The notes below the pieces were generated by a model. The model made no database searches. It was not told where the DNA came from and saw nothing but the letters and a program-made list of their open reading frames with translations. Of a stretch of DNA of 64,000 bases, positions 1 through 64,000 are shown in pieces. The stretch comes from Actinomycetota bacterium (GTDB lineage Bacteria > Actinomycetota > Coriobacteriia > Anaerosomatales > JAUXNU01). How positions within the stretch are numbered: the stretch's first letter is position 1; each line of letters begins with the position of its first letter. The translations under genes and the position numbers were made by a program. The stretch spans positions 1-64,000 of the forward strand of contig JAUXNU010000064.1 in NCBI GenBank assembly GCA_030682655.1, given 5' to 3'.

Positions 1-1
1 C

Positions 2-76
2 TGGAAGTTCACCCGCGACGACCTCGCCGAACTCATGGCGAAGCTATCGGATACGGCGGTGCGGGCCGCGGCGTGA
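2..76 (+). CDS. C-terminal end of an unidentified protein (partial)
   Basis: The window opens inside a reading frame that runs 24 codons to a TGA at 74-76. The visible tail is alanine-rich with an amphipathic helix-like stretch (RDDLAELMAKLSDTAV). Codon use is GC-rich at third positions like the neighbours, so it is probably the true end of a gene starting upstream. Nothing in it identifies a family. Confidence 0.5.
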   Translation, partial: WKFTRDDLAELMAKLSDTAVRAAA

Positions 77-115
77 GGAGGGACGGTTACGTGAGCGAAC
101 TTACGGTTTGGAGTA

Positions 116-1429
116 CTAGAGCGCGCGCGTCTCGAAGGCTATTGCGAGAGCCGCTTTCTGGCCAGCGAGGTGGGCGGCACGCTCGATCGGCGAAATGCTG
201 AACGCAGGCGCTCCGTGAAGCACGCGCCATATGCCGGCGCTCAACACGGCCTCGATCGTGTGCCGTCCGGCGTGGCCAAGGAGCCCCTCGTACGGCGCGT
301 TGCCGGGCGGTATCCGGTAGACGGCGATGTCTCCCTGCCTCCCGGGCTCGAGTGTCCCGAACTGGTTGTTCAGTCCCAGCACCGTTGCGCCCTCCGAGGT
401 CATCATCTCGACGAGCCGTTGAGCCGAGAACCGCGGTTCGAGCCGTCTGAGCGCGCGGGCTTCCTCGAACAGATTCAGGTCGTCGTTGCTGGCCAAAGAG
501 TCGGTTCCCAGGGCGAGCCGAACCCGGGCGCCCGCGAGGCGCCACGCCGGTGGCGCGCCGTTGTGGAGGTACGCATTCGAGCGCGGGCACAGCACGGCGC
601 CCGCCGACCGGCGCGCGATGACGGGCATGTCCGCCGCGTGCGTCTGGGTGCAGTGAACGAGTACGGCATTTTCGAGCGCATCGAGCTCGGCGAGGTACAT
701 GGTGGCTGAGACCCCGGGTGCTTCGAAGCCGTGCGCAAGTCGAGCGGCGAGATCAGCGAGCGGACCGGTCCCATCCCTGAGAAGCTGGACCTCCGCGTAC
801 GACTCCGCGAGGTGGATGGCGAAACTGCATTCCTGGGCGATCGCACGAACGTGGAGTGCCCTGATGAGATCAGGTCCCGACGTGTAGGTGGCATGCGGTG
901 ACAGGCCGCAACGGACTCGCGAGGAGCACATGGCGGGAGGATCGCTCGGGAAGTCCGCGTCGTATAGCTTCTGCTCGACTGCGGCCGCGCGAACCCCGAG
1001 AAGTTCCCAGAAAAAGGCGCCTCCAAGGCCGGCGTCCGCCGCGATGGAGATGGACTCCGGTCCGTACGCGATATCTCCCACGACTGTTGTGCCGCTCATG
1101 ATGCAGCGCGACGCGCCGTACGAGATCGACGCAGCGATGTCGTCTCCATCGAGGGCGCGCCATGCGATCGGAATCCACTTGATCCACTCAGTGAACGGCT
1201 GCGGTGGGATATGGCCCTTCAGGCATGAGAGGGCGAGATGTGTGTGGGCGTTGACGAGCCCGGGCATCGCGATGCAGCCAGGGTACTCCTGGATGTCGGT
1301 GTCACCGGCCGTGCGCTTGAGTTCCTCGGCGGGGCCGACGGCGGCGATGTGGGCACCGCGGACAAGAATCGCGCCGTCGCGAATCGGAGGAGATGCGACC
1401 GGCACGACCCAGTCGGCGGTTATGAGCAC
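116..1429 (-). CDS. mqnX: Amidohydrolase, probable aminodeoxyfutalosine deaminase (MqnX-like)
   Basis: This 437-residue cytosolic metal-dependent amidohydrolase belongs to the group that includes aminofutalosine deaminase and SAH/MTA deaminases. Visible motifs are the metal-binding HTHLALS near residue 64, HLAES, VHCTQTH, and the late CPRSN and LGTDSLASND blocks; the last two resemble aminofutalosine deaminases more than MTA/SAH deaminases (from memory of the family). The start is GTG at 1429, preceded by AGGAG at good spacing; a longer upstream reading would run into the neighbour. It begins 4 bases after the phosphorylase stop, so the two are co-transcribed. mqnA, mqnC and mqnE in the same window support a menaquinone role: aminofutalosine to futalosine. 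A general MTA/SAH deaminase is the alternative. Confidence 0.72.
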   Translation of the reverse strand: MLITADWVVPVASPPIRDGAILVRGAHIAAVGPAEELKRTAGDTDIQEYPGCIAMPGLVNAHTHLALSCLKGHIPPQPFTEWIKWIPIAWRALDGDDIAASISYGASRCIMSGTTVVGDIAYGPESISIAADAGLGGAFFWELLGVRAAAVEQKLYDADFPSDPPAMCSSRVRCGLSPHATYTSGPDLIRALHVRAIAQECSFAIHLAESYAEVQLLRDGTGPLADLAARLAHGFEAPGVSATMYLAELDALENAVLVHCTQTHAADMPVIARRSAGAVLCPRSNAYLHNGAPPAWRLAGARVRLALGTDSLASNDDLNLFEEARALRRLEPRFSAQRLVEMMTSEGATVLGLNNQFGTLEPGRQGDIAVYRIPPGNAPYEGLLGHAGRHTIEAVLSAGIWRVLHGAPAFSISPIERAAHLAGQKAALAIAFETRAL

Positions 1430-1433
1430 GCGT

Positions 1434-2291
1434 TCACTCCTGTCCGAGGCGGACGTCGGGAATCGGCAAGAGCGAAGGCTTGCGCAGGTCCATGCAGCCG
1501 CACGAGGCGCCGAGGTCGGCATTGGCGATCGTGTCGAGCACGATGCGCGCGATGGTCTCGGCTTCCTCGAAGAACACCGCCTTCATCTCACCGTGCTCCC
1601 ATTCCCGGACGACGCCTTCGGCGTAGTTGACAACGATGTAGATGCCCGCGAAGCATGCACCGATGTCGCGCGCCAGGAACACTTCCGGCGCCAAGGATTG
1701 GCCGACGATGTCGCCACCGAGCTTGCGCATGTAATCGACTTCGGCGACGGACTCGAAGCGCGGGCCGTCGGTCACGAGGTAGACTCCGCGCGGGAACACG
1801 CGGCCGAAGTGCTCGCTCGCGCCGCGGTAGAGGTGGTCGGCCATGTCCGGGCAGACCGGCTGCCGCATGATGAGCAGGTGATCGCCCCGGACGTAGATGT
1901 CCTGTTTGGTCGTGAGGTCGATGAAGTCGTTCGGCACCACGATGTCGCGCGGGTCGAGCATGTGGTTGAGGGAGCCCACGCCTCCATCGGCAAGCACCTT
2001 TCGCACGCCGGCCTCGGCGAAGGTCCAGAAGACCTGCAGGCTCGCGTCGCCGCGCTTCACACCCCGGCGCCAGCCATGCATCTTGACCGCAAGCGCCTCG
2101 CGCGGGCCGTGCGGACCCTCGACACGGAACTGCATGAACGCGGGCGAGCGGCCGAACGGCGTATCGAAGTGCAGGTCCTCGGCAAGGACCGTGACACGGT
2201 CGTCTGCAAGCGCGCCGGGGAAGTCGAAACTGAGCGAGCCGGATCCGCCGCAGATGCCGAACTCGGCGCGTGGAACTGACTGTTCGGGCAT
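1434..2291 (-). CDS. Purine nucleoside phosphorylase / MTAP family protein
   Basis: A 285-residue member of the MTAP/PNP phosphorylase superfamily. GGSGS (about residue 15), TPFG (44), GVGSLN (104) and GPRFES (176) fit the MTAP-type fold. The usual RHG phosphate-site motif reads MHG, and the loop that is normally T-D-Y-D in MTA phosphorylases reads V-N-Y-A around N222. Asn here is typical of enzymes acting on 6-oxopurines, so hypoxanthine nucleosides are likelier substrates than MTA (inference). The start is ATG 2291 with AAGGAGG six bases upstream. It is the first gene of an operon with the aminofutalosine-deaminase-like gene, which suggests it handles futalosine or a related nucleoside. Classic MTA phosphorylase is the alternative. 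Confidence 0.7.
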   Translation of the reverse strand: MPEQSVPRAEFGICGGSGSLSFDFPGALADDRVTVLAEDLHFDTPFGRSPAFMQFRVEGPHGPREALAVKMHGWRRGVKRGDASLQVFWTFAEAGVRKVLADGGVGSLNHMLDPRDIVVPNDFIDLTTKQDIYVRGDHLLIMRQPVCPDMADHLYRGASEHFGRVFPRGVYLVTDGPRFESVAEVDYMRKLGGDIVGQSLAPEVFLARDIGACFAGIYIVVNYAEGVVREWEHGEMKAVFFEEAETIARIVLDTIANADLGASCGCMDLRKPSLLPIPDVRLGQE

Positions 2292-2492
2292 GTGAAACCT
2301 CCTTGGATAGAGGTTACCCGATGGGGCCGACAAAGTGTGGCCTACCTGCCAAGTAGTCGCGGAGACCGGCGATGGCGCTGCTGTCCCAAGGGGCGGAGGG
2401 CCGCGAGGGTGCGGGTTGAGATGCGACAGCTCTTTGCACGCTACAGAGCTGCCGTCCTCACTGTATGCTTGTAGCTAGAAAGGCGGGTCCAC

Positions 2493-2576
2493 ATGGAACT
2501 CTCCGCGCGCAATCAGCTCAAGGGGACCGTGGTCGCGATCTTCAAGGCATCTGTGGTCATGATCGGAGTCGAGTAG
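2493..2576 (+). pseudogene. Miniature molbindin (Mop/TOBE) relic with internal deletion
   Basis: A 27-codon frame from ATG 2493 to TAG 2574-2576. Its first part (MELSARNQLKGTVV) is the standard start of molbindin-type molybdate-binding proteins, and its end (KASVVMIGVE) is their standard end. The roughly 40 residues normally between these two parts are missing, in frame. The stop lies 2 bases before the trmO start codon. The remaining peptide cannot form the beta-barrel that binds oxyanions, so it is read here as a deletion relic. A functional leader peptide for trmO cannot be excluded. Confidence 0.6.
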
Positions 2577-2578
2577 CG

Positions 2579-3040
2579 GTGCACCTCACACCCATCGGCG
2601 TCATCCACACGCCGCTCTCTTCCAAGGAGGACGCGCCGATCCAAGGCGCGTTCCGACCTGAGGCGGTCGGTACGGTGGAGCTTGTCGCCGAGTATGCCGA
2701 GGGCCTTGCGGATGTCGACGGGTTCAGCCACCTGATCTTGCTCTACGCCTTCGACCGTGCGGCGAGCGTCGAGATGGTGCGCGATACGTTTCTGGCTGAT
2801 ACTCCGCACGGCCTGTTCGCAACACGCCACCCGGCTCGTCCGAACCCAATTGGGCTCACCGTGGTCAGGCTCGTGTCGGTCGATGGGGCGGTGCTCACGG
2901 TGGCGGGCGTGGACATGCTCGACGGGACGCCCCTGCTCGACGTCAAGCCCTACATCGCGCGCTTCGACGCCTTCCCGGATGCGGACGAAGGTTGGATCGC
3001 GGGGCTTCAGGAACGGCCGAAGCCTCCTGGGCGTGAGTGA
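2579..3040 (+). CDS. trmO: TrmO/TsaA family tRNA methyltransferase
   Basis: A 153-residue TsaA/TrmO-domain protein. The family founder N6-methylates t6A37 of some tRNAs using SAM. Diagnostic blocks are PIGVIHTP at the N-terminus, the central TRHPARPNPIGLTVV and the late DMLDGTPLLDVKPY. The start is taken as GTG 2579 because the conserved domain begins there; the upstream in-frame extension overlaps the Mop relic. Only the TsaA domain is present, without the C-terminal domain of E. coli TrmO. In many anaerobes such short TsaA proteins sit beside molybdopterin or molybdate genes, which fits the neighbouring Mop relic. Confidence 0.82.
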   Translation: MHLTPIGVIHTPLSSKEDAPIQGAFRPEAVGTVELVAEYAEGLADVDGFSHLILLYAFDRAASVEMVRDTFLADTPHGLFATRHPARPNPIGLTVVRLVSVDGAVLTVAGVDMLDGTPLLDVKPYIARFDAFPDADEGWIAGLQERPKPPGRE

Positions 3041-3129
3041 TCGGCCGCGCGCGGGTTGGGGCCGCTCGGCCACTGGATGGACGACGGCCCGTGAGTCCCG
3101 CGCACGGATGCGCCCGCAGCACTACGGCG

Positions 3130-3345
3130 TCATGACCACGTCCCCGCCGTCCTCATCCTCGGGGTCAGCGCCCGCTGGCGCTGCTCGATCTCGGTGCCGC
3201 CGCATGTGGCGCAGGTCTGCGGCTGGGCGTCGCGCAGCCATGACGTGTCGCAGGCCCCGCAGGTGATGCGGATACCCTCGGGCGATTCGCAGCCGCTCAG
3301 GTTCTCTGTCTCGCCGCAGGCGGGGCATGCGATGTCTCGGGGCAT
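3130..3345 (-). CDS. Small zinc-ribbon protein, possible frameshift near the C-terminus
   Basis: A 71-residue protein from ATG 3345 (GAGGAGA upstream) with two CxxC pairs, CPAC at residue 7 and CATC near residue 45, plus an internal CGAC; these predict a small zinc-binding fold. The last 15 or so residues are basic and atypical. In the neighbouring frame the same DNA encodes an acidic tail (PEDEDGGDVVMTP) ending at 3122, as if one base were missing in the CCCC run near 3162. The ancestral protein probably ended with the acidic tail. Function unknown. It is convergent with trmO and divergent from the next zinc-ribbon gene. Confidence 0.55.
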   Translation of the reverse strand: MPRDIACPACGETENLSGCESPEGIRITCGACDTSWLRDAQPQTCATCGGTEIEQRQRALTPRMRTAGTWS

Positions 3346-3575
3346 GAGGCGACTCTCCTCGGCCGGGGGGACAAGGTTCTCGCGCCATCCTACTCCTTGA
3401 CACTGGTCGTCATCCTTGGTCTGCTGGTGCTCCTTTCGTAGGAGAAGATGGTTTCGTGGTTTGGTAGCATGGTCGGGGGGCTCCCTGCGTGTGGATCATG
3501 CGGGCCGTAGATATGGTGTCGGACGTGATGTTTTCCCGGGGAGAGACGCGGCATGACGTTGATCACATGTTCTGA

Positions 3576-4214
3576 ATGCGCGAGATATCGAACCTGGCGG
3601 AGTTCTGCCCCGGTTGCGGCGCACCGGTCTCCTCGGCGACGATCGAGCCGAGCTGTGCCACTGCGGACGAGCCGTACACGAGTTCTCCGCGATCGGAGGA
3701 ACCTGCCGCGACGGCCGACTCCCCTCGTCAGAACGTCCTTGGACGGATTCTCGGCGTCGCGGGCGTAGTGCTCGGGCTCGCCTCGCTGGCGATGCCCTAC
3801 ACGCTGGCGATAGTCGTAGTGGTGGTGGCCGTGGCGTGCGGGGTGGTTGCGATCCTGCGACGGCATCGGGTGCTTGGTGCGGCCACGCTGATCGCTGCCG
3901 CCATCGGTCTGGTGGCCCTGATCTACGTCGCCCAACATACCCCGAGCATCACGAACGGCACCGGCTCACCCGGCGCGCCCAGCGGCGATGGATCGGCCGT
4001 CGTCACATCGGCGGAATACGACCAGCTCACCGAGGGAATGACCTACCAGGAAGTGGTCGCCGTGATCGGCGCCGAGGGAGAAGAATCGGAAGGCTCGGAA
4101 GTCGACGGCTTCCCCACGGTCATGTTCACGTGGACCAATCCTGACGGCTCTAACATGAACGTGATGCTCCACAACGGGAAGCTCGTCAAGAAGACCCAGG
4201 TCGGACTACCCTGA
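3576..4214 (+). CDS. Zinc-ribbon membrane protein with C-terminal DUF3862-like domain, N-terminus frameshifted
   Basis: A 212-residue frame with a CPGCGAP half zinc ribbon, a linker, two hydrophobic segments (about residues 58-88 and 95-113) and a C-terminal extracytoplasmic domain containing YDQLTEGMTYQEV and TWTNPDGSNMNVMLHNGKL, similar to DUF3862/SmpA-like domains. A better start is ATG 3553, with GGGGAGAG upstream; it encodes CSECA, the missing first half of the ribbon, but lies in another frame. Joining the frames gives the classic pattern CSEC-A-REIS-NLAEF-CPGC, so about 1 (or 4) bases are lost near 3580-3585. This is either a recent frameshift or a sequence error. Function unknown. Confidence 0.6.
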   Translation: MREISNLAEFCPGCGAPVSSATIEPSCATADEPYTSSPRSEEPAATADSPRQNVLGRILGVAGVVLGLASLAMPYTLAIVVVVVAVACGVVAILRRHRVLGAATLIAAAIGLVALIYVAQHTPSITNGTGSPGAPSGDGSAVVTSAEYDQLTEGMTYQEVVAVIGAEGEESEGSEVDGFPTVMFTWTNPDGSNMNVMLHNGKLVKKTQVGLP

Positions 4215-4262
4215 GTCAGCGCCGCCGCAGTACGCGGGCGAGTAACAGCAAGGGGACACCTG

Positions 4263-4826
4263 GTGAACGAGCGAGACAAGATGCTTCGCGGGGAGCCGTA
4301 CGACGCCAGCGACCCCGAGCTCGTCGGGGGGCGCATTCGTGCCCGGCGTCTCACGCAGCAGTATGCCGCTCTCGACGCGGCCGACGATGACGCGCGCGAG
4401 GCTGTGCTGCGCGACCTCCTTGGCGAGATGGGCGAGGGTACGTGGGTGGAGGCACCGCTGTTCTGTGACTACGGCACGCAGATCCGCATGGGCGCTCGCG
4501 TGTACGTGAACATGGCCTGCGTCTTCCTGGACGCCGCCCCCATCACGCTCGGCGACGACGTGCAGCTCGGGCCGGGCGTCCAGCTGCTCACCTCGGACCA
4601 CCCGCGCGACGCGGCGCAACGGGCCGGCGGGCTCGAATCCGCTCACCCCATCTCGATCGGAGACAGAGCCTGGCTCGGGGGTGGCGTGATCGTGCTGCCG
4701 GGCATCGAGATCGGTCGCGACGCCATTATCGGCGCGGGCAGCATCGTGACGCGCTCGATTCCGCCGGGTGTCACCGCAGTGGGGAATCCGTGTCGGGCGA
4801 TCTCGGACGCCGGACAGCGTCCCTGA
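4263..4826 (+). CDS. Maltose/galactoside O-acetyltransferase family protein
   Basis: A 187-residue left-handed beta-helix acetyltransferase. The N-terminal Mac-type block (DKMLRGEPYDASDPEL) is followed by hexapeptide repeats (GTQIRMGARVYVNM onward) and the family's catalytic histidine in SDHPRDAAQR, about residue 118. It should transfer acetyl from acetyl-CoA to a sugar hydroxyl. The start is GTG 4263 with AAGGGG upstream. Length matches maltose acetyltransferases. It converges on a sugar ABC transporter operon whose last gene ends 5 bases away, but it is not part of that operon. Confidence 0.85.
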   Translation: MNERDKMLRGEPYDASDPELVGGRIRARRLTQQYAALDAADDDAREAVLRDLLGEMGEGTWVEAPLFCDYGTQIRMGARVYVNMACVFLDAAPITLGDDVQLGPGVQLLTSDHPRDAAQRAGGLESAHPISIGDRAWLGGGVIVLPGIEIGRDAIIGAGSIVTRSIPPGVTAVGNPCRAISDAGQRP

Positions 4827-4831
4827 TGAAG

Positions 4832-6037
4832 CTACCTGCTCGACTGCCGTTTCATGCGTGTCACGGCTTCGATCGTGACGGCGGCGATCAGCACGGTGCC
4901 GGTGACGATGTACTTGACCGAAGACTCGAAAGCAAGCAGGTTCATGCCGTTGGCGATCGAGCCGATCACAAGCGCGCCCAGCAGCGCCGACCACACGGAC
5001 CCTCGTCCGCCAAAGAGGCTCGTCCCCGCGATGACCGGACCGGCGATCGCCATAAGCAGCAGGTCGCTGCCGCCCGAGGACTGGTTCACCGCCATCAGAC
5101 GCGAAGCGGCAAGCACGCCGCCCATGGCTGCCAGCGTCGATCCGAGCATGAAGACGAGAACGCGCACGTTGTCGATCTTGATGCCGCCGCGTCGGGCCGC
5201 CTCGTCGTTGCCGCCCACGGCGAAGATGTGCCGACCGAAGCGTGTGCGTTCGGTTAGGTACGAGAACACCAGGGCCAGCGCAAAGACGATGCAGACGACG
5301 AGCGGCAGTCCCCGGTCCTGGTTGACCACGTAGACCAGCGCAAGAACCGCCGCGCCTACGGCTGCGACACGGAAGACGAGGCCGCGCATCGACCCCACGT
5401 GCAACCCCGACGCATGTCGCCGAGCTCGTCCAACCACTGAGAACGCGAAGATCGACGCAATCGACACGCCAGCCACGATCCACCCGATTGCGGGCGAGAA
5501 GAACGTGCCTGCCATCCCGATGATGAAGTCGTTGTTCAAGTTGATAGTCCCTGTTTGTCCGAGCACGTACAGCTGTAGACCGAGCAGCGCCAGCGAGCCG
5601 GCGAGCGTCACGACGAACGAGGGGATCCTGAATCGCGTGACCATGAATCCGTAGAAGAGTCCGATGAGCATGCCGAGCCCCAGTGCGGCGCCCACAGCCA
5701 GAATCGGCGAGTAGCCGCGCTGAACGTTCATGACGGCCATCACCGAGGAGCTGAAGCCGCTCACGGCTCCGACCGACAAGTCGATCTCCCCGAGCAGGAG
5801 GATGAGCACGACGCCGATCGAGATGGTGGCCACGGCGGCCTGCTGCAGCATGAGGTTGGTGAGGTTGCCGGGGCTCAAGAAGCGGGGGTTCTGATACTGG
5901 AAGAACGTCCAGATCAGGCCGACCATCAGGAGTACGAGAAGCGGTCCCGCCTCGCCCTGGGCGAGTTTGCGCCCGAGGTCGCGGAGCATCTCCTTGGCCC
6001 CGCCCAGCGACACGGGCGTCTGCTGATCGGCGCTCAT
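4832..6037 (-). CDS. Monosaccharide ABC transporter permease (XylH/RbsC-like)
   Basis: A 401-residue polytopic membrane protein of the BPD_transp_2 family, the permease of CUT2-class sugar importers. Hydrophobic segments cover most of the chain; the family motif region reads GGNDEAARRGGIKIDNVRV, and GEIDLSVGAVSGFSS is the typical ribose/xylose permease block. The start codon overlaps the ATPase stop (ATGA at 6034-6037), so it is the third gene of a binding protein-ATPase-permease operon. Its length is nearer to XylH (about 390) than RbsC (about 320). The substrate is probably an aldopentose or related sugar, but this cannot be settled by reading. Confidence 0.85.
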   Translation of the reverse strand: MSADQQTPVSLGGAKEMLRDLGRKLAQGEAGPLLVLLMVGLIWTFFQYQNPRFLSPGNLTNLMLQQAAVATISIGVVLILLLGEIDLSVGAVSGFSSSVMAVMNVQRGYSPILAVGAALGLGMLIGLFYGFMVTRFRIPSFVVTLAGSLALLGLQLYVLGQTGTINLNNDFIIGMAGTFFSPAIGWIVAGVSIASIFAFSVVGRARRHASGLHVGSMRGLVFRVAAVGAAVLALVYVVNQDRGLPLVVCIVFALALVFSYLTERTRFGRHIFAVGGNDEAARRGGIKIDNVRVLVFMLGSTLAAMGGVLAASRLMAVNQSSGGSDLLLMAIAGPVIAGTSLFGGRGSVWSALLGALVIGSIANGMNLLAFESSVKYIVTGTVLIAAVTIEAVTRMKRQSSR

Positions 6038-6849
6038 GCGTTCTCCTCGTGTTCGCCGATTCCGAGGCCGAATTCCGCACCCGTGATGGCCGCGACCACG
6101 TCTTCGCGGCTCGCTCCCCGGACGTCGAATGTGGCGGCACGTTTGCCCAGTCGCAACACGATGATCCTATCCGCGACGGCGAAGACGTTCTCGAGGTTGT
6201 GGCTGATGACCACCACGCCGAGTCCGCGCTCCCGAAGCGTATGGATGAGGCTGAGCACCTGCTCCGTCTGCGAGACGCCAAGAGCTGCGGTTGGTTCGTC
6301 GAGAAGAACCACGCATGGCTCGCCAAGCAGCGAGCGAGCGATGGCAACAGCCTGACGCTGACCGCCCGAGAGCGAGCCCACGTGTACGCGTACGTCCTGG
6401 ATCGTCGTCACCGCGAGCGAGTCCAGGAGCTCGAGGGAACTCTGCTCCATCGTCGTCTCGTCGATGTAGTAGGCGGCTCTGGCGATTCCCGGCGAGAATA
6501 GCTCGCGGCCGAGGTAGAGATTGGCGACGACGTCCAGGTTGTCGCACAGGGCGAGGTCCTGGTAGACGGTGGCGATCCCCAGTGCCACGGCATCCTGCGG
6601 GCTGGAGATCTTCACCGGTTTGCCTCGGAAGTAGAACGAACCCTCGTCGGCCAGCTGTACGCCGGCAATCGCCTTCACAAGAGTCGACTTGCCCGCTCCG
6701 TTGTCGCCGACAAGCGCAACCACCTCTCCGGCGTCGACCTCGAAGTCGACGCCGGAGAGGGCCTGGTTTGCGCCAAACGCCTTACTTGCGCCTTTGATCG
6801 CAAGCAAAGGCGACTTTGTTGCGATCGTGCTGCCGAGGGCAGAGGTCAC
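6034..6849 (-). CDS. Monosaccharide ABC transporter ATP-binding protein, single-domain
   Basis: A 271-residue ABC ATPase with Walker A GDNGAGKST (about residue 53), the Q-loop region TVYQDLALCDNLDV, signature LSGGQRQAVAIARSL, Walker B CVVLLDEPTA and switch histidine VVISHNL. E. coli XylG and RbsA carry two fused ATPase domains; this one has a single domain like FrcA-type proteins, so it must dimerise. It overlaps both neighbours by 4 bases (stop of the binding-protein gene, start of the permease gene), giving tight translational coupling. It energises import of the sugar bound by the downstream lipoprotein receptor. Confidence 0.88.
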   Translation of the reverse strand: MTSALGSTIATKSPLLAIKGASKAFGANQALSGVDFEVDAGEVVALVGDNGAGKSTLVKAIAGVQLADEGSFYFRGKPVKISSPQDAVALGIATVYQDLALCDNLDVVANLYLGRELFSPGIARAAYYIDETTMEQSSLELLDSLAVTTIQDVRVHVGSLSGGQRQAVAIARSLLGEPCVVLLDEPTAALGVSQTEQVLSLIHTLRERGLGVVVISHNLENVFAVADRIIVLRLGKRAATFDVRGASREDVVAAITGAEFGLGIGEHEENA

Positions 6850-7961
6850 TTGGTGAGCCCCACCGCCGCGCCGGCTGTAACGAGCTCCGGCGTGTTCAGG
6901 ATCTCTTCAACCGACCAGAAGCCATCCGCGACTACGGTGTCCTTGATGTTGTCCTTGGTCACGGCAACAGGCGTCAAGAGAACCGAGGGAATGTCCCCGA
7001 AACCGTTGGCAACGTTGCTGAGTGTCATGCTCGAAGGAACACCCGAGCCGTCGGCGAGACCGACAGCGAGCTCCGCAGCGGCGTACGCCTCGGCCTTTAT
7101 TGCCTTGTAGACGGTCATGTACTGCTCGCCCAGAAGGACGCGCTGGATACCGGCAAGCTCGGCGTCCTGGCCGGTCGACGGGATCTTGGTCGGGTCGATG
7201 CCGGCGCCCTTCATGGCGGCGATGGCGCCGCCGCACGTGCCGTCATTGGCGCAGTACACGCCCACGAACCCGTCCTTGCCCAGCTTCGTGATGGCCTGGT
7301 CCATCTCGGTCTGCGCCTTGTCGGGGCTCCAGTCCGGCGTGTCGTACTCGGCACCGATCTCCATCTTGCCGTCGAGGACACTGTGAGCGCCCGCCTTGAA
7401 CAGCGTGGCGTTGTTGTCGGTCGGGGAGCCGTTGATCATCACGATGGTCTTGCCGGCGTTGCCGTCTGCGGTCAGCTTGTCGAGCAGTGCCTGACCTTGC
7501 AGATTGCCGACCTTCTCGTTGTCGAATGACACGTAGTAGTCGACGTCGGCGTTCAGGATCAGACGGTCATAGCTGATGACCGGCACACCTTGCGCGGCGG
7601 CCTTCTCGACGATCGATGCCGCAGAGGCCGAGTCCACCGGATCGAGGACGAGGACATTCGCGCCATTGGTGAGTGCGGCTTCGGCCTGTGATTGCTGCTC
7701 GGTCGCGTCCTGGTTGGCATTGCTGTACAGGATCTCGATGTCGGGGTTGAGTTCCTTGACCCGTTCCTCGAAGAGCGGCTTGTCCTGCGTCTCGTAGCGC
7801 GCCGTCTTCGTCTCCGGAAGGAGCAAGGCGATCTTCACCGTCTTCGCGGTCTCCTTCTTGGTGGTGTCGGTGGTACCGCTTCCACACCCTGTGACCGCCA
7901 GCGCTGCGAACACGAGGAGTGCTGCGAGCGCCAGCAACACCAGCGCCTTCGTTCCCTTCAT
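6846..7961 (-). CDS. Sugar-binding lipoprotein of the ABC importer (XylF-like)
   Basis: A 371-residue solute-binding protein of the Peripla_BP_4/XylF group. A lipoprotein signal with lipobox VTGC (Cys about residue 26) is followed by a Thr/Lys-rich linker and a two-lobed domain. Ligand-site-type blocks include QDATEQQSQAEAAL, VLDPVDSASA, GVPVISYDRLI and GQDAELAGIQRVL. The start is ATG 7961 with AAGGAGGG upstream. It is the first gene of the three-gene transporter operon. In a monoderm cell it would be anchored to the outer face of the membrane. No regulator lies next to it. Confidence 0.88.
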   Translation of the reverse strand: MKGTKALVLLALAALLVFAALAVTGCGSGTTDTTKKETAKTVKIALLLPETKTARYETQDKPLFEERVKELNPDIEILYSNANQDATEQQSQAEAALTNGANVLVLDPVDSASAASIVEKAAAQGVPVISYDRLILNADVDYYVSFDNEKVGNLQGQALLDKLTADGNAGKTIVMINGSPTDNNATLFKAGAHSVLDGKMEIGAEYDTPDWSPDKAQTEMDQAITKLGKDGFVGVYCANDGTCGGAIAAMKGAGIDPTKIPSTGQDAELAGIQRVLLGEQYMTVYKAIKAEAYAAAELAVGLADGSGVPSSMTLSNVANGFGDIPSVLLTPVAVTKDNIKDTVVADGFWSVEEILNTPELVTAGAAVGLTK

Positions 7962-8239
7962 AACGCCCTCCTTCGACTCGTTGTCCGTCCCAAAGTCCCG
8001 CGAACCACCCTTGTGAAACCCATGGTTGTCGAGTCGAAGCGGTCACCAGTCCGCACGTTCTGCGCGCGACCACGACTTGCGGCCCCCAGATGCTCCGCGT
8101 CACCCATGTTGATTCCCATATTCAGACTGGCTCACTCGGCTGCGCGCCGTACTTCCGAGGGCGTTTGGTGCGCCTGCGGCGGCAGCGGGAATCAATGCGC
8201 AAGACGCATGCAGTGACCTGGCGCTAGGAGGAGATAGCG

Positions 8240-8659
8240 ATGTCCCCCACCAAGAACAGTGGCACCGGCACCAAGGAAGACCCGTGGGTCCTCAAGACCC
8301 CGCCCGGCACCTCTACGTATGAGATGTATCGCGACGAGCACTCCAATCCTCCGGCGATTGTCTGCGTCGTGGGCACGACCGTCCTCGGCTATCAGCTGCG
8401 GGCGATCGAGGGCTTGCACGCAATGCTGAAGCAACACGGTGACTGGATGCCGCTGGGCAGTGCTGATGAGCAGAAGCCTGCCAAGGACGGTACCGTCGAG
8501 GCGTGGGCGCGCTCGGCGGACAACCCCGTCGGCGGGTGGTACGGCCTGAAGAAAGGGCTGCGCGGCCGCTTCGGGATGTACATGCCGCCACTTCTCGAGG
8601 CGCTCGGCCTGGCCGAGGTCGAGCACAACGCCCGAAACAACCGCATGCGAGCGTTGTAG
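8240..8659 (+). CDS. Conserved hypothetical protein (possibly DUF6855)
   Basis: A 139-residue soluble protein from ATG 8240, with AGGAGGAG upstream. It has no signal peptide or membrane segment. It resembles a small uncharacterised family I remember by blocks such as EDPWVLKTPPGTS, GDWMPLGSADEQKPA and GGWYGLKKGLRGRFGMY; the DUF number is from memory and uncertain. The C-terminal part is basic and glycine-rich, which could suit nucleic-acid or phosphate contact, but nothing proves a function. It stands alone, divergent from the sugar transporter and convergent with the redox operon, with a strong hairpin after its stop. Confidence 0.7.
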   Translation: MSPTKNSGTGTKEDPWVLKTPPGTSTYEMYRDEHSNPPAIVCVVGTTVLGYQLRAIEGLHAMLKQHGDWMPLGSADEQKPAKDGTVEAWARSADNPVGGWYGLKKGLRGRFGMYMPPLLEALGLAEVEHNARNNRMRAL

Positions 8660-8669
8660 CCTGAGACGC

Positions 8670-8704
8670 GTCGCGCCCGCGGAGTGTCCTCGCACGGGCG
8701 CGAC
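8670..8704. terminator. Hairpin between convergent genes, probable bidirectional terminator
   Basis: A perfect 10-bp inverted repeat, GTCGCGCCCG at 8670-8679 and CGGGCGCGAC at 8695-8704, with a 15-base loop, lies 11 bases after the stop of the 8240 gene and 24 bases before the stop of the convergent Fe-S gene. There is no U-run, as is common in GC-rich genomes. Confidence 0.6.
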
Positions 8705-8727
8705 TGGAACAGCTGGTGTCGGTGACT

Positions 8728-10050
8728 CTAGGTTGCGGGTGGTTCGGACTCGGGCGCCGCGGGCGGCGACTCCCCGGCAGCCTTCCGCCCCCGTAGCGGC
8801 ATCGCTTCCATCACGAGGTCCATGATCGCCTTGACCTCGATGCCAAGGTCGAGCGACTCGTTGAGACCCTCCATCTGGAGTCGGCAGTTCTCGCACGGGC
8901 TGGCGATCAGCTTCGCGCCGGTGGCCTTGATCTGCGCCACCTTGATCGAGCCGCTCCTCAGGCGGAACTCGTCCATCTCCGAGATCGCCACAAGGCCGCC
9001 TCCACCGCCGCAGCACCACTGCTGCTCGCGGTTGGGTGTCATATCGCGGAAGTCCGGCGCGAGGGCCCGCACGATGTTGCGCGGCTGCTCGAAGATGCCT
9101 CCGTTGCGTCCGACCTGGCATGGGTCGTGGTACGTGATCGGCTCGGTGATCGCGCGCGGATCGACCGTGATGCGGCCGTCGGCTATGTACTCGTCGATGA
9201 CCTCGAGGATGTGGCGCACCCTGAACGGGTGCTTCTCGCCGCTCCACGCCTCATGGAAGATCTCTGCCACGCGGTAGGCGTGCCCGCACTCGGTGATGAC
9301 GACCTCCTTTACGCCGAGGCGCTTGGCCTCGTCCATGAATCGGTCGGCGATCTTGCGAGCCTTCACCGCATCGCCAAAGAAGTAGCCGTAGTTGGCAGCC
9401 TCGAACAGCGACAGCGTCCAGCTTGCCTTGGCCTGGTGGAAGATCGCCGCTGCGGGCAGGATCGAGTGCGCGCCGACGAGCGCGACATACAGGATGTCGG
9501 CACCCTCGCGGTCGACCGGGATCTCGGCGCTGGAATCGCCCGTGACCTCACGGAGCTGCGCCTCGATGTCACGGAAGCCGTCCACGATCACGTCGCGGAA
9601 CATCTCGAAGTTGTCGCTCTTGAACAGCGCCGCGTCGGCGAGCTGGCCGAGCATCTCGTTGCCCATGCCAGCGGCGATCAGTATCGCCTTTGCCACAGAA
9701 AGGATCCACGCCGTGTCGATCGAGAAGGGGCAGTAGTACATGCACCGGCGGCAGCCCGTGCACGCGTACGTGGACTCGTACAACTCCTCAAGTAGTCGCT
9801 CGTCCGGGTCGCGCGCCTCGTAGAGCGCGGGAACGAACTCTCCTGCCTTGGTGAAGTACTTCTTGTAGATCTGCCGGATGAGCTCTGCGCGCCGCGCGGG
9901 CAGGTACTTGAAGTCCTGCGTCGCGACGTACTGGTGGCAGGCGTCTTTGCAGATGGCGCAGCGCGCGCAGATGTCGAGATACTGCTTGAGCTGTCGGTTC
10001 ATCTTCTTGTCGATGACGCCGGCGAGCGTGGTGATCTGCTGGCTGTCCAT
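8728..10050 (-). CDS. HdrD/DsrK-like iron-sulfur oxidoreductase subunit
   Basis: A 440-residue cytosolic protein with two 4Fe-4S cluster motifs (CARCAICKDAC near residue 28 and CTGCRRCMYYCP near 97) and CCG-domain features: DPCQVGRNGG, then WCCGGGGG and SPCENC. In HdrD and DsrK this domain carries a catalytic cluster that reduces or forms disulfides or persulfides. The start is ATG 10050 with AGGAG 8 bases upstream, 1 base after the cytochrome b stop; a GTG at 10059 has no spacing for a ribosome site. Together with the membrane subunit it should form a quinone-linked HdrDE/DsrMK-like complex. The tusA and DsrE-like genes upstream suggest a sulfane-sulfur or thiol substrate (inference). Confidence 0.82.
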   Translation of the reverse strand: MDSQQITTLAGVIDKKMNRQLKQYLDICARCAICKDACHQYVATQDFKYLPARRAELIRQIYKKYFTKAGEFVPALYEARDPDERLLEELYESTYACTGCRRCMYYCPFSIDTAWILSVAKAILIAAGMGNEMLGQLADAALFKSDNFEMFRDVIVDGFRDIEAQLREVTGDSSAEIPVDREGADILYVALVGAHSILPAAAIFHQAKASWTLSLFEAANYGYFFGDAVKARKIADRFMDEAKRLGVKEVVITECGHAYRVAEIFHEAWSGEKHPFRVRHILEVIDEYIADGRITVDPRAITEPITYHDPCQVGRNGGIFEQPRNIVRALAPDFRDMTPNREQQWCCGGGGGLVAISEMDEFRLRSGSIKVAQIKATGAKLIASPCENCRLQMEGLNESLDLGIEVKAIMDLVMEAMPLRGRKAAGESPPAAPESEPPAT

Positions 10051-10051
10051 G

Positions 10052-10771
10052 CTACTCACTCCTCACCAGGTTGGCCGAGAAGGAGCCGATCGTGTGCACG
10101 AGCTTGCTGAACGGGAAGTAGATCAGGAACACGTCCGTGAACAGCATGTGCGTGCCGAGCGACCATCCGACGTTGGACGACAGGATCTCAGCGGGAATGA
10201 CGGGCTTGAAGGCGAGCAGGCTCGTGAACCACTCGCGGTAGGTCGCCGCGTGCACGTTGCCGAAGAACCGCATGTGGTCGCCCATGATGACCACGCCGAA
10301 GAGCAGAGCGAGCAACAGGTAGTCCTCGGGTACCGACAGCTGCTTGAACGGGCCGAACGTGCGCCTCGCGATCCAGAACACGATCGCCGCGAGCATGACG
10401 GTGCCCGCGATGCTGCCCGACCACGCCGCGAACGAGTTCATGCCCTCCTGCCCGAGGAGCTGCGGTAGTACCGGGAACTCGGCGATGAGCCGCCCGTGAC
10501 CAACGAACGCCCCGAGTGCGGCCACGTGGAACGCGAACGCGAACACCCACATGACGGGCTCGATGCGCGCTGACTGCGGCGCGATGAACGTGTCCTTCAG
10601 CATCTTGAAGAAGCGTCCGGTGCCTGTCTTCGGTTTCGGGAACAGCCCGAGCGGGACGGGGGACTTGGGCGTGGTCGCCCATTGGTAGATCCGCCATGCC
10701 ATGCCCACCACGAACACGCCGATCCCGAGATAGACGCCGATCACCGATGTGATGTAGAGGTAGGTCTCCAT
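10052..10771 (-). CDS. NarI/DsrM-like cytochrome b membrane subunit
   Basis: A 239-residue membrane protein with about five or six hydrophobic segments and histidines positioned for b-type hemes: AFHVAALGAFVGHGR, MGDHMRFFGNVHAA and SLGTHMLF. This matches the NarI/HdrE/DsrM gamma-subunit family, which exchanges electrons between the quinone pool and a cytosolic Fe-S partner. It lies directly upstream of the HdrD-like gene (1 base apart), so the pair likely forms one complex. The gene order arsR, DsrE-like, tusA, cytochrome b, Fe-S protein on one strand implies a sulfur-responsive operon. Confidence 0.82.
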   Translation of the reverse strand: METYLYITSVIGVYLGIGVFVVGMAWRIYQWATTPKSPVPLGLFPKPKTGTGRFFKMLKDTFIAPQSARIEPVMWVFAFAFHVAALGAFVGHGRLIAEFPVLPQLLGQEGMNSFAAWSGSIAGTVMLAAIVFWIARRTFGPFKQLSVPEDYLLLALLFGVVIMGDHMRFFGNVHAATYREWFTSLLAFKPVIPAEILSSNVGWSLGTHMLFTDVFLIYFPFSKLVHTIGSFSANLVRSE

Positions 10772-10796
10772 CGGTTGCCTTTCTCAGAGGAACGGA

Positions 10797-11039
10797 CTAC
10801 TTGACGCGCTTGACCAGGAAGACGAACTCGCCACCGACCTTCTCGGCCGAGATGACTTCGTTGCCGGTGCTCTTGGCCCACGCGGGGATGTCGGCCATCG
10901 AGCCGGGGTCGGTCGCGACGGCTTTGATGACGCCGCCGACTTCCACGTTGCTGATGTTCTGGCTGACTTTCACCATGGGCATTGGGCAAAGCAGGCCCTT
11001 CAGGTCGAGCTCCAGGTCAGCCTTGATCTCCTCGGACAT
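10797..11039 (-). CDS. tusA: TusA-family sulfur carrier protein
   Basis: An 80-residue SirA/TusA/YedF-type protein. The hallmark CPMP (Cys-Pro-x-Pro) lies near residue 18 in LDLKGLLCPMPMVKVS; this cysteine carries persulfide sulfur in the family. The start is ATG 11039 with AGGAG upstream; the in-frame extension upstream lacks a ribosome site. It is followed by the cytochrome b gene and preceded by a DsrE-like gene, a pairing known from sulfur-oxidising and sulfur-relay operons, where TusA and DsrE pass sulfur to or from a heterodisulfide-reductase-like enzyme. Here it probably feeds the HdrD-like complex (inference). Confidence 0.88.
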   Translation of the reverse strand: MSEEIKADLELDLKGLLCPMPMVKVSQNISNVEVGGVIKAVATDPGSMADIPAWAKSTGNEVISAEKVGGEFVFLVKRVK

Positions 11040-11108
11040 GTCGATCTCCTCTCGTTCGGCCACGCCAGGCGCGCGGCATCCGGTGGGTGCGGGCGAGCGT
11101 TGCGAGCG

Positions 11109-11618
11109 CTAGATGAACAGCTGCGAGTTGGCTTCCTGGGCCTTCATGAGGAAGAAGCCGACGCCAACCGGCTCCTGCACGCCGTCGATGAACGTGTCGC
11201 GCGGAATCTCCATGACGTCCATCGACATCTGGCAGGGGTAGAGTCCGACGCCAAGGGTGACGGCGAGGTCGCGTAGCTCGATGAGCTTCGAGACATTGTT
11301 CGCACCCATCATCTTCCCGAACATCCAGCGGCCCATCCCGCCGAAGCTGAACTGGCTCGGGTTGGACTTCGTGATGTCGCCGCCATACATGACGCCGAGC
11401 ATCTTTCCAAAGAGGGACTTGCCCGTTCGCACGTTCTTCTTGATCGCGCGCAACCCCCAGAAGGTGAAGAACATTGTCACCTCCATGCCCATCGCGGCTG
11501 CGCCCGTTGCGATGATGAACGCGCCAAAGAGCTTGTCCATATCGCCGCTCATCACAACCATCGCGAGCTTCTTCTTGTCGCCCCACTCTTGGATCTCTTG
11601 CTCTGTGATCTCAGGCAT
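11109..11618 (-). CDS. DsrE/DsrF/DrsH-like sulfur-transfer family protein
   Basis: A 169-residue DsrE-like (DrsE_2-type) protein. Visible blocks are LAMVVMSGDMDKLFGAFIIA at the N-terminus, the Gly/Met-rich middle (GMGRWMFGKMMG) and the conserved cysteine in GLYPCQMSMDVM near residue 122, which may accept persulfide sulfur. Two hydrophobic stretches reflect the fold rather than clear transmembrane helices. The start is ATG 11618 with AAGGAGGG upstream. It lies between arsR and tusA, consistent with a sulfur-relay unit. Confidence 0.8.
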   Translation of the reverse strand: MPEITEQEIQEWGDKKKLAMVVMSGDMDKLFGAFIIATGAAAMGMEVTMFFTFWGLRAIKKNVRTGKSLFGKMLGVMYGGDITKSNPSQFSFGGMGRWMFGKMMGANNVSKLIELRDLAVTLGVGLYPCQMSMDVMEIPRDTFIDGVQEPVGVGFFLMKAQEANSQLFI

Positions 11619-11684
11619 CGTGAGCCCTCCTTGGTAGTGCGGGGTAGTGCAACGAACCCTCTCAGGGGAGGGGGTCGCCAAGGC

Positions 11685-12026
11685 CTATTCGGTGTCGCCT
11701 TCCGAGCCGAGCGCTTCGCCGAGCGTGGTGTTCTGCGCGGCAAGCGCCTCCTGCATGACCTCTGTGATGAGGTCGAACGCCTGGATGATCTTTGGGTTCG
11801 CGATGGAGTAGTAGACGTTGGAGCCGTCACGCCGTGCGCGGACGACACCCTTGGTGCGCAAGATTGAGAGGTGCTGGGAGGCGTTGGCTTGCGTAAGCTC
11901 GGCGGTCTCGACAATCTGAGACACGGTGAGCTCCCCGTCGCGGAGCGCGCCAAGGATGCGCTGGCGTTTCTCGCTCGCCAGCGTCTTGCAGAGGTCTGAG
12001 TGCAGGCAGTAGAAGTCGTTCTGCAC
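11685..12026 (-). CDS. ArsR-family transcriptional regulator, 5' end altered by an IS insertion
   Basis: A 113-residue winged-helix repressor (LSILRTKGVVRARRDGSNVYY is the wing region). The N-terminal DFYCLHSDLC places two cysteines where a thiol or sulfur sensor could act. It is the first gene of the sulfur-relay operon. The present start is GTG 12026, and the IS target duplication begins at the very next base upstream. Removing the IS and one duplication restores an open frame back to ATG 14018, adding ten residues (MVAGSSKGLD). The protein may therefore have lost its original start, ribosome site and promoter. Whether the present copy is expressed cannot be told from the sequence. Confidence 0.78.
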   Translation of the reverse strand: MQNDFYCLHSDLCKTLASEKRQRILGALRDGELTVSQIVETAELTQANASQHLSILRTKGVVRARRDGSNVYYSIANPKIIQAFDLITEVMQEALAAQNTTLGEALGSEGDTE

Positions 12027-12034
12027 GTCTAGCC
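12027..12034. repeat. IS target-site duplication, left copy
   Basis: GTCTAGCC lies directly outside the left inverted repeat of the IS and is identical to 13989-13996 outside the right end. This 8-bp direct repeat marks the insertion point at the arsR start; the next base (C) also matches, so the length could be read as 9. Confidence 0.75.
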
Positions 12035-13988
12035 CGAAGTTACGTTGACCTGAGATAGGAATGCACCATCTGAGCTGCTGGATCGGCTGCGGACGGTGCT
12101 CGTCTTCTGGCTACAACAGCTTGGCGGGGACCGGGGCACCCAGCAGCTCGAAGGCGCGCCTCGCGGTCAGGCTGGGCTCCGACACCCTCTCGAAGGTCAC
12201 CGCGCCGGGTCCGTCCCCGACGCCGATCTCGTCTCGCACGAGGCAGGCCAGTTCGTCGAGCAGGTCCGTGAAGCCGAGCGCCGGCGCGTTCTCGCCCGTC
12301 GTCCGCCGTGACGCCTTCGCGAGCGCGCCTGCCGAGCGGACCGCAGGCGCGACGGGATCCTCTCTCGCGGGCGGCTCCTCGTCCGTGAACGTCAGAGGCG
12401 CCAGAGCGCGGCGCATGTGCCAGGCGACGTAGCAGGCGAGCATGCAGATGAGCACATGCGAGCGCACCCTGTCCTCGCGGTGATGGCGGACCGGACCGAC
12501 CTCGAGGTGTGTGGTCTTGAGGCTGCGGAAGTCCGCCTCCACGCGGGAGAGCGACTTGTAGGCGAGAACGACGCCCGCCGCGTCCATCTCGCCGGCTCCG
12601 ACCGATGTGCGGATGACGTAGACGCCGTCGAGCGCGGCCTCGGTGGCGATCCTCTTCTCGTTTCGAGAGAAGCGGAAGTCGTCGTCCGTGATCTCGATGT
12701 GGAAGTGCTTGCCCACACGGAAGCGATCGAGCACCTTCCCGACCGCGATTCCGATCCTGTCCGCCCCGCGCAGCGGGCGCGACGCGCGGGCCACGGAAGC
12801 GCGGACGCGGGCGAGCCTGGCCTCCGTGGCGCTGACGAGCTCCTCGCGCTTGCGGGCGCGCGTGATGGCCAGAGCGGGGTTGCGGCAGGCGACGAGCCGC
12901 TCACCGGGGTAGTCGGGATGGACGATCTCGGCCAGGTCCGACTCGTCGAAGAGCGACATCTGCAACGCGCCCGCGTCCGCGAGCACGCGTATGGACGGTG
13001 CGCGAAGCGAGGTGATCCAGCCCACGCCGCCCACGCGGCGCAGGTCATCGATGCGGGCCTTCGTGATCATGCCGCGGTCCCCCACCATGACGACGCTGTC
13101 GAGGCCGAAGCGGTCCTTGAGTTTGGTGACGGTGCCTTCGACGGTGGCCGGATCGGCCGTGTTGCCCGGATAGACCTCCACGGCGACCGGCCGCCCCTCG
13201 GCGTCGGTGGAGAGGCCGAACACGATCTGGGGCAGTTCGGGGTGGCCGTCGCGTGAGTGTCCGTGGGCGGCGAGAGGACAGCACCTGCCCTCCACATGCA
13301 CGCTCGTCACGTCGTGGAGGACCAGGCCACCGCGCGTGAGGTGGGAAGCCGCCAGCGCACCCTCGATCTCACCCTGTCTGGACAGCAGCCAGTCCATCGC
13401 CGCGTAGACCTCGTCGCTGGAGGCGCCCTCGACCCCCAGGTCCTGCCCCAGCGTGGTCCGTGCCCACCAGCGGGAGGTGGCCAGCTTGGAGCCCGGGCGC
13501 ACGACACGGGCCACCAGGAGCGCGAACGCCAGATCGCGCATCCGTGAGGCGGGACCGAGAAGCTCCGGGAAGCCGAGCGCGCGCGCCGCCGTCCACACGG
13601 CCGCTACGTGCCCGTGGGGACGCGAGCCGACGACCCGTATCCGTCCGATCGGGACGCACGCCTCCCCGGCGAGCGAGCACCTGACCGCCTCGATGGTCTC
13701 GGCGGGCAGGTGCGATATGTTGCCCAGCGTGCGATGGCGTACCTTGCCGCCCTCGCGGTAGGTCTGCCGCAGCAGCCAATACGTGTAGACGCGCTCACCG
13801 TGCTTGCGCTCTATCTTGGCTACATGTACTGCACCTGTCGCTCGCCTTCCCATGCCGCATACTCAAGCACATCCGCGTTTGGATGTCAACACCACTCCAC
13901 TATGACTCTTGGCTACATCCATGACCGTCAAGAAACCCATCCAAGCAGGTCAGGGTTCAAATCAGAGGAGCGCGGCGACGTAACTTCG
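12035..13988. mobile_element. IS1634-like insertion sequence, complete
   Basis: A 1954-bp element bounded by imperfect inverted repeats, CGAAGTTACGTtGaC at the left end (12035-12049) and its partner at 13974-13988; the outer 11 bases match perfectly. It is flanked by 8-bp direct repeats and contains one full-length transposase on the minus strand. Intact ends and duplication suggest a recent, possibly still mobile, insertion. It separates arsR from its upstream region. Confidence 0.85.
12111..13853 (-). CDS. IS1634-family (IS4-type DDE) transposase
   Basis: A 580-residue transposase that looks intact. N-terminal VRHRTLGNISHLPAETI matches IS1634/IS1549-type proteins. DDE candidates are the Asp in LHDVTSVHVEG, the Asp in VMVGDRGMI, and the Glu in LSRVEADFRSLK in the usual C-terminal Y-x-x-x-E context. 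Length fits the family (500-600). The start is assumed at ATG 13853 because no better ribosome site is seen. It catalyses DNA cut-and-paste of the surrounding element. It points in the same direction as the downstream sulfur operon, so read-through from the IS could drive arsR (inference). Confidence 0.9.
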   Translation of the reverse strand: MGRRATGAVHVAKIERKHGERVYTYWLLRQTYREGGKVRHRTLGNISHLPAETIEAVRCSLAGEACVPIGRIRVVGSRPHGHVAAVWTAARALGFPELLGPASRMRDLAFALLVARVVRPGSKLATSRWWARTTLGQDLGVEGASSDEVYAAMDWLLSRQGEIEGALAASHLTRGGLVLHDVTSVHVEGRCCPLAAHGHSRDGHPELPQIVFGLSTDAEGRPVAVEVYPGNTADPATVEGTVTKLKDRFGLDSVVMVGDRGMITKARIDDLRRVGGVGWITSLRAPSIRVLADAGALQMSLFDESDLAEIVHPDYPGERLVACRNPALAITRARKREELVSATEARLARVRASVARASRPLRGADRIGIAVGKVLDRFRVGKHFHIEITDDDFRFSRNEKRIATEAALDGVYVIRTSVGAGEMDAAGVVLAYKSLSRVEADFRSLKTTHLEVGPVRHHREDRVRSHVLICMLACYVAWHMRRALAPLTFTDEEPPAREDPVAPAVRSAGALAKASRRTTGENAPALGFTDLLDELACLVRDEIGVGDGPGAVTFERVSEPSLTARRAFELLGAPVPAKLL

Positions 13989-13996
13989 GTCTAGCC
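13989..13996. repeat. IS target-site duplication, right copy
   Basis: GTCTAGCC, identical to 12027-12034, directly outside the right inverted repeat. Confidence 0.75.
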
Positions 13997-14029
13997 CTTT
14001 CGATGATCCGGCAACCATCGGACTTGCAG

Positions 14030-14049
14030 ACATTCACATATGTGCATGT
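14030..14049. promoter_or_regulatory. Palindrome, candidate ArsR operator cut off from arsR
   Basis: An imperfect 20-bp palindrome (ACATTCACAT then ATGTGCATGT; 9 of 10 pairs match) lies in an AT-rich patch 12 bases upstream of the ancestral arsR start at 14018. ArsR-type repressors bind such dyads at their own promoters. The IS now lies between this site and the gene. Confidence 0.45.
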
Positions 14050-14120
14050 CCTAACATAGTATGCGAATGGCGTGCCGATGTGAAGGGCGAGGGCCGAGAC
14101 TGCTCCTGGGTGTCGCGCGC

Positions 14121-14645
14121 CTACGACCCGTCGAGGCCGAGCGCCGCGCGTTTCTCCTGGATCGTCACGACGTGATGCTCGAGATGCCGAATCGTGTGAA
14201 GCAGCATCTGGCGCAACGTCACGAGCCCGGTCTCGGTGTGCACGCCTACGCGCTCCCACGCCTCCGCCTGCATCCGCTCGAGGTCGGCTGCCATCTGCGC
14301 GCGCGTTGCCAGCACAAGCGCGAGATCGAGCTCGATGTCGCGCTCGGCGTAGCTCAAGGCCTCGACGTACTCCCACCCGTCTACACCGACGAGCAACGGG
14401 CGCTCCATCGCTGCAATCCGCTTCATGCGGTCTGCGAGGAACTGCTCGCAGTCCGCCACGTGTGCCACGACTTCCTGCGTGCTCATCTTGCCGGGCACGG
14501 GGTAGGCGAGCAGCTGCTCCGTCGAGAGCCCGGCCACTGCCTGGCCAAGGAGCGCCGGTCCTTGGCGGTAGCGCTCGATGAGGTCTGCGACGGGTGCGCC
14601 GTCGTCGATTTGCGACGCGGCGATCTGGGCGTAGTCCGTAGCCAT
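14121..14645 (-). CDS. DinB superfamily protein
   Basis: A 174-residue DinB/YfiT-like four-helix protein. Histidines that could bind a divalent metal appear in EVVAHVADCEQFL (about residue 57) and in HTIRHLEHHV near the C-terminus, the usual DinB triad arrangement. Family members include thiol-dependent transferases (bacillithiol, mycothiol) and stress proteins; the substrate here is unknown. The start is ATG 14645 with AAGGAGGG upstream. Monocistronic, divergent from the monoheme protein gene. Confidence 0.78.
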   Translation of the reverse strand: MATDYAQIAASQIDDGAPVADLIERYRQGPALLGQAVAGLSTEQLLAYPVPGKMSTQEVVAHVADCEQFLADRMKRIAAMERPLLVGVDGWEYVEALSYAERDIELDLALVLATRAQMAADLERMQAEAWERVGVHTETGLVTLRQMLLHTIRHLEHHVVTIQEKRAALGLDGS

Positions 14646-14744
14646 GGGGCCCTCCTTGGCAGGTTTGGTCGATTGTTGCACAGGCGGCATGAGAAACCTC
14701 CAATGTCGGTCTCATCGTGGCATTAGACTATCGGCCGATGCTTC

Positions 14745-14766
14745 AACTACGGAACATCCCGTAGTT
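14745..14766. promoter_or_regulatory. Inverted repeat in the leader of the monoheme gene
   Basis: A perfect 8-bp inverted repeat, AACTACGG and CCGTAGTT, with a 6-base loop, sits 18-39 bases upstream of the GTG at 14784. A TAGACT (-10-like) lies at 14724-14729. It may be an operator or an mRNA hairpin. Confidence 0.35.
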
Positions 14767-14783
14767 CGACGCAACAAGGGAGC

Positions 14784-15296
14784 GTGATCGTATTGAGTGA
14801 ACCCACCACACGTACCAAGGCCCGCATGATCAAGTCGGGCATCATCGTCACGGCAGCAACCGCCGCCGTGGCCGCCGTGGTCGCGCTCGCTGGTGCCGCG
14901 CCGGTCATCGCGCCGGGAGCTGTCGCGCCGCATGGGTATCGGGGAACGTGTACGACCTGCCACACCTACTCGACTCCGGCGCCTGCGCCCGTACCCGACC
15001 CCATCCCGGTCGTCAACCCGGCTCCGGATCCGGCTCCCGTGCCCGATCTTGTCGTGACCCCCGCACCGAACCCCGGTCACGATGCCGACGACCAGGGTGT
15101 CGAAGATGCCGATGACCAGGGCGCCGACGAGGCCGATGACCAGGGCGCCGACGAGGCCGATGAGGCCGATGAGGCCCATCAGTCGAGCGGCTCCGGCGAG
15201 ATGTCCCGGACTCGCACCGGCACGCGCGACGGCATGGGGAGCATGACCGACGGCGAGCACGCCCGCGAGCAGGACGGCGACCACAACGACGACTAG
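14784..15296 (+). CDS. Secreted or membrane-anchored monoheme protein with acidic repeat tail
   Basis: A 170-residue protein. A signal/anchor segment (about residues 17-46, Ala/Val-rich) is followed by one c-type heme motif, CTTCH, in a setting (PHGYRGTCTTCH) like the short monoheme magnetochrome-type domain. Then come a proline-rich linker (PAPAPVPDPIPVV) and an Asp/Glu-rich tail built from repeated ADDQGADEADEA-type units. The heme should lie outside the cell. The start is uncertain: GTG 14784 is only 1 base from AAGGGAG, while TTG 14793 has better spacing. The acidic tail could bind cations or a partner cytochrome. No family name is certain. Confidence 0.65.
   Translation: MIVLSEPTTRTKARMIKSGIIVTAATAAVAAVVALAGAAPVIAPGAVAPHGYRGTCTTCHTYSTPAPAPVPDPIPVVNPAPDPAPVPDLVVTPAPNPGHDADDQGVEDADDQGADEADDQGADEADEADEAHQSSGSGEMSRTRTGTRDGMGSMTDGEHAREQDGDHNDD
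15081..15176 (+). repeat. In-frame tandem repeat in the monoheme gene
   Basis: Degenerate in-frame repeats of 24 and 9 bases (units around gatgaccagggcgccgac and gatgaggcc) encode the Asp/Glu-rich tail. Two near-identical 24-base copies lie at 15111-15134 and 15135-15158. Copy number is likely variable between strains. Confidence 0.7.
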
Positions 15297-15336
15297 CTCG
15301 TGAGTTCTATCCGCCCGCATGGTGCAGGCGGTCTCA

Positions 15337-15369
15337 AGGGTCCCGGCCGCGCGACTCGGTCGGGACCCT
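15337..15369 (+). terminator. Probable terminator hairpin after the monoheme gene
   Basis: A perfect 9-bp stem, AGGGTCCCG at 15337-15345 and CGGGACCCT at 15361-15369, with a 15-base loop, lies 40 bases after the stop at 15296 and upstream of the DedA start. No U-run. Confidence 0.5.
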
Positions 15370-15431
15370 CGCTATCTCCGGCGACGGGGGGTATCTTCCT
15401 GTTCGAGGACGTCGCCGATGTGGAGCGCCGC

Positions 15432-16046
15432 ATGCTGCAGTACCTGCTCGAACTGATCTCGCGGCTCGGCGACTGGAGCTACCTCGTCATCTTCCTGGTC
15501 GCCGCACTCGAGTGCTCGGCGTTCCTCGGGCTCGTTGTTCCGGGAGAGAGCTTGCTGCTCGCATGCGGCTTCCTCTCCCACCGCGGCGTGCTCGCGATCG
15601 ATGCCGTCGTGGTGGCAGGCGTCCTCGGCGCGATCGTCGGCGACAACGTCGGCTACGAGATGGGGCGCCGGCTCGGACGCGGCTGGCTGCTGTCCGCCGG
15701 CTCCCGCGTCGGTCTCACAGAGAAACGGCTTCAGGGCGGTGAGGACTTCTTCGCGCGCCATGGGTCGAAGGCGGTGTTCCTTGGCAGGTTTGTGGGGTAT
15801 GCACGGGCCGTGGTGCCGTTCGTGGCGGGCTCGACGCGCATGCCGCAACGGGTGTTCTTCGCGTACAACGCGCTCGGCGCGGTGCTGTGGGGGACCGGCG
15901 TGACGGTACTCGGATACTCGCTCGGTGCGAGCTGGCGGCTGGCCGAGGTGTGGCTCGGGCGAGCGAGCACGGCGGTCGCGGTGGCGACGGTCGCCGTCGC
16001 TGCGGGAGTGTGGCTGTGGAGGCGGCTGGCTCGCGGACGAGCGTGA
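15432..16046 (+). CDS. DedA family membrane protein
   Basis: A 204-residue polytopic protein of the DedA/SNARE-associated family, which is linked to flipping of polyprenyl carrier lipids or phospholipids and to membrane homeostasis. Visible blocks are GLVVPGESLLLACGFLSHRG, GAIVGDNVGYEMGRRLGRG (acidic, helix-hairpin region) and the conserved basic block FLGRFVGYARAVVPFVAGSTRMP. The start is taken as ATG 15432 with GGAG upstream, giving the normal family length. It stands between two unrelated genes and has its own leader after the terminator hairpin. Confidence 0.9.
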   Translation: MLQYLLELISRLGDWSYLVIFLVAALECSAFLGLVVPGESLLLACGFLSHRGVLAIDAVVVAGVLGAIVGDNVGYEMGRRLGRGWLLSAGSRVGLTEKRLQGGEDFFARHGSKAVFLGRFVGYARAVVPFVAGSTRMPQRVFFAYNALGAVLWGTGVTVLGYSLGASWRLAEVWLGRASTAVAVATVAVAAGVWLWRRLARGRA

Positions 16047-16089
16047 CCTAGGCCCGACACGACTAAGCCGTCCCGGTCGCCGGCGCGCT

Positions 16090-16116
16090 CTCAGCATCGC
16101 TCAGCGGCATCTCAGG
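16090..16116 (+). promoter_or_regulatory. CTCAG direct repeats, candidate OmpR-type regulator site
   Basis: Three direct repeats, CTCAGC at 16090, CTCAGC at 16100 and CTCAGG at 16111; the last two are exactly 11 bp apart. The same arrangement occurs upstream of the response regulator gene (16641-16657) and of the 18971 gene (18813-18829). An 11-bp period is typical of OmpR/PhoB-family half-sites. Confidence 0.55.
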
Positions 16117-16168
16117 TGCGGTCCCACACACTCGGGTCGTTCGTTCTCCCGAGAAAGGAGGGACAATC

Positions 16169-16549
16169 ATGGAGAAGCGCAACAAGATCGCCCTCGTGTC
16201 GGCCATCTCGGCCGCACTCGCTACCAGCGCTCTGGTCGCAGGTCTCGCATTTGCCACGCCGAACAGCTCCTCGACGCCTTCCGTGGCGCCCGCAGCTGAG
16301 TCGAGTGCGGTCGTCGAGGCCCCCGAGGCCGAGGCAGACGGCGTCGACCACCAGTTCGACGGCGAAGAGGCTGGCAACAACGGTGACGGTGTCCCGGACG
16401 CCAACGAGGCTGCTGAGGCAGAAGGTGCCGAGGAGTCTGAGAGTGCCGAAACCGAGACCGACGGCGTCGACCACGAGTTCGACGGCGAGGAGATCGGCGA
16501 CAATGGCAACGGTGTTCCGGATGCGAACGAGGCTGCGGAGACCAAGTAG
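16169..16549 (+). CDS. Small secreted acidic protein with two EF-hand-like repeats
   Basis: A 126-residue protein from ATG 16169, with AAGGAGG upstream. A signal peptide (about residues 1-30, ending near LAFA) leads to two nearly identical acidic repeats, each holding DGVDHxFDGEE followed by xNGxGVPDANEAAE; the second half resembles a calcium-loop (DxNxDG-like) pattern. It is probably exported and binds cations weakly or strongly (inference). It lies directly upstream of a two-component system and shares a promoter repeat with it, so it may be a target or an accessory of that system. A strong terminator follows. Confidence 0.7.
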   Translation: MEKRNKIALVSAISAALATSALVAGLAFATPNSSSTPSVAPAAESSAVVEAPEAEADGVDHQFDGEEAGNNGDGVPDANEAAEAEGAEESESAETETDGVDHEFDGEEIGDNGNGVPDANEAAETK

Positions 16550-16571
16550 GCCCAGTCCTCCCTGCAATCCC

Positions 16572-16599
16572 AGAGGAGCTCCCGAGAGGGGGCTCCTCT
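16572..16599 (+). terminator. Intrinsic terminator after the small acidic protein gene
   Basis: An 11-bp stem, AGAGGAGCTCC at 16572-16582 and GGGGCTCCTCT at 16589-16599 (one G-T pair), with a 6-base loop, lies 23 bases after the stop and is followed by a pyrimidine-rich run. It separates this gene from the response regulator. Confidence 0.75.
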
Positions 16600-16640
16600 T
16601 CGCTCTCTCCGTGGCATGGCACGCTGTGTGCAGAGGGATT

Positions 16641-16667
16641 CTCAGCTACTTCTCAGGTTCGTATGAC
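16641..16667 (+). promoter_or_regulatory. Candidate autoregulated promoter of the two-component operon
   Basis: TTCTCAG at 16639 and at 16650 form an 11-bp-spaced direct repeat where a -35 box would be. TATGAC at 16662-16667 could be the -10. The layout suits an OmpR-family activator acting from an overlapping -35 site. Confidence 0.5.
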
Positions 16668-16733
16668 ACAATCGCCCCAGCACGGGCATACCATGGGGCG
16701 ACAGCGGCCGTAGAGCAGTCTGGAGGTGGGCCG

Positions 16734-17408
16734 ATGCGCATTCTTGTCGTCGAAGACGAAGTCCGACTCTCGGCCTATCTCAAGCGTGGTCTTGAGGCCG
16801 AGGGGTTCGCCGTCGACGTCGCCCAAACAGGCACGGACGGTCTCTGGATGGCGACCGAGCAGCCCTACGACGCGATCGTGCTCGACATCATGCTGCCCGG
16901 CATGAACGGCTACAAGGTGTGCGAGTCGCTGCGCAAGGCCGACAACTGGGTGCCGATTCTCATGCTTACCGCCAAGGACGGCGAGTACGACGAGGCCGAA
17001 GCCCTCGACACCGGCGCCGACGACTTCCTCTCCAAGCCCTTCTCGTTCGTGGTGCTTCTCGCGAGGCTGCGAGCGCTCATGCGTCGTGGCTCGCCGGAGC
17101 GTCCGGCGATACTCGGTGTTGGTACGCTCACGCTCGACCCGTCGACACACGAGGTCAAGCGCGGCGATACACAGGTCGAGGTGACCCCGCGCGAGTACTC
17201 GCTCCTCGAGTACTTCATGCGCCATCCCGGCGACGTGCTCCCCAAGGCCGAGATCATGGGACACGTGTGGGACTGGGAGTTCGAGGGCGACCCGAACATC
17301 ATCGAGGTCTACGTCGGGTACCTCCGCAAGAAGATCGACGTGCCCTTCGGTCTCGACACCCTTCGGACCGTACGCGGAGCGGGCTACCGGCTGGTGCCCG
17401 ATGCCTAG
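16734..17408 (+). CDS. OmpR/PhoB-family response regulator
   Basis: A 224-residue two-domain regulator. The receiver has the acidic pair E7/D8, phospho-acceptor D51 (IVLDIMLPG), T79 and K101 (LSKPF). The C-terminal winged helix (about 125-222) has the recognition-helix and wing blocks EVYVGYLRKKID and TVRGAGYRL. The start is ATG 16734 with GGAGG upstream. Its last bases overlap the kinase start (ATG in the final codons), so the pair is coupled. The CTCAG direct repeat upstream predicts autoregulation. It resembles CutR/MprA/TcrA-type regulators, but the signal is unknown. Confidence 0.92.
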   Translation: MRILVVEDEVRLSAYLKRGLEAEGFAVDVAQTGTDGLWMATEQPYDAIVLDIMLPGMNGYKVCESLRKADNWVPILMLTAKDGEYDEAEALDTGADDFLSKPFSFVVLLARLRALMRRGSPERPAILGVGTLTLDPSTHEVKRGDTQVEVTPREYSLLEYFMRHPGDVLPKAEIMGHVWDWEFEGDPNIIEVYVGYLRKKIDVPFGLDTLRTVRGAGYRLVPDA

Positions 17409-18810
17409 TCGCGGTCGGCCTCGGCTTCCTGGCATCAGGGTCCAGACGACGGTCATCGCGGTTTTGGTCGTCGGTCTGTCGGTCTCCTTGGCTATGGCGG
17501 CGCTCCTCTGGACAGCCCGCGGGAGCTTCACCGACCAGATCACCGCGAGTGCTGAGGCCCGCGTGCAGGACATCGCACTGCTCGCGAAAGCGGGGTCTGT
17601 TCCCCATCCCGTGCCGGGGCGCGGAGAAGATCAGCTCGTGCAGGTCTTCGACGCAGGGGGGGCCGTGACCGCTTCGAGCGCTTCGATCGAGGGCCAGGCG
17701 CCTCTGGTCGACATCCAACTCGCTCCGGGTGAGTCGCGCACGTACACGGTCCCGTCACTACTCGAATCCGGTGGCGAAAACGGTGAGGCGGGCGAGGGCG
17801 GCGCAGATCCCGGCGTCGCGTTTCTCGTGTCGGCCATCGGGGTGGCGTCACCTGCCGGGCCCGTGACCGTCATGGTCGCGGGGTCCCTCGATCCCGTGCA
17901 GCAGATGGTCGACGTCCTCCAACCGCGCCTCGAGATCGGGCTTCCACTCATCTTGCTGATCGTTGGCGCAACCGTGTGGGCACTCACCGGGCGCGCGCTG
18001 CGACCTGTTGAGGCGATCCGCCGTGAAGCCGAGGAGATATCCGCGGCATCCCTGGAGCGCCGTGTGCCCGAGCCTCGCACGTCCGACGAGATCGGTCGTC
18101 TTGCCGATACCATGAACCGCATGCTCGACCGCCTCGAGTCCTCGGCACGTGTACAGCGGCGCTTTGTTTCCGATGCGTCGCACGAGCTGAAAAGCCCCGT
18201 TGCATCCATCCGCACGATGCTCGATGTGGCTCGTCGGCGGCATCCGGCCGACCTCAACGCCTTCATCGACGACTTGGCCGCCGAGGATCGTCGCCTCGAA
18301 CATCTGGTAGGCGACCTGCTTGCGCTCGCGCGCTACGACGAGAGCATGAGGCCAGCGCATCCGGTCGATGTTGACCTCGACGATGTCGTGTTGGGTGAAG
18401 TCGCGGTTATCACCAAGTCCTCGGAGATTCGAATCGACATTTCGGGCGTGCACCCAGCTCGGCTTCAGGCCGAACTGGGCAGTATGGAATCGCTCGTGCG
18501 CAACCTTCTCGGAAACGCCGTGCGCCATGCAGCCTCGACAGTCTGGGTCACCGTGGACGTCCGCGAGGACATGATCGTGTTCACGGTCAGCGACGACGGT
18601 CCAGGCGTGCCCCCTGAGGACCGCGAGCGGATATTCGACCGCTTCGTGCGTCTGGATGAGGCGCGCGTGCACGAGGACGGGGGTACCGGCCTCGGACTCG
18701 CGTTGTGCCGGGTGATCGCCCACTCTCTTCGCGGGGACGTGCGGGTCGCCGACCCACTCCACGGAGGCGCGACCTTCGAGGTCACGCTGCCTCTGCATTC
18801 ACCTTCCTGA
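17401..18810 (+). CDS. Sensor histidine kinase with HAMP domain
   Basis: A 469-residue membrane kinase. TM1 is at about residues 14-38, an extracytoplasmic sensor follows with an acidic/glycine stretch (GGENGEAGEGGAD), and TM2 is at about 177-197. Then come HAMP, a HisKA box (SDASHELKSPVASIRT, His about residue 261) and the ATP-binding N, G1 and G2 boxes (GNAVRHA, DDGPGVP, GGTGLGLAL). It begins 8 bases inside the response regulator gene. The acidic sensor patch could interact with cations or with the acidic secreted protein encoded upstream (inference). Confidence 0.92.
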   Translation: MPSRGRPRLPGIRVQTTVIAVLVVGLSVSLAMAALLWTARGSFTDQITASAEARVQDIALLAKAGSVPHPVPGRGEDQLVQVFDAGGAVTASSASIEGQAPLVDIQLAPGESRTYTVPSLLESGGENGEAGEGGADPGVAFLVSAIGVASPAGPVTVMVAGSLDPVQQMVDVLQPRLEIGLPLILLIVGATVWALTGRALRPVEAIRREAEEISAASLERRVPEPRTSDEIGRLADTMNRMLDRLESSARVQRRFVSDASHELKSPVASIRTMLDVARRRHPADLNAFIDDLAAEDRRLEHLVGDLLALARYDESMRPAHPVDVDLDDVVLGEVAVITKSSEIRIDISGVHPARLQAELGSMESLVRNLLGNAVRHAASTVWVTVDVREDMIVFTVSDDGPGVPPEDRERIFDRFVRLDEARVHEDGGTGLGLALCRVIAHSLRGDVRVADPLHGGATFEVTLPLHSPS

Positions 18811-18812
18811 TT

Positions 18813-18829
18813 CTCAGGATTCCTTCAGG
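18813..18829 (+). promoter_or_regulatory. Third CTCAGG/TTCAGG 11-bp repeat
   Basis: CTCAGG at 18813 and TTCAGG at 18824 are 11 bp apart, immediately after the kinase stop and upstream of the 18971 gene. They match the repeats at 16100-16116 and 16641-16657, so the 18971 gene may belong to the same regulon. Confidence 0.45.
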
Positions 18830-18970
18830 CTCGCGGGTCTAGTCTCGGTCGAGCGCGGTGCAGAGAAGCGCGCCAACGACCCGGAGCCGAGCACCCCAGC
18901 TGGGGAACTATCAAGATGAGCCTGGCGGTGACGCTGTCGAGGCCAGCTTGTCAGAGAGTCGGAGGACGTC

Positions 18971-19366
18971 ATGGTGCAACACCGGAAGTTCATGAACCTC
19001 GCTCTTGACGACGAGGGACTACACACGCCCGACGGCGTGCTCGATCTGAGCCAGCTCACGCGAGTCGACGTGATCCGGAATCGCCAGCGCGAGCGCAGCG
19101 GGGGATCGTCCGAGCCCTCCGGAGCGGGTGTCCTTGGCGGGGCACTGCTGGGTGGTGCGATCGCCGGTCCACTCGGGGCGGTCGGTGGAGGTATCCTTGG
19201 CTCGAGGGCCCGATACGGCGATGACGACGAGCACATCCCGCGCACGGTATCTGCGACGCTCATCTTCGAATCGCCGGAGCTGGCGTACTCGACCACCGTC
19301 CAGCGCGATCGGGCCGAAGAGGCGGAAGCGTTCGTGGCGGCCGTAAAGGATGCGGCGGGACTCTGA
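18971..19366 (+). CDS. Conserved hypothetical with glycine-zipper segment
   Basis: A 131-residue protein from ATG 18971, with GGAGG upstream. The N-terminal half is a small mixed domain (LALDDEGLHTPDGVLDLSQL). A glycine-zipper hydrophobic stretch at about residues 52-77 (GVLGGALLGGAIAGPLGAVG) could insert into the membrane as a hairpin, and a soluble C-terminal part with ATLIFESPELAYSTTVQRD follows. No signal peptide. The gene carries the CTCAG repeat in its upstream region, which suggests control by the adjacent two-component system. No function is known to me. Confidence 0.65.
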   Translation: MVQHRKFMNLALDDEGLHTPDGVLDLSQLTRVDVIRNRQRERSGGSSEPSGAGVLGGALLGGAIAGPLGAVGGGILGSRARYGDDDEHIPRTVSATLIFESPELAYSTTVQRDRAEEAEAFVAAVKDAAGL

Positions 19367-19374
19367 GCCGACCA

Positions 19375-20520
19375 CTACACGCCGAGCGCACGCACCATGC
19401 GGTCGACGATCTCGTCGAGCACGGGGCGTGGTGTTGCGAAGTTGAGGCGTGCGAAACCCGCGCCCGGTGTGCCGAAGTCCGGTCCTGACGAGAGTCCCAC
19501 GCGGCCCGCTTCCAGCAGGTGTTTCGCAGGGTCGTCGCCAAGGCCCATCGCGCGGAAGTCGAGCCACGCGAGGTAGGTCGCCTCAGGCGTCGTGACGCCG
19601 ACCTGCGGCAGCTCCTCGGCCAGGCGCGCCATGAGGTAGTCGCGACTCGCGTGCAGCGTCGCGACGATCTCGTCGAGCCAGGGCTTCCCGTGACGCCATG
19701 CCGTCAGCGCCGCCACGGCTCCCGTCACGCTCACCCCGCCAAGGAGATGCGGCATCAGTGCGGCGTAGCCCTCGGCGACCCGCTCGGCGCCCAGGTGAGC
19801 TACCGCGCAGCTGAGTCCCCCGAGGTTGAAGCTCTTGGACGCCGAGGTCATCGTAACCGTGCGCGCGGCGACCTCGGGGCCGAGCGATGCGAACGGTATG
19901 TGCGCGGCGCCGGGATAGACGAAGTCCTGCCAGATCTCGTCGCTGATGACCAGCAGGTCGTGTTCCTCGGCGACGCGAGCGATCGCGGCGAGCTCCTCGG
20001 CGGTGAAAGCGCGGCCGGTCGGGTTGTGCGGGTTGCACAGCAGCACCGCGCGCGTGGTGTCGTCGACGAGAGCGGCCAGGTGGTTGGCGTCGATGCGTCG
20101 GGCGGTGTCGTCCAGGCGGTACTCGACGAGTCGGCGGCCCGACTTCTCGACGATGCCGAGGAACGGCGGGTAGATGGGCGTGAAGAGCACCACGCCGTCG
20201 CCGGGTTCGGTCGCGACGTCGAGCGCCATCGAGATCGGCTGGAGCGTGCTCGAGAACAGATGGCTTGCCGCGGGGTCGGGGCGCCAGCCGAAACGACGCT
20301 CGGACCAGTCGGCCCAGGCTTGCACCACGCGATCGTCGAACGACGCGATGTTGTAGCCGAGGTCGCCGTTGTCCACGAGCTCGCGAAGGGCATCCGAGAC
20401 GACCGGGGCTGTGGGGAAATCCATGTCGGCGACCCACGCAGGGATCACGTCGTCGTCGAATCGCGCCCACTTGGCGCCGGTGAGGCGGCGCAGCCGCTCC
20501 ATGTGGTTCGCGTCGGTCAT
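19375..20520 (-). CDS. patB: PatB/MalY-type cystathionine beta-lyase / aminotransferase
   Basis: A 381-residue fold-type I PLP enzyme. NPHNPTGRAF, SDEIWQDF and the PLP-lysine block TSASKSFNLGGL mark the MalY/PatB branch of class I/II aminotransferases, which cleave C-S bonds of cystathionine or cysteine to give homocysteine or sulfide, pyruvate and ammonia. Length is normal. It lies 21 bases downstream of the 12-heme cytochrome gene on the same strand, so the two may be co-transcribed, though their functions have no obvious link beyond sulfur metabolism. Confidence 0.88.
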   Translation of the reverse strand: MTDANHMERLRRLTGAKWARFDDDVIPAWVADMDFPTAPVVSDALRELVDNGDLGYNIASFDDRVVQAWADWSERRFGWRPDPAASHLFSSTLQPISMALDVATEPGDGVVLFTPIYPPFLGIVEKSGRRLVEYRLDDTARRIDANHLAALVDDTTRAVLLCNPHNPTGRAFTAEELAAIARVAEEHDLLVISDEIWQDFVYPGAAHIPFASLGPEVAARTVTMTSASKSFNLGGLSCAVAHLGAERVAEGYAALMPHLLGGVSVTGAVAALTAWRHGKPWLDEIVATLHASRDYLMARLAEELPQVGVTTPEATYLAWLDFRAMGLGDDPAKHLLEAGRVGLSSGPDFGTPGAGFARLNFATPRPVLDEIVDRMVRALGV

Positions 20521-20541
20521 GCGTTCACTATAACGTTGGCG

Positions 20542-21555
20542 TCATCGAGCTATCAGCGGCGCGTGGCATCCGGCGCAAAACGTCGTGACGTGGCATTCGA
20601 AGCACGCTGCGGCCCCCGACTTCGTGACCGCCTGCGGATGCTGCGCGAGCCACGAGCCGTTCGCCGGGTTGTACGCCTTGTGGTGGCAGGTCCTGCAGAA
20701 GTCCGGGTTGGTGCCATGACACCGCTCGCACACGAGCCGGTTCTTCACGGCGACCGGTCCATGGACCTTTCGGCCGTCAGTCCAATGCTCGGGATGGGGC
20801 ATCTCCAGTCCGTGACACGTGTCGCACATGCTCGCCTCGTGGCACATGAGGCAGAGGCTGCGGTCTGCCTTGGCCAGCTCATTGTGGGCGGTCTTCCACT
20901 TCGCCGCCTTGTGCGTCTCGGGGCGCATGTTGAACGACGGCGGGTGGCACACTTCGCAGTCGCCGGGCGCCTTGGCGTCGCTCTCATGGCTGTGGCACGT
21001 GAAGCACTGCAGCATCAGCAGAAGCGGCCGCTCGGCTCCGGGATCGAAGTGCACCGTCCACACGTGACACGAGATGCATGACTTGTTCCGCTCCGCGTGC
21101 TCCTCGTGGTCGATGAGCGTCCCGTAGCGGATGGTGACTGCGCGCCCGGGCGTGTGGCACTGCTCGCAGTTCGAGTCGGGGACGGTGACGGAGGTCTCGA
21201 GCGATTCGCCGACGGTTTCCCCGGCACCGAGGGTGAAGTGCGCCCTCACGTCGCGAGAAAGCCGGCTTGCGCGTACGGCCATTGTCTTCGGAAAGCCGTA
21301 CCAGGGTTGAGGCGCCTCGTGGCAGGCGGGGCAGCCGACCTGGGCGTGCGGGGATATCTTCCACGATTCCACCTGCGGCGCGATCTCGTGACAGCCCCCA
21401 CACAGCCGAGGAGAGGCCGTTGCGCGGTAGAACCCGAATCCGAGCGCGACGACAGCGACCGCGATCGCTGTCGTGATCCACGCTCTGCGGATGAGGATGT
21501 GCCGCGCGTCGGGTGATGTGCTTTCCATCTGGGCCGTCCTGGGTATCAGACTCAT
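20542..21555 (-). CDS. Dodecaheme cytochrome c with NapC/NirT-like N-terminus
   Basis: A 337-residue protein with one N-terminal membrane segment (about residues 25-46) and twelve CxxCH motifs: CGGCH, CPACH, CEQCH, CISCH, CFTCH, CEVCH, CLMCH, CDTCH, CERCH, CRTCH, CFECH and CAGCH. The first two are spaced as in NapC/NirT quinol-oxidising cytochromes (SWKISPHAQVGCPACHE). It is likely anchored with its hemes outside the membrane. It is divergent from the NrfD/multiheme operon, with 253 bases between. It could take electrons from menaquinol or pass them outward (inference). ATG 21555 or ATG 21528 could be the start. Confidence 0.88.
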   Translation of the reverse strand: MSLIPRTAQMESTSPDARHILIRRAWITTAIAVAVVALGFGFYRATASPRLCGGCHEIAPQVESWKISPHAQVGCPACHEAPQPWYGFPKTMAVRASRLSRDVRAHFTLGAGETVGESLETSVTVPDSNCEQCHTPGRAVTIRYGTLIDHEEHAERNKSCISCHVWTVHFDPGAERPLLLMLQCFTCHSHESDAKAPGDCEVCHPPSFNMRPETHKAAKWKTAHNELAKADRSLCLMCHEASMCDTCHGLEMPHPEHWTDGRKVHGPVAVKNRLVCERCHGTNPDFCRTCHHKAYNPANGSWLAQHPQAVTKSGAAACFECHVTTFCAGCHAPLIAR

Positions 21556-21808
21556 GGAACCTTGAAGCGAGTCGGTCGTTGATGAGCCTGACGCTACTCC
21601 GCGTTTTGGCTACGTCAAGAGCCTCTCGCGCTGGGTATGGCCGTTCGTGCAGGGCGCTAACGGAACCCTAAACAAACGTGAATCGTGTGCCAAACTCCTA
21701 ACCCGATTCCAACGCCATACTCATATCAGGCCCTTTCGTCCCAACGCGATTCGCACATATTCGCTCGCCGTGGGCGCGAAAGACCCAACACGATCGGTAG
21801 GAGAGAGC

Positions 21809-22513
21809 ATGGCCGGATCAGAGTCTCGTTCACTCGCCCGCCGTGCCAGGGCGGCCCTGGTGCGACCGCGCGTCGCGTGCGCGATCCTTGCGGCTATCGT
21901 GATCGCCCTGTGGTCGGCGACGCCCGCAATCGCGGGACAGGCGTCCTCGGGCGAGTTGTTGTTTTACCCGTGCACGAGCTGCCACCCGGTGACCCTGCAG
22001 CCCGGCACCGACAAGCCCACGCGCAAGCTCCCTGGCGACTTCCCGGGACACGAGATCGTGCTTGTCGGTCACGACGTCCTTGGCGAGGGGGATGCGGCGT
22101 GTCTTGTCTGCCACGACGACCCGGCCAAGGACCCCGGCAAGCTCAAGCTCATCGACGGCAGCCTCATCGACATCACCGGCGATACCGCGAAGGTCTGCTA
22201 CCGGTGCCACTCGGCCAAGTACAACGAGTGGATGGCGGGGACGCACGGCAAGCACAAGCCCACGTGTACCGCCGCCGGATGCCACGACCCTCACTCGCCG
22301 AGATGGATCTACGCCGAATCGCTGCCGCCCTTTGTGGGCAGCGGCTTCCAGTTCAAGGCCCTGTCCGGTCGTGAACCGTTCACGCCTCTCGCGCCGCCCG
22401 CGCCGGCGCCTCCGACAGAGGTGCCGCAGTTGTTCCTGATCGCGGTCGTGCTGGGAGTCGTGGCGGCAGCGGCCCGGGTCGCTGGACTCGTCCGAGGAAG
22501 GCCGAACCGATGA
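21809..22513 (+). CDS. Tetraheme cytochrome c with C-terminal membrane anchor
   Basis: A 234-residue protein with a signal peptide (about residues 18-42), CTSCH, CLVCH and CYRCH motifs, and a fourth unusual CTAAGCH (CX4CH) motif followed by DPHSP. A proline-rich linker leads to a C-terminal membrane helix (about 208-228). It resembles NapC/cytochrome c3-like modules that open NrfD-type complexes. The start is ATG 21809 with GGAG upstream; an in-frame extension to 21647 is unlikely. It overlaps the ferredoxin gene by 4 bases (ATGA). It probably hands electrons between the Fe-S/NrfD subunits and the larger cytochromes. Confidence 0.85.
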   Translation: MAGSESRSLARRARAALVRPRVACAILAAIVIALWSATPAIAGQASSGELLFYPCTSCHPVTLQPGTDKPTRKLPGDFPGHEIVLVGHDVLGEGDAACLVCHDDPAKDPGKLKLIDGSLIDITGDTAKVCYRCHSAKYNEWMAGTHGKHKPTCTAAGCHDPHSPRWIYAESLPPFVGSGFQFKALSGREPFTPLAPPAPAPPTEVPQLFLIAVVLGVVAAAARVAGLVRGRPNR

Positions 22514-23460
22514 GCCACAAGAAGCCGCGCATCGCGCGCGTGGAGCCCGCGTCCGCCGATGCGCCCGCGCGTGCCGGGGAGCCCCGCATCACGGTGACCC
22601 GGCGCTCGCTTCTCGAAGGCCTTGGCGCGACGGCTGGAATCCTCGCCGCCGGCGTGATCCCCGCTTTCCTGACCGCACTGCCCGCGTCCGGGTCGGAAGC
22701 CTCGAGCGAAGGCGCGAACACCGAGGTGCCCGGCGCGTCCGAGACCGGCATCGATCGCTTCGTCGAGGAGAACGGCCCCGTGAACTACCCGGGCAAGCCC
22801 GTCTCCTACGCCGATCCCGCCGGCGATGAGAAGTGGGCGATGGTCATCGACGTGAAGGCCTGCGTGGGATGCCGCAAGTGCGTCTACGCGTGCGTGAAGG
22901 AGAACAACATAGGGCGGACGTCCGGCTTCACATACATCCAGGTGCTCGAGATGGAGCTGGGCTCCAACGAACTCGAGCTTGGCACTCTCAAGTACGAGCA
23001 GGGCGGTCGCCCGGACAAGTGGTACCTGCCGATCCAGTGCATGCACTGCGCGAAGCCGACCTGTGTCTACGGCTGTCCCGTCAAGGCGACGTGGAAGGAG
23101 CCGGACGGCATCGTCGTCATCGACTACGACAAGTGCATCGCGTGCCGCAATTGCCTCGTCACGTGCCCCTACGACGCACGCCAGTTCAACTGGGTCGAGC
23201 CGGAGGTTCCCAAGAACGAGGTGAACCCCCTGGTTCCACTCGAGGAGAAGGCCGGAGTCGTGGAGAAGTGCACGTTCTGCGTGCAGCGCACGCGCAACGG
23301 GAAGACGACCGCGTGCGTTGAGGCGTGTCCCGTCGGTGCGCGCACGTTCGGTGACCTGAACGATTCCGAGAGCGATGTGGCGCAGATTCTCAGGACCAGG
23401 CGATCGTTCCGCCTGAAGGAAGAGCTCGGCAACGAGCCCGCGATTTGGTACGTGGGGTGA
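22510..23460 (+). CDS. Four-cluster ferredoxin-like subunit, Tat-exported (DsrO/NrfC-like)
   Basis: A 316-residue protein. A Tat signal with RRSLLEGLGATAG (about residues 31-45) precedes four cysteine groups: CVGCRKCVYAC, CMHCAKPTCVYGC, CIACRNCLVTC and CTFCVQRT with CVEACP. These bind four 4Fe-4S clusters as in DsrO, NrfC, PsrB and QrcC. Tat export places it on the outer face of the membrane next to the NrfD-type subunit. It has no catalytic molybdenum partner in this locus, so it is likely an electron wire between quinone and cytochromes, as in Qrc or ACIII complexes (inference). Confidence 0.9.
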   Translation: MSHKKPRIARVEPASADAPARAGEPRITVTRRSLLEGLGATAGILAAGVIPAFLTALPASGSEASSEGANTEVPGASETGIDRFVEENGPVNYPGKPVSYADPAGDEKWAMVIDVKACVGCRKCVYACVKENNIGRTSGFTYIQVLEMELGSNELELGTLKYEQGGRPDKWYLPIQCMHCAKPTCVYGCPVKATWKEPDGIVVIDYDKCIACRNCLVTCPYDARQFNWVEPEVPKNEVNPLVPLEEKAGVVEKCTFCVQRTRNGKTTACVEACPVGARTFGDLNDSESDVAQILRTRRSFRLKEELGNEPAIWYVG

Positions 23461-23474
23461 TTGAGGTGGCCCTT

Positions 23475-24683
23475 GTGACGACACCCCGCCCCGGCGTGAA
23501 GCACTTCATCGGTCTCGACTTCGACCTCGGTGCTCTGCGCAGCGCGGGCTCGAGGTACTGGCAATGGGTGGCTCTCCTCGGCATCTTCTTGGGGCTCGGC
23601 GCGGCCTCGTGGTACCTGCTGTTCTCGCACGGCGGCGAAGTGCTGAACCAACGCGATTCGAGCCCTTGGGGCCTGTGGTTCACGAACTACATGTACTACG
23701 TCGGACTCGCGGCGGGCGGACTGATCGTCTACGCGAGCGTGCATCTGTTCGGGGCCGAGCAGTTCCGACCGCTGTCGCGCATCGCGGTCTTGCTGGCCGG
23801 CGTGATCGTGATGATGGCGCTCCTCGGCATCATCACCGACATGGAACGTCCGTGGCGTGCGGTCTGGATGATGCTCACGCCGAACCCGACCTCGCCGTTC
23901 GTCTACACCGGTTCGGCAGCGGGTCTCTACATGGTCATCTGCTTCGTTGATCTGTGGATCCTGATCACCGGCGTCGGCGGCGAGAAGCTGGCTCGCAGGA
24001 TGACGCTCATCGCGCTTCCCGCAGCTATTCACATGCACACCACGACCGCGTTCGTGCTGTCGATGAACAAGTCGCGGGAGCTATGGCACACCGCGATGAT
24101 GGTGCCGATCTTCCTGACTTCGGCGACAGCTTCGGGTGTGGCCCTGCTCCTGGTCGTCGCCTACATCATGCAGGCGACGACGGACCTGAAGTTCAAGTCG
24201 AGCATGTTCCGGAGTCTCGCGACCTTGCTCGCGACCGTCATCATCATCGACCAGTTCTTGCTGGCGGTCGAAGTGCTTTCGGTCTACTGGCCGACCTCGG
24301 CCATGACGGGTCACGTGTTCCGCTTCGACCAGTTCCTCACCGGGCGTCTCGCATGGGCGTTCCTGCCCGTGTTCATCCTCGGGATGACCGCGTTCGCGTT
24401 GCTGGCGCGGCGCTCGACCCGCCACCTGCCGAGGGTGCAGATCACCGCCTCGGTCCTGTACGTGATCGCGGTGTTCTTCAAGCGCTACTCACTCATGGCG
24501 ATGGGCTTCTCGGTCAGCACGCTCGGACAGAAGGCGCCGATCTACTTCCCAAGCATGGTCGAGGCGTTCCTCGCGCTCGGGATTCTCGCCTTCGGCATGC
24601 TGTTCTTCACGGTGGTGTCGAAGCTGCTGCCGATGGAGGTTCCCGAGGAGGAGCACACGCTCGAGGCAGGGGTGGCGTCGTGA
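23475..24683 (+). CDS. NrfD/PsrC-type quinone-interacting membrane subunit
   Basis: A 402-residue integral membrane protein with about nine or ten hydrophobic helices, of the NrfD/PsrC family, which oxidises or reduces menaquinol and pairs with a four-cluster Fe-S subunit. Typical blocks are SSPWGLWFTNYMYYVGLAAGG and FLTGRLAWAFLPVFILG. The start is placed at GTG 23475 with GAGGTG upstream, 14 bases after the ferredoxin stop. Its stop overlaps the next cytochrome start. It provides the link to the menaquinone pool that the mqn genes in this window help make. Confidence 0.9.
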   Translation: MTTPRPGVKHFIGLDFDLGALRSAGSRYWQWVALLGIFLGLGAASWYLLFSHGGEVLNQRDSSPWGLWFTNYMYYVGLAAGGLIVYASVHLFGAEQFRPLSRIAVLLAGVIVMMALLGIITDMERPWRAVWMMLTPNPTSPFVYTGSAAGLYMVICFVDLWILITGVGGEKLARRMTLIALPAAIHMHTTTAFVLSMNKSRELWHTAMMVPIFLTSATASGVALLLVVAYIMQATTDLKFKSSMFRSLATLLATVIIIDQFLLAVEVLSVYWPTSAMTGHVFRFDQFLTGRLAWAFLPVFILGMTAFALLARRSTRHLPRVQITASVLYVIAVFFKRYSLMAMGFSVSTLGQKAPIYFPSMVEAFLALGILAFGMLFFTVVSKLLPMEVPEEEHTLEAGVAS

Positions 24684-25699
24684 GCCCGCGCATCGTCGAT
24701 AGCCTGTCCGCGCGCGTCCGCTCACTGCCCCGCGTCGTCGTGTGGGCCGTCGCCGCGGTTCTCGGCGCGATCGTCCTCTCGGTCGTGGTCGCGCTCGCGA
24801 TGACCTCGCGACCGGCGTTCCTTGGCGGGTATCACAGCCTGGAGGACAACTACGCGTCGCTGCAGGCGTCCGCGCACAGCGAGCTGACCTGCGGACAGTG
24901 CCACGTCGACCCGCGCGGACCGATCGTCTCCGAGGCCGTGCTGGTGGGTGAGTTCTATCGCGGCCTGTACTCCAAGCCCGACGCACCGGCGTTCGTGCGG
25001 CTCAAGACGCCGACCCGCGACGCGTGCCTCTCGTGTCACCGCAACGACTGGAGTCAGGACGCGTCCAGGACCGCGAACGTGCCGCATCCTGCGCACCTGC
25101 GCGTGGCCGACGAGCCGCGCGACTGCGTGGAGTGCCACAAGTGGACGGCGCACGAAGAGGACTACATCGAGCGGCACAAGCAGATGCCGTTCAGTACCGT
25201 GTGCGCGTCGTTCGGTTGCCATGTGGGCTGGAAGACGGCCGACGAATGCGGCACCTGCCATCACTCGCTGCAGGAGGACAAGGGAGAGTGGCGACTCATC
25301 CACAAGAAGACCGTCCAGGAGGCGGGACCGAACGGGTGCCTGGAGTCGTGCCATGACGCGGACCAGTGCCGTCTCTGCCACACGACGGGCAAGGTCCCTG
25401 ACTTCTCCACCTCCGCGCTGACTGCAAGCGTCAAGGCCATCGAGCGAGATCACGTGAAGCCGGACTGGCTCGAGAAGCACGGTACCACGGCGCTGAAAGA
25501 TGACTCGAAGTGCTTCGCATGCCACGTGTCGACAGGCGAGTGCGACGACTGCCACGCGCGACGTCCGGCATTCCACGGTCTGGAGTCCACCTGGTTGACG
25601 CGTCACAAGGACCTGTCCAAGGACGAGCGCCGGTGTCTCACGTGTCACGAGAAGAAGTGGTGCGAGGATTGCCACGACGAGTTCAAGAAGAACAGCTAG
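24680..25699 (+). CDS. Multiheme cytochrome c, up to 11 hemes, with unusual CX3CH and CX4CH sites
   Basis: A 339-residue protein with one N-terminal membrane helix (about residues 14-37) and nine CxxCH motifs (CGQCH, CLSCH, CVECH, CGTCH, CRLCH, CFACH, CDDCH, CLTCH, CEDCH). It also has CASFGCH (CX4CH) and CLESCH (CX3CH), so up to 11 hemes. The start is GTG 24680, overlapping the NrfD stop (GTGA); the stop overlaps the next start. It is related to the two cytochromes that follow (same TM-heme layout and a shared xxLExCHDxxQ-type block). Predicted location: membrane-anchored, outside. The final electron acceptor is unknown. Confidence 0.86.
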   Translation: MSPRIVDSLSARVRSLPRVVVWAVAAVLGAIVLSVVVALAMTSRPAFLGGYHSLEDNYASLQASAHSELTCGQCHVDPRGPIVSEAVLVGEFYRGLYSKPDAPAFVRLKTPTRDACLSCHRNDWSQDASRTANVPHPAHLRVADEPRDCVECHKWTAHEEDYIERHKQMPFSTVCASFGCHVGWKTADECGTCHHSLQEDKGEWRLIHKKTVQEAGPNGCLESCHDADQCRLCHTTGKVPDFSTSALTASVKAIERDHVKPDWLEKHGTTALKDDSKCFACHVSTGECDDCHARRPAFHGLESTWLTRHKDLSKDERRCLTCHEKKWCEDCHDEFKKNS

Positions 25700-26544
25700 T
25701 GGACGACCGCGACGATACGACGTCCGGCGACGGCGATACGACCGCGACGCCCGACAGCGACGCGACGCCGAAGCGGAAGCGACGCTTCCCGGCTAAGACC
25801 GCGATCGCGCTCGTCGTCATCGTGCTCATCGGCCTGCCGATCTTCTCGATGCTGCAGCCTGGCTACTACGGGCGCTACCCGGAGTTGCGCGAGCGCATGG
25901 ACAACTGGCGCGTCTCGACGCACGCCCGCATCCCGTGTTCCGGCTGCCACGTCGATCCCGGAGTCCGCGGCTTCCTGACGTTCACTGTGAAATCGATCCC
26001 GGCGTTCTACTCCCAGCTCATCCGGGGTCCTCACGAGACCAACCTCCTGAGCGTGCCGGACCGGGAGGCATGCCAGAAATGCCACACGAGCTACCGCCAG
26101 GTCTCGGCCAACGGCGACCTGTTCATCCCGCACAAGGCCCACGTCGAGGTCCTCGAGATCAACTGCGCGGTCTGTCACCAGGACCTCGTGCACTCAGCCA
26201 ACACCAAGGGCTACAACTCGCCCGAGATGATCGGGTGCCTCAAGCAGTGCCACGACGGCACGCAAGCGACGGCAGAGTGCGTCAAGTGCCACACGCGCAA
26301 GGAAGTGCCGGAAGGCCACCGTGCCAAGGACTGGCTCGAGGTCCACAGCACGCAGGTCAAGACCGTGGACTGCGGCTCGTGCCATGCATGGTCGCCGGAC
26401 TACTGCGCCGAATGCCACGCGAAGCGACCGGCATCGCACGTCGGCAACTGGAAGAAGGCTCACCAGTACGCCGCCGAGAAGAGCAGCGACAAGCGGTGCC
26501 CGGTCTGCCACGACGAGAAGTTCTGCCAGGACTGCCACGACTGA
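25699..26544 (+). CDS. Multiheme cytochrome c, 8 CxxCH plus one CX3CH
   Basis: A 281-residue protein. An N-terminal Asp/Thr-rich cytosolic tail is followed by one membrane helix (about residues 33-52), then CSGCH, CQKCH, CAVCH, CLKQCH (CX3CH), CVKCH, CGSCH, CAECH, CPVCH and CQDCH. The start is GTG 25699, sharing a base with the upstream TAG stop. It aligns heme for heme with the 26582 protein (GDLxIPHKAHVxxL, then HDGxQA, then SCHAW), where the CX3CH position is a normal CLECH. Likely a membrane-anchored electron carrier of the same complex. Confidence 0.86.
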   Translation: MDDRDDTTSGDGDTTATPDSDATPKRKRRFPAKTAIALVVIVLIGLPIFSMLQPGYYGRYPELRERMDNWRVSTHARIPCSGCHVDPGVRGFLTFTVKSIPAFYSQLIRGPHETNLLSVPDREACQKCHTSYRQVSANGDLFIPHKAHVEVLEINCAVCHQDLVHSANTKGYNSPEMIGCLKQCHDGTQATAECVKCHTRKEVPEGHRAKDWLEVHSTQVKTVDCGSCHAWSPDYCAECHAKRPASHVGNWKKAHQYAAEKSSDKRCPVCHDEKFCQDCHD

Positions 26545-26581
26545 CGGGTAGCAGGCTCGCCTCGCTGCCCAAGGAGGAACG

Positions 26582-27475
26582 GTGTCGGAAGCGCACAACA
26601 GACCACGGCGGAAGCCGAGGAGGACGCTCTCGGATCGTATGCGCGACCTGGCGCATATGAGCCCTGAGCGTCGCCGATCGCTCATGTTCCGGGGCGTCGC
26701 TGCCCTTGCGATCACGGTGCTCGTCCTCATCCCCGGCTACCTGAGCTCGCGACCCGTCTTCTTCCAGCGCTACGCGAACACACAGGCCCAGTACCGGACG
26801 TGGACCGAATCGGTGCACGCGAAGGTGCCGTGCCAGAGCTGCCATGTCTCGCCCGGGCTCGTGGCTCAGACGGAGTTCGGCGCCACGATGCTCGGCGAGT
26901 TCTACATCTCGAGGGTGCTTCGCTCCAGGGAGCCGAAGATCCTCGGCACGCCAGCCAACGCGGCGTGCGAGAGGTGCCACATCGACCTGCGGACCGTCTC
27001 TCCGTCGGGCGACCTCAACATCCCGCACAAGGCGCACGTCGATATCCTCAAGGTGCGCTGCGTGAAGTGCCACGAGTTCCTCGTGCACGAGCTGAGCCCG
27101 GAAGGCAAGCACACGCCTCGGATGCTCCTGTGCCTGGAGTGCCACGACGGGGATCAGGCCAAGGACGCGTGCTCGACGTGCCACACGCAGAAGTCGGTTC
27201 CGGCGAACCATCGGAAGGCGGACTGGCTCATCGTGCACCCGGACAAGCAGGCGGAACTCGACTGTGCGAGCTGCCATGCCTGGACCGAGGACTGGTGTGT
27301 CGAGTGCCACTCACGGCGCCCGGTGTCGCATGTTGCGAAATGGCGCAGCAAGCACGGCGCGGCCGTCGAGCAGCGACGCAACTGCGAGGCGTGTCATGCG
27401 GCGGACTTCTGTGTGCGCTGCCACGGCGAGGTGCCGAAGCTGAACTTCGATCCGGCGCTGAAGCTGGTGGAGTAG
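26582..27475 (+). CDS. Nonaheme cytochrome c, paralog of the preceding gene
   Basis: A 297-residue protein. A basic N-terminus and one membrane helix (about residues 37-55) are followed by nine CxxCH motifs: CQSCH, CERCH, CVKCH, CLECH, CSTCH, CASCH, CVECH, CEACH and CVRCH. The start is GTG 26582 with AAGGAGG upstream. It is the last gene of the cytochrome operon, 37 bases after its paralog. Shared spacing and blocks (SGDLNIPHKAHVDIL, DCASCHAW) indicate tandem duplication. Role: electron transfer on the outer face; acceptor unknown. Confidence 0.88.
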   Translation: MSEAHNRPRRKPRRTLSDRMRDLAHMSPERRRSLMFRGVAALAITVLVLIPGYLSSRPVFFQRYANTQAQYRTWTESVHAKVPCQSCHVSPGLVAQTEFGATMLGEFYISRVLRSREPKILGTPANAACERCHIDLRTVSPSGDLNIPHKAHVDILKVRCVKCHEFLVHELSPEGKHTPRMLLCLECHDGDQAKDACSTCHTQKSVPANHRKADWLIVHPDKQAELDCASCHAWTEDWCVECHSRRPVSHVAKWRSKHGAAVEQRRNCEACHAADFCVRCHGEVPKLNFDPALKLVE

Positions 27476-27526
27476 GGGGCGTCCACGGCGCTGCGACTGC
27501 ACCGCATCCGACCGTGCGCCGCTTAC

Positions 27527-28753
27527 TTAGAACCCCCGAACCGGCCGGTAGAGCGTGTCGCGCTGCATCGGCCGGAAGCCGGCGTCGCTGATCAGTCGCA
27601 CGAGTTCGTCGCGCGCGAGCATGAAGTGCGTGCCGGCGGCCGCGACAACGTTCTCCTCGATCATCGTCGAGCCCATGTCGTTGGCGCCGAACGTGAGCGC
27701 CACTTGGCCGATCTTCGCGCCCTGGGTGACCCAGCTTGCCTGGATGTTCTCGATGCTGTCGAGGTAGAGGCGCGAGACGGCGAGCGTGCGCAGGTAGTCC
27801 CAGCCGCTTGCAGCGGCAAGTGGGACGCCGGCCGCGGCGGCTTCGTCCTCGGCCAGCTCGGTGTTGCCGGGCTGGAACGACCAGGGGATGAAGGCGCGGA
27901 AGCCGACGTGCCCGCCTGCGACCGCCTCGTCCTGCACCTCGCGCACGCGGCGCATGTGCTCTATGCGTTCGGGACGCGTCTCGAGGTGGCCGAACATCAT
28001 CGTCGCGGTCGTGGAGATGTCGAGTTGGTGCGCATCGCGCATCACGTCGAGCCACTGGTCGGACGTCGCCTTGCGCGGCGAGACGTGACCCCGCACGCGG
28101 TCGACGAGGATCTCGGCGCCGCCGCCCGGCAGCGAGTCGAGGCCGGCGTCGCGCAGCCGCGCCAGCACGTCGCGCGGGGGCAGGGCGGAGAGTCGCGAGA
28201 GGTGCCAGACCTCCGGCGGACCGAAGCCGTGCACGTGGATCGGATAGCGGGCCTTCAGCTCGCGGAGCATCTCTTCGTACCACTGGAGAGGCAGGCCGGG
28301 ATGCATGCCGCCCTGGAGCAGGATGGCGGTACCTTCGAGGTCGAGCGTCTCCTGGACCTTGGCGTAGAGCTCGTCGGGTTCGAGCACGTAGGCCTCGGGC
28401 GAGTCCGCGTCGCGATAGAACGCGCAGAACGTGCAGCCGCTCACGCACATGTTCGTGTAGTTGATGTTGCGGTCGACGATGAAGGTGACCTCGCGCTCGG
28501 GGTGCAGCCGGTCGCGCATCGCGCTTGCCGCGGCCGCGAGATCGAGCATGTCGGCCGAGGAGAGAAGCAGCAGCGCCTCGTCCTCGGTCAGCCGGTGCTC
28601 GCCGAGCGCGGCAGCGAACGCAAGCACGCTGGCGGTTGCGGCGGCGGGGTCGGTAGGGGTCGACGGCGAGTTCCGCAGCGAAGGCGCGTCAGCGCCGAAG
28701 CGAGGACTGCTCGAGCCGGCATCCCCTGCCGGCACTGACGCCTGCAAGCTCAC
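27527..28753 (-). CDS. mqnC: Cyclic dehypoxanthinyl futalosine synthase (MqnC)
   Basis: A 408-residue radical SAM enzyme of the futalosine menaquinone route; it cyclises dehypoxanthinyl futalosine. The cluster motif is CVSGCTFCAFYR, with the MqnC-type blocks LLQGGMHPGLPLQWYEE and FIPWSFQPGNTEL. The start is GTG 28753 with GGAGG upstream, overlapping the mqnA stop (GTGA). The first 45 or so residues are a low-complexity extension before the conserved domain. It forms an operon with mqnA; the SAM-dependent partner mqnE is 9 kb away beyond the R-M genes. Confidence 0.9.
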   Translation of the reverse strand: MSLQASVPAGDAGSSSPRFGADAPSLRNSPSTPTDPAAATASVLAFAAALGEHRLTEDEALLLLSSADMLDLAAAASAMRDRLHPEREVTFIVDRNINYTNMCVSGCTFCAFYRDADSPEAYVLEPDELYAKVQETLDLEGTAILLQGGMHPGLPLQWYEEMLRELKARYPIHVHGFGPPEVWHLSRLSALPPRDVLARLRDAGLDSLPGGGAEILVDRVRGHVSPRKATSDQWLDVMRDAHQLDISTTATMMFGHLETRPERIEHMRRVREVQDEAVAGGHVGFRAFIPWSFQPGNTELAEDEAAAAGVPLAAASGWDYLRTLAVSRLYLDSIENIQASWVTQGAKIGQVALTFGANDMGSTMIEENVVAAAGTHFMLARDELVRLISDAGFRPMQRDTLYRPVRGF

Positions 28754-29586
28754 GCGTCCTCCCCGAAGATGCGGACGGTCGGCACGTCGTCGAGCTGGTC
28801 GATTGCGGCCGCCTCGGAGAGGTAGCGCGCCAGCCCCTCGCGGTACTGCGGTTCGAAGCGGAAGACGAGCGCGTCGAAGTAGCTGCGGAAGTACGCGACC
28901 GGGAACGACTCCCAGCGCGCGGCGTATTCGGAGATCGCGTCGAGGTTGGCGCGGCAGTAGGCGAGCGAGCCGTTGAGCGCGTCGGCAACGCCGCGGACGG
29001 CGTCGGGGTTCTCCTCGGCAAAGGTGCGGCGCACCGCCCACACGGCGTAGACCATCGGCAGGCCGGTCCACTCGGTCCAGACGGCGCCGAGGTCGTATCT
29101 CAGCAGGTCGGACGGCTGCCAGTAGGCGCGCAAGGCGTCATCGCCGATCAGCAGCGCGGCGTCGGCCTCGCGCATCATTCCGGCGAGGTCCGACGGCATC
29201 TCGACGTAGTCCGGGAACACACTCCAGTGCTTCGCGAGCAGGATCCGGGCGAGCACCTGGGAGGTGCGCGAGGCGTTCGTGAGGGCGACCGTGCGGCCGT
29301 CGAGACCTTCGACGGGCTCCTTGGCGAGCAGGAGGATCGACTGGACTTCGCCGTCGGAGGAGATCGCGATGTCGGGGAGCAGCACGAAGTCGTCGGCGTG
29401 GCGCGCGTATTCGATGCTCGGAATCGGTGCGATGTCGAGCTCGCCGTCGAGGAGCGCGGTTGCGAGGTCGGCGGGGTTGGCCTTCACGAGATCGACGTCG
29501 AGGAGCACGTCGTTCTTTACGAGGCCGTAGTAGAGCGGAAGGCAGTTAAGGAATTGGATATGTCCGAGTTTAGGCCGTGGCATCAT
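28750..29586 (-). CDS. mqnA: Chorismate dehydratase (MqnA)
   Basis: A 278-residue MqnA/MqnD-family protein with a periplasmic-binding-protein fold that dehydrates chorismate to 3-enolpyruvoyl-benzoate. Typical blocks are LGHIQFLNCLPLYYGL at the start, ELDIAPIPSIEYAR, and DGRTVALTNASRTSQVLARILL. No signal peptide, as expected for a cytosolic enzyme. It overlaps mqnC by 4 bases. The R-M operon begins 167 bases upstream on the opposite strand. Confidence 0.9.
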   Translation of the reverse strand: MMPRPKLGHIQFLNCLPLYYGLVKNDVLLDVDLVKANPADLATALLDGELDIAPIPSIEYARHADDFVLLPDIAISSDGEVQSILLLAKEPVEGLDGRTVALTNASRTSQVLARILLAKHWSVFPDYVEMPSDLAGMMREADAALLIGDDALRAYWQPSDLLRYDLGAVWTEWTGLPMVYAVWAVRRTFAEENPDAVRGVADALNGSLAYCRANLDAISEYAARWESFPVAYFRSYFDALVFRFEPQYREGLARYLSEAAAIDQLDDVPTVRIFGEDA

Positions 29587-29689
29587 GGCTCCTCGTGAAC
29601 GGACGGCAGTGGACCCGCGCGCAAGATTCTACTAGAACTCCCAGGAGCATGCTTCATCATGCAGGAGAGAACCTACTGTATTTTGCACC

Positions 29690-29718
29690 TTGCGTCCACG
29701 ATGTGTGTGACGTACAAT
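29690..29718 (+). promoter_or_regulatory. Sigma-70-type promoter of the restriction-modification operon
   Basis: TTGCGT at 29690-29695 and TACAAT at 29713-29718 with exactly 17 bases between give a strong vegetative promoter 35 bases upstream of the first hsdS start. The surrounding DNA is noticeably less GC-rich than the genome average. Confidence 0.6.
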
Positions 29719-29752
29719 GCGCAGGAGGTGAGCTACTGTTTGGAGGATGTTG

Positions 29753-30331
29753 ATGCCGACGCTTGGCGAGATCGTCCACATCAAAGCGGGCTACTCGTTT
29801 CGTTCCCGAATCGAGCGGGTTCCCGACGGCACAATCGCCGTCATCCAGGCGAGCGACGTCCCTGATAGCGGGTTCGTCGCCGTAGACGATCTTGCGCATA
29901 TCGAGCCGGCCGAGGGACTTGGCGCCGAGTTTGTCGAGCCCGGCGACATTGTGATCACCACGCGGGGAGATTCCATCCGAGCGGCAGTCGTGCCCGCGAC
30001 GCCCAGGCCCGCAATCATCGCGGCCCCGCTGTTGCGTTGTCGTGTGGCGAATGGCCACGTGATGCCCGAGTATCTTGCCTGGTATCTCAACCAGCCCAAA
30101 GTTGAGGCGACGCTCACTCGAAGCGCGGAGGGCACGAACATCAAGATGATTCGTCGAGCCGTGCTGGAGGCGCTCGAGATCGATGTGCCACCGTTCGAGC
30201 GACAGCACATCGTCGTCCAGTTGGCCGATCTTGCCGAGCGCGAGCACTCTTTGCAGTCCGAGCTTGAGATTCGTACAGGCCAGTTGCTTTCAGCCGTGAT
30301 GATGCAGTTCGCCGAGGGAGGCGCTCGATGA
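29753..30331 (+). CDS. hsdS: Half-size type I specificity subunit (single target domain HsdS)
   Basis: A 192-residue HsdS-like protein with one target recognition domain (residues about 1-150) and one C-terminal coiled-coil region (PPFERQHIVVQLADLAERE). Full HsdS has two of each. The start is ATG 29753 with GGAGG upstream. Its stop overlaps the hsdM start (ATGA). A half-size S can dimerise to give a palindromic target, or compete with the full-size HsdS encoded at 32674. It carries its own strong promoter. The intact frame argues against a decayed remnant. Confidence 0.78.
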   Translation: MPTLGEIVHIKAGYSFRSRIERVPDGTIAVIQASDVPDSGFVAVDDLAHIEPAEGLGAEFVEPGDIVITTRGDSIRAAVVPATPRPAIIAAPLLRCRVANGHVMPEYLAWYLNQPKVEATLTRSAEGTNIKMIRRAVLEALEIDVPPFERQHIVVQLADLAEREHSLQSELEIRTGQLLSAVMMQFAEGGAR

Positions 30332-31836
30332 CCAAGATCCGCCAGAAAGACGTGAATGACGCCGCGTGGGCCGCATGTGACACGTTCCGTGGCGCCGTCG
30401 ACCCAGCACAGTACAAGGACTACATCCTGGTCATGTTGTTCCTCAAGTACGTGTCCGACGCATGGCTCGAACACTACGAGGGGTACCGGAAACAGTACGG
30501 GGAGGACGACACGCGCATCTGCCGCAAACTCGAACGCGAGCGCTTTGTCCTGCCAGAAGGCGCGAGCTACTACGACCTCTACAAGCAGCGAACTGCCGAC
30601 AACATCGGTGAGATCATCAATATCGCGCTCGACGCGATCGAGGACACGAACAAGCTCAAGCTCGACGGTGTGTTCCGCAACATCGACTTCAACAGCGAGG
30701 CGAACCTCGGCAAGACGAGAGACCGGAACCGTCGGCTCAAGATGCTGCTCGAGGACTTCCACAAGCCCGAACTCGACATGAGTCCGAGCCGTGTGTCTGA
30801 GGACGTCATAGGAAACACCTACATCTATCTGATTGAACGATTCGCCACCGACGCGGGCAAGAAGGCCGGTGAGTTCTACACGCCGCACGCGGTCTCCCAA
30901 CTTGTGGCCAAGCTGGCAGCGCCCAAGCCAGGAAACGAGATATGCGACCCGACGTGCGGTTCAGGTGGTCTCCTCATCGAGGCGGCGAGGGAGGTTGGCG
31001 GCAGAGACTTCGCGCTCTGCGGCATGGAGGTCAACGGCTCAACATGGGCGCTCGCCCGTATGAACATGTTCCTGCATGGTTTCGACAGCGCCCGCATTGA
31101 CTGGTGCAACACGCTCGCGAGCCCAACGCTCGTGGAAGACGACCGTCTCATGCGCTTCGACGTCGTTGTGGCCAACCCGCCGTTCTCGTTGGACAAGTGG
31201 GGTGCCGAGGAAGCTGGTGGCGACCGCTACAACCGCTTCTGGCGGGGGATTCCGCCCAAGAGCAAGGGCGACTGGGCGTTCATCACGCACATGGTCGAGG
31301 TTGCCCGTGAGCGTGAGGGTCGCGTGGCGGTCGTGGTACCGCACGGCGTGCTCTTTCGAGGGCAGGCCGAGAAGCGCATTCGTCAGCACATGATCGAGGA
31401 GAACCTGCTCGACGCGGTGATAGGGCTACCCGGCAACCTGTTTCCCACGACCGGCATCCCAGTCGCCATCCTCGTGTTCGATCGCGCCCGCGAGAAGGGT
31501 GGCTCGCGAGAGCAGTGCACGGATGTTGTCTTCATCGATGCGAGCAAGGAATTCATTCCGGGCAAGAGTCGCAACACCCTCGCCCCCGAGCACATCACGC
31601 GTGTCATCGACACGTACCGCTCGCGCAGTGGTGTGGACAAGTATGCCTACGTGGCTACTGCCGAGGAGATCGTTGAGAACGACTTCAACCTAAATATCCC
31701 TCGCTACGTTGACACGTACGAGGAGCCCGAGCCGATCGATATCGTGGCGGTGCAGACGGAGATCGAGGAGCTGGAAGGTGAGCTTGCCGAGGTCCGCGGC
31801 AAGATGAAGGCAATCATCAAGGAGATGCTCTCATGA
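30328..31836 (+). CDS. hsdM: Type I restriction-modification methyltransferase subunit (HsdM)
   Basis: A 502-residue N6-adenine methyltransferase. The N-terminal HsdM_N helical part is followed by the SAM-binding motif CDPTCGSGGLLIEA (about residue 206) and catalytic NPPF (about 281). Length is normal. Start and stop overlap the flanking genes by 4 bases each (hsdS-like, dinD-like), making a tight operon. With HsdS it methylates host sites; with HsdR it restricts foreign DNA. Confidence 0.93.
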   Translation: MTKIRQKDVNDAAWAACDTFRGAVDPAQYKDYILVMLFLKYVSDAWLEHYEGYRKQYGEDDTRICRKLERERFVLPEGASYYDLYKQRTADNIGEIINIALDAIEDTNKLKLDGVFRNIDFNSEANLGKTRDRNRRLKMLLEDFHKPELDMSPSRVSEDVIGNTYIYLIERFATDAGKKAGEFYTPHAVSQLVAKLAAPKPGNEICDPTCGSGGLLIEAAREVGGRDFALCGMEVNGSTWALARMNMFLHGFDSARIDWCNTLASPTLVEDDRLMRFDVVVANPPFSLDKWGAEEAGGDRYNRFWRGIPPKSKGDWAFITHMVEVAREREGRVAVVVPHGVLFRGQAEKRIRQHMIEENLLDAVIGLPGNLFPTTGIPVAILVFDRAREKGGSREQCTDVVFIDASKEFIPGKSRNTLAPEHITRVIDTYRSRSGVDKYAYVATAEEIVENDFNLNIPRYVDTYEEPEPIDIVAVQTEIEELEGELAEVRGKMKAIIKEMLS

Positions 31837-32681
31837 GTGCCGAGGAAGTCGAGCGCACGCACCACGTGACGTTCGAGTCGCTGAAGCATGTAGACGAGGC
31901 CGGCGTCGAGTACTGGTTCGCGCGCGAACTGCAGCCGGTGCTGGAGTACGGCACGTGGGACAAGTTCAAGTGTGTGGTCGAGAAGGCGATTTCCGCCGCC
32001 GAACGCTCGGAAATGCCTGTTCAAGAGCATTTTTCCCATGTGGGAAAAATGGTCGAGCTTGGCGCGGGTGCCACACGTGAGATCGAGGACTTCAAGCTCT
32101 CGCGCTACGCGTGCTATCTCATCGTCCAGAATGGCGATCCCACCAAGCCGGTCATCGCCAACGGGCAGACATACTTCGCAATCCAGACGAGGCGGACCGA
32201 ACTCGCCGATGATGAGCGATTCCGCGAGCTGACCGAGGACCAGAAGCGCGTCTTCTTGCGTGACGAGGTTCGCGAGCACAACAAGCAGCTTGTCGAGACC
32301 GCGCAGCGAGCGGGCGTCGAGACGCCCAGGGACTTCGCCATCTTCCAGGACCACGGATACCGCGGTCTGTATGGAGGGCTTGGTGCTCGCGACATTCACA
32401 GTCGCAAAGGGCTCAAGAAGCGCGAGACCATTCTCGACCACATGGGGAGCACCGAGCTAGCCGCGAATCTCTTCCGCGCGACGCAGGCCGGGGAGAAGCT
32501 TCGCCGGGACGAAGTCACGGACAAGGCCGAAGCGAACGAGACGCATTTCGAGGTAGGCAAGCGGGTGAGACAAACGATCGCTGACATTGGCGGCGAGATG
32601 CCGGAGGATCTGCCCACTCCCGACCGCAGCGTCAAGGAACTCGAGCGCGAGCGGAAGTCGCTGGAGGGCGACGATGAATAG
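31833..32681 (+). CDS. dinD: DinD-like DNA-damage-inducible protein
   Basis: A 282-residue protein of the DinD family: blocks YWFARELQPVLEYGTWDKF, DFKLSRYACYLIVQNGDP, GQTYFAIQTRRTEL and DHMGSTELAANLFRATQ. E. coli DinD is an SOS protein that inhibits RecA strand exchange. Here the gene is embedded between hsdM and the full-size hsdS with 4-base and 8-base overlaps, so it is expressed with the R-M system. No LexA box is evident at its start. It may protect or modulate repair during restriction (inference). Confidence 0.85.
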   Translation: MSAEEVERTHHVTFESLKHVDEAGVEYWFARELQPVLEYGTWDKFKCVVEKAISAAERSEMPVQEHFSHVGKMVELGAGATREIEDFKLSRYACYLIVQNGDPTKPVIANGQTYFAIQTRRTELADDERFRELTEDQKRVFLRDEVREHNKQLVETAQRAGVETPRDFAIFQDHGYRGLYGGLGARDIHSRKGLKKRETILDHMGSTELAANLFRATQAGEKLRRDEVTDKAEANETHFEVGKRVRQTIADIGGEMPEDLPTPDRSVKELERERKSLEGDDE

Positions 32682-33867
32682 GGACTGGCCGACGGTGAGG
32701 CTTGGGGAACTTCTCAGTGAACCGATTCGCAATGGATACTCGCCGGTCTGTGGTGACATTCCAACAGGGCGCTGGGTCCTTGGTCTGGGGGCACTTGGTG
32801 AGAACGGAATCATTGTCTCCGGAATCAAGCCCGCTCCGCCCGACGACCCCTCGGTCGCCCGCACCGAGCTGAGAGTAGGTGACTTTCTAGTCAGCCGCTC
32901 AAACACCCGTGGCAAGGTCGGACTTGTGGCGCTGTGGCGCGATCAAGTGGCGGCCTGCTCCTATCCGGACTTGATGATGCGCTTCAGGGTGGACGCGAGC
33001 CGCGTCGATCTCGACTACCTCGAGGCCTACTTGCGATCACCCATGGCTCGGCACCATCTGCAACGGGCCGCCGCGGGCACTAGCGGCAGCATGGTCAAGA
33101 TCAACAGGCGTGCCGTCGAGACACTCGAAGTGCCTCTACCTTCCCTCGCCGAACAGCATCGCATCGCCAACATCCTCTCAACATGGGATATGGCCATTGA
33201 GAAGACCGAGCGGCTCATCAAGGCCAAACGCACAGGAATCGTTGGGTTGGCGCGCGCCACCGCGGGAGACGGCGGAGGACTCCAGGTACGCCTGGGTGAG
33301 ATATGCACCATCTCGAAAGGCGTGGGTCTCTCGAAGGACGCGTTGGACCCCGCCGGTACTCACGCGTGCATCCTGTATGGAGAGCTCCACACGGTGTACG
33401 GCGAGGTCGTCACTGAGATTCGCAGTCGGACCAACCTCCTTGAAGGAACACGCTCAGAACGCGGAGACGTTCTCATCCCGAGTTCTTCCGAGACGGCCGA
33501 GGATCTGGCCAACGCGACTGCGCTGCTGCAGGACGGTGTGCTTCTAGGTGGCGACATCAACATTCTGCGACCGAAGAATCCCTGTGAGTACGATGCGGAG
33601 TACTTGGCGTATACCCTCACGCATGTGAACCGCAAGGACATCGTTCGACTTGCCCAAGGCCATTCGGTTGTCCATCTCTACGGTCGCGACATCTCCCGAG
33701 TCGAGGTCAGTCTGCCTGACATCGAAAGGCAGGCCGAGGTCGCACGCGCCCTCAGGGTTGGTCAGCAGGAGGTAGAGCTGCTGAGACAGCTGGTTTCTGA
33801 GTACAAGAGACAGCGTGATGCGTTGATGCAGACGCTATTCTCCGGAGGGGGCGGGCGGGCGTCATGA
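32674..33867 (+). CDS. hsdS: Type I restriction specificity subunit (full-length HsdS)
   Basis: A 397-residue HsdS with two target recognition domains (about residues 1-165 and 200-355), each followed by a helical conserved region (AEQHRIANILSTWDMAIEKTE and ERQAEVARALRVGQQEVELL). It sets the bipartite DNA target of the HsdMSR complex. The start is ATG 32674, overlapping the dinD-like gene by 8 bases; the stop overlaps hsdR by 4. The TRDs do not look alike, which predicts an asymmetric target. Confidence 0.9.
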   Translation: MNRDWPTVRLGELLSEPIRNGYSPVCGDIPTGRWVLGLGALGENGIIVSGIKPAPPDDPSVARTELRVGDFLVSRSNTRGKVGLVALWRDQVAACSYPDLMMRFRVDASRVDLDYLEAYLRSPMARHHLQRAAAGTSGSMVKINRRAVETLEVPLPSLAEQHRIANILSTWDMAIEKTERLIKAKRTGIVGLARATAGDGGGLQVRLGEICTISKGVGLSKDALDPAGTHACILYGELHTVYGEVVTEIRSRTNLLEGTRSERGDVLIPSSSETAEDLANATALLQDGVLLGGDINILRPKNPCEYDAEYLAYTLTHVNRKDIVRLAQGHSVVHLYGRDISRVEVSLPDIERQAEVARALRVGQQEVELLRQLVSEYKRQRDALMQTLFSGGGGRAS

Positions 33868-36800
33868 CCCCCTTCGCCTTCAATGAGGAGCATCTCTCCC
33901 AGATTCCGGCGCTCCAGCTCCTGATGTCGCTCGGCTACGAGTGCCTGTCGCCCGAGCAGGCGCTCGCCCTGCGCGGCGGTCGCCTCGGCAACGTGATTCT
34001 CGAAGACGTTCTGCGCGAGCAGATCAAGAGCCTCAACCGCATTGCCTACAAGGGCGGTGACTATCTCTTCAGCGAGGAGAACGTGCAGTCTGCAATTCAG
34101 CGCCTCAAGAGCGTGAAGTTCGACGGACTGCAACGTATCAACGAGGCTGTCTACGACCTCCTCACGTTGGGCACCACGCTCGAACAGACGATCGAGGGCG
34201 ACTCCCGCAGCTTCAACCTTCGCTACATCGACTGGGAGAACCCAGGCAACAACGTCTACCACGTCTCTGCGGAGTTCGCCGTCGAGCGCACGCGCACCCC
34301 GGACACCGCGCGCCCGGACATCGTGCTCTTTGTCAACGGCATCCCGCTCGCGGTCATCGAGTGCAAGTCGCCATCGACCGATCTTGCACAGGCGATCTCG
34401 CAGCAGATACGGAACCAGAATCTCGAGTACATCCCGCAGCTCTTCGCGTTCGCGCAGCTTCTGCTCGCTGTGAACAAGAACGAAGCGAGATACGCGACCG
34501 TAGGCTCATCGGCATCGTTTTGGGGTCTGTGGCGGGAAGAGGACGACGACACGGACACAGTGGCCGAAATCGTGCACGCCCCGCTGAACCCGGAACAGAT
34601 CGACGCTCTGTTCTCGGGTGAGTTTGCATCAGCTCGGCGGCACTTCGAGGAACTTGAGGCGGCGGGGCAGCGTGAAGTCACGGTGCAAGACGAGGCGCTC
34701 TACCACCTGTGTCGACCCGAACGCCTGCTTGAGCTGGCGTATCGCTTCACACTGTTCGAGGGTGGCGAGAAGCGCATTGCGCGCTATCAGCAGTACTTCG
34801 TGGTCAAGTCGACGCTGGCTCGCGTGAAGCGGTTCGATGAAAGTGGCGCGCGAAGCGGCGGCATGATCTGGCAAACACAAGGCTCCGGCAAGTCGCTCAC
34901 GATGGTGATGCTCGCGCGCAACCTTGCACTCGATTCCGAGATCGCCAATCCACGAATCGTTCTCGTGACAGATCGTGACGACCTCGACAAGCAGCTGAAG
35001 AACACGTTCGCCGCGTGTGGGCTCACTCCTCGGCGGGCTACATCCGGTCGCAACTTGCTCAAGCTCGTCTCGGAGACAGACGCCGCGATCATCACCACGC
35101 TCGTCCACAAGTTTGTGGGCGCGCTTGAGAGCAACCGGTACGTGAACGACTCGCCCGATGTGTTCGTGTTGGTAGACGAGAGCCACCGCACGCAATTTGG
35201 CAGTCATGCTGCCAAGATGCGGCAGATGTTCCCGCGGGGCTGCTATCTGGGGTTCACGGGCACGCCACTCATGAAGAAGGAGAAGAACAACTTCCTCAAG
35301 TTCGGCGGACTCATCGATCCGTCGTACTCGATGAGGCAGGCGGTCGAGGATCAGGCTGTGGTGCCCCTGCTCTATGAGGGCCGACATGTGGTGATGGGGC
35401 AGGATCAGCGCGCGATCGACACGTGGTTCGAGCGATACACCCAGGATCTGGCCGAAGAGCAGGTCGCGGACCTCAAGAAGAAGTACGCGCGTGCAAACAT
35501 GCTCTCGCGGGCCGATCGGGTGATCTACATGCGTGCCTTCGACATCAGCGAGCACTTCTGTGCGAACTGGCAGGGTACCGGCTTCAAGGCTCAGCTGGTG
35601 GCGCCAACGAAGGCCGACGCCCTTTCCTACAAGCGCTATCTCGATGAGTTGGGTCAGGTCACGAGCCAAGTGGTCATCTCGGGTCCTGACACGCGCGAGG
35701 GCTGGTCCGATCCCGCAGAGGAGCCGACCGACGAGGTGATCCGCTTCTGGAACTCGATGATGGCCAAGTATGGCGACGAGGCCACCTACAACGAGCGCGT
35801 CATCGATCAGTTCAAGAACTCGGACGATCCCGAGCTTCTCATCGTCGTTCACAAGTTGCTCACCGGATTCGACGCGCCGCGAAACACCGTGCTCTATCTG
35901 TGCCGCAGTCTGCGGGAGCACACGTTGCTTCAGGCCATCGCACGCGTGAACCGGGTCTTCGAGGGCAAGGAATTTGGCTACGTCGTCGACTACGAGGGTG
36001 CGCTCGGAGAGCTCGACCAGGCACTCGCGATGTACGATGCGCTCGACGGCTTCGATGAGGCTGACCTCACGGGCACGATTGCCTCGGTCAATGCCGAGAT
36101 ATCCAAGCTTCCACAGAGGCACGCCGACCTGCTCGGTCTGTTCAAGACGGTGCGCAATGCCTACGACGAGGAAGCCTACGAGATCTTCCTTGCGGACAGA
36201 GCGACCCGTGATGACTTCTACGAACGTCTCTCGGCGTACGCGCGGACTCTGGCCGTCGCGCTCTCCTCGGAATCGTTCGTCGTGGAGACCGATCCGGACA
36301 AGGTGTGGGCATACAAGGCCGACCTCAGGCGGTTTGAGAAGCTCAGACAGGCCGTGCGGTTCCGCTTCGCGGAATCAGTGGACTACCGCCAGTACGAGCC
36401 GCGCATCAAGAAGCTGCTCGACACGCACATTCATGCCGACGAGGTCATCACGCTCAATGAGCCCGTGAACATCTTTGACGAGGCTCAATTCGATGAGCTC
36501 AAGCAAGCGCGTGGTGTGGCGGAAGGGAAGCGCCCGGCGGCACTTGCGGATGCGATCGCGCACGCGACCAAGCGCGCCATCGCAGAGCGGATGGATGAGG
36601 ACCCGGCTCTCTACGAGCGGTTCTCGGAGATGATTCAGCGCGCTATCGATGACTTTCTGGCCAGGCGACTGAGCGAGACTGAGTACCTGGCGACAGTCGT
36701 TGATATTCGGCACAAGGTTGTGGTGGGCCAGCACGAGGACGTGCCGACCGCCATCGAGAACGACGAGGCTGCGATGGCGTACTTCGGTGTGGTGCGCCGG

Positions 36801-37064
36801 GTGCTCGACACTGCTGGCAAAGATGGGGTGGATTTGGATGATGTGGGCGCTGATGCGGCCCTGGCCATCCGCAAGATTTTCGCGCGCAACGAGAAGGTAC
36901 GGTTCTGCGACGACATGGACGCGCAGAATCGTGTTCGCAACGAGATCGATGACTACCTGTACGACGTCGTTGGAGATGAGCGGGGTGTCCACCTCGATCC
37001 TGATGCTCATGACGAGGTGATCGAGTGTGTCATGCGCGTGGCACAGACCAGGGCGGCGCGCTAG
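33864..37064 (+). CDS. hsdR: Type I restriction endonuclease subunit (HsdR)
   Basis: A 1066-residue motor-nuclease. The N-terminal nuclease core is PDIVLF...VIECKSP (PD-(D/E)xK, about residues 152-167). The SF2 helicase motor has Walker A TQGSGKS (about 338) and the DEAD-like box VLVDESH, followed by the SAT-like region and a long C-terminal domain for assembly with HsdM. Length is standard. It follows hsdS with a 4-base overlap and is intact. It translocates and cuts unmethylated DNA. Confidence 0.93.
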   Translation: MTPFAFNEEHLSQIPALQLLMSLGYECLSPEQALALRGGRLGNVILEDVLREQIKSLNRIAYKGGDYLFSEENVQSAIQRLKSVKFDGLQRINEAVYDLLTLGTTLEQTIEGDSRSFNLRYIDWENPGNNVYHVSAEFAVERTRTPDTARPDIVLFVNGIPLAVIECKSPSTDLAQAISQQIRNQNLEYIPQLFAFAQLLLAVNKNEARYATVGSSASFWGLWREEDDDTDTVAEIVHAPLNPEQIDALFSGEFASARRHFEELEAAGQREVTVQDEALYHLCRPERLLELAYRFTLFEGGEKRIARYQQYFVVKSTLARVKRFDESGARSGGMIWQTQGSGKSLTMVMLARNLALDSEIANPRIVLVTDRDDLDKQLKNTFAACGLTPRRATSGRNLLKLVSETDAAIITTLVHKFVGALESNRYVNDSPDVFVLVDESHRTQFGSHAAKMRQMFPRGCYLGFTGTPLMKKEKNNFLKFGGLIDPSYSMRQAVEDQAVVPLLYEGRHVVMGQDQRAIDTWFERYTQDLAEEQVADLKKKYARANMLSRADRVIYMRAFDISEHFCANWQGTGFKAQLVAPTKADALSYKRYLDELGQVTSQVVISGPDTREGWSDPAEEPTDEVIRFWNSMMAKYGDEATYNERVIDQFKNSDDPELLIVVHKLLTGFDAPRNTVLYLCRSLREHTLLQAIARVNRVFEGKEFGYVVDYEGALGELDQALAMYDALDGFDEADLTGTIASVNAEISKLPQRHADLLGLFKTVRNAYDEEAYEIFLADRATRDDFYERLSAYARTLAVALSSESFVVETDPDKVWAYKADLRRFEKLRQAVRFRFAESVDYRQYEPRIKKLLDTHIHADEVITLNEPVNIFDEAQFDELKQARGVAEGKRPAALADAIAHATKRAIAERMDEDPALYERFSEMIQRAIDDFLARRLSETEYLATVVDIRHKVVVGQHEDVPTAIENDEAAMAYFGVVRRVLDTAGKDGVDLDDVGADAALAIRKIFARNEKVRFCDDMDAQNRVRNEIDDYLYDVVGDERGVHLDPDAHDEVIECVMRVAQTRAAR

Positions 37065-37778
37065 ATGGAGCCGCGCGGGGACATCACCTACGGCGGGCGG
37101 CGCATGGGCTTCGAGGTGTTCCATGCTGACCGCCAGACGCTTGAGATCGCCGTGCATCCGGACGGATCAGTGGTGGTCACCGCGCCGCTCGGCTCGGTGT
37201 ATGCCGACATACACGAACGCGTTGCCAAGCGTGCTCGCTGGATAGCCGCCCAACAAGCCTACTTCGAACAGTTCTCACCTCGGACTCCCCCGCGGCGCTT
37301 CGTGAGCGGGGAATCGCATCTGTATCTAGGACGGCGCTATCGGCTCAAGGTCTCCTCGGCGGAGACGGATGGCGTCAAGCTCGTTGGCGGGCGCTTTGTC
37401 GTGGAGGTCAGGGGGGAAGTCAGTCCTGAGAGGGTCGAGATGCTGCTTCGCCGATGGTATGCGGAGAAGGCGCAGGAACGCCTGTCTGAGCGATTCGATG
37501 CATGCTGGGGCCGTTTCGAGACGCGAGCGACGCGGAACAGGCCGCAGCTTCGGATTCGGCGCTTGCGTTCGCGGTGGGGGAGCATGTCGTCGAGTGGGAT
37601 TCTGACACTGAACGTGGATCTCGTGCGGGCACCTACCGAGTGCATCGACTATGTGATCAATCACGAGCTGTGTCATCTGGAGCATGCGGATCACGGACCG
37701 GCGTTTCGAGCGCTTCTGGAGCAAGTGCTGCCGGATTGGGAACGGCGCAAGCACAGGCTGGAGATGACCATGGCCTAG
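37065..37778 (+). CDS. YgjP-like M48/DUF45 metal-dependent hydrolase
   Basis: A 237-residue YgjP/DUF45-family protein with the zinc-metalloprotease motif HELCHLEHADHGPAF near the C-terminus (HExxH plus a third histidine). Family members often follow hsdR in type I R-M operons, though their role is unproven. The ATG directly follows the hsdR stop with no gap. It may be part of the defence unit or process a partner protein (inference). Confidence 0.85.
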   Translation: MEPRGDITYGGRRMGFEVFHADRQTLEIAVHPDGSVVVTAPLGSVYADIHERVAKRARWIAAQQAYFEQFSPRTPPRRFVSGESHLYLGRRYRLKVSSAETDGVKLVGGRFVVEVRGEVSPERVEMLLRRWYAEKAQERLSERFDACWGRFETRATRNRPQLRIRRLRSRWGSMSSSGILTLNVDLVRAPTECIDYVINHELCHLEHADHGPAFRALLEQVLPDWERRKHRLEMTMA

Positions 37779-37861
37779 AGGCCGAGGTCTGATTTCGGCG
37801 AGTGCGCCGGACTTCGCCGCCGGGTTGAGCGGCTGTGGACACCCACGGTTGGGAGGTCGAC

Positions 37862-38104
37862 ATGAGGGCCAAGGTTCGGCGGTGTGGCAACGGCGTTGCT
37901 GTGAGGATACCCACGCACCTTGCCGAGCAGGTGGGGCTTGCTGACGACTCGGATGTCGAGTTGCGCCTCGTATGCGGAGGTCTGCTGGTCATGCCCGCGT
38001 CGTCGCGGTCTGTGCTCCTTGACACGCTGCTCGATGGCGTCACCGATGAGAACTGTCATGGCGAGAGTGATACGGGTGCGTCGGAGGGCCGGGAGGCGTG
38101 GTAG
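37862..38104 (+). CDS. AbrB/MazE-type antitoxin, orphan
   Basis: An 80-residue SpoVT/AbrB-domain protein; MRAKVRRCGNGVAVRIP and the following swapped-hairpin pattern match MazE/PemI DNA-binding domains. The start is ATG 37862 with GGAGG upstream. MazE genes are nearly always followed by mazF, but here the next gene is mqnE on the opposite strand, 16 bases away. So the toxin is absent, lost at the island edge, or elsewhere. It may act as a small DNA-binding regulator instead. Confidence 0.75.
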   Translation: MRAKVRRCGNGVAVRIPTHLAEQVGLADDSDVELRLVCGGLLVMPASSRSVLLDTLLDGVTDENCHGESDTGASEGREAW

Positions 38105-38120
38105 CGGCCCGCTCGCCTCG

Positions 38121-39230
38121 TCACTCCTCGGCGAAGATCTCGACGACGTTGTAGAGCGTGTCGCGCTCGACCGCGACGTGCCCCGTCTCGCGGATCATCG
38201 CGATGAGGTCGGACTTCGTGAGCGCCTCAGGCGTGGTCGCCCCGGCCATGTGCGTTATCTTCTCCTCGACGACGGTGCCGTCGATGTCGTCGACGCCGAA
38301 GACGGTCGAGAGCTGGGCGACCTTCAGGCCGACCATGATCCAGAACGCCTTGATGTGCGGAATGTTGTCGAGCATGAGGCGCGCGATGGCGAGCGTCTTG
38401 AGGTCGTCGAAGCCGGTCGTTGCCGGCAGGTCGGCGAGCTCGGTGTTGGCCGGGTGGAACGCGAGGGGGATGAATGCGAGGAAGCCGCCGCTTGTGTCCT
38501 GCTGCTCGCGCAGGCGGATGAAGTGGTCGACTCTCTCCTCGGCCGTCTCGATGTGGCCGTAGAGCATCGTGCAGTTCGTCTTGATGCCGAGTGAGTGGGC
38601 CTCGCCGTGGATGCGGAGCCAGACGTCACTGACGGTCTTCTTCTCCCACGCCGCCGCGCGCGTGCGGTCCGAGAAGATCTCGGCGCCGCCGCCGGGAAGC
38701 GCGTCGAGGCCGGCCTCCTGCAGGTCGCGCAGCACTTCGAGCGTCGGCTTGTCGGCGATGATCGCCATGTGTTCGATCTCGACGGCGGTGAACGCCTGCA
38801 CGATCACGTGCTTGGGGATCGCCTCGCGCACCCGGCGCACCATGTCGACGTAGAACTCGTAGCTCCACTCCGGGTGCAGGCCGGAGACGATGTGGACCTC
38901 GTAGGCTCCGTCGTTGGCGCCCTCGACGGCAGCCTCCACGATCGAGTCGAGCGTCATCTCGTAAGCGCCCGGCTCGCCCGCGCTGCGTGCGAACGCGCAG
39001 AACTTGCAGCGGTTGCGGCAGATGTTGGTCGGGTTGATGTGGCGGTTGACCATGAAGTAGACACGGTCGCCGTTGATCCGCTGGCGCGTGTGGTTGGCCA
39101 GCTGCGCGATGCCGATGAGGTCGTTGCTTGCGTACAGTGCGATGCCGTCCTCGCGCGTGAGTCGCTCACCTGCGGCGACGCGCTCAGCGATCGGCTCAAG
39201 GGCGGAATCGATGAGGTGGAACTCAGACAC
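38121..39230 (-). CDS. mqnE: Aminodeoxyfutalosine synthase (MqnE)
   Basis: A 369-residue radical SAM enzyme that joins the MqnA product with SAM-derived adenosine to form aminofutalosine. The motif CRNRCKFCAFARSAGEPGAY and blocks VSGLHPEWSYEFY and FIPLAFHPANTELADLP distinguish it from MqnC (which has PWSFQPGNTEL). The start is GTG 39230 with AAGGAG upstream; a longer in-frame extension to 39638 crosses the divergent gene's promoter region. It points toward mqnA-mqnC, but the R-M island lies between. Confidence 0.9.
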   Translation of the reverse strand: MSEFHLIDSALEPIAERVAAGERLTREDGIALYASNDLIGIAQLANHTRQRINGDRVYFMVNRHINPTNICRNRCKFCAFARSAGEPGAYEMTLDSIVEAAVEGANDGAYEVHIVSGLHPEWSYEFYVDMVRRVREAIPKHVIVQAFTAVEIEHMAIIADKPTLEVLRDLQEAGLDALPGGGAEIFSDRTRAAAWEKKTVSDVWLRIHGEAHSLGIKTNCTMLYGHIETAEERVDHFIRLREQQDTSGGFLAFIPLAFHPANTELADLPATTGFDDLKTLAIARLMLDNIPHIKAFWIMVGLKVAQLSTVFGVDDIDGTVVEEKITHMAGATTPEALTKSDLIAMIRETGHVAVERDTLYNVVEIFAEE

Positions 39231-39441
39231 GTGGCGGCTCCTTGGTTCGGCGCTTGCCGAGGATGTCAGACCGGTGTGAGATGGTATTCGCAGGGGTTGA
39301 GCGGGCACCATTCTACTCCAATGCGCGTGCGCGGGGGCGACGGGACTACGTGTGCAATTGGGTAGAACTACCAACAACAGAGACTTGGTAACCTGGCCGC
39401 GGCGAAGCTGTTGTGCCTCGCTCGTATGGAGGAGGACGTTC

Positions 39442-40431
39442 ATGAAGAAGGGGAGCATGCGGTGGATACTCGCGGTGCTCGCGCTTGCCGTTCTGGTCGC
39501 GGTCGCGATGACAGGATGTTCGAGCGAGACCAAGACCGACACCGGGACGGACACGGGCGGGGCCGAAGAAGCGAAAGGGCCGGTCGTCATCGGCTCGAAG
39601 ATCGACATCGAAGGCTCGATCCTTGGCCAGATCATCATTCAGGTGCTTGAGAACGATGGGTTCACCGTGACCGACAAGACGCGCACCGGTGCGACGGATG
39701 TCGTGCGCAAGGCGCTGCTCGCCGGTGAGATCGACGCATATCCCGAGTACACCGCCAACGCGCTCACGGTCTTCTACGCCGACAAGGAGATTGACCCTGA
39801 GACCCTGAAGGACGCTGAGGCCACCTACGCGGAGGCCTCGAAGCTCGACCTCGAGAACGCGGAGATCGTGTGGCTGACGCCTGCGCCTGCGAACAACACG
39901 TGGGCGGTGGCGGTACCCAAGGCGCTGGCCGAATCGGACAACCTCGCCACGCTGGAGGACTGGGCGGACTACATCAACGACGGCGGCAAGGTGAAGATCG
40001 TCGGATCGCAGGAGTTCTTCGATCGCGCCGACGCGTTCCCGGGCTTCGAGAAGGCCTACGGCTTCAAGCTCAAGTCCGACCAGAAGGTGGCGCTTGCGAC
40101 CGGGGACACTGCGGTCACCGAGAAGGCGGCCGCCGAGGGCACCGACGGAGCCAACGCGGCGATGGCGTACGGAACAGACGGCACGATCGCGGCACTGGAT
40201 CTCGTCGTTCTCGGTGATCCGCTCGGCGTTCAGCCTATCTACCAGCCGGCGCCGACGTTCCGCAAGGCGATCATCGACACGTATCCGGAGATCGAGACGT
40301 TGCTCAACCCCGTGTTTGGCGAGCTCGATCTCGAGACGCTGCAGGGCCTCAACGCCCAGGTGTCCGTTGAAGGCAAGGACGCCGCCGTCGTGGCCGCGGA
40401 GTGGCTCAAGACCGTCGGCGTCCTGAAGTAG
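39442..40431 (+). CDS. Glycine betaine/choline-type ABC substrate-binding lipoprotein (OsmF/OpuCC-like)
   Basis: A 329-residue OpuAC-type solute-binding protein. The lipobox is MTGC (about residue 26), followed by a Thr/Asp/Glu/Gly linker. Conserved blocks are VIGSKIDIEGSILGQII, GEIDAYPEYTANAL and AMAYGTDGTIAALDLVVLGD. It binds quaternary-ammonium osmolytes in the family. The start is ATG 39442 with GGAGGA upstream. First gene of a four-gene transporter operon. A 6-bp inverted repeat (TACCAA/TTGGTA, 39369-39390) sits in the leader and might be regulatory. Confidence 0.87.
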   Translation: MKKGSMRWILAVLALAVLVAVAMTGCSSETKTDTGTDTGGAEEAKGPVVIGSKIDIEGSILGQIIIQVLENDGFTVTDKTRTGATDVVRKALLAGEIDAYPEYTANALTVFYADKEIDPETLKDAEATYAEASKLDLENAEIVWLTPAPANNTWAVAVPKALAESDNLATLEDWADYINDGGKVKIVGSQEFFDRADAFPGFEKAYGFKLKSDQKVALATGDTAVTEKAAAEGTDGANAAMAYGTDGTIAALDLVVLGDPLGVQPIYQPAPTFRKAIIDTYPEIETLLNPVFGELDLETLQGLNAQVSVEGKDAAVVAAEWLKTVGVLK

Positions 40432-40468
40432 AAGGAAGCGAGAGATAGTAGCTCATCCCAAGCAGGAT

Positions 40469-41614
40469 GTGGGGCAACCCGTCGGGCGTGTTGACCGTGT
40501 CGCCGCGTTCGGGGCGGTCGTGGCGCTGGCGGGCTGTTTCGTGCTCCCGTTCGTCGAGTTTCGCGCGAACCGCATTGTCAGTGGGACGCCCCAGACCATC
40601 GCGGTCGCCGGGACGTGGGGTTGGGCGCTCGTCGCCGTGTGTGTGACCGGCTTGGCTGCGGCCATTGCATCGCCGGCCGCTCGACGCGGTGCCCTTGTGC
40701 TCGCCGCGGGCGTGGCGACGGCTTCCTTGCTGCCCTGGGCTCTCGGGTCGGCTGCCGTGTCGCTGCAGGCTGGAACCGATGCGGTGTCGCGCGTCTCTGT
40801 CGGAGATGGGTCATGGCTCGTGCTCGTGGGCGCGGTGATTGTGCTCTTCCAGGGCTCCCGCTCCCGCCCGCCCGCGTGGCTACGGTGGTGCGCACTCGCC
40901 GCCGTGGCGGTTGCGTGGGCTCTCTCGGCGACAGCCGGCGGACTTGCCGAGCTCTCACTCGCCAAGGAGTTCGCCGCTCAGTCGCGACGGTTCTGGCAAC
41001 TTGTGGGCGAACACCTTGTGCTCTCAAGCGCGGGACTGGCGTTCGGCGTGTTGTTTGGTGTGCCGCTCGGTGTGCTCGCGTCCCGCAACCGCATCGTGCG
41101 CAACGCAACGCTTTCGGTGGTCGGAACACTGCAGACAGTCCCGTCGCTCGCGCTCCTTGGCCTGCTCGTGTTCCCACTCACCGCGGTCGGGCTGCACGGG
41201 ATCGGTTCCACGCCTGCGATCATCGCGCTGACGCTCTATGCGCTGCTGCCTGTCGTTCGCAACACGTACGTGGGACTCGCGGGGGTCGATCCCGCGGCGC
41301 TCGACGCGGGACGCGGTATGGGCATGAGTCGGGCGCAGCTTCTGTTACGGGTCGAGGCGCCACTTGCGCTGCCGCTCGTGCTCGAAGGCGTGCGTGCGGC
41401 AGCCGTGCTCGTGATCGGCATCGCGGCGGTCACCGCGTTCGTGGGCGCGGGCGGCCTGGGCATCCTCGTGTTCCAGGGCTGGGGTCAGCAGGCCGATGAC
41501 CTCACGCTCCTCGGCGCAATACCGATGGTGGTGCTCGCTGTTGTCGCTGATGCTGCATTGCGCCTGCTCACCGCGCTCGTTGTCTCGCCCGGAATTCGCG
41601 AGGAGGTTGCATGA
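40469..41614 (+). CDS. Osmoprotectant ABC permease with N-terminal membrane extension
   Basis: A 381-residue permease. The last 200 or so residues are a normal OpuCB/YehY-type BPD_transp_1 domain (GVLFGVPLGVLASRNR, then AALDAGRGMGMSRAQLLLRVEAPLALP, the EAA-like loop). Before it lie about 170 residues with four or five additional hydrophobic segments, similar to E. coli YehY. GTG 40469 has no clear ribosome site, so the start is uncertain. It overlaps the ATPase gene by 4 bases. Confidence 0.84.
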   Translation: MGQPVGRVDRVAAFGAVVALAGCFVLPFVEFRANRIVSGTPQTIAVAGTWGWALVAVCVTGLAAAIASPAARRGALVLAAGVATASLLPWALGSAAVSLQAGTDAVSRVSVGDGSWLVLVGAVIVLFQGSRSRPPAWLRWCALAAVAVAWALSATAGGLAELSLAKEFAAQSRRFWQLVGEHLVLSSAGLAFGVLFGVPLGVLASRNRIVRNATLSVVGTLQTVPSLALLGLLVFPLTAVGLHGIGSTPAIIALTLYALLPVVRNTYVGLAGVDPAALDAGRGMGMSRAQLLLRVEAPLALPLVLEGVRAAAVLVIGIAAVTAFVGAGGLGILVFQGWGQQADDLTLLGAIPMVVLAVVADAALRLLTALVVSPGIREEVA

Positions 41615-42750
41615 TCCGCTTGCAGGACGTGACCAAGCGCTATGGGGATGCGATCGCCGTCGACAGCGTGAGCTTCGAGGTGCCCCGGGGCGAAGTGTGC
41701 GTGCTCATCGGTCCTTCCGGCTGCGGCAAGACCACGACGCTTCGGATGATCAACCGGCTCATCGAGCCCACCAGCGGCTCGATCGAGGTCGAGGGCCAAG
41801 ACATCATGAGCGTGCGGCCCGAGGAGCTGCGCCGCCATATCGGCTACGTCATCCAGTCGGTCGGCCTGTTCCCGCACCTCACCGTTGCCGACAACATCGC
41901 GACTGTGCCCCGTCTCCTTGGCTGGCGCGATGATCGCATGCGTTCGCGCGTGATGGAGCTGCTCGATCTCGTGGGGCTTGCGCCCGATGACTATGCGGCC
42001 AAGTACCCGCGGCAGCTTTCCGGCGGTGAGGCGCAACGCGTCGGGGTGGCCCGCGCGCTGGCCGCAGACCCGCCGGTGCTGCTCATGGACGAGCCGTTCG
42101 GCGCGGTCGACCCGCTCAACCGCAATCGCCTCCAGATGGAGTTCGCGCGTATCCAGCGCGAGCTGCGCAAGACCGTCATCTTCGTGACGCACGACGTCGA
42201 TGAGGCCATCCGGCTTGCGGATCGAATCGCCCTCATGCGCGATGGCCGACTGCAGCAGTACGACACACCGGAGGTCTTGCTCGATCATCCCGTCAGCAAG
42301 TTCGTTCACGACTTCATGGGTGCAGATCGCGCACTCAAGCGTCTCGGCCGCGTGCTGGTCGAGGATGTCATGCGTCGCGACATCGAGACCGCGCGCATCG
42401 ACGACTCCGGCGCGATCGACCGCGCTGCCTGCGGAGACGAGCGCTTCGTCTACCTGGTCGATCATGCCGGCATGTTGCGAGGGTGGGTGGACTGCCAGGA
42501 CCTCGACGAGGGGCACGCGGTCGAAGACGCCGTCACCGAGGTGGACTGGCGAGAGGTCAGCATCGGCCCGGACACATCTCTGAAAGACGCGCTCTCGGCG
42601 ATGATCGGCCTCGGGTTCCGCTCGATTCCGGTGACCGATCGTGGCAGGCTCGTCGGCGCGGTCGCGCTTTCCGGCATCGAGGCCACGATGACGGGCGCGG
42701 ACTCGCACATCTCACAGCTGGCCGAGGAGAACGGGAGCGAATCGCTGTGA
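41611..42750 (+). CDS. Osmoprotectant ABC transporter ATPase with CBS domains
   Basis: A 379-residue OpuCA/YehX-like ATPase: Walker A GPSGCGKTT (about residue 35), signature LSGGEAQRVGVARAL, Walker B VLLMDEPFG and switch VIFVTHDVDEA. Two CBS-like segments follow (about 250-375; LVDHAGMLRGWV and GLGFRSIPVTDRGRLVG). In OpuA-type systems CBS domains sense ionic strength or c-di-AMP. It overlaps both permease genes by 4 bases. Confidence 0.9.
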   Translation: MIRLQDVTKRYGDAIAVDSVSFEVPRGEVCVLIGPSGCGKTTTLRMINRLIEPTSGSIEVEGQDIMSVRPEELRRHIGYVIQSVGLFPHLTVADNIATVPRLLGWRDDRMRSRVMELLDLVGLAPDDYAAKYPRQLSGGEAQRVGVARALAADPPVLLMDEPFGAVDPLNRNRLQMEFARIQRELRKTVIFVTHDVDEAIRLADRIALMRDGRLQQYDTPEVLLDHPVSKFVHDFMGADRALKRLGRVLVEDVMRRDIETARIDDSGAIDRAACGDERFVYLVDHAGMLRGWVDCQDLDEGHAVEDAVTEVDWREVSIGPDTSLKDALSAMIGLGFRSIPVTDRGRLVGAVALSGIEATMTGADSHISQLAEENGSESL

Positions 42751-43505
42751 ACGCCGCGGCCGACACCCCGCGCAAGCGTTGGTGGCCCCCTGCGGTGATC
42801 GTCACGCTCGCCGTCGCCTTCGCGTGGCTCGTGACGCAACAGCAGCTGTGGGAGAGTGTGCTTGGCGGCATGTTTCCCGGCGAACGCGCAGCGATCTACC
42901 CGGTGCCGCTTGCCGCACTGACGTTGCAGCACCTGGCGATCGTAGGCATATCCAGCGGGCTCACGATTCTCGTTGGCATCCCGCTCGGCATCTGGGTCAC
43001 CCGCGCATCGGGACGGGACTTCCGTGACATCGTCGCGGCCGGCGTGGACTTCGGGCAGACGTTCCCGCCGGTCGCCGTGCTCGCGCTCATGATGCCCATC
43101 CTTGGCTTCGGGCTTCGTCCGGCGGTCGTGGCGCTGTTCCTGTACGGCCTGTTCCCAGTGGTCAGCAACACAGTCGCCGGGCTTGAGGCCGTGCCCGCCA
43201 CGCTCAAGGACGCGGCGCGAGGGATGGGGATGGGACGTGCACGGATCTTGCTGACGCTCGAGCTGCCGCTTGCGGCACGCGTGATCATGGCGGGCGTGCG
43301 GACCTCGGTCATCATCAACATCGGCACCGCGACCGTAGCCGCCGCGGTGGGTGCGGGTGGTCTTGGCGACCCGATCATCGGCGGTATCCAGGTGCAGAAT
43401 CTTGCGTACGTGTTCGAAGGGGCGCTGGTCGCGGCTGTGCTTGCAGTTCTAGCCGACGCCGCGCTTGCGCAGGCGGAGACGGCGCTCGCGCCGAGGGGCG
43501 TCTGA
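42747..43505 (+). CDS. Second osmoprotectant ABC permease
   Basis: A 252-residue BPD_transp_1 permease with about five or six helices; ATLKDAARGMGMGRARILLTLELPLAA is the EAA loop. The start is GTG 42747, overlapping the ATPase stop (GTGA). It forms a heterodimer with the 40469 permease, as OpuCB with OpuCD or YehY with YehW. Last gene of the operon. Confidence 0.88.
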   Translation: MNAAADTPRKRWWPPAVIVTLAVAFAWLVTQQQLWESVLGGMFPGERAAIYPVPLAALTLQHLAIVGISSGLTILVGIPLGIWVTRASGRDFRDIVAAGVDFGQTFPPVAVLALMMPILGFGLRPAVVALFLYGLFPVVSNTVAGLEAVPATLKDAARGMGMGRARILLTLELPLAARVIMAGVRTSVIINIGTATVAAAVGAGGLGDPIIGGIQVQNLAYVFEGALVAAVLAVLADAALAQAETALAPRGV

Positions 43506-43591
43506 TCCGGCACGAGGCCAGGTTGCTTGCGGAGGCATAAGCACGAGTGATACGGTGAATAAGCACAACACATTCCTCGGTAAGGTATCGC

Positions 43592-44089
43592 GTGAACAAG
43601 ACGCAGCTCGCTCCGGCTGACACCCTCACAACCCCATGCTTCGCGGGCGCATCCGAACTTGCGGAGACCGCGTTTCTGCGCGGCAAGACCCTCTACGAAG
43701 AAGGCATGTTCTGCTGCGAGGCCGTGCTCTCTGTCGTCAACGAAGCAGCCGGTACGCCGTTCCCACCAGATGTCATGAGGCTCGGAAGCGGATTCTGGGG
43801 AGGTCTGGCGGGGGACGGCTCAACATGTGGCGCCCTGGTCGGCTCGATCATGGCCATCGGCCTGCTCGCCGGACGTACCGCCACCAACGGTGAGTGGGAG
43901 AGCTGCACGGATGCGTCGGAGGAGATTCGCACCAGGTTCCGCGAGGCCTGCGGCGGTGTGAGCTGCGGCGGGCTCGTGCGGCCCTTCGGCGGGATGGACG
44001 GCGAGGGCCGCCGCGGCAGATGCGCCGAGATCACCGGAACCGCCTCGGCACTCGTGATCGCGCTTGCCGAGGAGCGCGGCTGGCTGTAA
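43592..44089 (+). CDS. C_GCAxxG_C_C family protein
   Basis: A 165-residue cysteine-rich protein of the C_GCAxxG_C_C family: CCEAVLSVVNEAAG, GSGFWGGLAGDGSTCGALVG, CTDASEEIRTRFREACGGVSCGGLV and a late GRCAEITG. Members are redox-associated proteins of anaerobes with unproven function; the cysteines could bind a metal or cluster. The start is GTG 43592 with AAGG upstream. Monocistronic by spacing, just upstream of tilS. Confidence 0.82.
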   Translation: MNKTQLAPADTLTTPCFAGASELAETAFLRGKTLYEEGMFCCEAVLSVVNEAAGTPFPPDVMRLGSGFWGGLAGDGSTCGALVGSIMAIGLLAGRTATNGEWESCTDASEEIRTRFREACGGVSCGGLVRPFGGMDGEGRRGRCAEITGTASALVIALAEERGWL

Positions 44090-44132
44090 CGCCGCCCTGG
44101 TCATGGGTCGGCACTCGCCCTACTCTAAGGCG

Positions 44133-45548
44133 ATGAGTGACCTCGCAGACACCGTTCGCGATACGTCCGCCGCATACGACATGCTGCCCGCAGGCGGCAT
44201 CGTCCTTGTGCTCGTTTCGGGCGGGGCCGACAGCACCGGGCTTCTCCGTTTGCTGATGTCGGGCGACATAGGCACCGGGTTCGCGATTCACGTCTTGCAC
44301 GTCAATCACCTGCTTCGCGGCGCCGACTCCGAATGCGATGAGGAGTTCGTGCGCCGCCTCTGCGAGACACTCAAGGTCCCATTCCACGCGGTGCGCTACG
44401 ACGTCGCGGCCTTCGCAAGAGACAACGGGCTCAATCTTGAAGACGCCGGTCGGCAGGTCCGGTACCGACTCGCCGAGGAGACCCTCGACAGCCTGTGCGC
44501 GGTCGCCGGAGTCCCGCCCGAGCGCGGCCGAATCGCCGTGGCGCACACGCTCGACGACCGCATCGAGACGCTGCTGATGCGCCTCGCACAAGGTACGGGT
44601 GCCACCGGTCTCGTGTCGCTGCGGCCGGTACGCGACCGCATCGTCCGCCCGCTCGCCGACGCGGCCCGTGACGACGTGCGCGACTACCTGCGCGCACTGG
44701 GCCAGGAGTGGCGCGAGGACGCGAGCAACCTGGATACGACTCGCGTGCGCGCACGCGTGCGCCACGAACTGCTGCCGGTCTTGCGCGACATCAATCCGCA
44801 GGTGGACCAGGCCATCGCTCGCACACTGGCGCTTCTGACCGACGAGGATGCGCTGCTCGCGACGATGGGCGCGGCCTTCGCGCGCGACTTCTCGCATGTC
44901 TCCCCGGGTGAAGTCGCCTTCGACCGCGCCATGATGGCGACCCTCTCGCGCCCGATGCGGCGACGCGCTATTCGCGCGGCTCTCGCCTCGGCGTTCCCGG
45001 AGGCCTCCCGCATCGAGTTCGAGCATGTCGAGGCACTTGTCGATGGACTCTCCTCGGCAAGCTTCGCGCGCGACCTGCCCGACGGCCTCCGGGCGCAGTC
45101 CGAGTACGGTAGAATGATTGTCCTGCGCTCGGGGGAAGGGTCTCCGGCGCTGGCACCTTCTTTGCTCCCCATACCGGGCAACCTCGACCTCGCCGGGGTC
45201 GGTAGCTTGATCGCCGAGGAGGTGGACCCTTCCGACACGACGGGCACGCCGGACTCCGTGGTCGTGGACGCAGGAGCGGCCGAAGCGTTCGTGGTCGACC
45301 GCCCGCGTGACGGTGATCGCATGCGACCGCTTGGTCTCGGCGGCACCAAGAAGCTGCAGGACCTGCTCGTTGACGCGAAGGTTCCGCAGCGGTTCCGGCA
45401 GACCACGCCCGTCGTTCGAGATGGCGAAAGTGTCGTGTGGGTGGCAGGTGTTCGCATGGCCGAGGAGTACAGAATCACCGGGGCGACTATTCGTGCGGTC
45501 CGGTTGACCTGGGAACGAGGCGGCGGGGACGCTGCGGAAGCCGGATAG
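44133..45548 (+). CDS. tilS: tRNA(Ile)-lysidine synthetase
   Basis: A 471-residue N-type PP-loop ATPase that converts C34 of tRNA-Ile(CAU) to lysidine. The PP-loop is LVSGGADST (about residue 31); VAHTLDDRIETLLMRLAQGTGATGL is the TilS hallmark, and the C-terminal domain includes DRMRPLGLGGTKKLQDLLVDAKVP. The start is ATG 44133 with AAGG upstream. First gene of the conserved tilS-hpt-ftsH block. Confidence 0.92.
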   Translation: MSDLADTVRDTSAAYDMLPAGGIVLVLVSGGADSTGLLRLLMSGDIGTGFAIHVLHVNHLLRGADSECDEEFVRRLCETLKVPFHAVRYDVAAFARDNGLNLEDAGRQVRYRLAEETLDSLCAVAGVPPERGRIAVAHTLDDRIETLLMRLAQGTGATGLVSLRPVRDRIVRPLADAARDDVRDYLRALGQEWREDASNLDTTRVRARVRHELLPVLRDINPQVDQAIARTLALLTDEDALLATMGAAFARDFSHVSPGEVAFDRAMMATLSRPMRRRAIRAALASAFPEASRIEFEHVEALVDGLSSASFARDLPDGLRAQSEYGRMIVLRSGEGSPALAPSLLPIPGNLDLAGVGSLIAEEVDPSDTTGTPDSVVVDAGAAEAFVVDRPRDGDRMRPLGLGGTKKLQDLLVDAKVPQRFRQTTPVVRDGESVVWVAGVRMAEEYRITGATIRAVRLTWERGGGDAAEAG

Positions 45549-45584
45549 GGTACGGAGACTCGTGCCACTTGACTGGGAAGGGCG

Positions 45585-46133
45585 ATGCGCTCGATGCACT
45601 CCGACATTGAGAGAGTCATCCTGACCGAGGAAGCGATCCACGAGCGGGTTCGCGAACTCGGCGCACAGATCAGTGCGGACTACGGCGACGATCCCCTGCT
45701 CATGATCGCGGTGCTGCGCGGTGCGACGCTGTTCATAGCCGATCTCGCTCGGGCAATCCATACACCGGTCGAGATCGACTTCATGGCAGTATCGAGCTAC
45801 GGATCGTCAACGAAGTCCTCGGGCGTCGTGCGCATCATCAAGGATCTGGACGAGACGATCGAGGGGCGACACGTCCTGGTCGTAGAGGATATCCTCGACA
45901 CTGGACTCACCCTCAAGTACCTGCTCAAGAACCTCGCATCGCGCTCTCCGGCATCGCTGGATGTGGTGGCGCTGTTGAGCAAGGAGGGGAAGCAGCGGGT
46001 ACCTATCACCTGTAGGTACGTGGGATTCGATATCCCCGACGAGTTCGTCGTCGGCTACGGGCTCGACTATGCTGAGAAGTACCGCAACCTGCCCTACATC
46101 GGGGTGTTGCGACCGGAGGTCTACGCGGAATAG
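45585..46133 (+). CDS. hpt: Hypoxanthine phosphoribosyltransferase
   Basis: A 182-residue purine salvage enzyme. The PRPP motif [18 protein letters not shown], the flexible-loop block [14 protein letters not shown] and C-terminal [15 protein letters not shown] fit bacterial Hpt. ATG 45585 or ATG 45594 could start it; AAGGG lies just upstream. It would recycle hypoxanthine, including that released from futalosine during menaquinone synthesis (inference). Sits between tilS and ftsH as in many Gram-positive genomes. Confidence 0.92.
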
Positions 46134-46167
46134 ACGCCGCGCGGCCGCGCAGAGGGAGATCGGCGCT

Positions 46168-48156
<1,989 letters not shown>

Positions 48157-48201
48157 CTAGTCCGGTGGGTTCCGGTCGTAGATGGCCGTATCCGGCTCGC
48201 G

Positions 48202-48223
48202 TGTCAGCCTGACAGGCTATACT
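48202..48223 (+). promoter_or_regulatory. Promoter with perfect palindromic operator
   Basis: TGTCAG C CTGACA (48202-48214) is a perfect 13-bp palindrome lying in the spacer and near the -35 zone of a TATACT -10 box at 48218-48223. A repressor or activator dimer probably binds here to control the kinase/regulator genes that follow. Confidence 0.5.
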
Positions 48224-48224
48224 G

Positions 48225-49520
48225 ATGCAGGCGCGGCTCCTTGGGGGATGGGTCGCCGCAGAAGTCCGAGGCATACCGGGGGCCAGGGTGGAACCTGCAC
48301 ACCGTGCTACCCAACGCACTGCTGCACAGCCGGGTGGACGGAGAGCCGAAGGGGCGTCCCGTCGCCGGGTTCTGTCCGTTCCCACGCACTGGCTCTGGTT
48401 TCTCGGCCGGGACAACCGGCGATGGCGCCAGGGCGACTTGATCGCCGCACTCAATGACGTCGCCGCAGCGGTCTCGTCCTCCGTCTCGCTCGAGGATGTG
48501 CTCGAGACGATCGTTGATCGGGCGAAGTGGATCACCAACACAGAGAAGGCGACACTCGTTCTGACCGAGGAGCACAGCACCGAACTCGATCAGGAAACCA
48601 TGGTAGTCAAGGGCAGTCGCGACGAGCATCCCCAGGAGTGGTGGGAGGCTCAGCTCGAAGACATCGCCGCGGATGTATTCTCAACCGGCGAGACCTGTCT
48701 GGCACTCAACAAGGAGAACGATGCGTGGCTCCTATGTGCGCCCATCCGGGTGAAGGACCGTCCGGTCGGCCTCTTGGGCGCCATCAATTCGCGGGCGCAT
48801 CCCTTCACCGAGGACCACATCGACTTCCTGGCGATTCTAGCGGCGTTCGCCGCGACCACCATCGAGAATTCGCGACTGGCCGAGCAGACCAAGTACGTGC
48901 TCTTGGCGAGCGAGCGAGACCGGATCGCCCGGGAGATGCACGACGGGATATCGCAGTCACTGTTCAGCGTCGCCCTGGGTCTCGAGGTCTGCAAGAAGCA
49001 GATCTACCGCGATCCCAACTCGGTGGCCGAACGACTGAACGAACTGCAGGAGTCCGTCGACCTTAGCCGCAGTGAGCTACGGAGGTTCATCTACGATCTC
49101 AGACCGGTGAAGCTGCAGGAACTGGGACTCGTGGGTGCCGTCGAGTATTGGATCCACGAGGTCACGGCTGGCGAGCGGGTGGAAGGCAAGGTGGTCATCG
49201 AGGGCGAGCGACGGCACATGGGGCCGAGCGCCGAGGCTTGCCTCTACCGTGTCGCCAAGGAGTCCGTCAGCAACGTCGTGAAGCACGCGAACGCGCAGTC
49301 AGTACTGGTACATGTGCTGTACACGTGTGAAGGTGTCGAGCTTCGAATCGTCGACGACGGCGATGGTTTCGACCTGGAAGCAGTGCGAGAGCGCCTCAGG
49401 TCTGGGGTATCGCTCGGCCTGAACAGCATCGAGGAGCGAGTCTCGCGCGAGAATGGGACGATAGACATTCACAGCTCCGTTGGTAGCGGCACAACTGTCC
49501 ACGTCGTACTCCCCGGGTAG
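48225..49520 (+). CDS. GAF-domain sensor histidine kinase (NarL-type partner), start uncertain
   Basis: A frame of 431 codons. The recognisable protein starts near codon 70 (about 48437): a GAF domain (VSLEDVLETIVDRAKWI to IENSRLAEQ), a HisKA_3 dimerisation box with phospho-His in REMHDGISQSLFSVAL, and a HATPase with VVKHANAQ, DDGDGFD and GSGTTVHVVLPG. No membrane helix, so it is a cytosolic sensor. The first 45 or so codons have poor third-position GC and no protein-like pattern, and the TATACT promoter would start transcription after ATG 48225. GTG 48288 or TTG 48437 may be the real start. It lies 9 bases upstream of its response regulator. Confidence 0.78.
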   Translation: MQARLLGGWVAAEVRGIPGARVEPAHRATQRTAAQPGGRRAEGASRRRVLSVPTHWLWFLGRDNRRWRQGDLIAALNDVAAAVSSSVSLEDVLETIVDRAKWITNTEKATLVLTEEHSTELDQETMVVKGSRDEHPQEWWEAQLEDIAADVFSTGETCLALNKENDAWLLCAPIRVKDRPVGLLGAINSRAHPFTEDHIDFLAILAAFAATTIENSRLAEQTKYVLLASERDRIAREMHDGISQSLFSVALGLEVCKKQIYRDPNSVAERLNELQESVDLSRSELRRFIYDLRPVKLQELGLVGAVEYWIHEVTAGERVEGKVVIEGERRHMGPSAEACLYRVAKESVSNVVKHANAQSVLVHVLYTCEGVELRIVDDGDGFDLEAVRERLRSGVSLGLNSIEERVSRENGTIDIHSSVGSGTTVHVVLPG

Positions 49521-49529
49521 GAGAGAGCC

Positions 49530-50201
49530 ATGTCGCACATCAGGGTGTTCATAGCCGATGACCACGAACTCGTGCGTCTGGCTCTTCGGACACTGCTCGA
49601 GGCCGAACCCGACATAGAAGTGGTCGGAGAGGCGCCCGATGGCGTACAGGCGATTGAGGGAGTGAACGAGACCAAACCAGACGTGCTTCTTCTGGACATG
49701 CGTATGCCCGAGGCAGATGGCGTTGAGGTGTGTAGCCGACTGAGTGAGAGCTGCGCATCGACGCATATCCTCGTCCTGACGAGCTATGACGATGACGACG
49801 AGGTCTTCGGCGTGCTCGCGGCCGGGGCAAGCGGGTACATCCTGAAAGACACGCGCTCCGAGACGGTCGTCCAGGCCGTGCGCTCGGTTGCAGACGGCCA
49901 GTCGGTATTCGACTTCAAGGTGGCAAAGAGGGTCATCAGCGGACCCAAGAATGGCGAGGACCAGGCGGGGTCTTCAGAGCACGAGTTGCTGTCCGAGCGC
50001 GAGATGGAGGTCTTGAGGCTCATGTCGAAGGGCATGAGCAACAAGGAGATCGGTCGTGCGCTCTGGATAGGTGAGACGACCGTGAAGACGCACGTGAGCC
50101 ACATACTGCGCAAGCTAGAGCAGGGCGACCGCACGCAAGCGGTTCTCGCTGCGGTGAAGCTAGGAATCGTGTCGCTCGGTGGCGAGGCCCGCACCAAGTA
50201 G
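49530..50201 (+). CDS. NarL/LuxR-family response regulator
   Basis: A 223-residue regulator. The receiver has phospho-acceptor D56 (LLLDMRMPE); the C-terminal LuxR helix-turn-helix (about 150-212) reads LSEREMEVLRLMSKGMSNKEI and TVKTHVSHILRKL. The start is ATG 49530 with AGGAGAG upstream. Partner of the GAF kinase; the Flp pilus genes follow after a hairpin, so they are likely targets (inference). Confidence 0.92.
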   Translation: MSHIRVFIADDHELVRLALRTLLEAEPDIEVVGEAPDGVQAIEGVNETKPDVLLLDMRMPEADGVEVCSRLSESCASTHILVLTSYDDDDEVFGVLAAGASGYILKDTRSETVVQAVRSVADGQSVFDFKVAKRVISGPKNGEDQAGSSEHELLSEREMEVLRLMSKGMSNKEIGRALWIGETTVKTHVSHILRKLEQGDRTQAVLAAVKLGIVSLGGEARTK

Positions 50202-50230
50202 CGTCCTCCGACCGGACGCGTTTCCTGCCG

Positions 50231-50256
50231 GACCATCATCCACCTGGATGATGGTC
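50231..50256 (+). terminator. Terminator-like hairpin between the regulator and flp
   Basis: A perfect 11-bp stem, GACCATCATCC and GGATGATGGTC, with a 4-base loop, followed by TATTCAT, lies 29 bases after the regulator stop. It probably ends the kinase/regulator transcript. Its symmetry also allows an operator role. Confidence 0.65.
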
Positions 50257-50430
50257 TATTCATACCATCGGAAGCGGCTTTCGAACCCGTGCACGATGTG
50301 CGCAAGGCCGCAACAGGGGGAAACTCGTTTCAGTATTCGATTGGCCGCCCGCTCACGCACGCGTGAATCGGGTGGACTTAGGGAGATCGGGCAGGAACGT
50401 CCGCTCCCGGGGGAGGGAGGTGTACTTCGC

Positions 50431-50613
50431 ATGTTGACCAAGCTGTATGTACGCATGAGCAAGATGTTCGTTTCTGATGAGGGCGCAACCGCCGTTGAGT
50501 ACGGCATCATGGTTGCTCTCATCGCGGTCGTTATCATTCTCGCTGTCACGGCTATCGGAACGAACCTGGAAGTTGTGTTCACCACGATTAGCGACACATT
50601 GGCGGGTCTGTAG
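50431..50613 (+). CDS. flp: Flp-type pilin
   Basis: A 60-residue Flp/Fap pilin. A short basic leader ends at the prepilin site in DEGATAVEYGIMVALIAV; the mature hydrophobic helix with the Glu at position 5 is typical. ATG 50431 has GGGAGGGAGG upstream, a very strong ribosome site fitting a major structural protein. First gene of the Tad locus. The prepilin peptidase needed to cut it is not in this window. Confidence 0.88.
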   Translation: MLTKLYVRMSKMFVSDEGATAVEYGIMVALIAVVIILAVTAIGTNLEVVFTTISDTLAGL

Positions 50614-50721
50614 GTCCGCTGCAGGCTTCTTTCCAACATACTCTTTGCGAGATGTGGGGCTGTGTATGTGTCACGGCCCCACATCTGCGCAAGGAAGTGC
50701 GTCTCGAAAGAAGGGGTGAGT

Positions 50722-51171
50722 GTGGGACGATTTCGGCGCGGACTGAACGAAGACCAGGGAGCAAGCGCGGTCGAATTCGCCCTGGTCGCGCTCATCCTCG
50801 TAATGCTGCTGACCGGCATCACGCAGTTCGGCATGGTGTTCTTCCAGTATCTCGAGGTCTCGCACTCTGCCCGAGAGGGCGCGAGGTGGGCCTCTCTGGG
50901 GGAGCTTGCCGGAAGCGTTGCGCAACCCAAAAGCGTTCGTGGGCGTGTTAGCGCTGCGGCTCCCGGCCTGAATCCAGGGCTTACGGATGCACAGATCGTG
51001 ATCAGTGTCGACGGGACGAGCCGGCAGACCGCCGCACTGCCGGGCGATGCCGGGAAACCGGTCGCCGTCACTGTCAACTATGAAAGCCCCGTGTTCATGC
51101 CGCTGATGAGCGAGATCGTCGGTGGCAACACTATTCATCTGCAGAGCACCGCTACGCTCCGAGTGGAGTGA
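50722..51171 (+). CDS. tadE: TadE-like minor pilin/pilus assembly protein
   Basis: A 149-residue protein with an N-terminal TadE signature (DQGASAVEFALVALILVML), that is, a prepilin-like helix with a conserved Glu, then a soluble extracellular domain. The start is GTG 50722 with AAGGGG upstream; an in-frame ATG at 50662 has no ribosome site. It overlaps the next gene's possible start. Likely a pseudopilin of the Flp pilus. Confidence 0.82.
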   Translation: MGRFRRGLNEDQGASAVEFALVALILVMLLTGITQFGMVFFQYLEVSHSAREGARWASLGELAGSVAQPKSVRGRVSAAAPGLNPGLTDAQIVISVDGTSRQTAALPGDAGKPVAVTVNYESPVFMPLMSEIVGGNTIHLQSTATLRVE

Positions 51172-51176
51172 GCAAC

Positions 51177-52799
51177 ATGAGGACGAGATTCCACGATGAC
51201 CAGGGCGCGGTGGCAGTGATAGTCGCGATCCTGCTCATCGTCTTCATTGGCCTGTCCGCGGTTGTTGTAGACGCGGGCTACTGGTACACGGTGAGGCGAC
51301 AGCTTCAGACCGCGGCCGATGCCGCGGCGCTTGCCGGCTGCCAGGACCTTATCCTCGACAAGAGTGATGCCGAGATCTGGGCAACCGTCGAGAGCTATGC
51401 AGGCATGAATGCCGTCATTCCGGCGAATAGCATCACGGTGATCGCGCCGAGTTCGGGCGGGCTCAGCGACATCACGTCCGATTCGGTGAAGGTGGCCGTT
51501 GGGACGGAATCGCGTTCGTTCTTTGGCCGGGTGTTCGGGGTCGAGCAGACGACGATCCGTGCCCAGGCGAACGCGAAGATCGGCTATCTGGTAGCTGCAA
51601 CCACTCCCATGCCTTGGGCGTTGCCGATCCTGCGTGTCACACGCATGACGGCGAGTGTGGGCGGAGGTCCGGAGATTCCGCTGACGGCCGACCCGTCGGG
51701 TGTGTGGGGCGGGTATCTGCCGTCGGGGGCGACGGGCAATGTGATAGTCACCGCGTACAACAATCAGACAATCGCCGTTCCCACCGGAGTGCCCGAGATA
51801 ATCGATCCGGCGGCGCGCATCGTGCGGATCCCGGTGGGTTCGCGCTTCGCGGACGTGAGCTTCGACAAGACGACGGTCACCGCGGGCTTGGGCGAGCGTG
51901 TGACGGTCACGGTGTCGCTGACCGGGCCGCTTGCGGTTGGTGAGTCCGTCATCACGCGGATCGACAAGGACGAGGTGACGCTGACTGCTATCGGCGGCAA
52001 TACCTACCGGGGGACGATTGCTCCACCCACGAAGGCCGCCCTATACGACACGGTGCCGCTCGATGTTGCGATTGTGGAGAAGAAGAAGGACGTCGCGGCC
52101 ATCAACGGGGTGGCCACGATACTCATCCGGCGTTCCACGTTCCCCGTGAAGGACGTCAAGGTTGCCGGTTCGGTACTTCCGCCGTCATCGAGTCCCTCGC
52201 CCTACATCACCGTCTCGCTCAATGACTACGAGTACGGCAAGGTCTACGAACTCAAGGTCGATGGCGGCGCAGGCGAGACCGGCAACTACATGGCGGTCGA
52301 TTTCCAAATGACACGTCACGAGCCCTACTGGACCAAGCAAGACCCCGTTGAGTATCCCTATCTGCCGGTCGCAGACAACCCATCGTATCTCGACTATATC
52401 GCTGGCACATCGCCCCACACGTTCGTCATCCACGTTGGCGACACGCTGTGGACCAAGACCGGAACCGGCCCGGGACCGTCAATCCGCGACGCGCTCGCAG
52501 TTCGTTTCGCCGGGGAGGCGGCCAACTTCGACGTCTGGGCGGTGAACAAGCCGGGTAGCAGGCGACTGATCTACGTGCCCGTCACCGAGAGGATCGAACC
52601 GCCGGCCGGGGTGTCGCCCCTGCGGGTCGTGAGCTTCGCCATGTTCTACGTCGAGGACATCGACATAGGTGGCGAGGTGCTCATCAAGGGCAGGTTCGTC
52701 GAGTACGTATCTCCCGGGTGGGTGGTGTCTTCCACGCCACCGTCTTCCGGACTCGTGATCAAGGCAGCACATCTTGTCTCCGAAGGTTTGAGCTTCTAG
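51177..52799 (+). CDS. TadG-like pilus assembly protein
   Basis: A 540-residue protein. The N-terminal Tad/TadG block (DDQGAVAVIVAILLIVFIGLSAVVVDAGYW region, about residues 7-40) is followed by RRQLQTAADAAALAG, the family's hallmark. The long extracellular part is beta-rich (ERVTVTVSLTGPLAVGESVI), Ig-like, and unlike the vWA domain of classical TadG. The start is ATG 51177 with GGAG upstream; GTG 51168 is possible. A surface-exposed assembly or adhesion factor. Confidence 0.78.
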   Translation: MRTRFHDDQGAVAVIVAILLIVFIGLSAVVVDAGYWYTVRRQLQTAADAAALAGCQDLILDKSDAEIWATVESYAGMNAVIPANSITVIAPSSGGLSDITSDSVKVAVGTESRSFFGRVFGVEQTTIRAQANAKIGYLVAATTPMPWALPILRVTRMTASVGGGPEIPLTADPSGVWGGYLPSGATGNVIVTAYNNQTIAVPTGVPEIIDPAARIVRIPVGSRFADVSFDKTTVTAGLGERVTVTVSLTGPLAVGESVITRIDKDEVTLTAIGGNTYRGTIAPPTKAALYDTVPLDVAIVEKKKDVAAINGVATILIRRSTFPVKDVKVAGSVLPPSSSPSPYITVSLNDYEYGKVYELKVDGGAGETGNYMAVDFQMTRHEPYWTKQDPVEYPYLPVADNPSYLDYIAGTSPHTFVIHVGDTLWTKTGTGPGPSIRDALAVRFAGEAANFDVWAVNKPGSRRLIYVPVTERIEPPAGVSPLRVVSFAMFYVEDIDIGGEVLIKGRFVEYVSPGWVVSSTPPSSGLVIKAAHLVSEGLSF

Positions 52800-52822
52800 T
52801 CCCGTGAGTGTGGAGGGCTGAC

Positions 52823-53596
52823 ATGCGTACCAAGATAGTGATCCTTGTTGCGGCACTCGTGCTCGGTGGCATCGCGGCTGTACTCGCCGCGAACTACCTG
52901 AGCAGTGCGCGCTCGGACATCGTAGCAAGCAACGAGCCCATCGATGTGCTCGTTGCACAAGAAGACATCCCGCGCGGGATGACCGCCGAGGACCTGCTGT
53001 CCCAGAAGCTCATCGCTCTTGAGGAAGTGCCGCGCAGGTTCGTGGCCGCCGGGGCCATCTCCTCGGACAAGGGGCTTGAAGGCAAGGTGCTCGTGGCTCC
53101 GATGACCACAGGAGAGCAGGTTACCGACAGCCGTTTCGAGGTTCCAAGTACGGCCGGTCTCGCCTATAGCATTCCGAACGAGTACGTGGCGCTCTCGATT
53201 CCGGTCGATGAAGTGCGCGGCATATCGGGTCTGGTCAAACCCGGGAACTACGTGGCACTGTTCGCGACCATGCCGACGGATGGCACGACCGAGGGCGAGT
53301 TCACCCGGATGCTCCTTGCCGACGTGAAGGTACTCGCCGTTGGCGGGACGATGAATGCAGAGCAGACAACCGCAACAGGGAACGACACGAAGCAGGGCGG
53401 GTTGGGGACGACGCGCGATGAGAATACCGGGCAGCCGATGAACACGCGAACGCTCACCATCTCCATAACGCCGGCAGACGCCGAGCGCGTCGTGCTCGCA
53501 TCGTCGGCGGGGTCGATCTGGGTAGCACTGTTGCCTGCTGCTGCCGAGGAGCTGCCTACGACATCCGGACGCACCGCTGAGACTCTGTTCAAGTAG
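52823..53596 (+). CDS. cpaB: CpaB/RcpC pilus assembly protein
   Basis: A 257-residue protein with an N-terminal membrane helix (about 4-24), an SAF-type domain (IDVLVAQEDIPRGMTAEDL) and an RcpC/CpaB domain (YVALSIPVDEVRGISGLVKPG). The start is ATG 52823 with GGAGGG upstream. In Tad systems it works outside the membrane in pilus passage or stability; with no secretin visible it may interact with peptidoglycan. Confidence 0.85.
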   Translation: MRTKIVILVAALVLGGIAAVLAANYLSSARSDIVASNEPIDVLVAQEDIPRGMTAEDLLSQKLIALEEVPRRFVAAGAISSDKGLEGKVLVAPMTTGEQVTDSRFEVPSTAGLAYSIPNEYVALSIPVDEVRGISGLVKPGNYVALFATMPTDGTTEGEFTRMLLADVKVLAVGGTMNAEQTTATGNDTKQGGLGTTRDENTGQPMNTRTLTISITPADAERVVLASSAGSIWVALLPAAAEELPTTSGRTAETLFK

Positions 53597-53605
53597 AGGC
53601 TGATC

Positions 53606-54752
53606 ATGGGATTCGTTGCGATAGCAGATACATCAGACAAGTTCGTCACAGGACTCGCTTCTCTCCTGGCTCCTCAAGAGGGCACAGACGTCCGGGCCGG
53701 AGAGACAGTCGAGGGTGCAATCAGTGCGGCGGGCGACCCGCACGTAGTGGTGATTGGCCCGTCGGTGGACCCTGAGGCGGGATTCGAGTTCGCCCGTCGT
53801 CAGGGGGAACCGCGACGCACCACGGTTGTCGTCGTGGCTCACAATGTGTCCACGGAACTCATGCGTCGGGCCATGCGCGCAGGTGTGGCGGATCTTCTCG
53901 ATGCGTCGACCGCCGCAACCGACATTCTCGAGGCGGTGGTCACTGCCTACGACGCAGCCGAAGAGACTCGCAGTGCGCCATCCGGCGAGCCTGAGACGGC
54001 CGTGGTCTCGCACGGCAGAGTCATCACCGTGTTCAGCATGAAGGGCGGCGTTGGCAAGTCGGTGCTTGCGACGAACATCGCGACGGCGCTAGCGTCCGTC
54101 TTTGGCAAGCGCACCGTGCTTATGGACCTCGACCTGCAGTTCGGGGACGTGGGCATCATGCTTGGTCTCGAGCCGACCCGTACGATTGCCGACGCTGTTC
54201 ATTCGATCGAACGGCTCGATGAGGACCTGCTGGAAGGCTACCTTGTCTCCCACGACTCGGGACTCAAGGCGCTCCTGGCGCCAATCCAGCCCGAGGATGC
54301 TGATGCAGTGACCACGAGCCGCGTCACGCGCATCCTCGGTCTGCTGCGCGAGATGTACGAGTACGTCGTCATCGACACCGCGGCCACGTTCGACGAGATC
54401 GTGCTGACGGCGCTGGACAAGAGCACTGACATCTATCCGGTAACGATGATGGATGTAGCCAGCATCAAGAACACCCGTATCTCACTCGACAAGCTCGGGC
54501 GGCTTGGGTACGCGAACGGGCTGCTGCATCTCGTGCTCAACCGTGCGGACAGCAAGGTGTGGCTGCAGCCCAATGAGGTCGAGAAGGCCGTTGGCCGGCA
54601 GGTCTTTGCAAGGATTCCGAGTGACCGCGTCATCCCCAGATCGGTGAACAAAGGGACGCCGGTGGTCATCGACGCACCCAAGTCGGATGTAGCGAAAGTG
54701 ATGGTCGAACTCGCACGTGGAATCGTGCGGGCGGCGGAGGAGGTGACCACCG

Positions 54753-54763
<11 letters not shown>
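53606..54763 (+). CDS. cpaE: CpaE/TadZ-like pilus localisation ATPase
   Basis: A 385-residue protein. An N-terminal atypical receiver domain (about 1-115) precedes a MinD/ParA ATPase with deviant Walker A MKGGVGKSVLATNIA (about 145) and LMDLDLQFGDVGIML. TadZ/CpaE proteins place the pilus machine at a cell position. It overlaps the cpaF gene by 11 bases. Confidence 0.88.
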
Positions 54764-56107
<1,344 letters not shown>

Positions 56108-56111
<4 letters not shown>

Positions 56112-58060
56112 GGTCACGTCGACACACCCTCGTGGCGCTGCTCGTGGCGGGCGCGCTGCTCGGCGCGGGTGCGCCGCTCGCAGCTCCGCTCGCTGCGTCC
56201 GCAGCAGGAGACAAGCCGGTTGCGGTCGTGCAGGGCGTTGACACGGCGGCGTTTCCTGAGATCACGCTCGCCGTCACCCTGCCGGCCGAGCTTCTGACGT
56301 CGGAACAGCCGGAGTTCGTCCTGACGGAGAACGGCACGTCCGCCAAGGTCGTTTCGGTCACGTCGGATTCCGAGGAGAGCGCTCCGGTGCCGGTTGGCGT
56401 CGTGCTTGTGATCGACACGAGTGGCAGCATGGCGGGCGAGTCGATTGATGCGGCGAAGTCAGCGGCCACCGAGTTCGTGCAGACGTTGCGAACCGACTCA
56501 AGCGTCGCGCTCGTGACGATCGGGACGAAACCCCGACTGGCGAGCGGTTTCACCACGGACAGGTCGCAGCTTGCTCGCGCGATATCGGGATTGCAGGCCA
56601 CCGGTGAGACTGCGCTCAACGATGCGGTCGCGATGGCTGCCGAACTCGCGCGCACCTCCGGTTCGAATGTTGCGGGCATCGTCGTGTTGTCCGACGGCGG
56701 TGACACCATGAGCCGGTTGTCCATCGACGACGCCGTTCGCGCGGTTGCCACCGTCGGGGTGCCCGTGTTTGCTGTGGCACTCCCGTCATACGAGGCCGAC
56801 CCGACGGCCTTGCGCCATCTCGCATCAGGCTCGGGCGGTAGACTCGTTGCCATCGACGATGTGGCGGGGCTTCCGGACCTCTACCGCGGGCTCGCCGAGG
56901 AGATGCAGAGCAGGTTCGCTGTGACATATCGCAGCGCCCAGCCTCGCACGAAAGACCTCGAAATCGAGGTGACGGCGCGTGCGGGAGGAAACGCTGCCGT
57001 GGGCGGTACGGTGGTCCAGAATCCCCTGTACTCTGAGCCGCTCACGCCGGTCGAAGATGTGGCTGTCCCGACAACCGGGCCGATGGAGACAATGACCTTG
57101 ATCGGGTCGGTAGCGCTTGTCTGGATCTCGATCGCGCTACTTGTTTTCGGCGTGGGTCTGTGGGTCGTGCGACCGAGGACCACACTGGCGCAGCTCAAGT
57201 ACTACGAGCAGCTCCAGGGAATCTCAGGTGACCTTCCGGCCGTCGAGGACGCGACCGACGACGGGCTGCGCCAGAAGATGGTCGGTGCGGTTGGGTACGT
57301 GGCCGGGCGACGCGGGTTGACGGAACTTGTGCGCAAGTGGCTTGAGCGGGCGGGTTTGCCGTTGCGACCTGCCGAGTACATGAGCGGCCACATTCTGTTC
57401 GTGGTGGTCACTGGCGTGATCGTGCAGTTAGTCGGATCGCGCTTGTGGCTGTCGCTCCTCGTGGTGTTCGCGGCAACGCTGATTCCCATGCTCATCCTGT
57501 CACAACGGGCGCGACGCCGGACCGCGCGTTTCGACGAGCAACTGCCTGACGTGCTCAATCTGGTCTCGGGCTCGCTTCGCAGCGGATGGGGCATGCTGCA
57601 GGCGGTGGATCTCGTCGTACAGGAGATGCTCCCGCCAGCCGCGGACGAGTTTCGCAGAGTGCAGACGGAAACGCGGCTCGGTTTGCCAGTAGAAAGCGCG
57701 CTGAGGGCCATGGCGGAGCGCGTGGCAAGTGAGGACTTCGCCTGGGCGGTCTCGGCCATCGCCATCCAGCGCGAGGTGGGCGGGAACCTTGCCGAAGTGC
57801 TCGACATCGTTGCGACGACGATCCGCGATCGCGGCGCCCTGCGGCGACAGGTCAAGGCCTTGACTGCCGAGGGCAAGCTGTCCGCCTACATCCTAATTGG
57901 ATTGCCGTTCCTGGAATTGTTCGTGCTCTCCGTCGTGAATCCGAGCTACATGAGTACGCTCTTCACGACGCCCGGTGGTCTCGTGATGTCGACCGTGGGT
58001 TTGACTCTGCTCCTCGTGGGGGCGATTTGGTTGAATCGTGCAATGAAGGTGGAGGTCTGA
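56108..58060 (+). CDS. von Willebrand A domain fused to TadB pilus platform protein
   Basis: A 650-residue fusion. A signal peptide (about 1-33) leads to an extracellular vWA domain (about 95-290) with an intact MIDAS DTSGS at residues 103-107. A membrane helix follows (about 328-353), then a TadB-type platform: further helices near 420-455 and the T2SSF domain (about 468-600; FDEQLPDVLNLVSGSLRSGW). Normal TadB is about 320 residues and starts near this helix. It overlaps cpaF (ATGA) and is 1 base from tadC. The frame is clean, so the fusion is real in this sequence. Confidence 0.88.
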
Positions 58061-58061
58061 G

Positions 58062-58982
58062 ATGGCGTACGTTGTTGCGGCCCTCGTCTTCGTGTCGGTC
58101 TCCACGCTCGTCTACTCCGGACTGGTGGGCGTCTTCTCGGAGGAGCGCCAGGTCTCTCGCCGCTTGCGCAGTATGAGCGAGTACGAGTCGCGTCAGGCCC
58201 AGGATGCCGAGCCGCTGCTCAAGCCGTTCAACGAGCGCATTCTCAAGCCCGTGGGTGCCGCCACGATCGGCGGTGCGCGACTGATCTTCCCCTCGGCCCA
58301 GCGCGAGGAGATCCGCCGCCAGCTGCGTATCGGGGGCAACCCACGTGGTCTTGACGCCGAACGGTTCTACGTCGTGAAGCTCCTGGCCGGTCTCGGGCTC
58401 CTCGGCGTCTTCATGGGGGTGTCGCTTGTATTCCCGCTTTCGCCGATGACATGGCTTCTACTCGTGCTGCCGCTCGTCGGGCTGGCATTCTTCGCACCAG
58501 ACCTGTGGCTCAGCAGCGTTGTGCGGGAACGGCAGCGCAAGATGCGCCGCGCCCTCCCCGACATGCTCGACATGTTGACGATCAGCGTGGAGGCGGGACT
58601 GGGATTCGATGCAGCGATCGCGAAGCTCATCAAGACCACCTCTGGCCCGCTTGCCGAGGAGTTCGGCAGGATGCTGCAGGAAGTCCAGGCCGGCGGCAGT
58701 CGTGCGGACGCTCTACGCCACATGGCCGACCGGACCGACGTACCGGAATTGAACACATTCATCATGGCGATCGTCCAGGCTGAGGTGTTTGGCATCTCGG
58801 TGTCGAGCGTACTGCGGACCCAGGCGAAGGAGATGCGGATCCGCCGTCGGCAGCATGCCGAGGAGCAGGCGCAGAAGGCGCCGGTCAAACTGGTCTTCCC
58901 GCTGGTACTGTGCATTCTTCCAGCGACACTCATCGTTATCCTCGGCCCGGCGGCGGTACGTATCGCGGGCATCTTCGGGTAG
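58062..58982 (+). CDS. tadC: TadC pilus platform protein
   Basis: A 306-residue T2SSF-family membrane protein, RRALPDMLDMLTISVEAGLGFDAAI being the domain core, with about four helices. It pairs with the TadB part of the preceding fusion to form the inner-membrane platform on which CpaF works. Last gene of the Tad operon. Confidence 0.9.
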   Translation: MAYVVAALVFVSVSTLVYSGLVGVFSEERQVSRRLRSMSEYESRQAQDAEPLLKPFNERILKPVGAATIGGARLIFPSAQREEIRRQLRIGGNPRGLDAERFYVVKLLAGLGLLGVFMGVSLVFPLSPMTWLLLVLPLVGLAFFAPDLWLSSVVRERQRKMRRALPDMLDMLTISVEAGLGFDAAIAKLIKTTSGPLAEEFGRMLQEVQAGGSRADALRHMADRTDVPELNTFIMAIVQAEVFGISVSSVLRTQAKEMRIRRRQHAEEQAQKAPVKLVFPLVLCILPATLIVILGPAAVRIAGIFG

Positions 58983-59025
58983 CGCCTGTTCCGGAGGACA
59001 CGCCCCTGTGAGTCTCCCCGTCCTG

Positions 59026-59053
59026 GCCTGTGGGACTTGCCTGTGGGACTTGC
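59026..59053. repeat. 13-bp tandem repeat before folE
   Basis: GCCTGTGGGACTT occurs twice in direct tandem (59026-59038, 59039-59051), followed by GC, in the 158-base gap between tadC and folE. Role unknown; probably a slippage product at the junction. Confidence 0.75.
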
Positions 59054-59140
59054 ATCGTCGCGCTCTGGCGTGATAGGGCGGTGTCCTTGGTAGACTAGGG
59101 CTGTTCGGCAGTGCGGAACCCGGGGAGAGATGGGAGGCTC

Positions 59141-59704
59141 ATGGACCGCGACAAGATCATCGATGGCGTACGGCTGATTCTCGAAGGCATCGGCGAGGAC
59201 CCGGCACGTGAAGGGCTCGTCGAGACGCCGCGCCGCGTCGCCGACATGTTCGAGGAGATCTTCGCCGGCCTTGGCGAAGACGCGTCCGAGCACCTCCGCG
59301 TCACCTTCTCCGAGGACCATCAGGAGATGGTCCTTGTCAGGGACATTCCGCTGTACTCGATGTGCGAGCACCACTTCGTGCCGTTCATCGGCAAGGCACA
59401 TGTTGCCTATGTCCCCGGCAAGAGCGGGCGCATCTGCGGGCTCTCCAAGCTCGCTCGCGTGGTCGACGTGTTCGCGAAGCGCCCGCAAGTGCAGGAGCGC
59501 ATGACCTCGCAGATCGCCGACACCATCGTCGCGAACCTCGAGCCCGCTGGTGTCATCGTGGTCATTGAGGCGGAGCATCTGTGTATGTCGATGCGGGGCG
59601 TGAAGAAGCCAGGCGCGATTACAACCACCTCTGCGGTGCGAGGCATCTTCGAGCGCAATCCGTCCACCCGCGCGGAAGCCATGTCGCTCATCAAGGGCCG
59701 GTAG
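59141..59704 (+). CDS. folE: GTP cyclohydrolase I
   Basis: A 187-residue Fol[20 protein letters not shown], zinc/active-site [33 protein letters not shown] and [11 protein letters not shown]. It makes dihydroneopterin triphosphate from GTP for folate. The start is ATG 59141 with GGGAGG upstream. First of a folE-folP-folK-panB-panC-nadA run of cofactor genes. Confidence 0.95.
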
Positions 59705-59706
59705 AC

Positions 59707-60543
59707 GTGTCGCGCATCTGGATCTGCGGTGACTTCGAACTCTCGCTCGAGACGCCTCTCGTCATGGGCGTCCTGAACGTCACGCCCGACTCCTTCTCCG
59801 ACGGAGGCGAATTCGACGACCCGCTCGTGGCGCGCACTCACGCGCTGCGCATGATCGCCGAGGGCGCTCACATCATCGACGTCGGCGGGGAGTCGACCCG
59901 CCCCGGCTCGAAGGAGGTCTCACCTGCCGAGGAGATCTCACGGGTTCGACCCATCATGACGTCGCTTGCGGACGAGATAGCCGTCCCGCTCTCCATCGAC
60001 ACGCGTCACGCCGAAGTAGCCCGCGCCGCCGTCGAGGCGGGAGCCTCCATCGTCAATGACGTGGCGGGATTCCGAGACCCCGAGATGGTCGCGGTCGCCC
60101 TCGGCGCATCCGCTGGCCTGGTCGTCATGCACATGCTCGGCGAGCCGAAGACGATGCAAGAAGAGCCGCGCTACGACGATGTCGTCGACGAGGTGCGCGG
60201 CTATCTGGATCGGCAAGCGCAAGCCCTCGTGAGGGCGGGAGTTGCGCCGGAGCGAATCTGCGTGGATCCCGGCATCGGCTTCGGCAAGACGCTCGAAGAC
60301 AACCTTGCACTCCTTCGTAGTCTGCCCGAGATAGCGGACCTGGGATTCCCGGTGCTTGTCGGCACGTCGCGCAAGCGCTTCATCGGCGAGATCACGGGTG
60401 TGACCGATCCGCGCGGGCGGCTCGGAGGCAGCATCGCAGCCGCGGCCTGGGCTGCGGCACATGGTGCGGACATCGTCAGGGCGCACGACGTGGCCGACAC
60501 CGTGTGTGCTGTCCAGGTTGCGGTCGCTATCAAAGGGGAGTGA
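59707..60543 (+). CDS. folP: Dihydropteroate synthase
   Basis: A 278-residue TIM-barrel enzyme, with signatures LVMGVLNVTPDSFSDGGEF and GASIVNDVAGF, GESTRPGS and the late PVLVGTSRKRFIG. It condenses p-aminobenzoate with the pterin pyrophosphate. The start is GTG 59707, 2 bases after the folE stop. The start of folK is 4 bases after its stop. Confidence 0.95.
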   Translation: MSRIWICGDFELSLETPLVMGVLNVTPDSFSDGGEFDDPLVARTHALRMIAEGAHIIDVGGESTRPGSKEVSPAEEISRVRPIMTSLADEIAVPLSIDTRHAEVARAAVEAGASIVNDVAGFRDPEMVAVALGASAGLVVMHMLGEPKTMQEEPRYDDVVDEVRGYLDRQAQALVRAGVAPERICVDPGIGFGKTLEDNLALLRSLPEIADLGFPVLVGTSRKRFIGEITGVTDPRGRLGGSIAAAAWAAAHGADIVRAHDVADTVCAVQVAVAIKGE

Positions 60544-60547
60544 GCGC

Positions 60548-61432
60548 GTGTACGTCTTCATCGGTCTCGGGTCGAACATGGGTGACCGCCTTGGCATGCT
60601 CACCGAGGCGCTGAGCCGCATCGACCAGACAGAGCACACGGCTCTCCTTGGCGTGTCACGCGTGTACGAGTCGGAGCCGTGGGGGGCGGCCGACCAGCCG
60701 CTCTTTGCGAACGCGGCCGCGCTCCTGGACACCGAGCTGTCGCTCGACGTGCTGCTCGAAGCGCTCAAGGACATCGAGAGCGAGATGGGGCGCGACCACG
60801 ACGGGCCGCGCAACGGGCCGCGGGTGATCGACCTCGACATCCTGCTTGCGGGCGACGAGGAGTGGGAGACCGAGAACCTGACTGTCCCGCATCCCCGCAT
60901 GGCCGAGCGTGACTTCGTGATCACGCCGCTGCTCGAGCTGGCGCCGTATGCCGAATGGCCCGACGGCACGCCGGTGACGCGCGAGAAGGCTCGCGTCGGG
61001 CGCGTGAAGGGTGTCCTCGGGCGCGTGCCCGCCTTCGAGGACCGCCTGGGCGATCCCGGTCTGGCCGAGGAGGACTCGTCGCGGCGGTCAGACGGTTCGC
61101 CTCGGCGCTCACCCCTGCCCGGCGAGGAGTGGCTGCCGGTCTTTCAGTATGGGCGCGAGCCGGGGATGTTCATGTACGTGGCGCTTCCCGGTCCCGCACT
61201 CGGGGCGCACAGGCCGAGCGTCGATGCCTCCTTCGCGCAGATGGTCCTCGATCAGATGGGCGTGCCGCACGAATGGGACCCGTTCCCGCCCGACCAGACG
61301 AGCGATCCGTACGGCTTCTCACGGCGGTTCCGCCTGATGGTTCCCGCGTCGATGGCCGCCGAGGCCCAGCGGACGATCGCCGAGGCCACCTCGGCACCGA
61401 TCGACTGGACCGACCCGGGGCTGCGGCGGTAG
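60548..61432 (+). CDS. folK: HPPK (FolK) with an extra C-terminal domain
   Basis: A 294-residue protein. Residues 1-160 are a normal 6-hydroxymethyl-dihydropterin pyrophosphokinase (IGLGSNMGDR, PRVIDLDILLAGDEEW, VPHPRMAERDFVITPLLEL). A basic Ser/Arg linker (about 180-195) is followed by about 100 extra residues (EEWLPVFQYGREPGMFMYVALP ... FRLMVPASMAAEAQRTI) not found in usual FolK. That part somewhat resembles small DUF2007-like domains, but this is a guess. GTG 60548 is the start. The dihydroneopterin aldolase gene (folB), often between folP and folK, is absent here. Confidence 0.85.
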   Translation: MYVFIGLGSNMGDRLGMLTEALSRIDQTEHTALLGVSRVYESEPWGAADQPLFANAAALLDTELSLDVLLEALKDIESEMGRDHDGPRNGPRVIDLDILLAGDEEWETENLTVPHPRMAERDFVITPLLELAPYAEWPDGTPVTREKARVGRVKGVLGRVPAFEDRLGDPGLAEEDSSRRSDGSPRRSPLPGEEWLPVFQYGREPGMFMYVALPGPALGAHRPSVDASFAQMVLDQMGVPHEWDPFPPDQTSDPYGFSRRFRLMVPASMAAEAQRTIAEATSAPIDWTDPGLRR

Positions 61433-61444
61433 GGATCCCGCAGG

Positions 61445-61456
61445 TGGTGGTATACT
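61445..61456 (+). promoter_or_regulatory. Extended -10 promoter candidate for panB-panC
   Basis: TGGTATACT, an extended -10 element, lies in the 101-base gap between folK and panB (TATACT at 61451-61456). No good -35 is seen. A short GC hairpin (CCCCgtgtGGGG) follows about 10 bases downstream. Confidence 0.4.
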
Positions 61457-61533
61457 CTCAGTCCCCCGTGTGGGGCCGCTTGGACCTCGGATACGCCGGG
61501 GCTGAGACGGCAGGATCGGGAAGGAGTGTCGCC

Positions 61534-62439
61534 ATGAGCGCCACCGTACCTCTTGACCCCTCGCGTTCAGTCACCACGACGTCACTGCGCGCCATGAAGG
61601 CGGCCGGCCGGCCGATCGTCATGGTCACCGCCTACGACGCGCCCTCTGCTCGTCTCGTCGACGCTGCCGGCGTGGACGCCATCCTTGTGGGCGATTCCCT
61701 CGGGATGGTCGTCCTTGGTCACGAGTCCACGCTGCCGGTCACGATGGACGACATGCTGCACCACACCGCCGCGGTCGCCCGCGGTGCGAAGCGCGCACTC
61801 GTGATCGCCGACATGCCGTTCATGTCGTTCCAGGTCACGCCCGAAGACGCGATACGCAACGCCGGACGATTCATGGCCGAGGCGGGCGCGCACGCCGTCA
61901 AGATCGAGGGCGGCGCCCGGGTCGCAGCGGTCGTTCGCCGGATGGCCGACGCCGGCATTCCTGTGATGGGACACGTCGGGCTCACGCCGCAGTCGGTGCA
62001 CCAGCTCGGAGGCTACAAGGTCCAGGCCAAGGAGACCGCCGCCGCCCTCACGCTGCTCGAAGACTGTCGCGCGCTCGAAGAGGCCGGAGCGTTCGCCATC
62101 GTGCTCGAGTGCATCCCGGCCGAACTCGCTGCACTCGTGAGCGCCGAACTCGCCATCCCGACCATCGGCATCGGCGCGGGCTGCGGTTGCGACGGGCAGG
62201 TGCAGGTCTTCCACGACCTCCTTGGCCTGGGGGATTTCACGCCGAAGCACGCCAGACGCTACGCCGAGATCGGCGATGCGATCCGCGAGGCGGTCGCTGC
62301 CTACGCCGACGACGTGCGCGGTCACGTCTTCCCTGCCGAGGAGAACTCCACGCACCTGGACGCTGCCGTGGCGCGCGAGGTCGAGCAGCTGAGCGGGCGC
62401 GGTTTGCGCGCGGTGTCCAGTGCCGAGGGCATGGAGTAG
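61534..62439 (+). CDS. panB: 3-methyl-2-oxobutanoate hydroxymethyltransferase
   Basis: A 301-residue PanB: VMVTAYDAPSARLVDAAGVD, VGDSLGMVVLGHESTLPVT, KIEGG and TIGIGAGCGCDGQVQVFHD. It makes ketopantoate for pantothenate/CoA. The start is ATG 61534 with AAGGAG upstream. The panC gene begins 3 bases after its stop. Confidence 0.95.
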   Translation: MSATVPLDPSRSVTTTSLRAMKAAGRPIVMVTAYDAPSARLVDAAGVDAILVGDSLGMVVLGHESTLPVTMDDMLHHTAAVARGAKRALVIADMPFMSFQVTPEDAIRNAGRFMAEAGAHAVKIEGGARVAAVVRRMADAGIPVMGHVGLTPQSVHQLGGYKVQAKETAAALTLLEDCRALEEAGAFAIVLECIPAELAALVSAELAIPTIGIGAGCGCDGQVQVFHDLLGLGDFTPKHARRYAEIGDAIREAVAAYADDVRGHVFPAEENSTHLDAAVAREVEQLSGRGLRAVSSAEGME

Positions 62440-62442
62440 CCG

Positions 62443-63303
62443 ATGGAGCGTGTTGCGTCCCCCGTTGAGGCACGCCAGGCTGTCGTGGAAGCGAAGCACG
62501 AGGGGCTCAGCGTAGGGTTCGTGCCCACCATGGGCGCGCTGCACGATGGGCATCTGTCGCTCGTGCAGGCAGCCCGCAAGCGCGCCGATTTCGTCGCGGT
62601 GTCGATATTCGTGAACCCCACGCAGTTCGGCCCTGGCGAGGACTACGAGTCCTACCCTCGCGACCTCGACAACGACCTTGCGAATCTAGGTGCTGAGGGC
62701 GTCGACCTCGTCTTTGTGCCGAGCGCCGGTGTGATGTATGCGTCGGACGCCACGGTGACGGTCGACCCTGGCGCGCTTGCGCGGCGCTGGGAAGGTGCGG
62801 TCCGGCCCGGTCACTTCACCGGTGTCGCGACCGTCGTGGCGAAGCTGCTGAACATCGCCCTCCCCGACCTCGCCTTCTTTGGCGAGAAGGACTACCAGCA
62901 GCTCAAGATCGTCGAACGGCTGGTGCTCGACCTCGACATGGCGGTCACCATCGTCGGCTGCCCCATCGTGCGCGAGCGCGACGGGCTGGCGATGTCGAGC
63001 CGCAATGCCTACCTGTCTGCCGATGAGCGCGCGCAGGCGGTCGCACTGGGCGAGGCGCTTGAGGCTGCGGCGCGGGCTGTGGCCTGGGGGGAGACTCACG
63101 TCCGGGCGGTCGAGGACCTCATGCGCGCGGAGATAGCATCCCGGCCGCTGGCCATTCTCGACTACGCTGCGGTGGTCGATCCGGCAACACTCGAGCCGCT
63201 CGCGCGCATCGACCGGCCCGCACGCGCTATCATCGCTGCACGGGTCGGCACGACCCGGCTGATCGACAACGCCGCGCTCGCACCCCCCGCCATCGGGGTA
63301 TAG
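62443..63303 (+). CDS. panC: Pantothenate synthetase
   Basis: A 286-residue PanC: PTMGALHDGHLSLV (HxGH nucleotide site), ISIFVNPTQF-like block VSIFVNPTQFGPGEDY, FFGEKDYQQLKIV and MSSRNAYLS. It ligates pantoate and beta-alanine. Without a fused kinase. Followed 19 bases later by nadA. Confidence 0.95.
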   Translation: MERVASPVEARQAVVEAKHEGLSVGFVPTMGALHDGHLSLVQAARKRADFVAVSIFVNPTQFGPGEDYESYPRDLDNDLANLGAEGVDLVFVPSAGVMYASDATVTVDPGALARRWEGAVRPGHFTGVATVVAKLLNIALPDLAFFGEKDYQQLKIVERLVLDLDMAVTIVGCPIVRERDGLAMSSRNAYLSADERAQAVALGEALEAAARAVAWGETHVRAVEDLMRAEIASRPLAILDYAAVVDPATLEPLARIDRPARAIIAARVGTTRLIDNAALAPPAIGV

Positions 63304-63322
63304 ACGCCCCGAGAGGAGCCGC

Positions 63323-64000
63323 ATGGTGTTCGACCCGCAAGAACTGCACGACGAGATCCGCGCTCTTGCGGCAGAGTGCGACGCAGTTGTGCTCGCTCAC
63401 AACTATCAGCGTGCCGAGGTCCAGGACGTCGCCGACTTCGTGGGGGACTCGCTCGGACTATCGCGCCAGGCGGCTTCTGTCGACGCGTCGGTGATCATCT
63501 TCGCCGGCGTCCACTTCATGGCCGAGACAGCCAAGATCCTCTCGCCGGCCAAGACCGTGCTCATGCCCGAACCCCGCGCGGGGTGTCCCATGGCCGACAT
63601 GATGAGCGCACCCGAGCTGGCGGCCTGGCGCGAGGAGAACCCCGGTGTGCCGGTCGTGACCTACGTGAACTCGACCGCCGAGGTCAAAGCGCTCACGGAC
63701 GTGTGCTGTACGAGCGCCAACGCGGTCCAGGTCGTGCGCGCCCTGGTGGACGAGACCGGCACGGACCGCGTCCTATTCGGCCCTGATCGCAACCTCGCGA
63801 ACTGGGTCGCGCGGTCGCTTCCCGGCATCGAGGTCATACCCTGGGCCGGTTACTGTCCCATCCACGACCAGGTAACGGCCGAGCAGGTCGTGGCGGCGCG
63901 TGAACGGCACCCCGGCGCGCTCGCGATGGCGCATCCGGAGTGCAGGCCCGAAGTCATCGACCTCGTAGATGCGGTGCTTTCCACGAGCCAGATGCTCGCC
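63323..64000 (+). CDS. nadA: Quinolinate synthase NadA (truncated by the window end)
   Basis: The first 226 residues of NadA run off the window. AHNYQRAEVQDVADFVGDSLGLS, the cysteine-containing GCPMADM and CCTSANAV, and FGPDRNLANWV fit the oxygen-sensitive 4Fe-4S enzyme that makes quinolinate from iminoaspartate and dihydroxyacetone phosphate. The start is ATG 63323 with GAGAGGAG upstream. The remaining 100 or so residues, with the third cluster cysteine, lie beyond 64000. Confidence 0.93.
   Translation, partial: MVFDPQELHDEIRALAAECDAVVLAHNYQRAEVQDVADFVGDSLGLSRQAASVDASVIIFAGVHFMAETAKILSPAKTVLMPEPRAGCPMADMMSAPELAAWREENPGVPVVTYVNSTAEVKALTDVCCTSANAVQVVRALVDETGTDRVLFGPDRNLANWVARSLPGIEVIPWAGYCPIHDQVTAEQVVAARERHPGALAMAHPECRPEVIDLVDAVLSTSQMLA

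Follow-up and report, generated by a model that had tools for sequence, protein, structure and literature searches.

A heme-rich NrfD/ferredoxin gene set confined to one actinobacterial order, a candidate menaquinol oxidoreductase for extracellular electron transfer

A seven-gene locus at positions 20542-27475 of the window, the whole 64,000-nt stretch of DNA that was analyzed, encodes an NrfD-type quinone subunit, an exported ferredoxin and five multiheme cytochromes. It is best read as a menaquinol:multiheme-cytochrome oxidoreductase complex that probably feeds extracellular electron transfer. The seven-gene set is restricted to one little-known order of Actinobacteria. All seven open reading frames described in the initial, sequence-only reading were recovered, and the locus and its menaquinone neighbors are laid out as follows:

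cytL, 20542..21555, minus strand: 337 aa, 12 CxxCH, membrane anchor at the N-terminus, NapC/NrfH-type N-terminal domain
cyt4, 21809..22513, plus strand: 234 aa tetraheme cytochrome, 3 CxxCH and one CX4CH, signal peptide and C-terminal membrane helix
fdx, 22510..23460, plus strand: 316 aa Tat-exported ferredoxin, 16 Cys, four [4Fe-4S], DsrO/QrcC/NrfC type
nrfD, 23457..24683, plus strand: 408 aa NrfD/DsrP-type integral membrane quinone subunit, ten predicted helices
cytA, 24680..25699, plus strand: 339 aa membrane-anchored cytochrome, 11 heme sites (9 CxxCH, CX3CH and CX4CH)
cytB, 25699..26544, plus strand: 281 aa membrane-anchored cytochrome, 9 heme sites (8 CxxCH and CX3CH)
cytC, 26582..27475, plus strand: 297 aa membrane-anchored cytochrome, 9 CxxCH
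mqnC, 27527..28627, minus strand: menaquinone gene of the futalosine pathway, convergent to the cluster (TIGR03699, 471.7 bits against a cut-off of 428.1)
mqnA-type menaquinone biosynthesis gene, 28750..29586, minus strand (PF02621, 258.3 bits against a cut-off of 26)

The plus-strand genes overlap at most junctions (ATGA, GTGA, GTGA, TAGTG), which suggests that they form one translationally coupled operon, one that brings together an NrfD subunit, an exported four-cluster ferredoxin and multiheme c-type cytochromes; the best start of cyt4 is the ATG at 21809. The "up to 45" heme sites of the sequence-only reading proved to be exactly 45, comprising 41 CxxCH motifs and four CX3CH/CX4CH motifs. 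A chance origin of these motifs is excluded, because the six frames of the window hold only 43 CxxCH and 41 of them fall inside the five cytochrome genes.

Comparison of gene order across relatives, the check that the first reading had proposed, showed the order cyt4-fdx-nrfD-cytA-cytB-cytC to be identical in 20/20 complete loci. The cytL gene adjoins this six-gene set in all but two loci. Its divergent placement, described earlier as half of a divergent pair, is real in the window and is one of several arrangements among relatives; since cytL lies downstream in most of them, divergence was rejected as a defining feature. Across 69 genomes of the order, nrfD and cytA orthologs occurred together in 29, each alone in one, and neither in 38 (p=3.7e-17), while none was found outside the order among 297 genomes of the phylum. 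The cyt4, cytC and cytL genes were partly missed by the codon-based gene caller, and their presence was checked by tblastn.

The core of the locus is, by profile comparison, an NrfD/DsrO-type quinol module, closest to DsrO/DsrP and QrcC. All 16 cysteines of the ferredoxin are invariant and a twin-arginine motif (here TRRSLL) is present in all homologs examined; its NCBIfam scores are 191.1 bits for DsrO (cut-off 200), 155.3 for QrcC, 118 for NrfC and 110 for HmcB. The membrane subunit scores 115.6 bits against Pfam NrfD (cut-off 25.8) and 136.9 bits against NCBIfam DsrP (cut-off 350). An AF2 model of this subunit matches ActC of ACIII (TM 0.68-0.74) and is nearer to ActC than to ActF. In the HMM alignment, Ala stands where the ActC pocket has His139, which counts against the favored reading. 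MqnC, MqnA and MqnE menaquinone genes lie near the cluster, and the immediate neighbor mqnC favors a menaquinone donor pool.

Evidence on the direction of flow comes from a sister family, f7 (loci L044 and L045), whose operon has the same cytochrome-ferredoxin-NrfD order and an NrfD 39-40% identical to the one described here. Downstream of the f7 core, an octaheme nitrite reductase (PDB 2ot4, E 4e-24) takes the place of cytA, cytB, cytC and cytL, which supports a quinol-oxidizing module with a swapped outlet. In f7 the flow must be outward from quinol, as a nitrite reductase requires. The two NrfD groups join in the tree with modest support (86/79), and the join unites long branches. This natural swap on a common core makes the direction testable.

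The opposite direction, in which an external or periplasmic donor (a cytochrome reduced by hydrogenase or formate dehydrogenase, Fe(II), or a partner cell) would pass electrons through the cytochromes to menaquinone as in Qrc, Hmc and Nhc, is unlikely. It draws on matches of the ferredoxin to Qrc and Hmc models as well (QrcC 155 bits, HmcB 110 bits), on a formate-dehydrogenase-like molybdoenzyme on contig C54 that is accompanied by a six-heme cytochrome and unlinked to the cluster, and on the existence of NrfD complexes that generate as well as ones that consume electrochemical potential (PMC8076601). Against it stand the related f7 core beside a nitrite reductase, the resemblance of the NrfD fold to ActC of the quinol-oxidizing ACIII, and the lack of any hydrogenase or molybdoenzyme beside the cluster in 23 relatives.

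No terminal reductase is consistently adjacent to the cluster, either here or in the neighborhoods of the 23 relatives, whose larger neighbors were scanned. This bears out the claim that none accompanies the locus, and the adjacency in relatives that had been named as grounds for abandoning the first reading did not appear among orthologs. The scanned neighbors are mostly housekeeping genes; the exceptions are MtrC-type 12-heme proteins near loci L005 and L008, a CCP/MauG peroxidase at locus L016 and a CWB2 protein at locus L004. The reported lack of a catalytic molybdoprotein likewise stands: no molybdopterin-like large subunit (QrcB/ActB) is found in or beside the cluster, the three molybdopterin matches of the genome are all on other contigs, and catalytic molybdenum subunits of the CISM type (Psr, Ttr, Arr) occur only beside distant homologs. 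A giant MtrC-like cytochrome was rejected as a fixed extracellular partner, being present in 19/30 cluster-bearing and 26/39 other genomes (p=0.8).

That the cluster instead feeds an unlinked, dedicated soluble reductase for sulfur, nitrogen or metalloid compounds, rather than an extracellular acceptor, is quite improbable. More distant core homologs do adjoin reductases (the octaheme nitrite reductase in f7, a molybdoenzyme in another actinobacterial group), and the three molybdopterin matches could supply candidates. However, no such enzyme is linked in any orthologous locus examined, the two profiles tried over 69 genomes (DsrK-like and MtrC-like) gave no fixed partner, and five cytochromes with 45 hemes would far exceed the need of a single soluble reductase.

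The core also invites comparison with the JOP part of DsrMKJOP, with which it shares gene order and to which its best NCBIfam matches, DsrO and DsrP, belong. It differs in scoring below both curated cut-offs, in the four rather than three heme sites of cyt4, and in the absence of DsrMK/DsrAB coupling. A split complex, in which cyt4-fdx-nrfD would serve as DsrJ-O-P and a DsrM/DsrK-like pair at 8728-10771 would complete it, connecting cytoplasmic thiol/disulfide chemistry with the quinone pool, is very unlikely. Beyond the best-scoring family names, it can point to two proteins encoded 10 kb away, one NarI/DsrM-like and one DsrK-like (292.6 bits against a cut-off of 400), but the phylogenetic profile of the DsrK-like gene largely refutes it (15/30 cluster-bearing against 26/39 other genomes, p=0.22). 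That gene belongs to its own ArsR-DsrE2-TusA operon, DsrAB is absent from the genome, and no linkage is seen among relatives.

Multiple-sequence comparison confirmed that every heme-binding Cys and His is invariant across 19-23 sequences per family, and the four atypical sites are credible because this invariance extends to them. All 12 heme sites of cytL are invariant (19 homologs), as are the 4 sites and 4 distal His of cyt4 (23 homologs) and the 11 sites and 11 distal His of cytA (23 homologs). In cytB (22 homologs) and cytC (21 homologs), 9 heme sites, 8 distal His and one Met are conserved. Conserved distal His match 42 of the 45 hemes in number, a pattern like that of electron wires; the other three, one each in cytB, cytC and cytL, have a conserved Met or a mostly conserved His as candidate ligand. 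Although NrfD, a ferredoxin and a catalytic multiheme cytochrome make up the plan of NrfABCD and MccACD (PMC8076601) and three hemes have no invariant distal His, it is highly improbable that one large cytochrome is itself a nitrite, sulfite or hydroxylamine reductase like NrfA, ONR or MccA, given that CxxCK motifs and Cytochrom_C552 domains (Pfam search) are absent from all seven proteins, a C552-type enzyme being present only in the f7 relatives, and that those three hemes have the Met or His candidates named above.

The cytL protein falls within the NapC/NirT family (Pfam Cytochrom_NNT, 39.8 bits against a cut-off of 24.1), and its sole credible match in the PDB is NrfH (2j7a_C, E 7.8e-8). 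With NapC, NrfH and CymA it shares the N-terminal domain and, in 17/19 homologs, the CxxCHxM of heme 1; it differs by eight extra hemes, and the window copy has Ile for this Met. It lies outside the NrfH subgroup (TIGR03153, 50.3 against 134.2 bits). Given its NapC/NrfH-type first heme, cytL may provide a second quinol entry point. The other three anchored cytochromes seem to align with cytL from its second heme onward, and alignment suggests that cytA, cytB, cytC and cytL are duplicated NapC-related paralogs with 41 hemes together. CytB and CytC are 41% identical; the AlphaFold model of CytC (pLDDT 62) is too weak for a meaningful fold search. The tetraheme cyt4, whose C-terminal helix is assigned from hydropathy, occupies the DsrJ/NrfB position of related operons.

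In the favored reading, NrfD would bind menaquinol on the outward-facing side of the cytoplasmic membrane, and the electrons of the quinol would pass through the four [4Fe-4S] clusters of the ferredoxin to cyt4. From there they would enter the four NapC-related cytochromes, a putative electron wire or reservoir external to the membrane, and move on through other extracellular cytochromes to an outside acceptor such as Fe(III), humics, an electrode or a partner cell. The quinol module and a multiheme-rich genome support the menaquinol-to-exterior conduit originally put forward; we infer the single complex, the direction of flow, export to the exterior and the final acceptor.

The genome encodes at least 29 multiheme genes, a lower bound from searches and selected stretches of the genome. 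Among the products are proteins of 1371 and 1061 aa with MtrC-type domains, and a ResB gene lies between two of the multiheme genes. Omp85 was not found in the genome, in keeping with the monoderm host assumed at the outset, and the cluster has no porin-like gene, so an MtrCAB-type outer-membrane porin is missing. Fe(III) is reduced by cultured isolates that probably belong to this order (PMC9686372). This first study of OPB41 isolates lists multiheme cytochromes and names no NrfD cluster, and no paper linking NrfD, multiheme and Coriobacteriia was found among the open-access papers searched.

The statement that such cores normally come with a dedicated catalytic unit was too strong, because Cbc4 (cbcSTU) of Geobacter, SirCD of Shewanella and NrfD clusters of Methanoperedens are known without one (PMC11434368, PMC7327174). 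Cbc4 and SirCD likewise combine a DsrO-like ferredoxin with an NrfD-type or equivalent membrane subunit for respiration or extracellular electron transfer; Cbc4 has a c-type cytochrome subunit, and SirCD replaces CymA (PMC11434368). These have at most one cytochrome subunit and diderm hosts, whereas the set described here has five cytochromes, 45 hemes and four NapC-related paralogs, and its lineage lacks Omp85. Groups 4 and 5 of the Methanoperedenaceae menaquinone:cytochrome c oxidoreductases also join NrfD, a 4Fe-4S ferredoxin and multiheme cytochromes without a reductase (PMC7327174), and an NrfD-FeS-MHC cluster of Methanoperedens is upregulated on an electrode (PMC10874420). They are archaeal, with 7-heme cytochromes in the electrode-responsive cluster, and are likened here by composition. 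Reductase-free NrfD quinol:cytochrome oxidoreductases that work in this manner are therefore a known kind, of which the present set would be a new, order-specific variant.

Electron routes from the quinone pool to the exterior through a thick Gram-positive-type wall are poorly known, and the set offers a concrete seven-gene candidate. Four anchored proteins with 9-12 hemes each are unlikely to bridge such a wall by themselves. More tentatively, and somewhat doubtfully, the products could form a seven-subunit, 45-heme monoderm complex in which quinol oxidase and outer wire are one assembly, four duplicated NapC-related cytochromes stand in for the nitrite reductase outlet of f7 and carry electrons across the wall, and energy is conserved at NrfD.

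A likely regulator pair adjoins the cluster in most relatives.

Seven open reading frames were found at window 20542-27475, where the sequence-only reading had placed them, and its figure of up to 45 heme sites was borne out by 41 canonical CxxCH motifs and 45 possible sites:

20542-21555, minus strand, cytL, cytochrome with 12 CxxCH
21809-22513, plus strand, cyt4, cytochrome with 3 CxxCH and one CX4CH
22510-23460, plus strand, fdx, ferredoxin
23457-24683, plus strand, nrfD, NrfD
24680-25699, plus strand, cytA, cytochrome with 9 CxxCH, one CX3CH and one CX4CH
25699-26544, plus strand, cytB, cytochrome with 8 CxxCH and one CX3CH
26582-27475, plus strand, cytC, cytochrome with 9 CxxCH

Counted over six reading frames, the 64 kb contain 43 CxxCH patterns, of which 41 fall within the cluster's cytochrome genes. 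Four overlapping junctions on the plus strand (ATGA, GTGA, GTGA, TAGTG) suggest that its genes form a single operon. All heme Cys and His residues are invariant in homologues, including at the CX3CH and CX4CH sites. A distal His is conserved for 4/4 hemes in cyt4, 11/11 in cytA, 8/9 in cytB, 8/9 in cytC and 11/12 in cytL, and cytB, cytC and cytL each retain one Met outside the heme motifs, a ligand set like that of bis-His electron-transfer cytochromes. CytL, cytA, cytB and cytC are paralogous (24-41% identity). In the alignment with cytL, cytA-C begin at its second NapC heme, and these three proteins seem to lack a quinol-side heme.

Profile searches placed the subunits in broad families. The nrfD product matches Pfam NrfD at 115.6 bits (cut-off 25.8), the ferredoxin carries Fer4 domains, cytL passes the Cytochrom_NNT cut-off, and the remaining cytochromes show C7/c3 motifs. 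Among NCBIfam equivalogs, the ferredoxin scored highest with DsrO (191.1, cut-off 200), followed by QrcC, ArrB, TtrB and NrfC, and NrfD with DsrP (136.9, cut-off 350). None of those tested on the cluster proteins reached its own cut-off, and the cluster therefore corresponds to none of the named complexes. The predicted NrfD model has ten long helices (pLDDT 64, moderate confidence) and is nearer to ActC of alternative complex III (TM 0.68-0.74) than to ActF, an ActC paralogue without quinone binding (PMC8076601). In our reading of the alignment, the invariant R343 lies close to the TMH8 gate position which that review describes, and the position of the ActC pocket His139 is an invariant Ala in this NrfD family; according to the review, a common quinone-binding pattern is absent (PMC8076601).

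A search for related loci returned 16, with NrfD 65-79% identical, all from MAGs or uncultured assemblies labelled Actinobacteria, Actinomycetes or Coriobacteriia; none of the 16 matched an isolate. Further loci were added from the window's own order. The order cyt4-fdx-nrfD-cytA-cytB-cytC is kept in 20/20 loci long enough to show it, a count that leaves out three further loci truncated at contig ends. The placement of cytL varies: 12 loci have it downstream in the same orientation, the window and five other loci have it divergent, one has it upstream and two lack it. Larger neighbour genes in relatives are mostly housekeeping, and MtrC-type 12-heme proteins lie near the cluster in two loci (L005, L008). 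Most relatives also have a two-component pair (an OmpR-type regulator with a HAMP/PAS kinase) and a ~190-aa gene next to the cluster, which are not beside it in the window; the pair is likely its regulator. At L006:5009-8188 (minus strand) and equivalents, the ~190-aa gene beside the pair shows weak DUF7670 similarity.

Across 400 sampled genomes of the class, NrfD orthologues (main piece scoring ≥380 bits) were confined to the window's own order. The next-best matches reached 314 bits in two genomes of a sister family in the same order (f7), the others staying below 192 bits, and none of the 297 genomes of the phylum sample carried an orthologue. Among 69 genomes of the order, nrfD occurs in 30, cytA in 30 and both in 29 (p=3.7e-17, indicative only, as the genomes share ancestry and do not count as independent). 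The two exceptions are G136, with nrfD at a contig end, and G074, with a partial cytA. The cluster is therefore a single heritable unit with a patchy distribution in the order.

The f7 operon (L044:7449-12399 and L045:3624-8289, both minus strand) runs from a triheme cytochrome (37-39% to cyt4) through a DsrO-like ferredoxin (which passes the DsrO cut-off with 208.4 bits) and NrfD (39-40%), a quinol module like DsrJOP or NrfBCD, to a 660-690-aa protein. The latter matches structurally characterised octaheme nitrite reductases (2ot4, E 4.2e-24), and its fourth heme motif is CxxCK. In the NrfD tree, f7 is sister to the cluster family, with modest support and long branches. Since the f7 core runs into this reductase and its NrfD is sister to the family, the same cyt-fdx-nrfD core can have either a nitrite reductase or the four cytochromes as its outlet. 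This supports outward electron flow through the core, given that a nitrite reductase has to be fed from quinol. In another actinobacterial family, a 12-heme cytochrome distantly like cytL occurs with ferredoxin and NrfD, in a run that adds a molybdoenzyme, a NarJ-type chaperone and a 7-heme cytochrome (L070:7331-14429, L071:6215-13176).

The source genome measures 2.94 Mb in 221 contigs (97% complete, 4.6% contamination). It contains 485 CxxCH-coding patterns, compared with 186 in a reversed control, and at least 29 multiheme genes (28 listed plus cytB by hand), a lower bound from the stretches examined. Several products are large, with MtrC-type domains and Ig-like or FG-GAP repeats; one such MtrC-type gene adjoins a cell-wall-binding (CWB2) protein, and a ResB gene sits between two large multiheme genes. 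At L057:10605-14054 (plus strand), a contig end truncates a multiheme protein that has at least 1150 aa and 36 CX2-4CH sites; a ResB gene lies just upstream of it. Contig C54 (L046:5505-18665, plus strand) carries, as consecutive genes, a formate-dehydrogenase-like gene whose reading frame contains a selenocysteine-type TGA, a ferredoxin, a 6-heme cytochrome, a CWB2 protein and a 1061-aa 14-heme FG-GAP protein. Molybdopterin enzymes are on contigs other than the cluster's, and neither NIR_SIR/DsrAB nor Omp85 was found in the genome. The futalosine-route menaquinone genes MqnC and MqnA flank the cluster, with MqnE elsewhere in the window.

In make-up the cluster resembles the quinol modules Cbc4 of Geobacter (CbcT being a DsrO homologue) and SirCD of Shewanella (PMC11434368). 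In Methanoperedenaceae, two groups that combine NrfD, FeS and multiheme proteins have been interpreted as menaquinone:cytochrome c oxidoreductases (PMC7327174); a cluster of this type whose cytochromes bind 7 hemes is upregulated on electrodes (PMC10874420). In OPB41/Anaerosomatales, likely the window's own order, the first isolates carry 17-18 multihemes, one being an obligate Fe(III) reducer, in a paper that does not mention NrfD (PMC9686372). The cluster is a new, order-specific form of reductase-free NrfD quinol:multiheme-cytochrome oxidoreductases. That it exports electrons to an acceptor outside the cell is a reasonably probable reading; that one complex serves as both quinol oxidase and trans-wall wire is rather doubtful.

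An ArsR-DsrE2-TusA-DsrM-like-DsrK-like operon lies at window 8728-12026 (minus strand), in this genome without DsrAB, and is possibly a sulfur-carrier to quinone module. DsrK-like orthologues occur in 41/69 genomes of the order; the DsrM/DsrK-like pair was rejected as a partner of the cluster, the phylogenetic profile showing independence. An IS1634-family transposase (12111-13853, minus strand) lies between this operon and the cytochrome cluster. At 14784-15296 (plus strand), a small secreted protein, which has one CxxCH and then an acidic repetitive tail, matches the Pfam magnetochrome domain MCR at 31.8 bits (cut-off 30.4).
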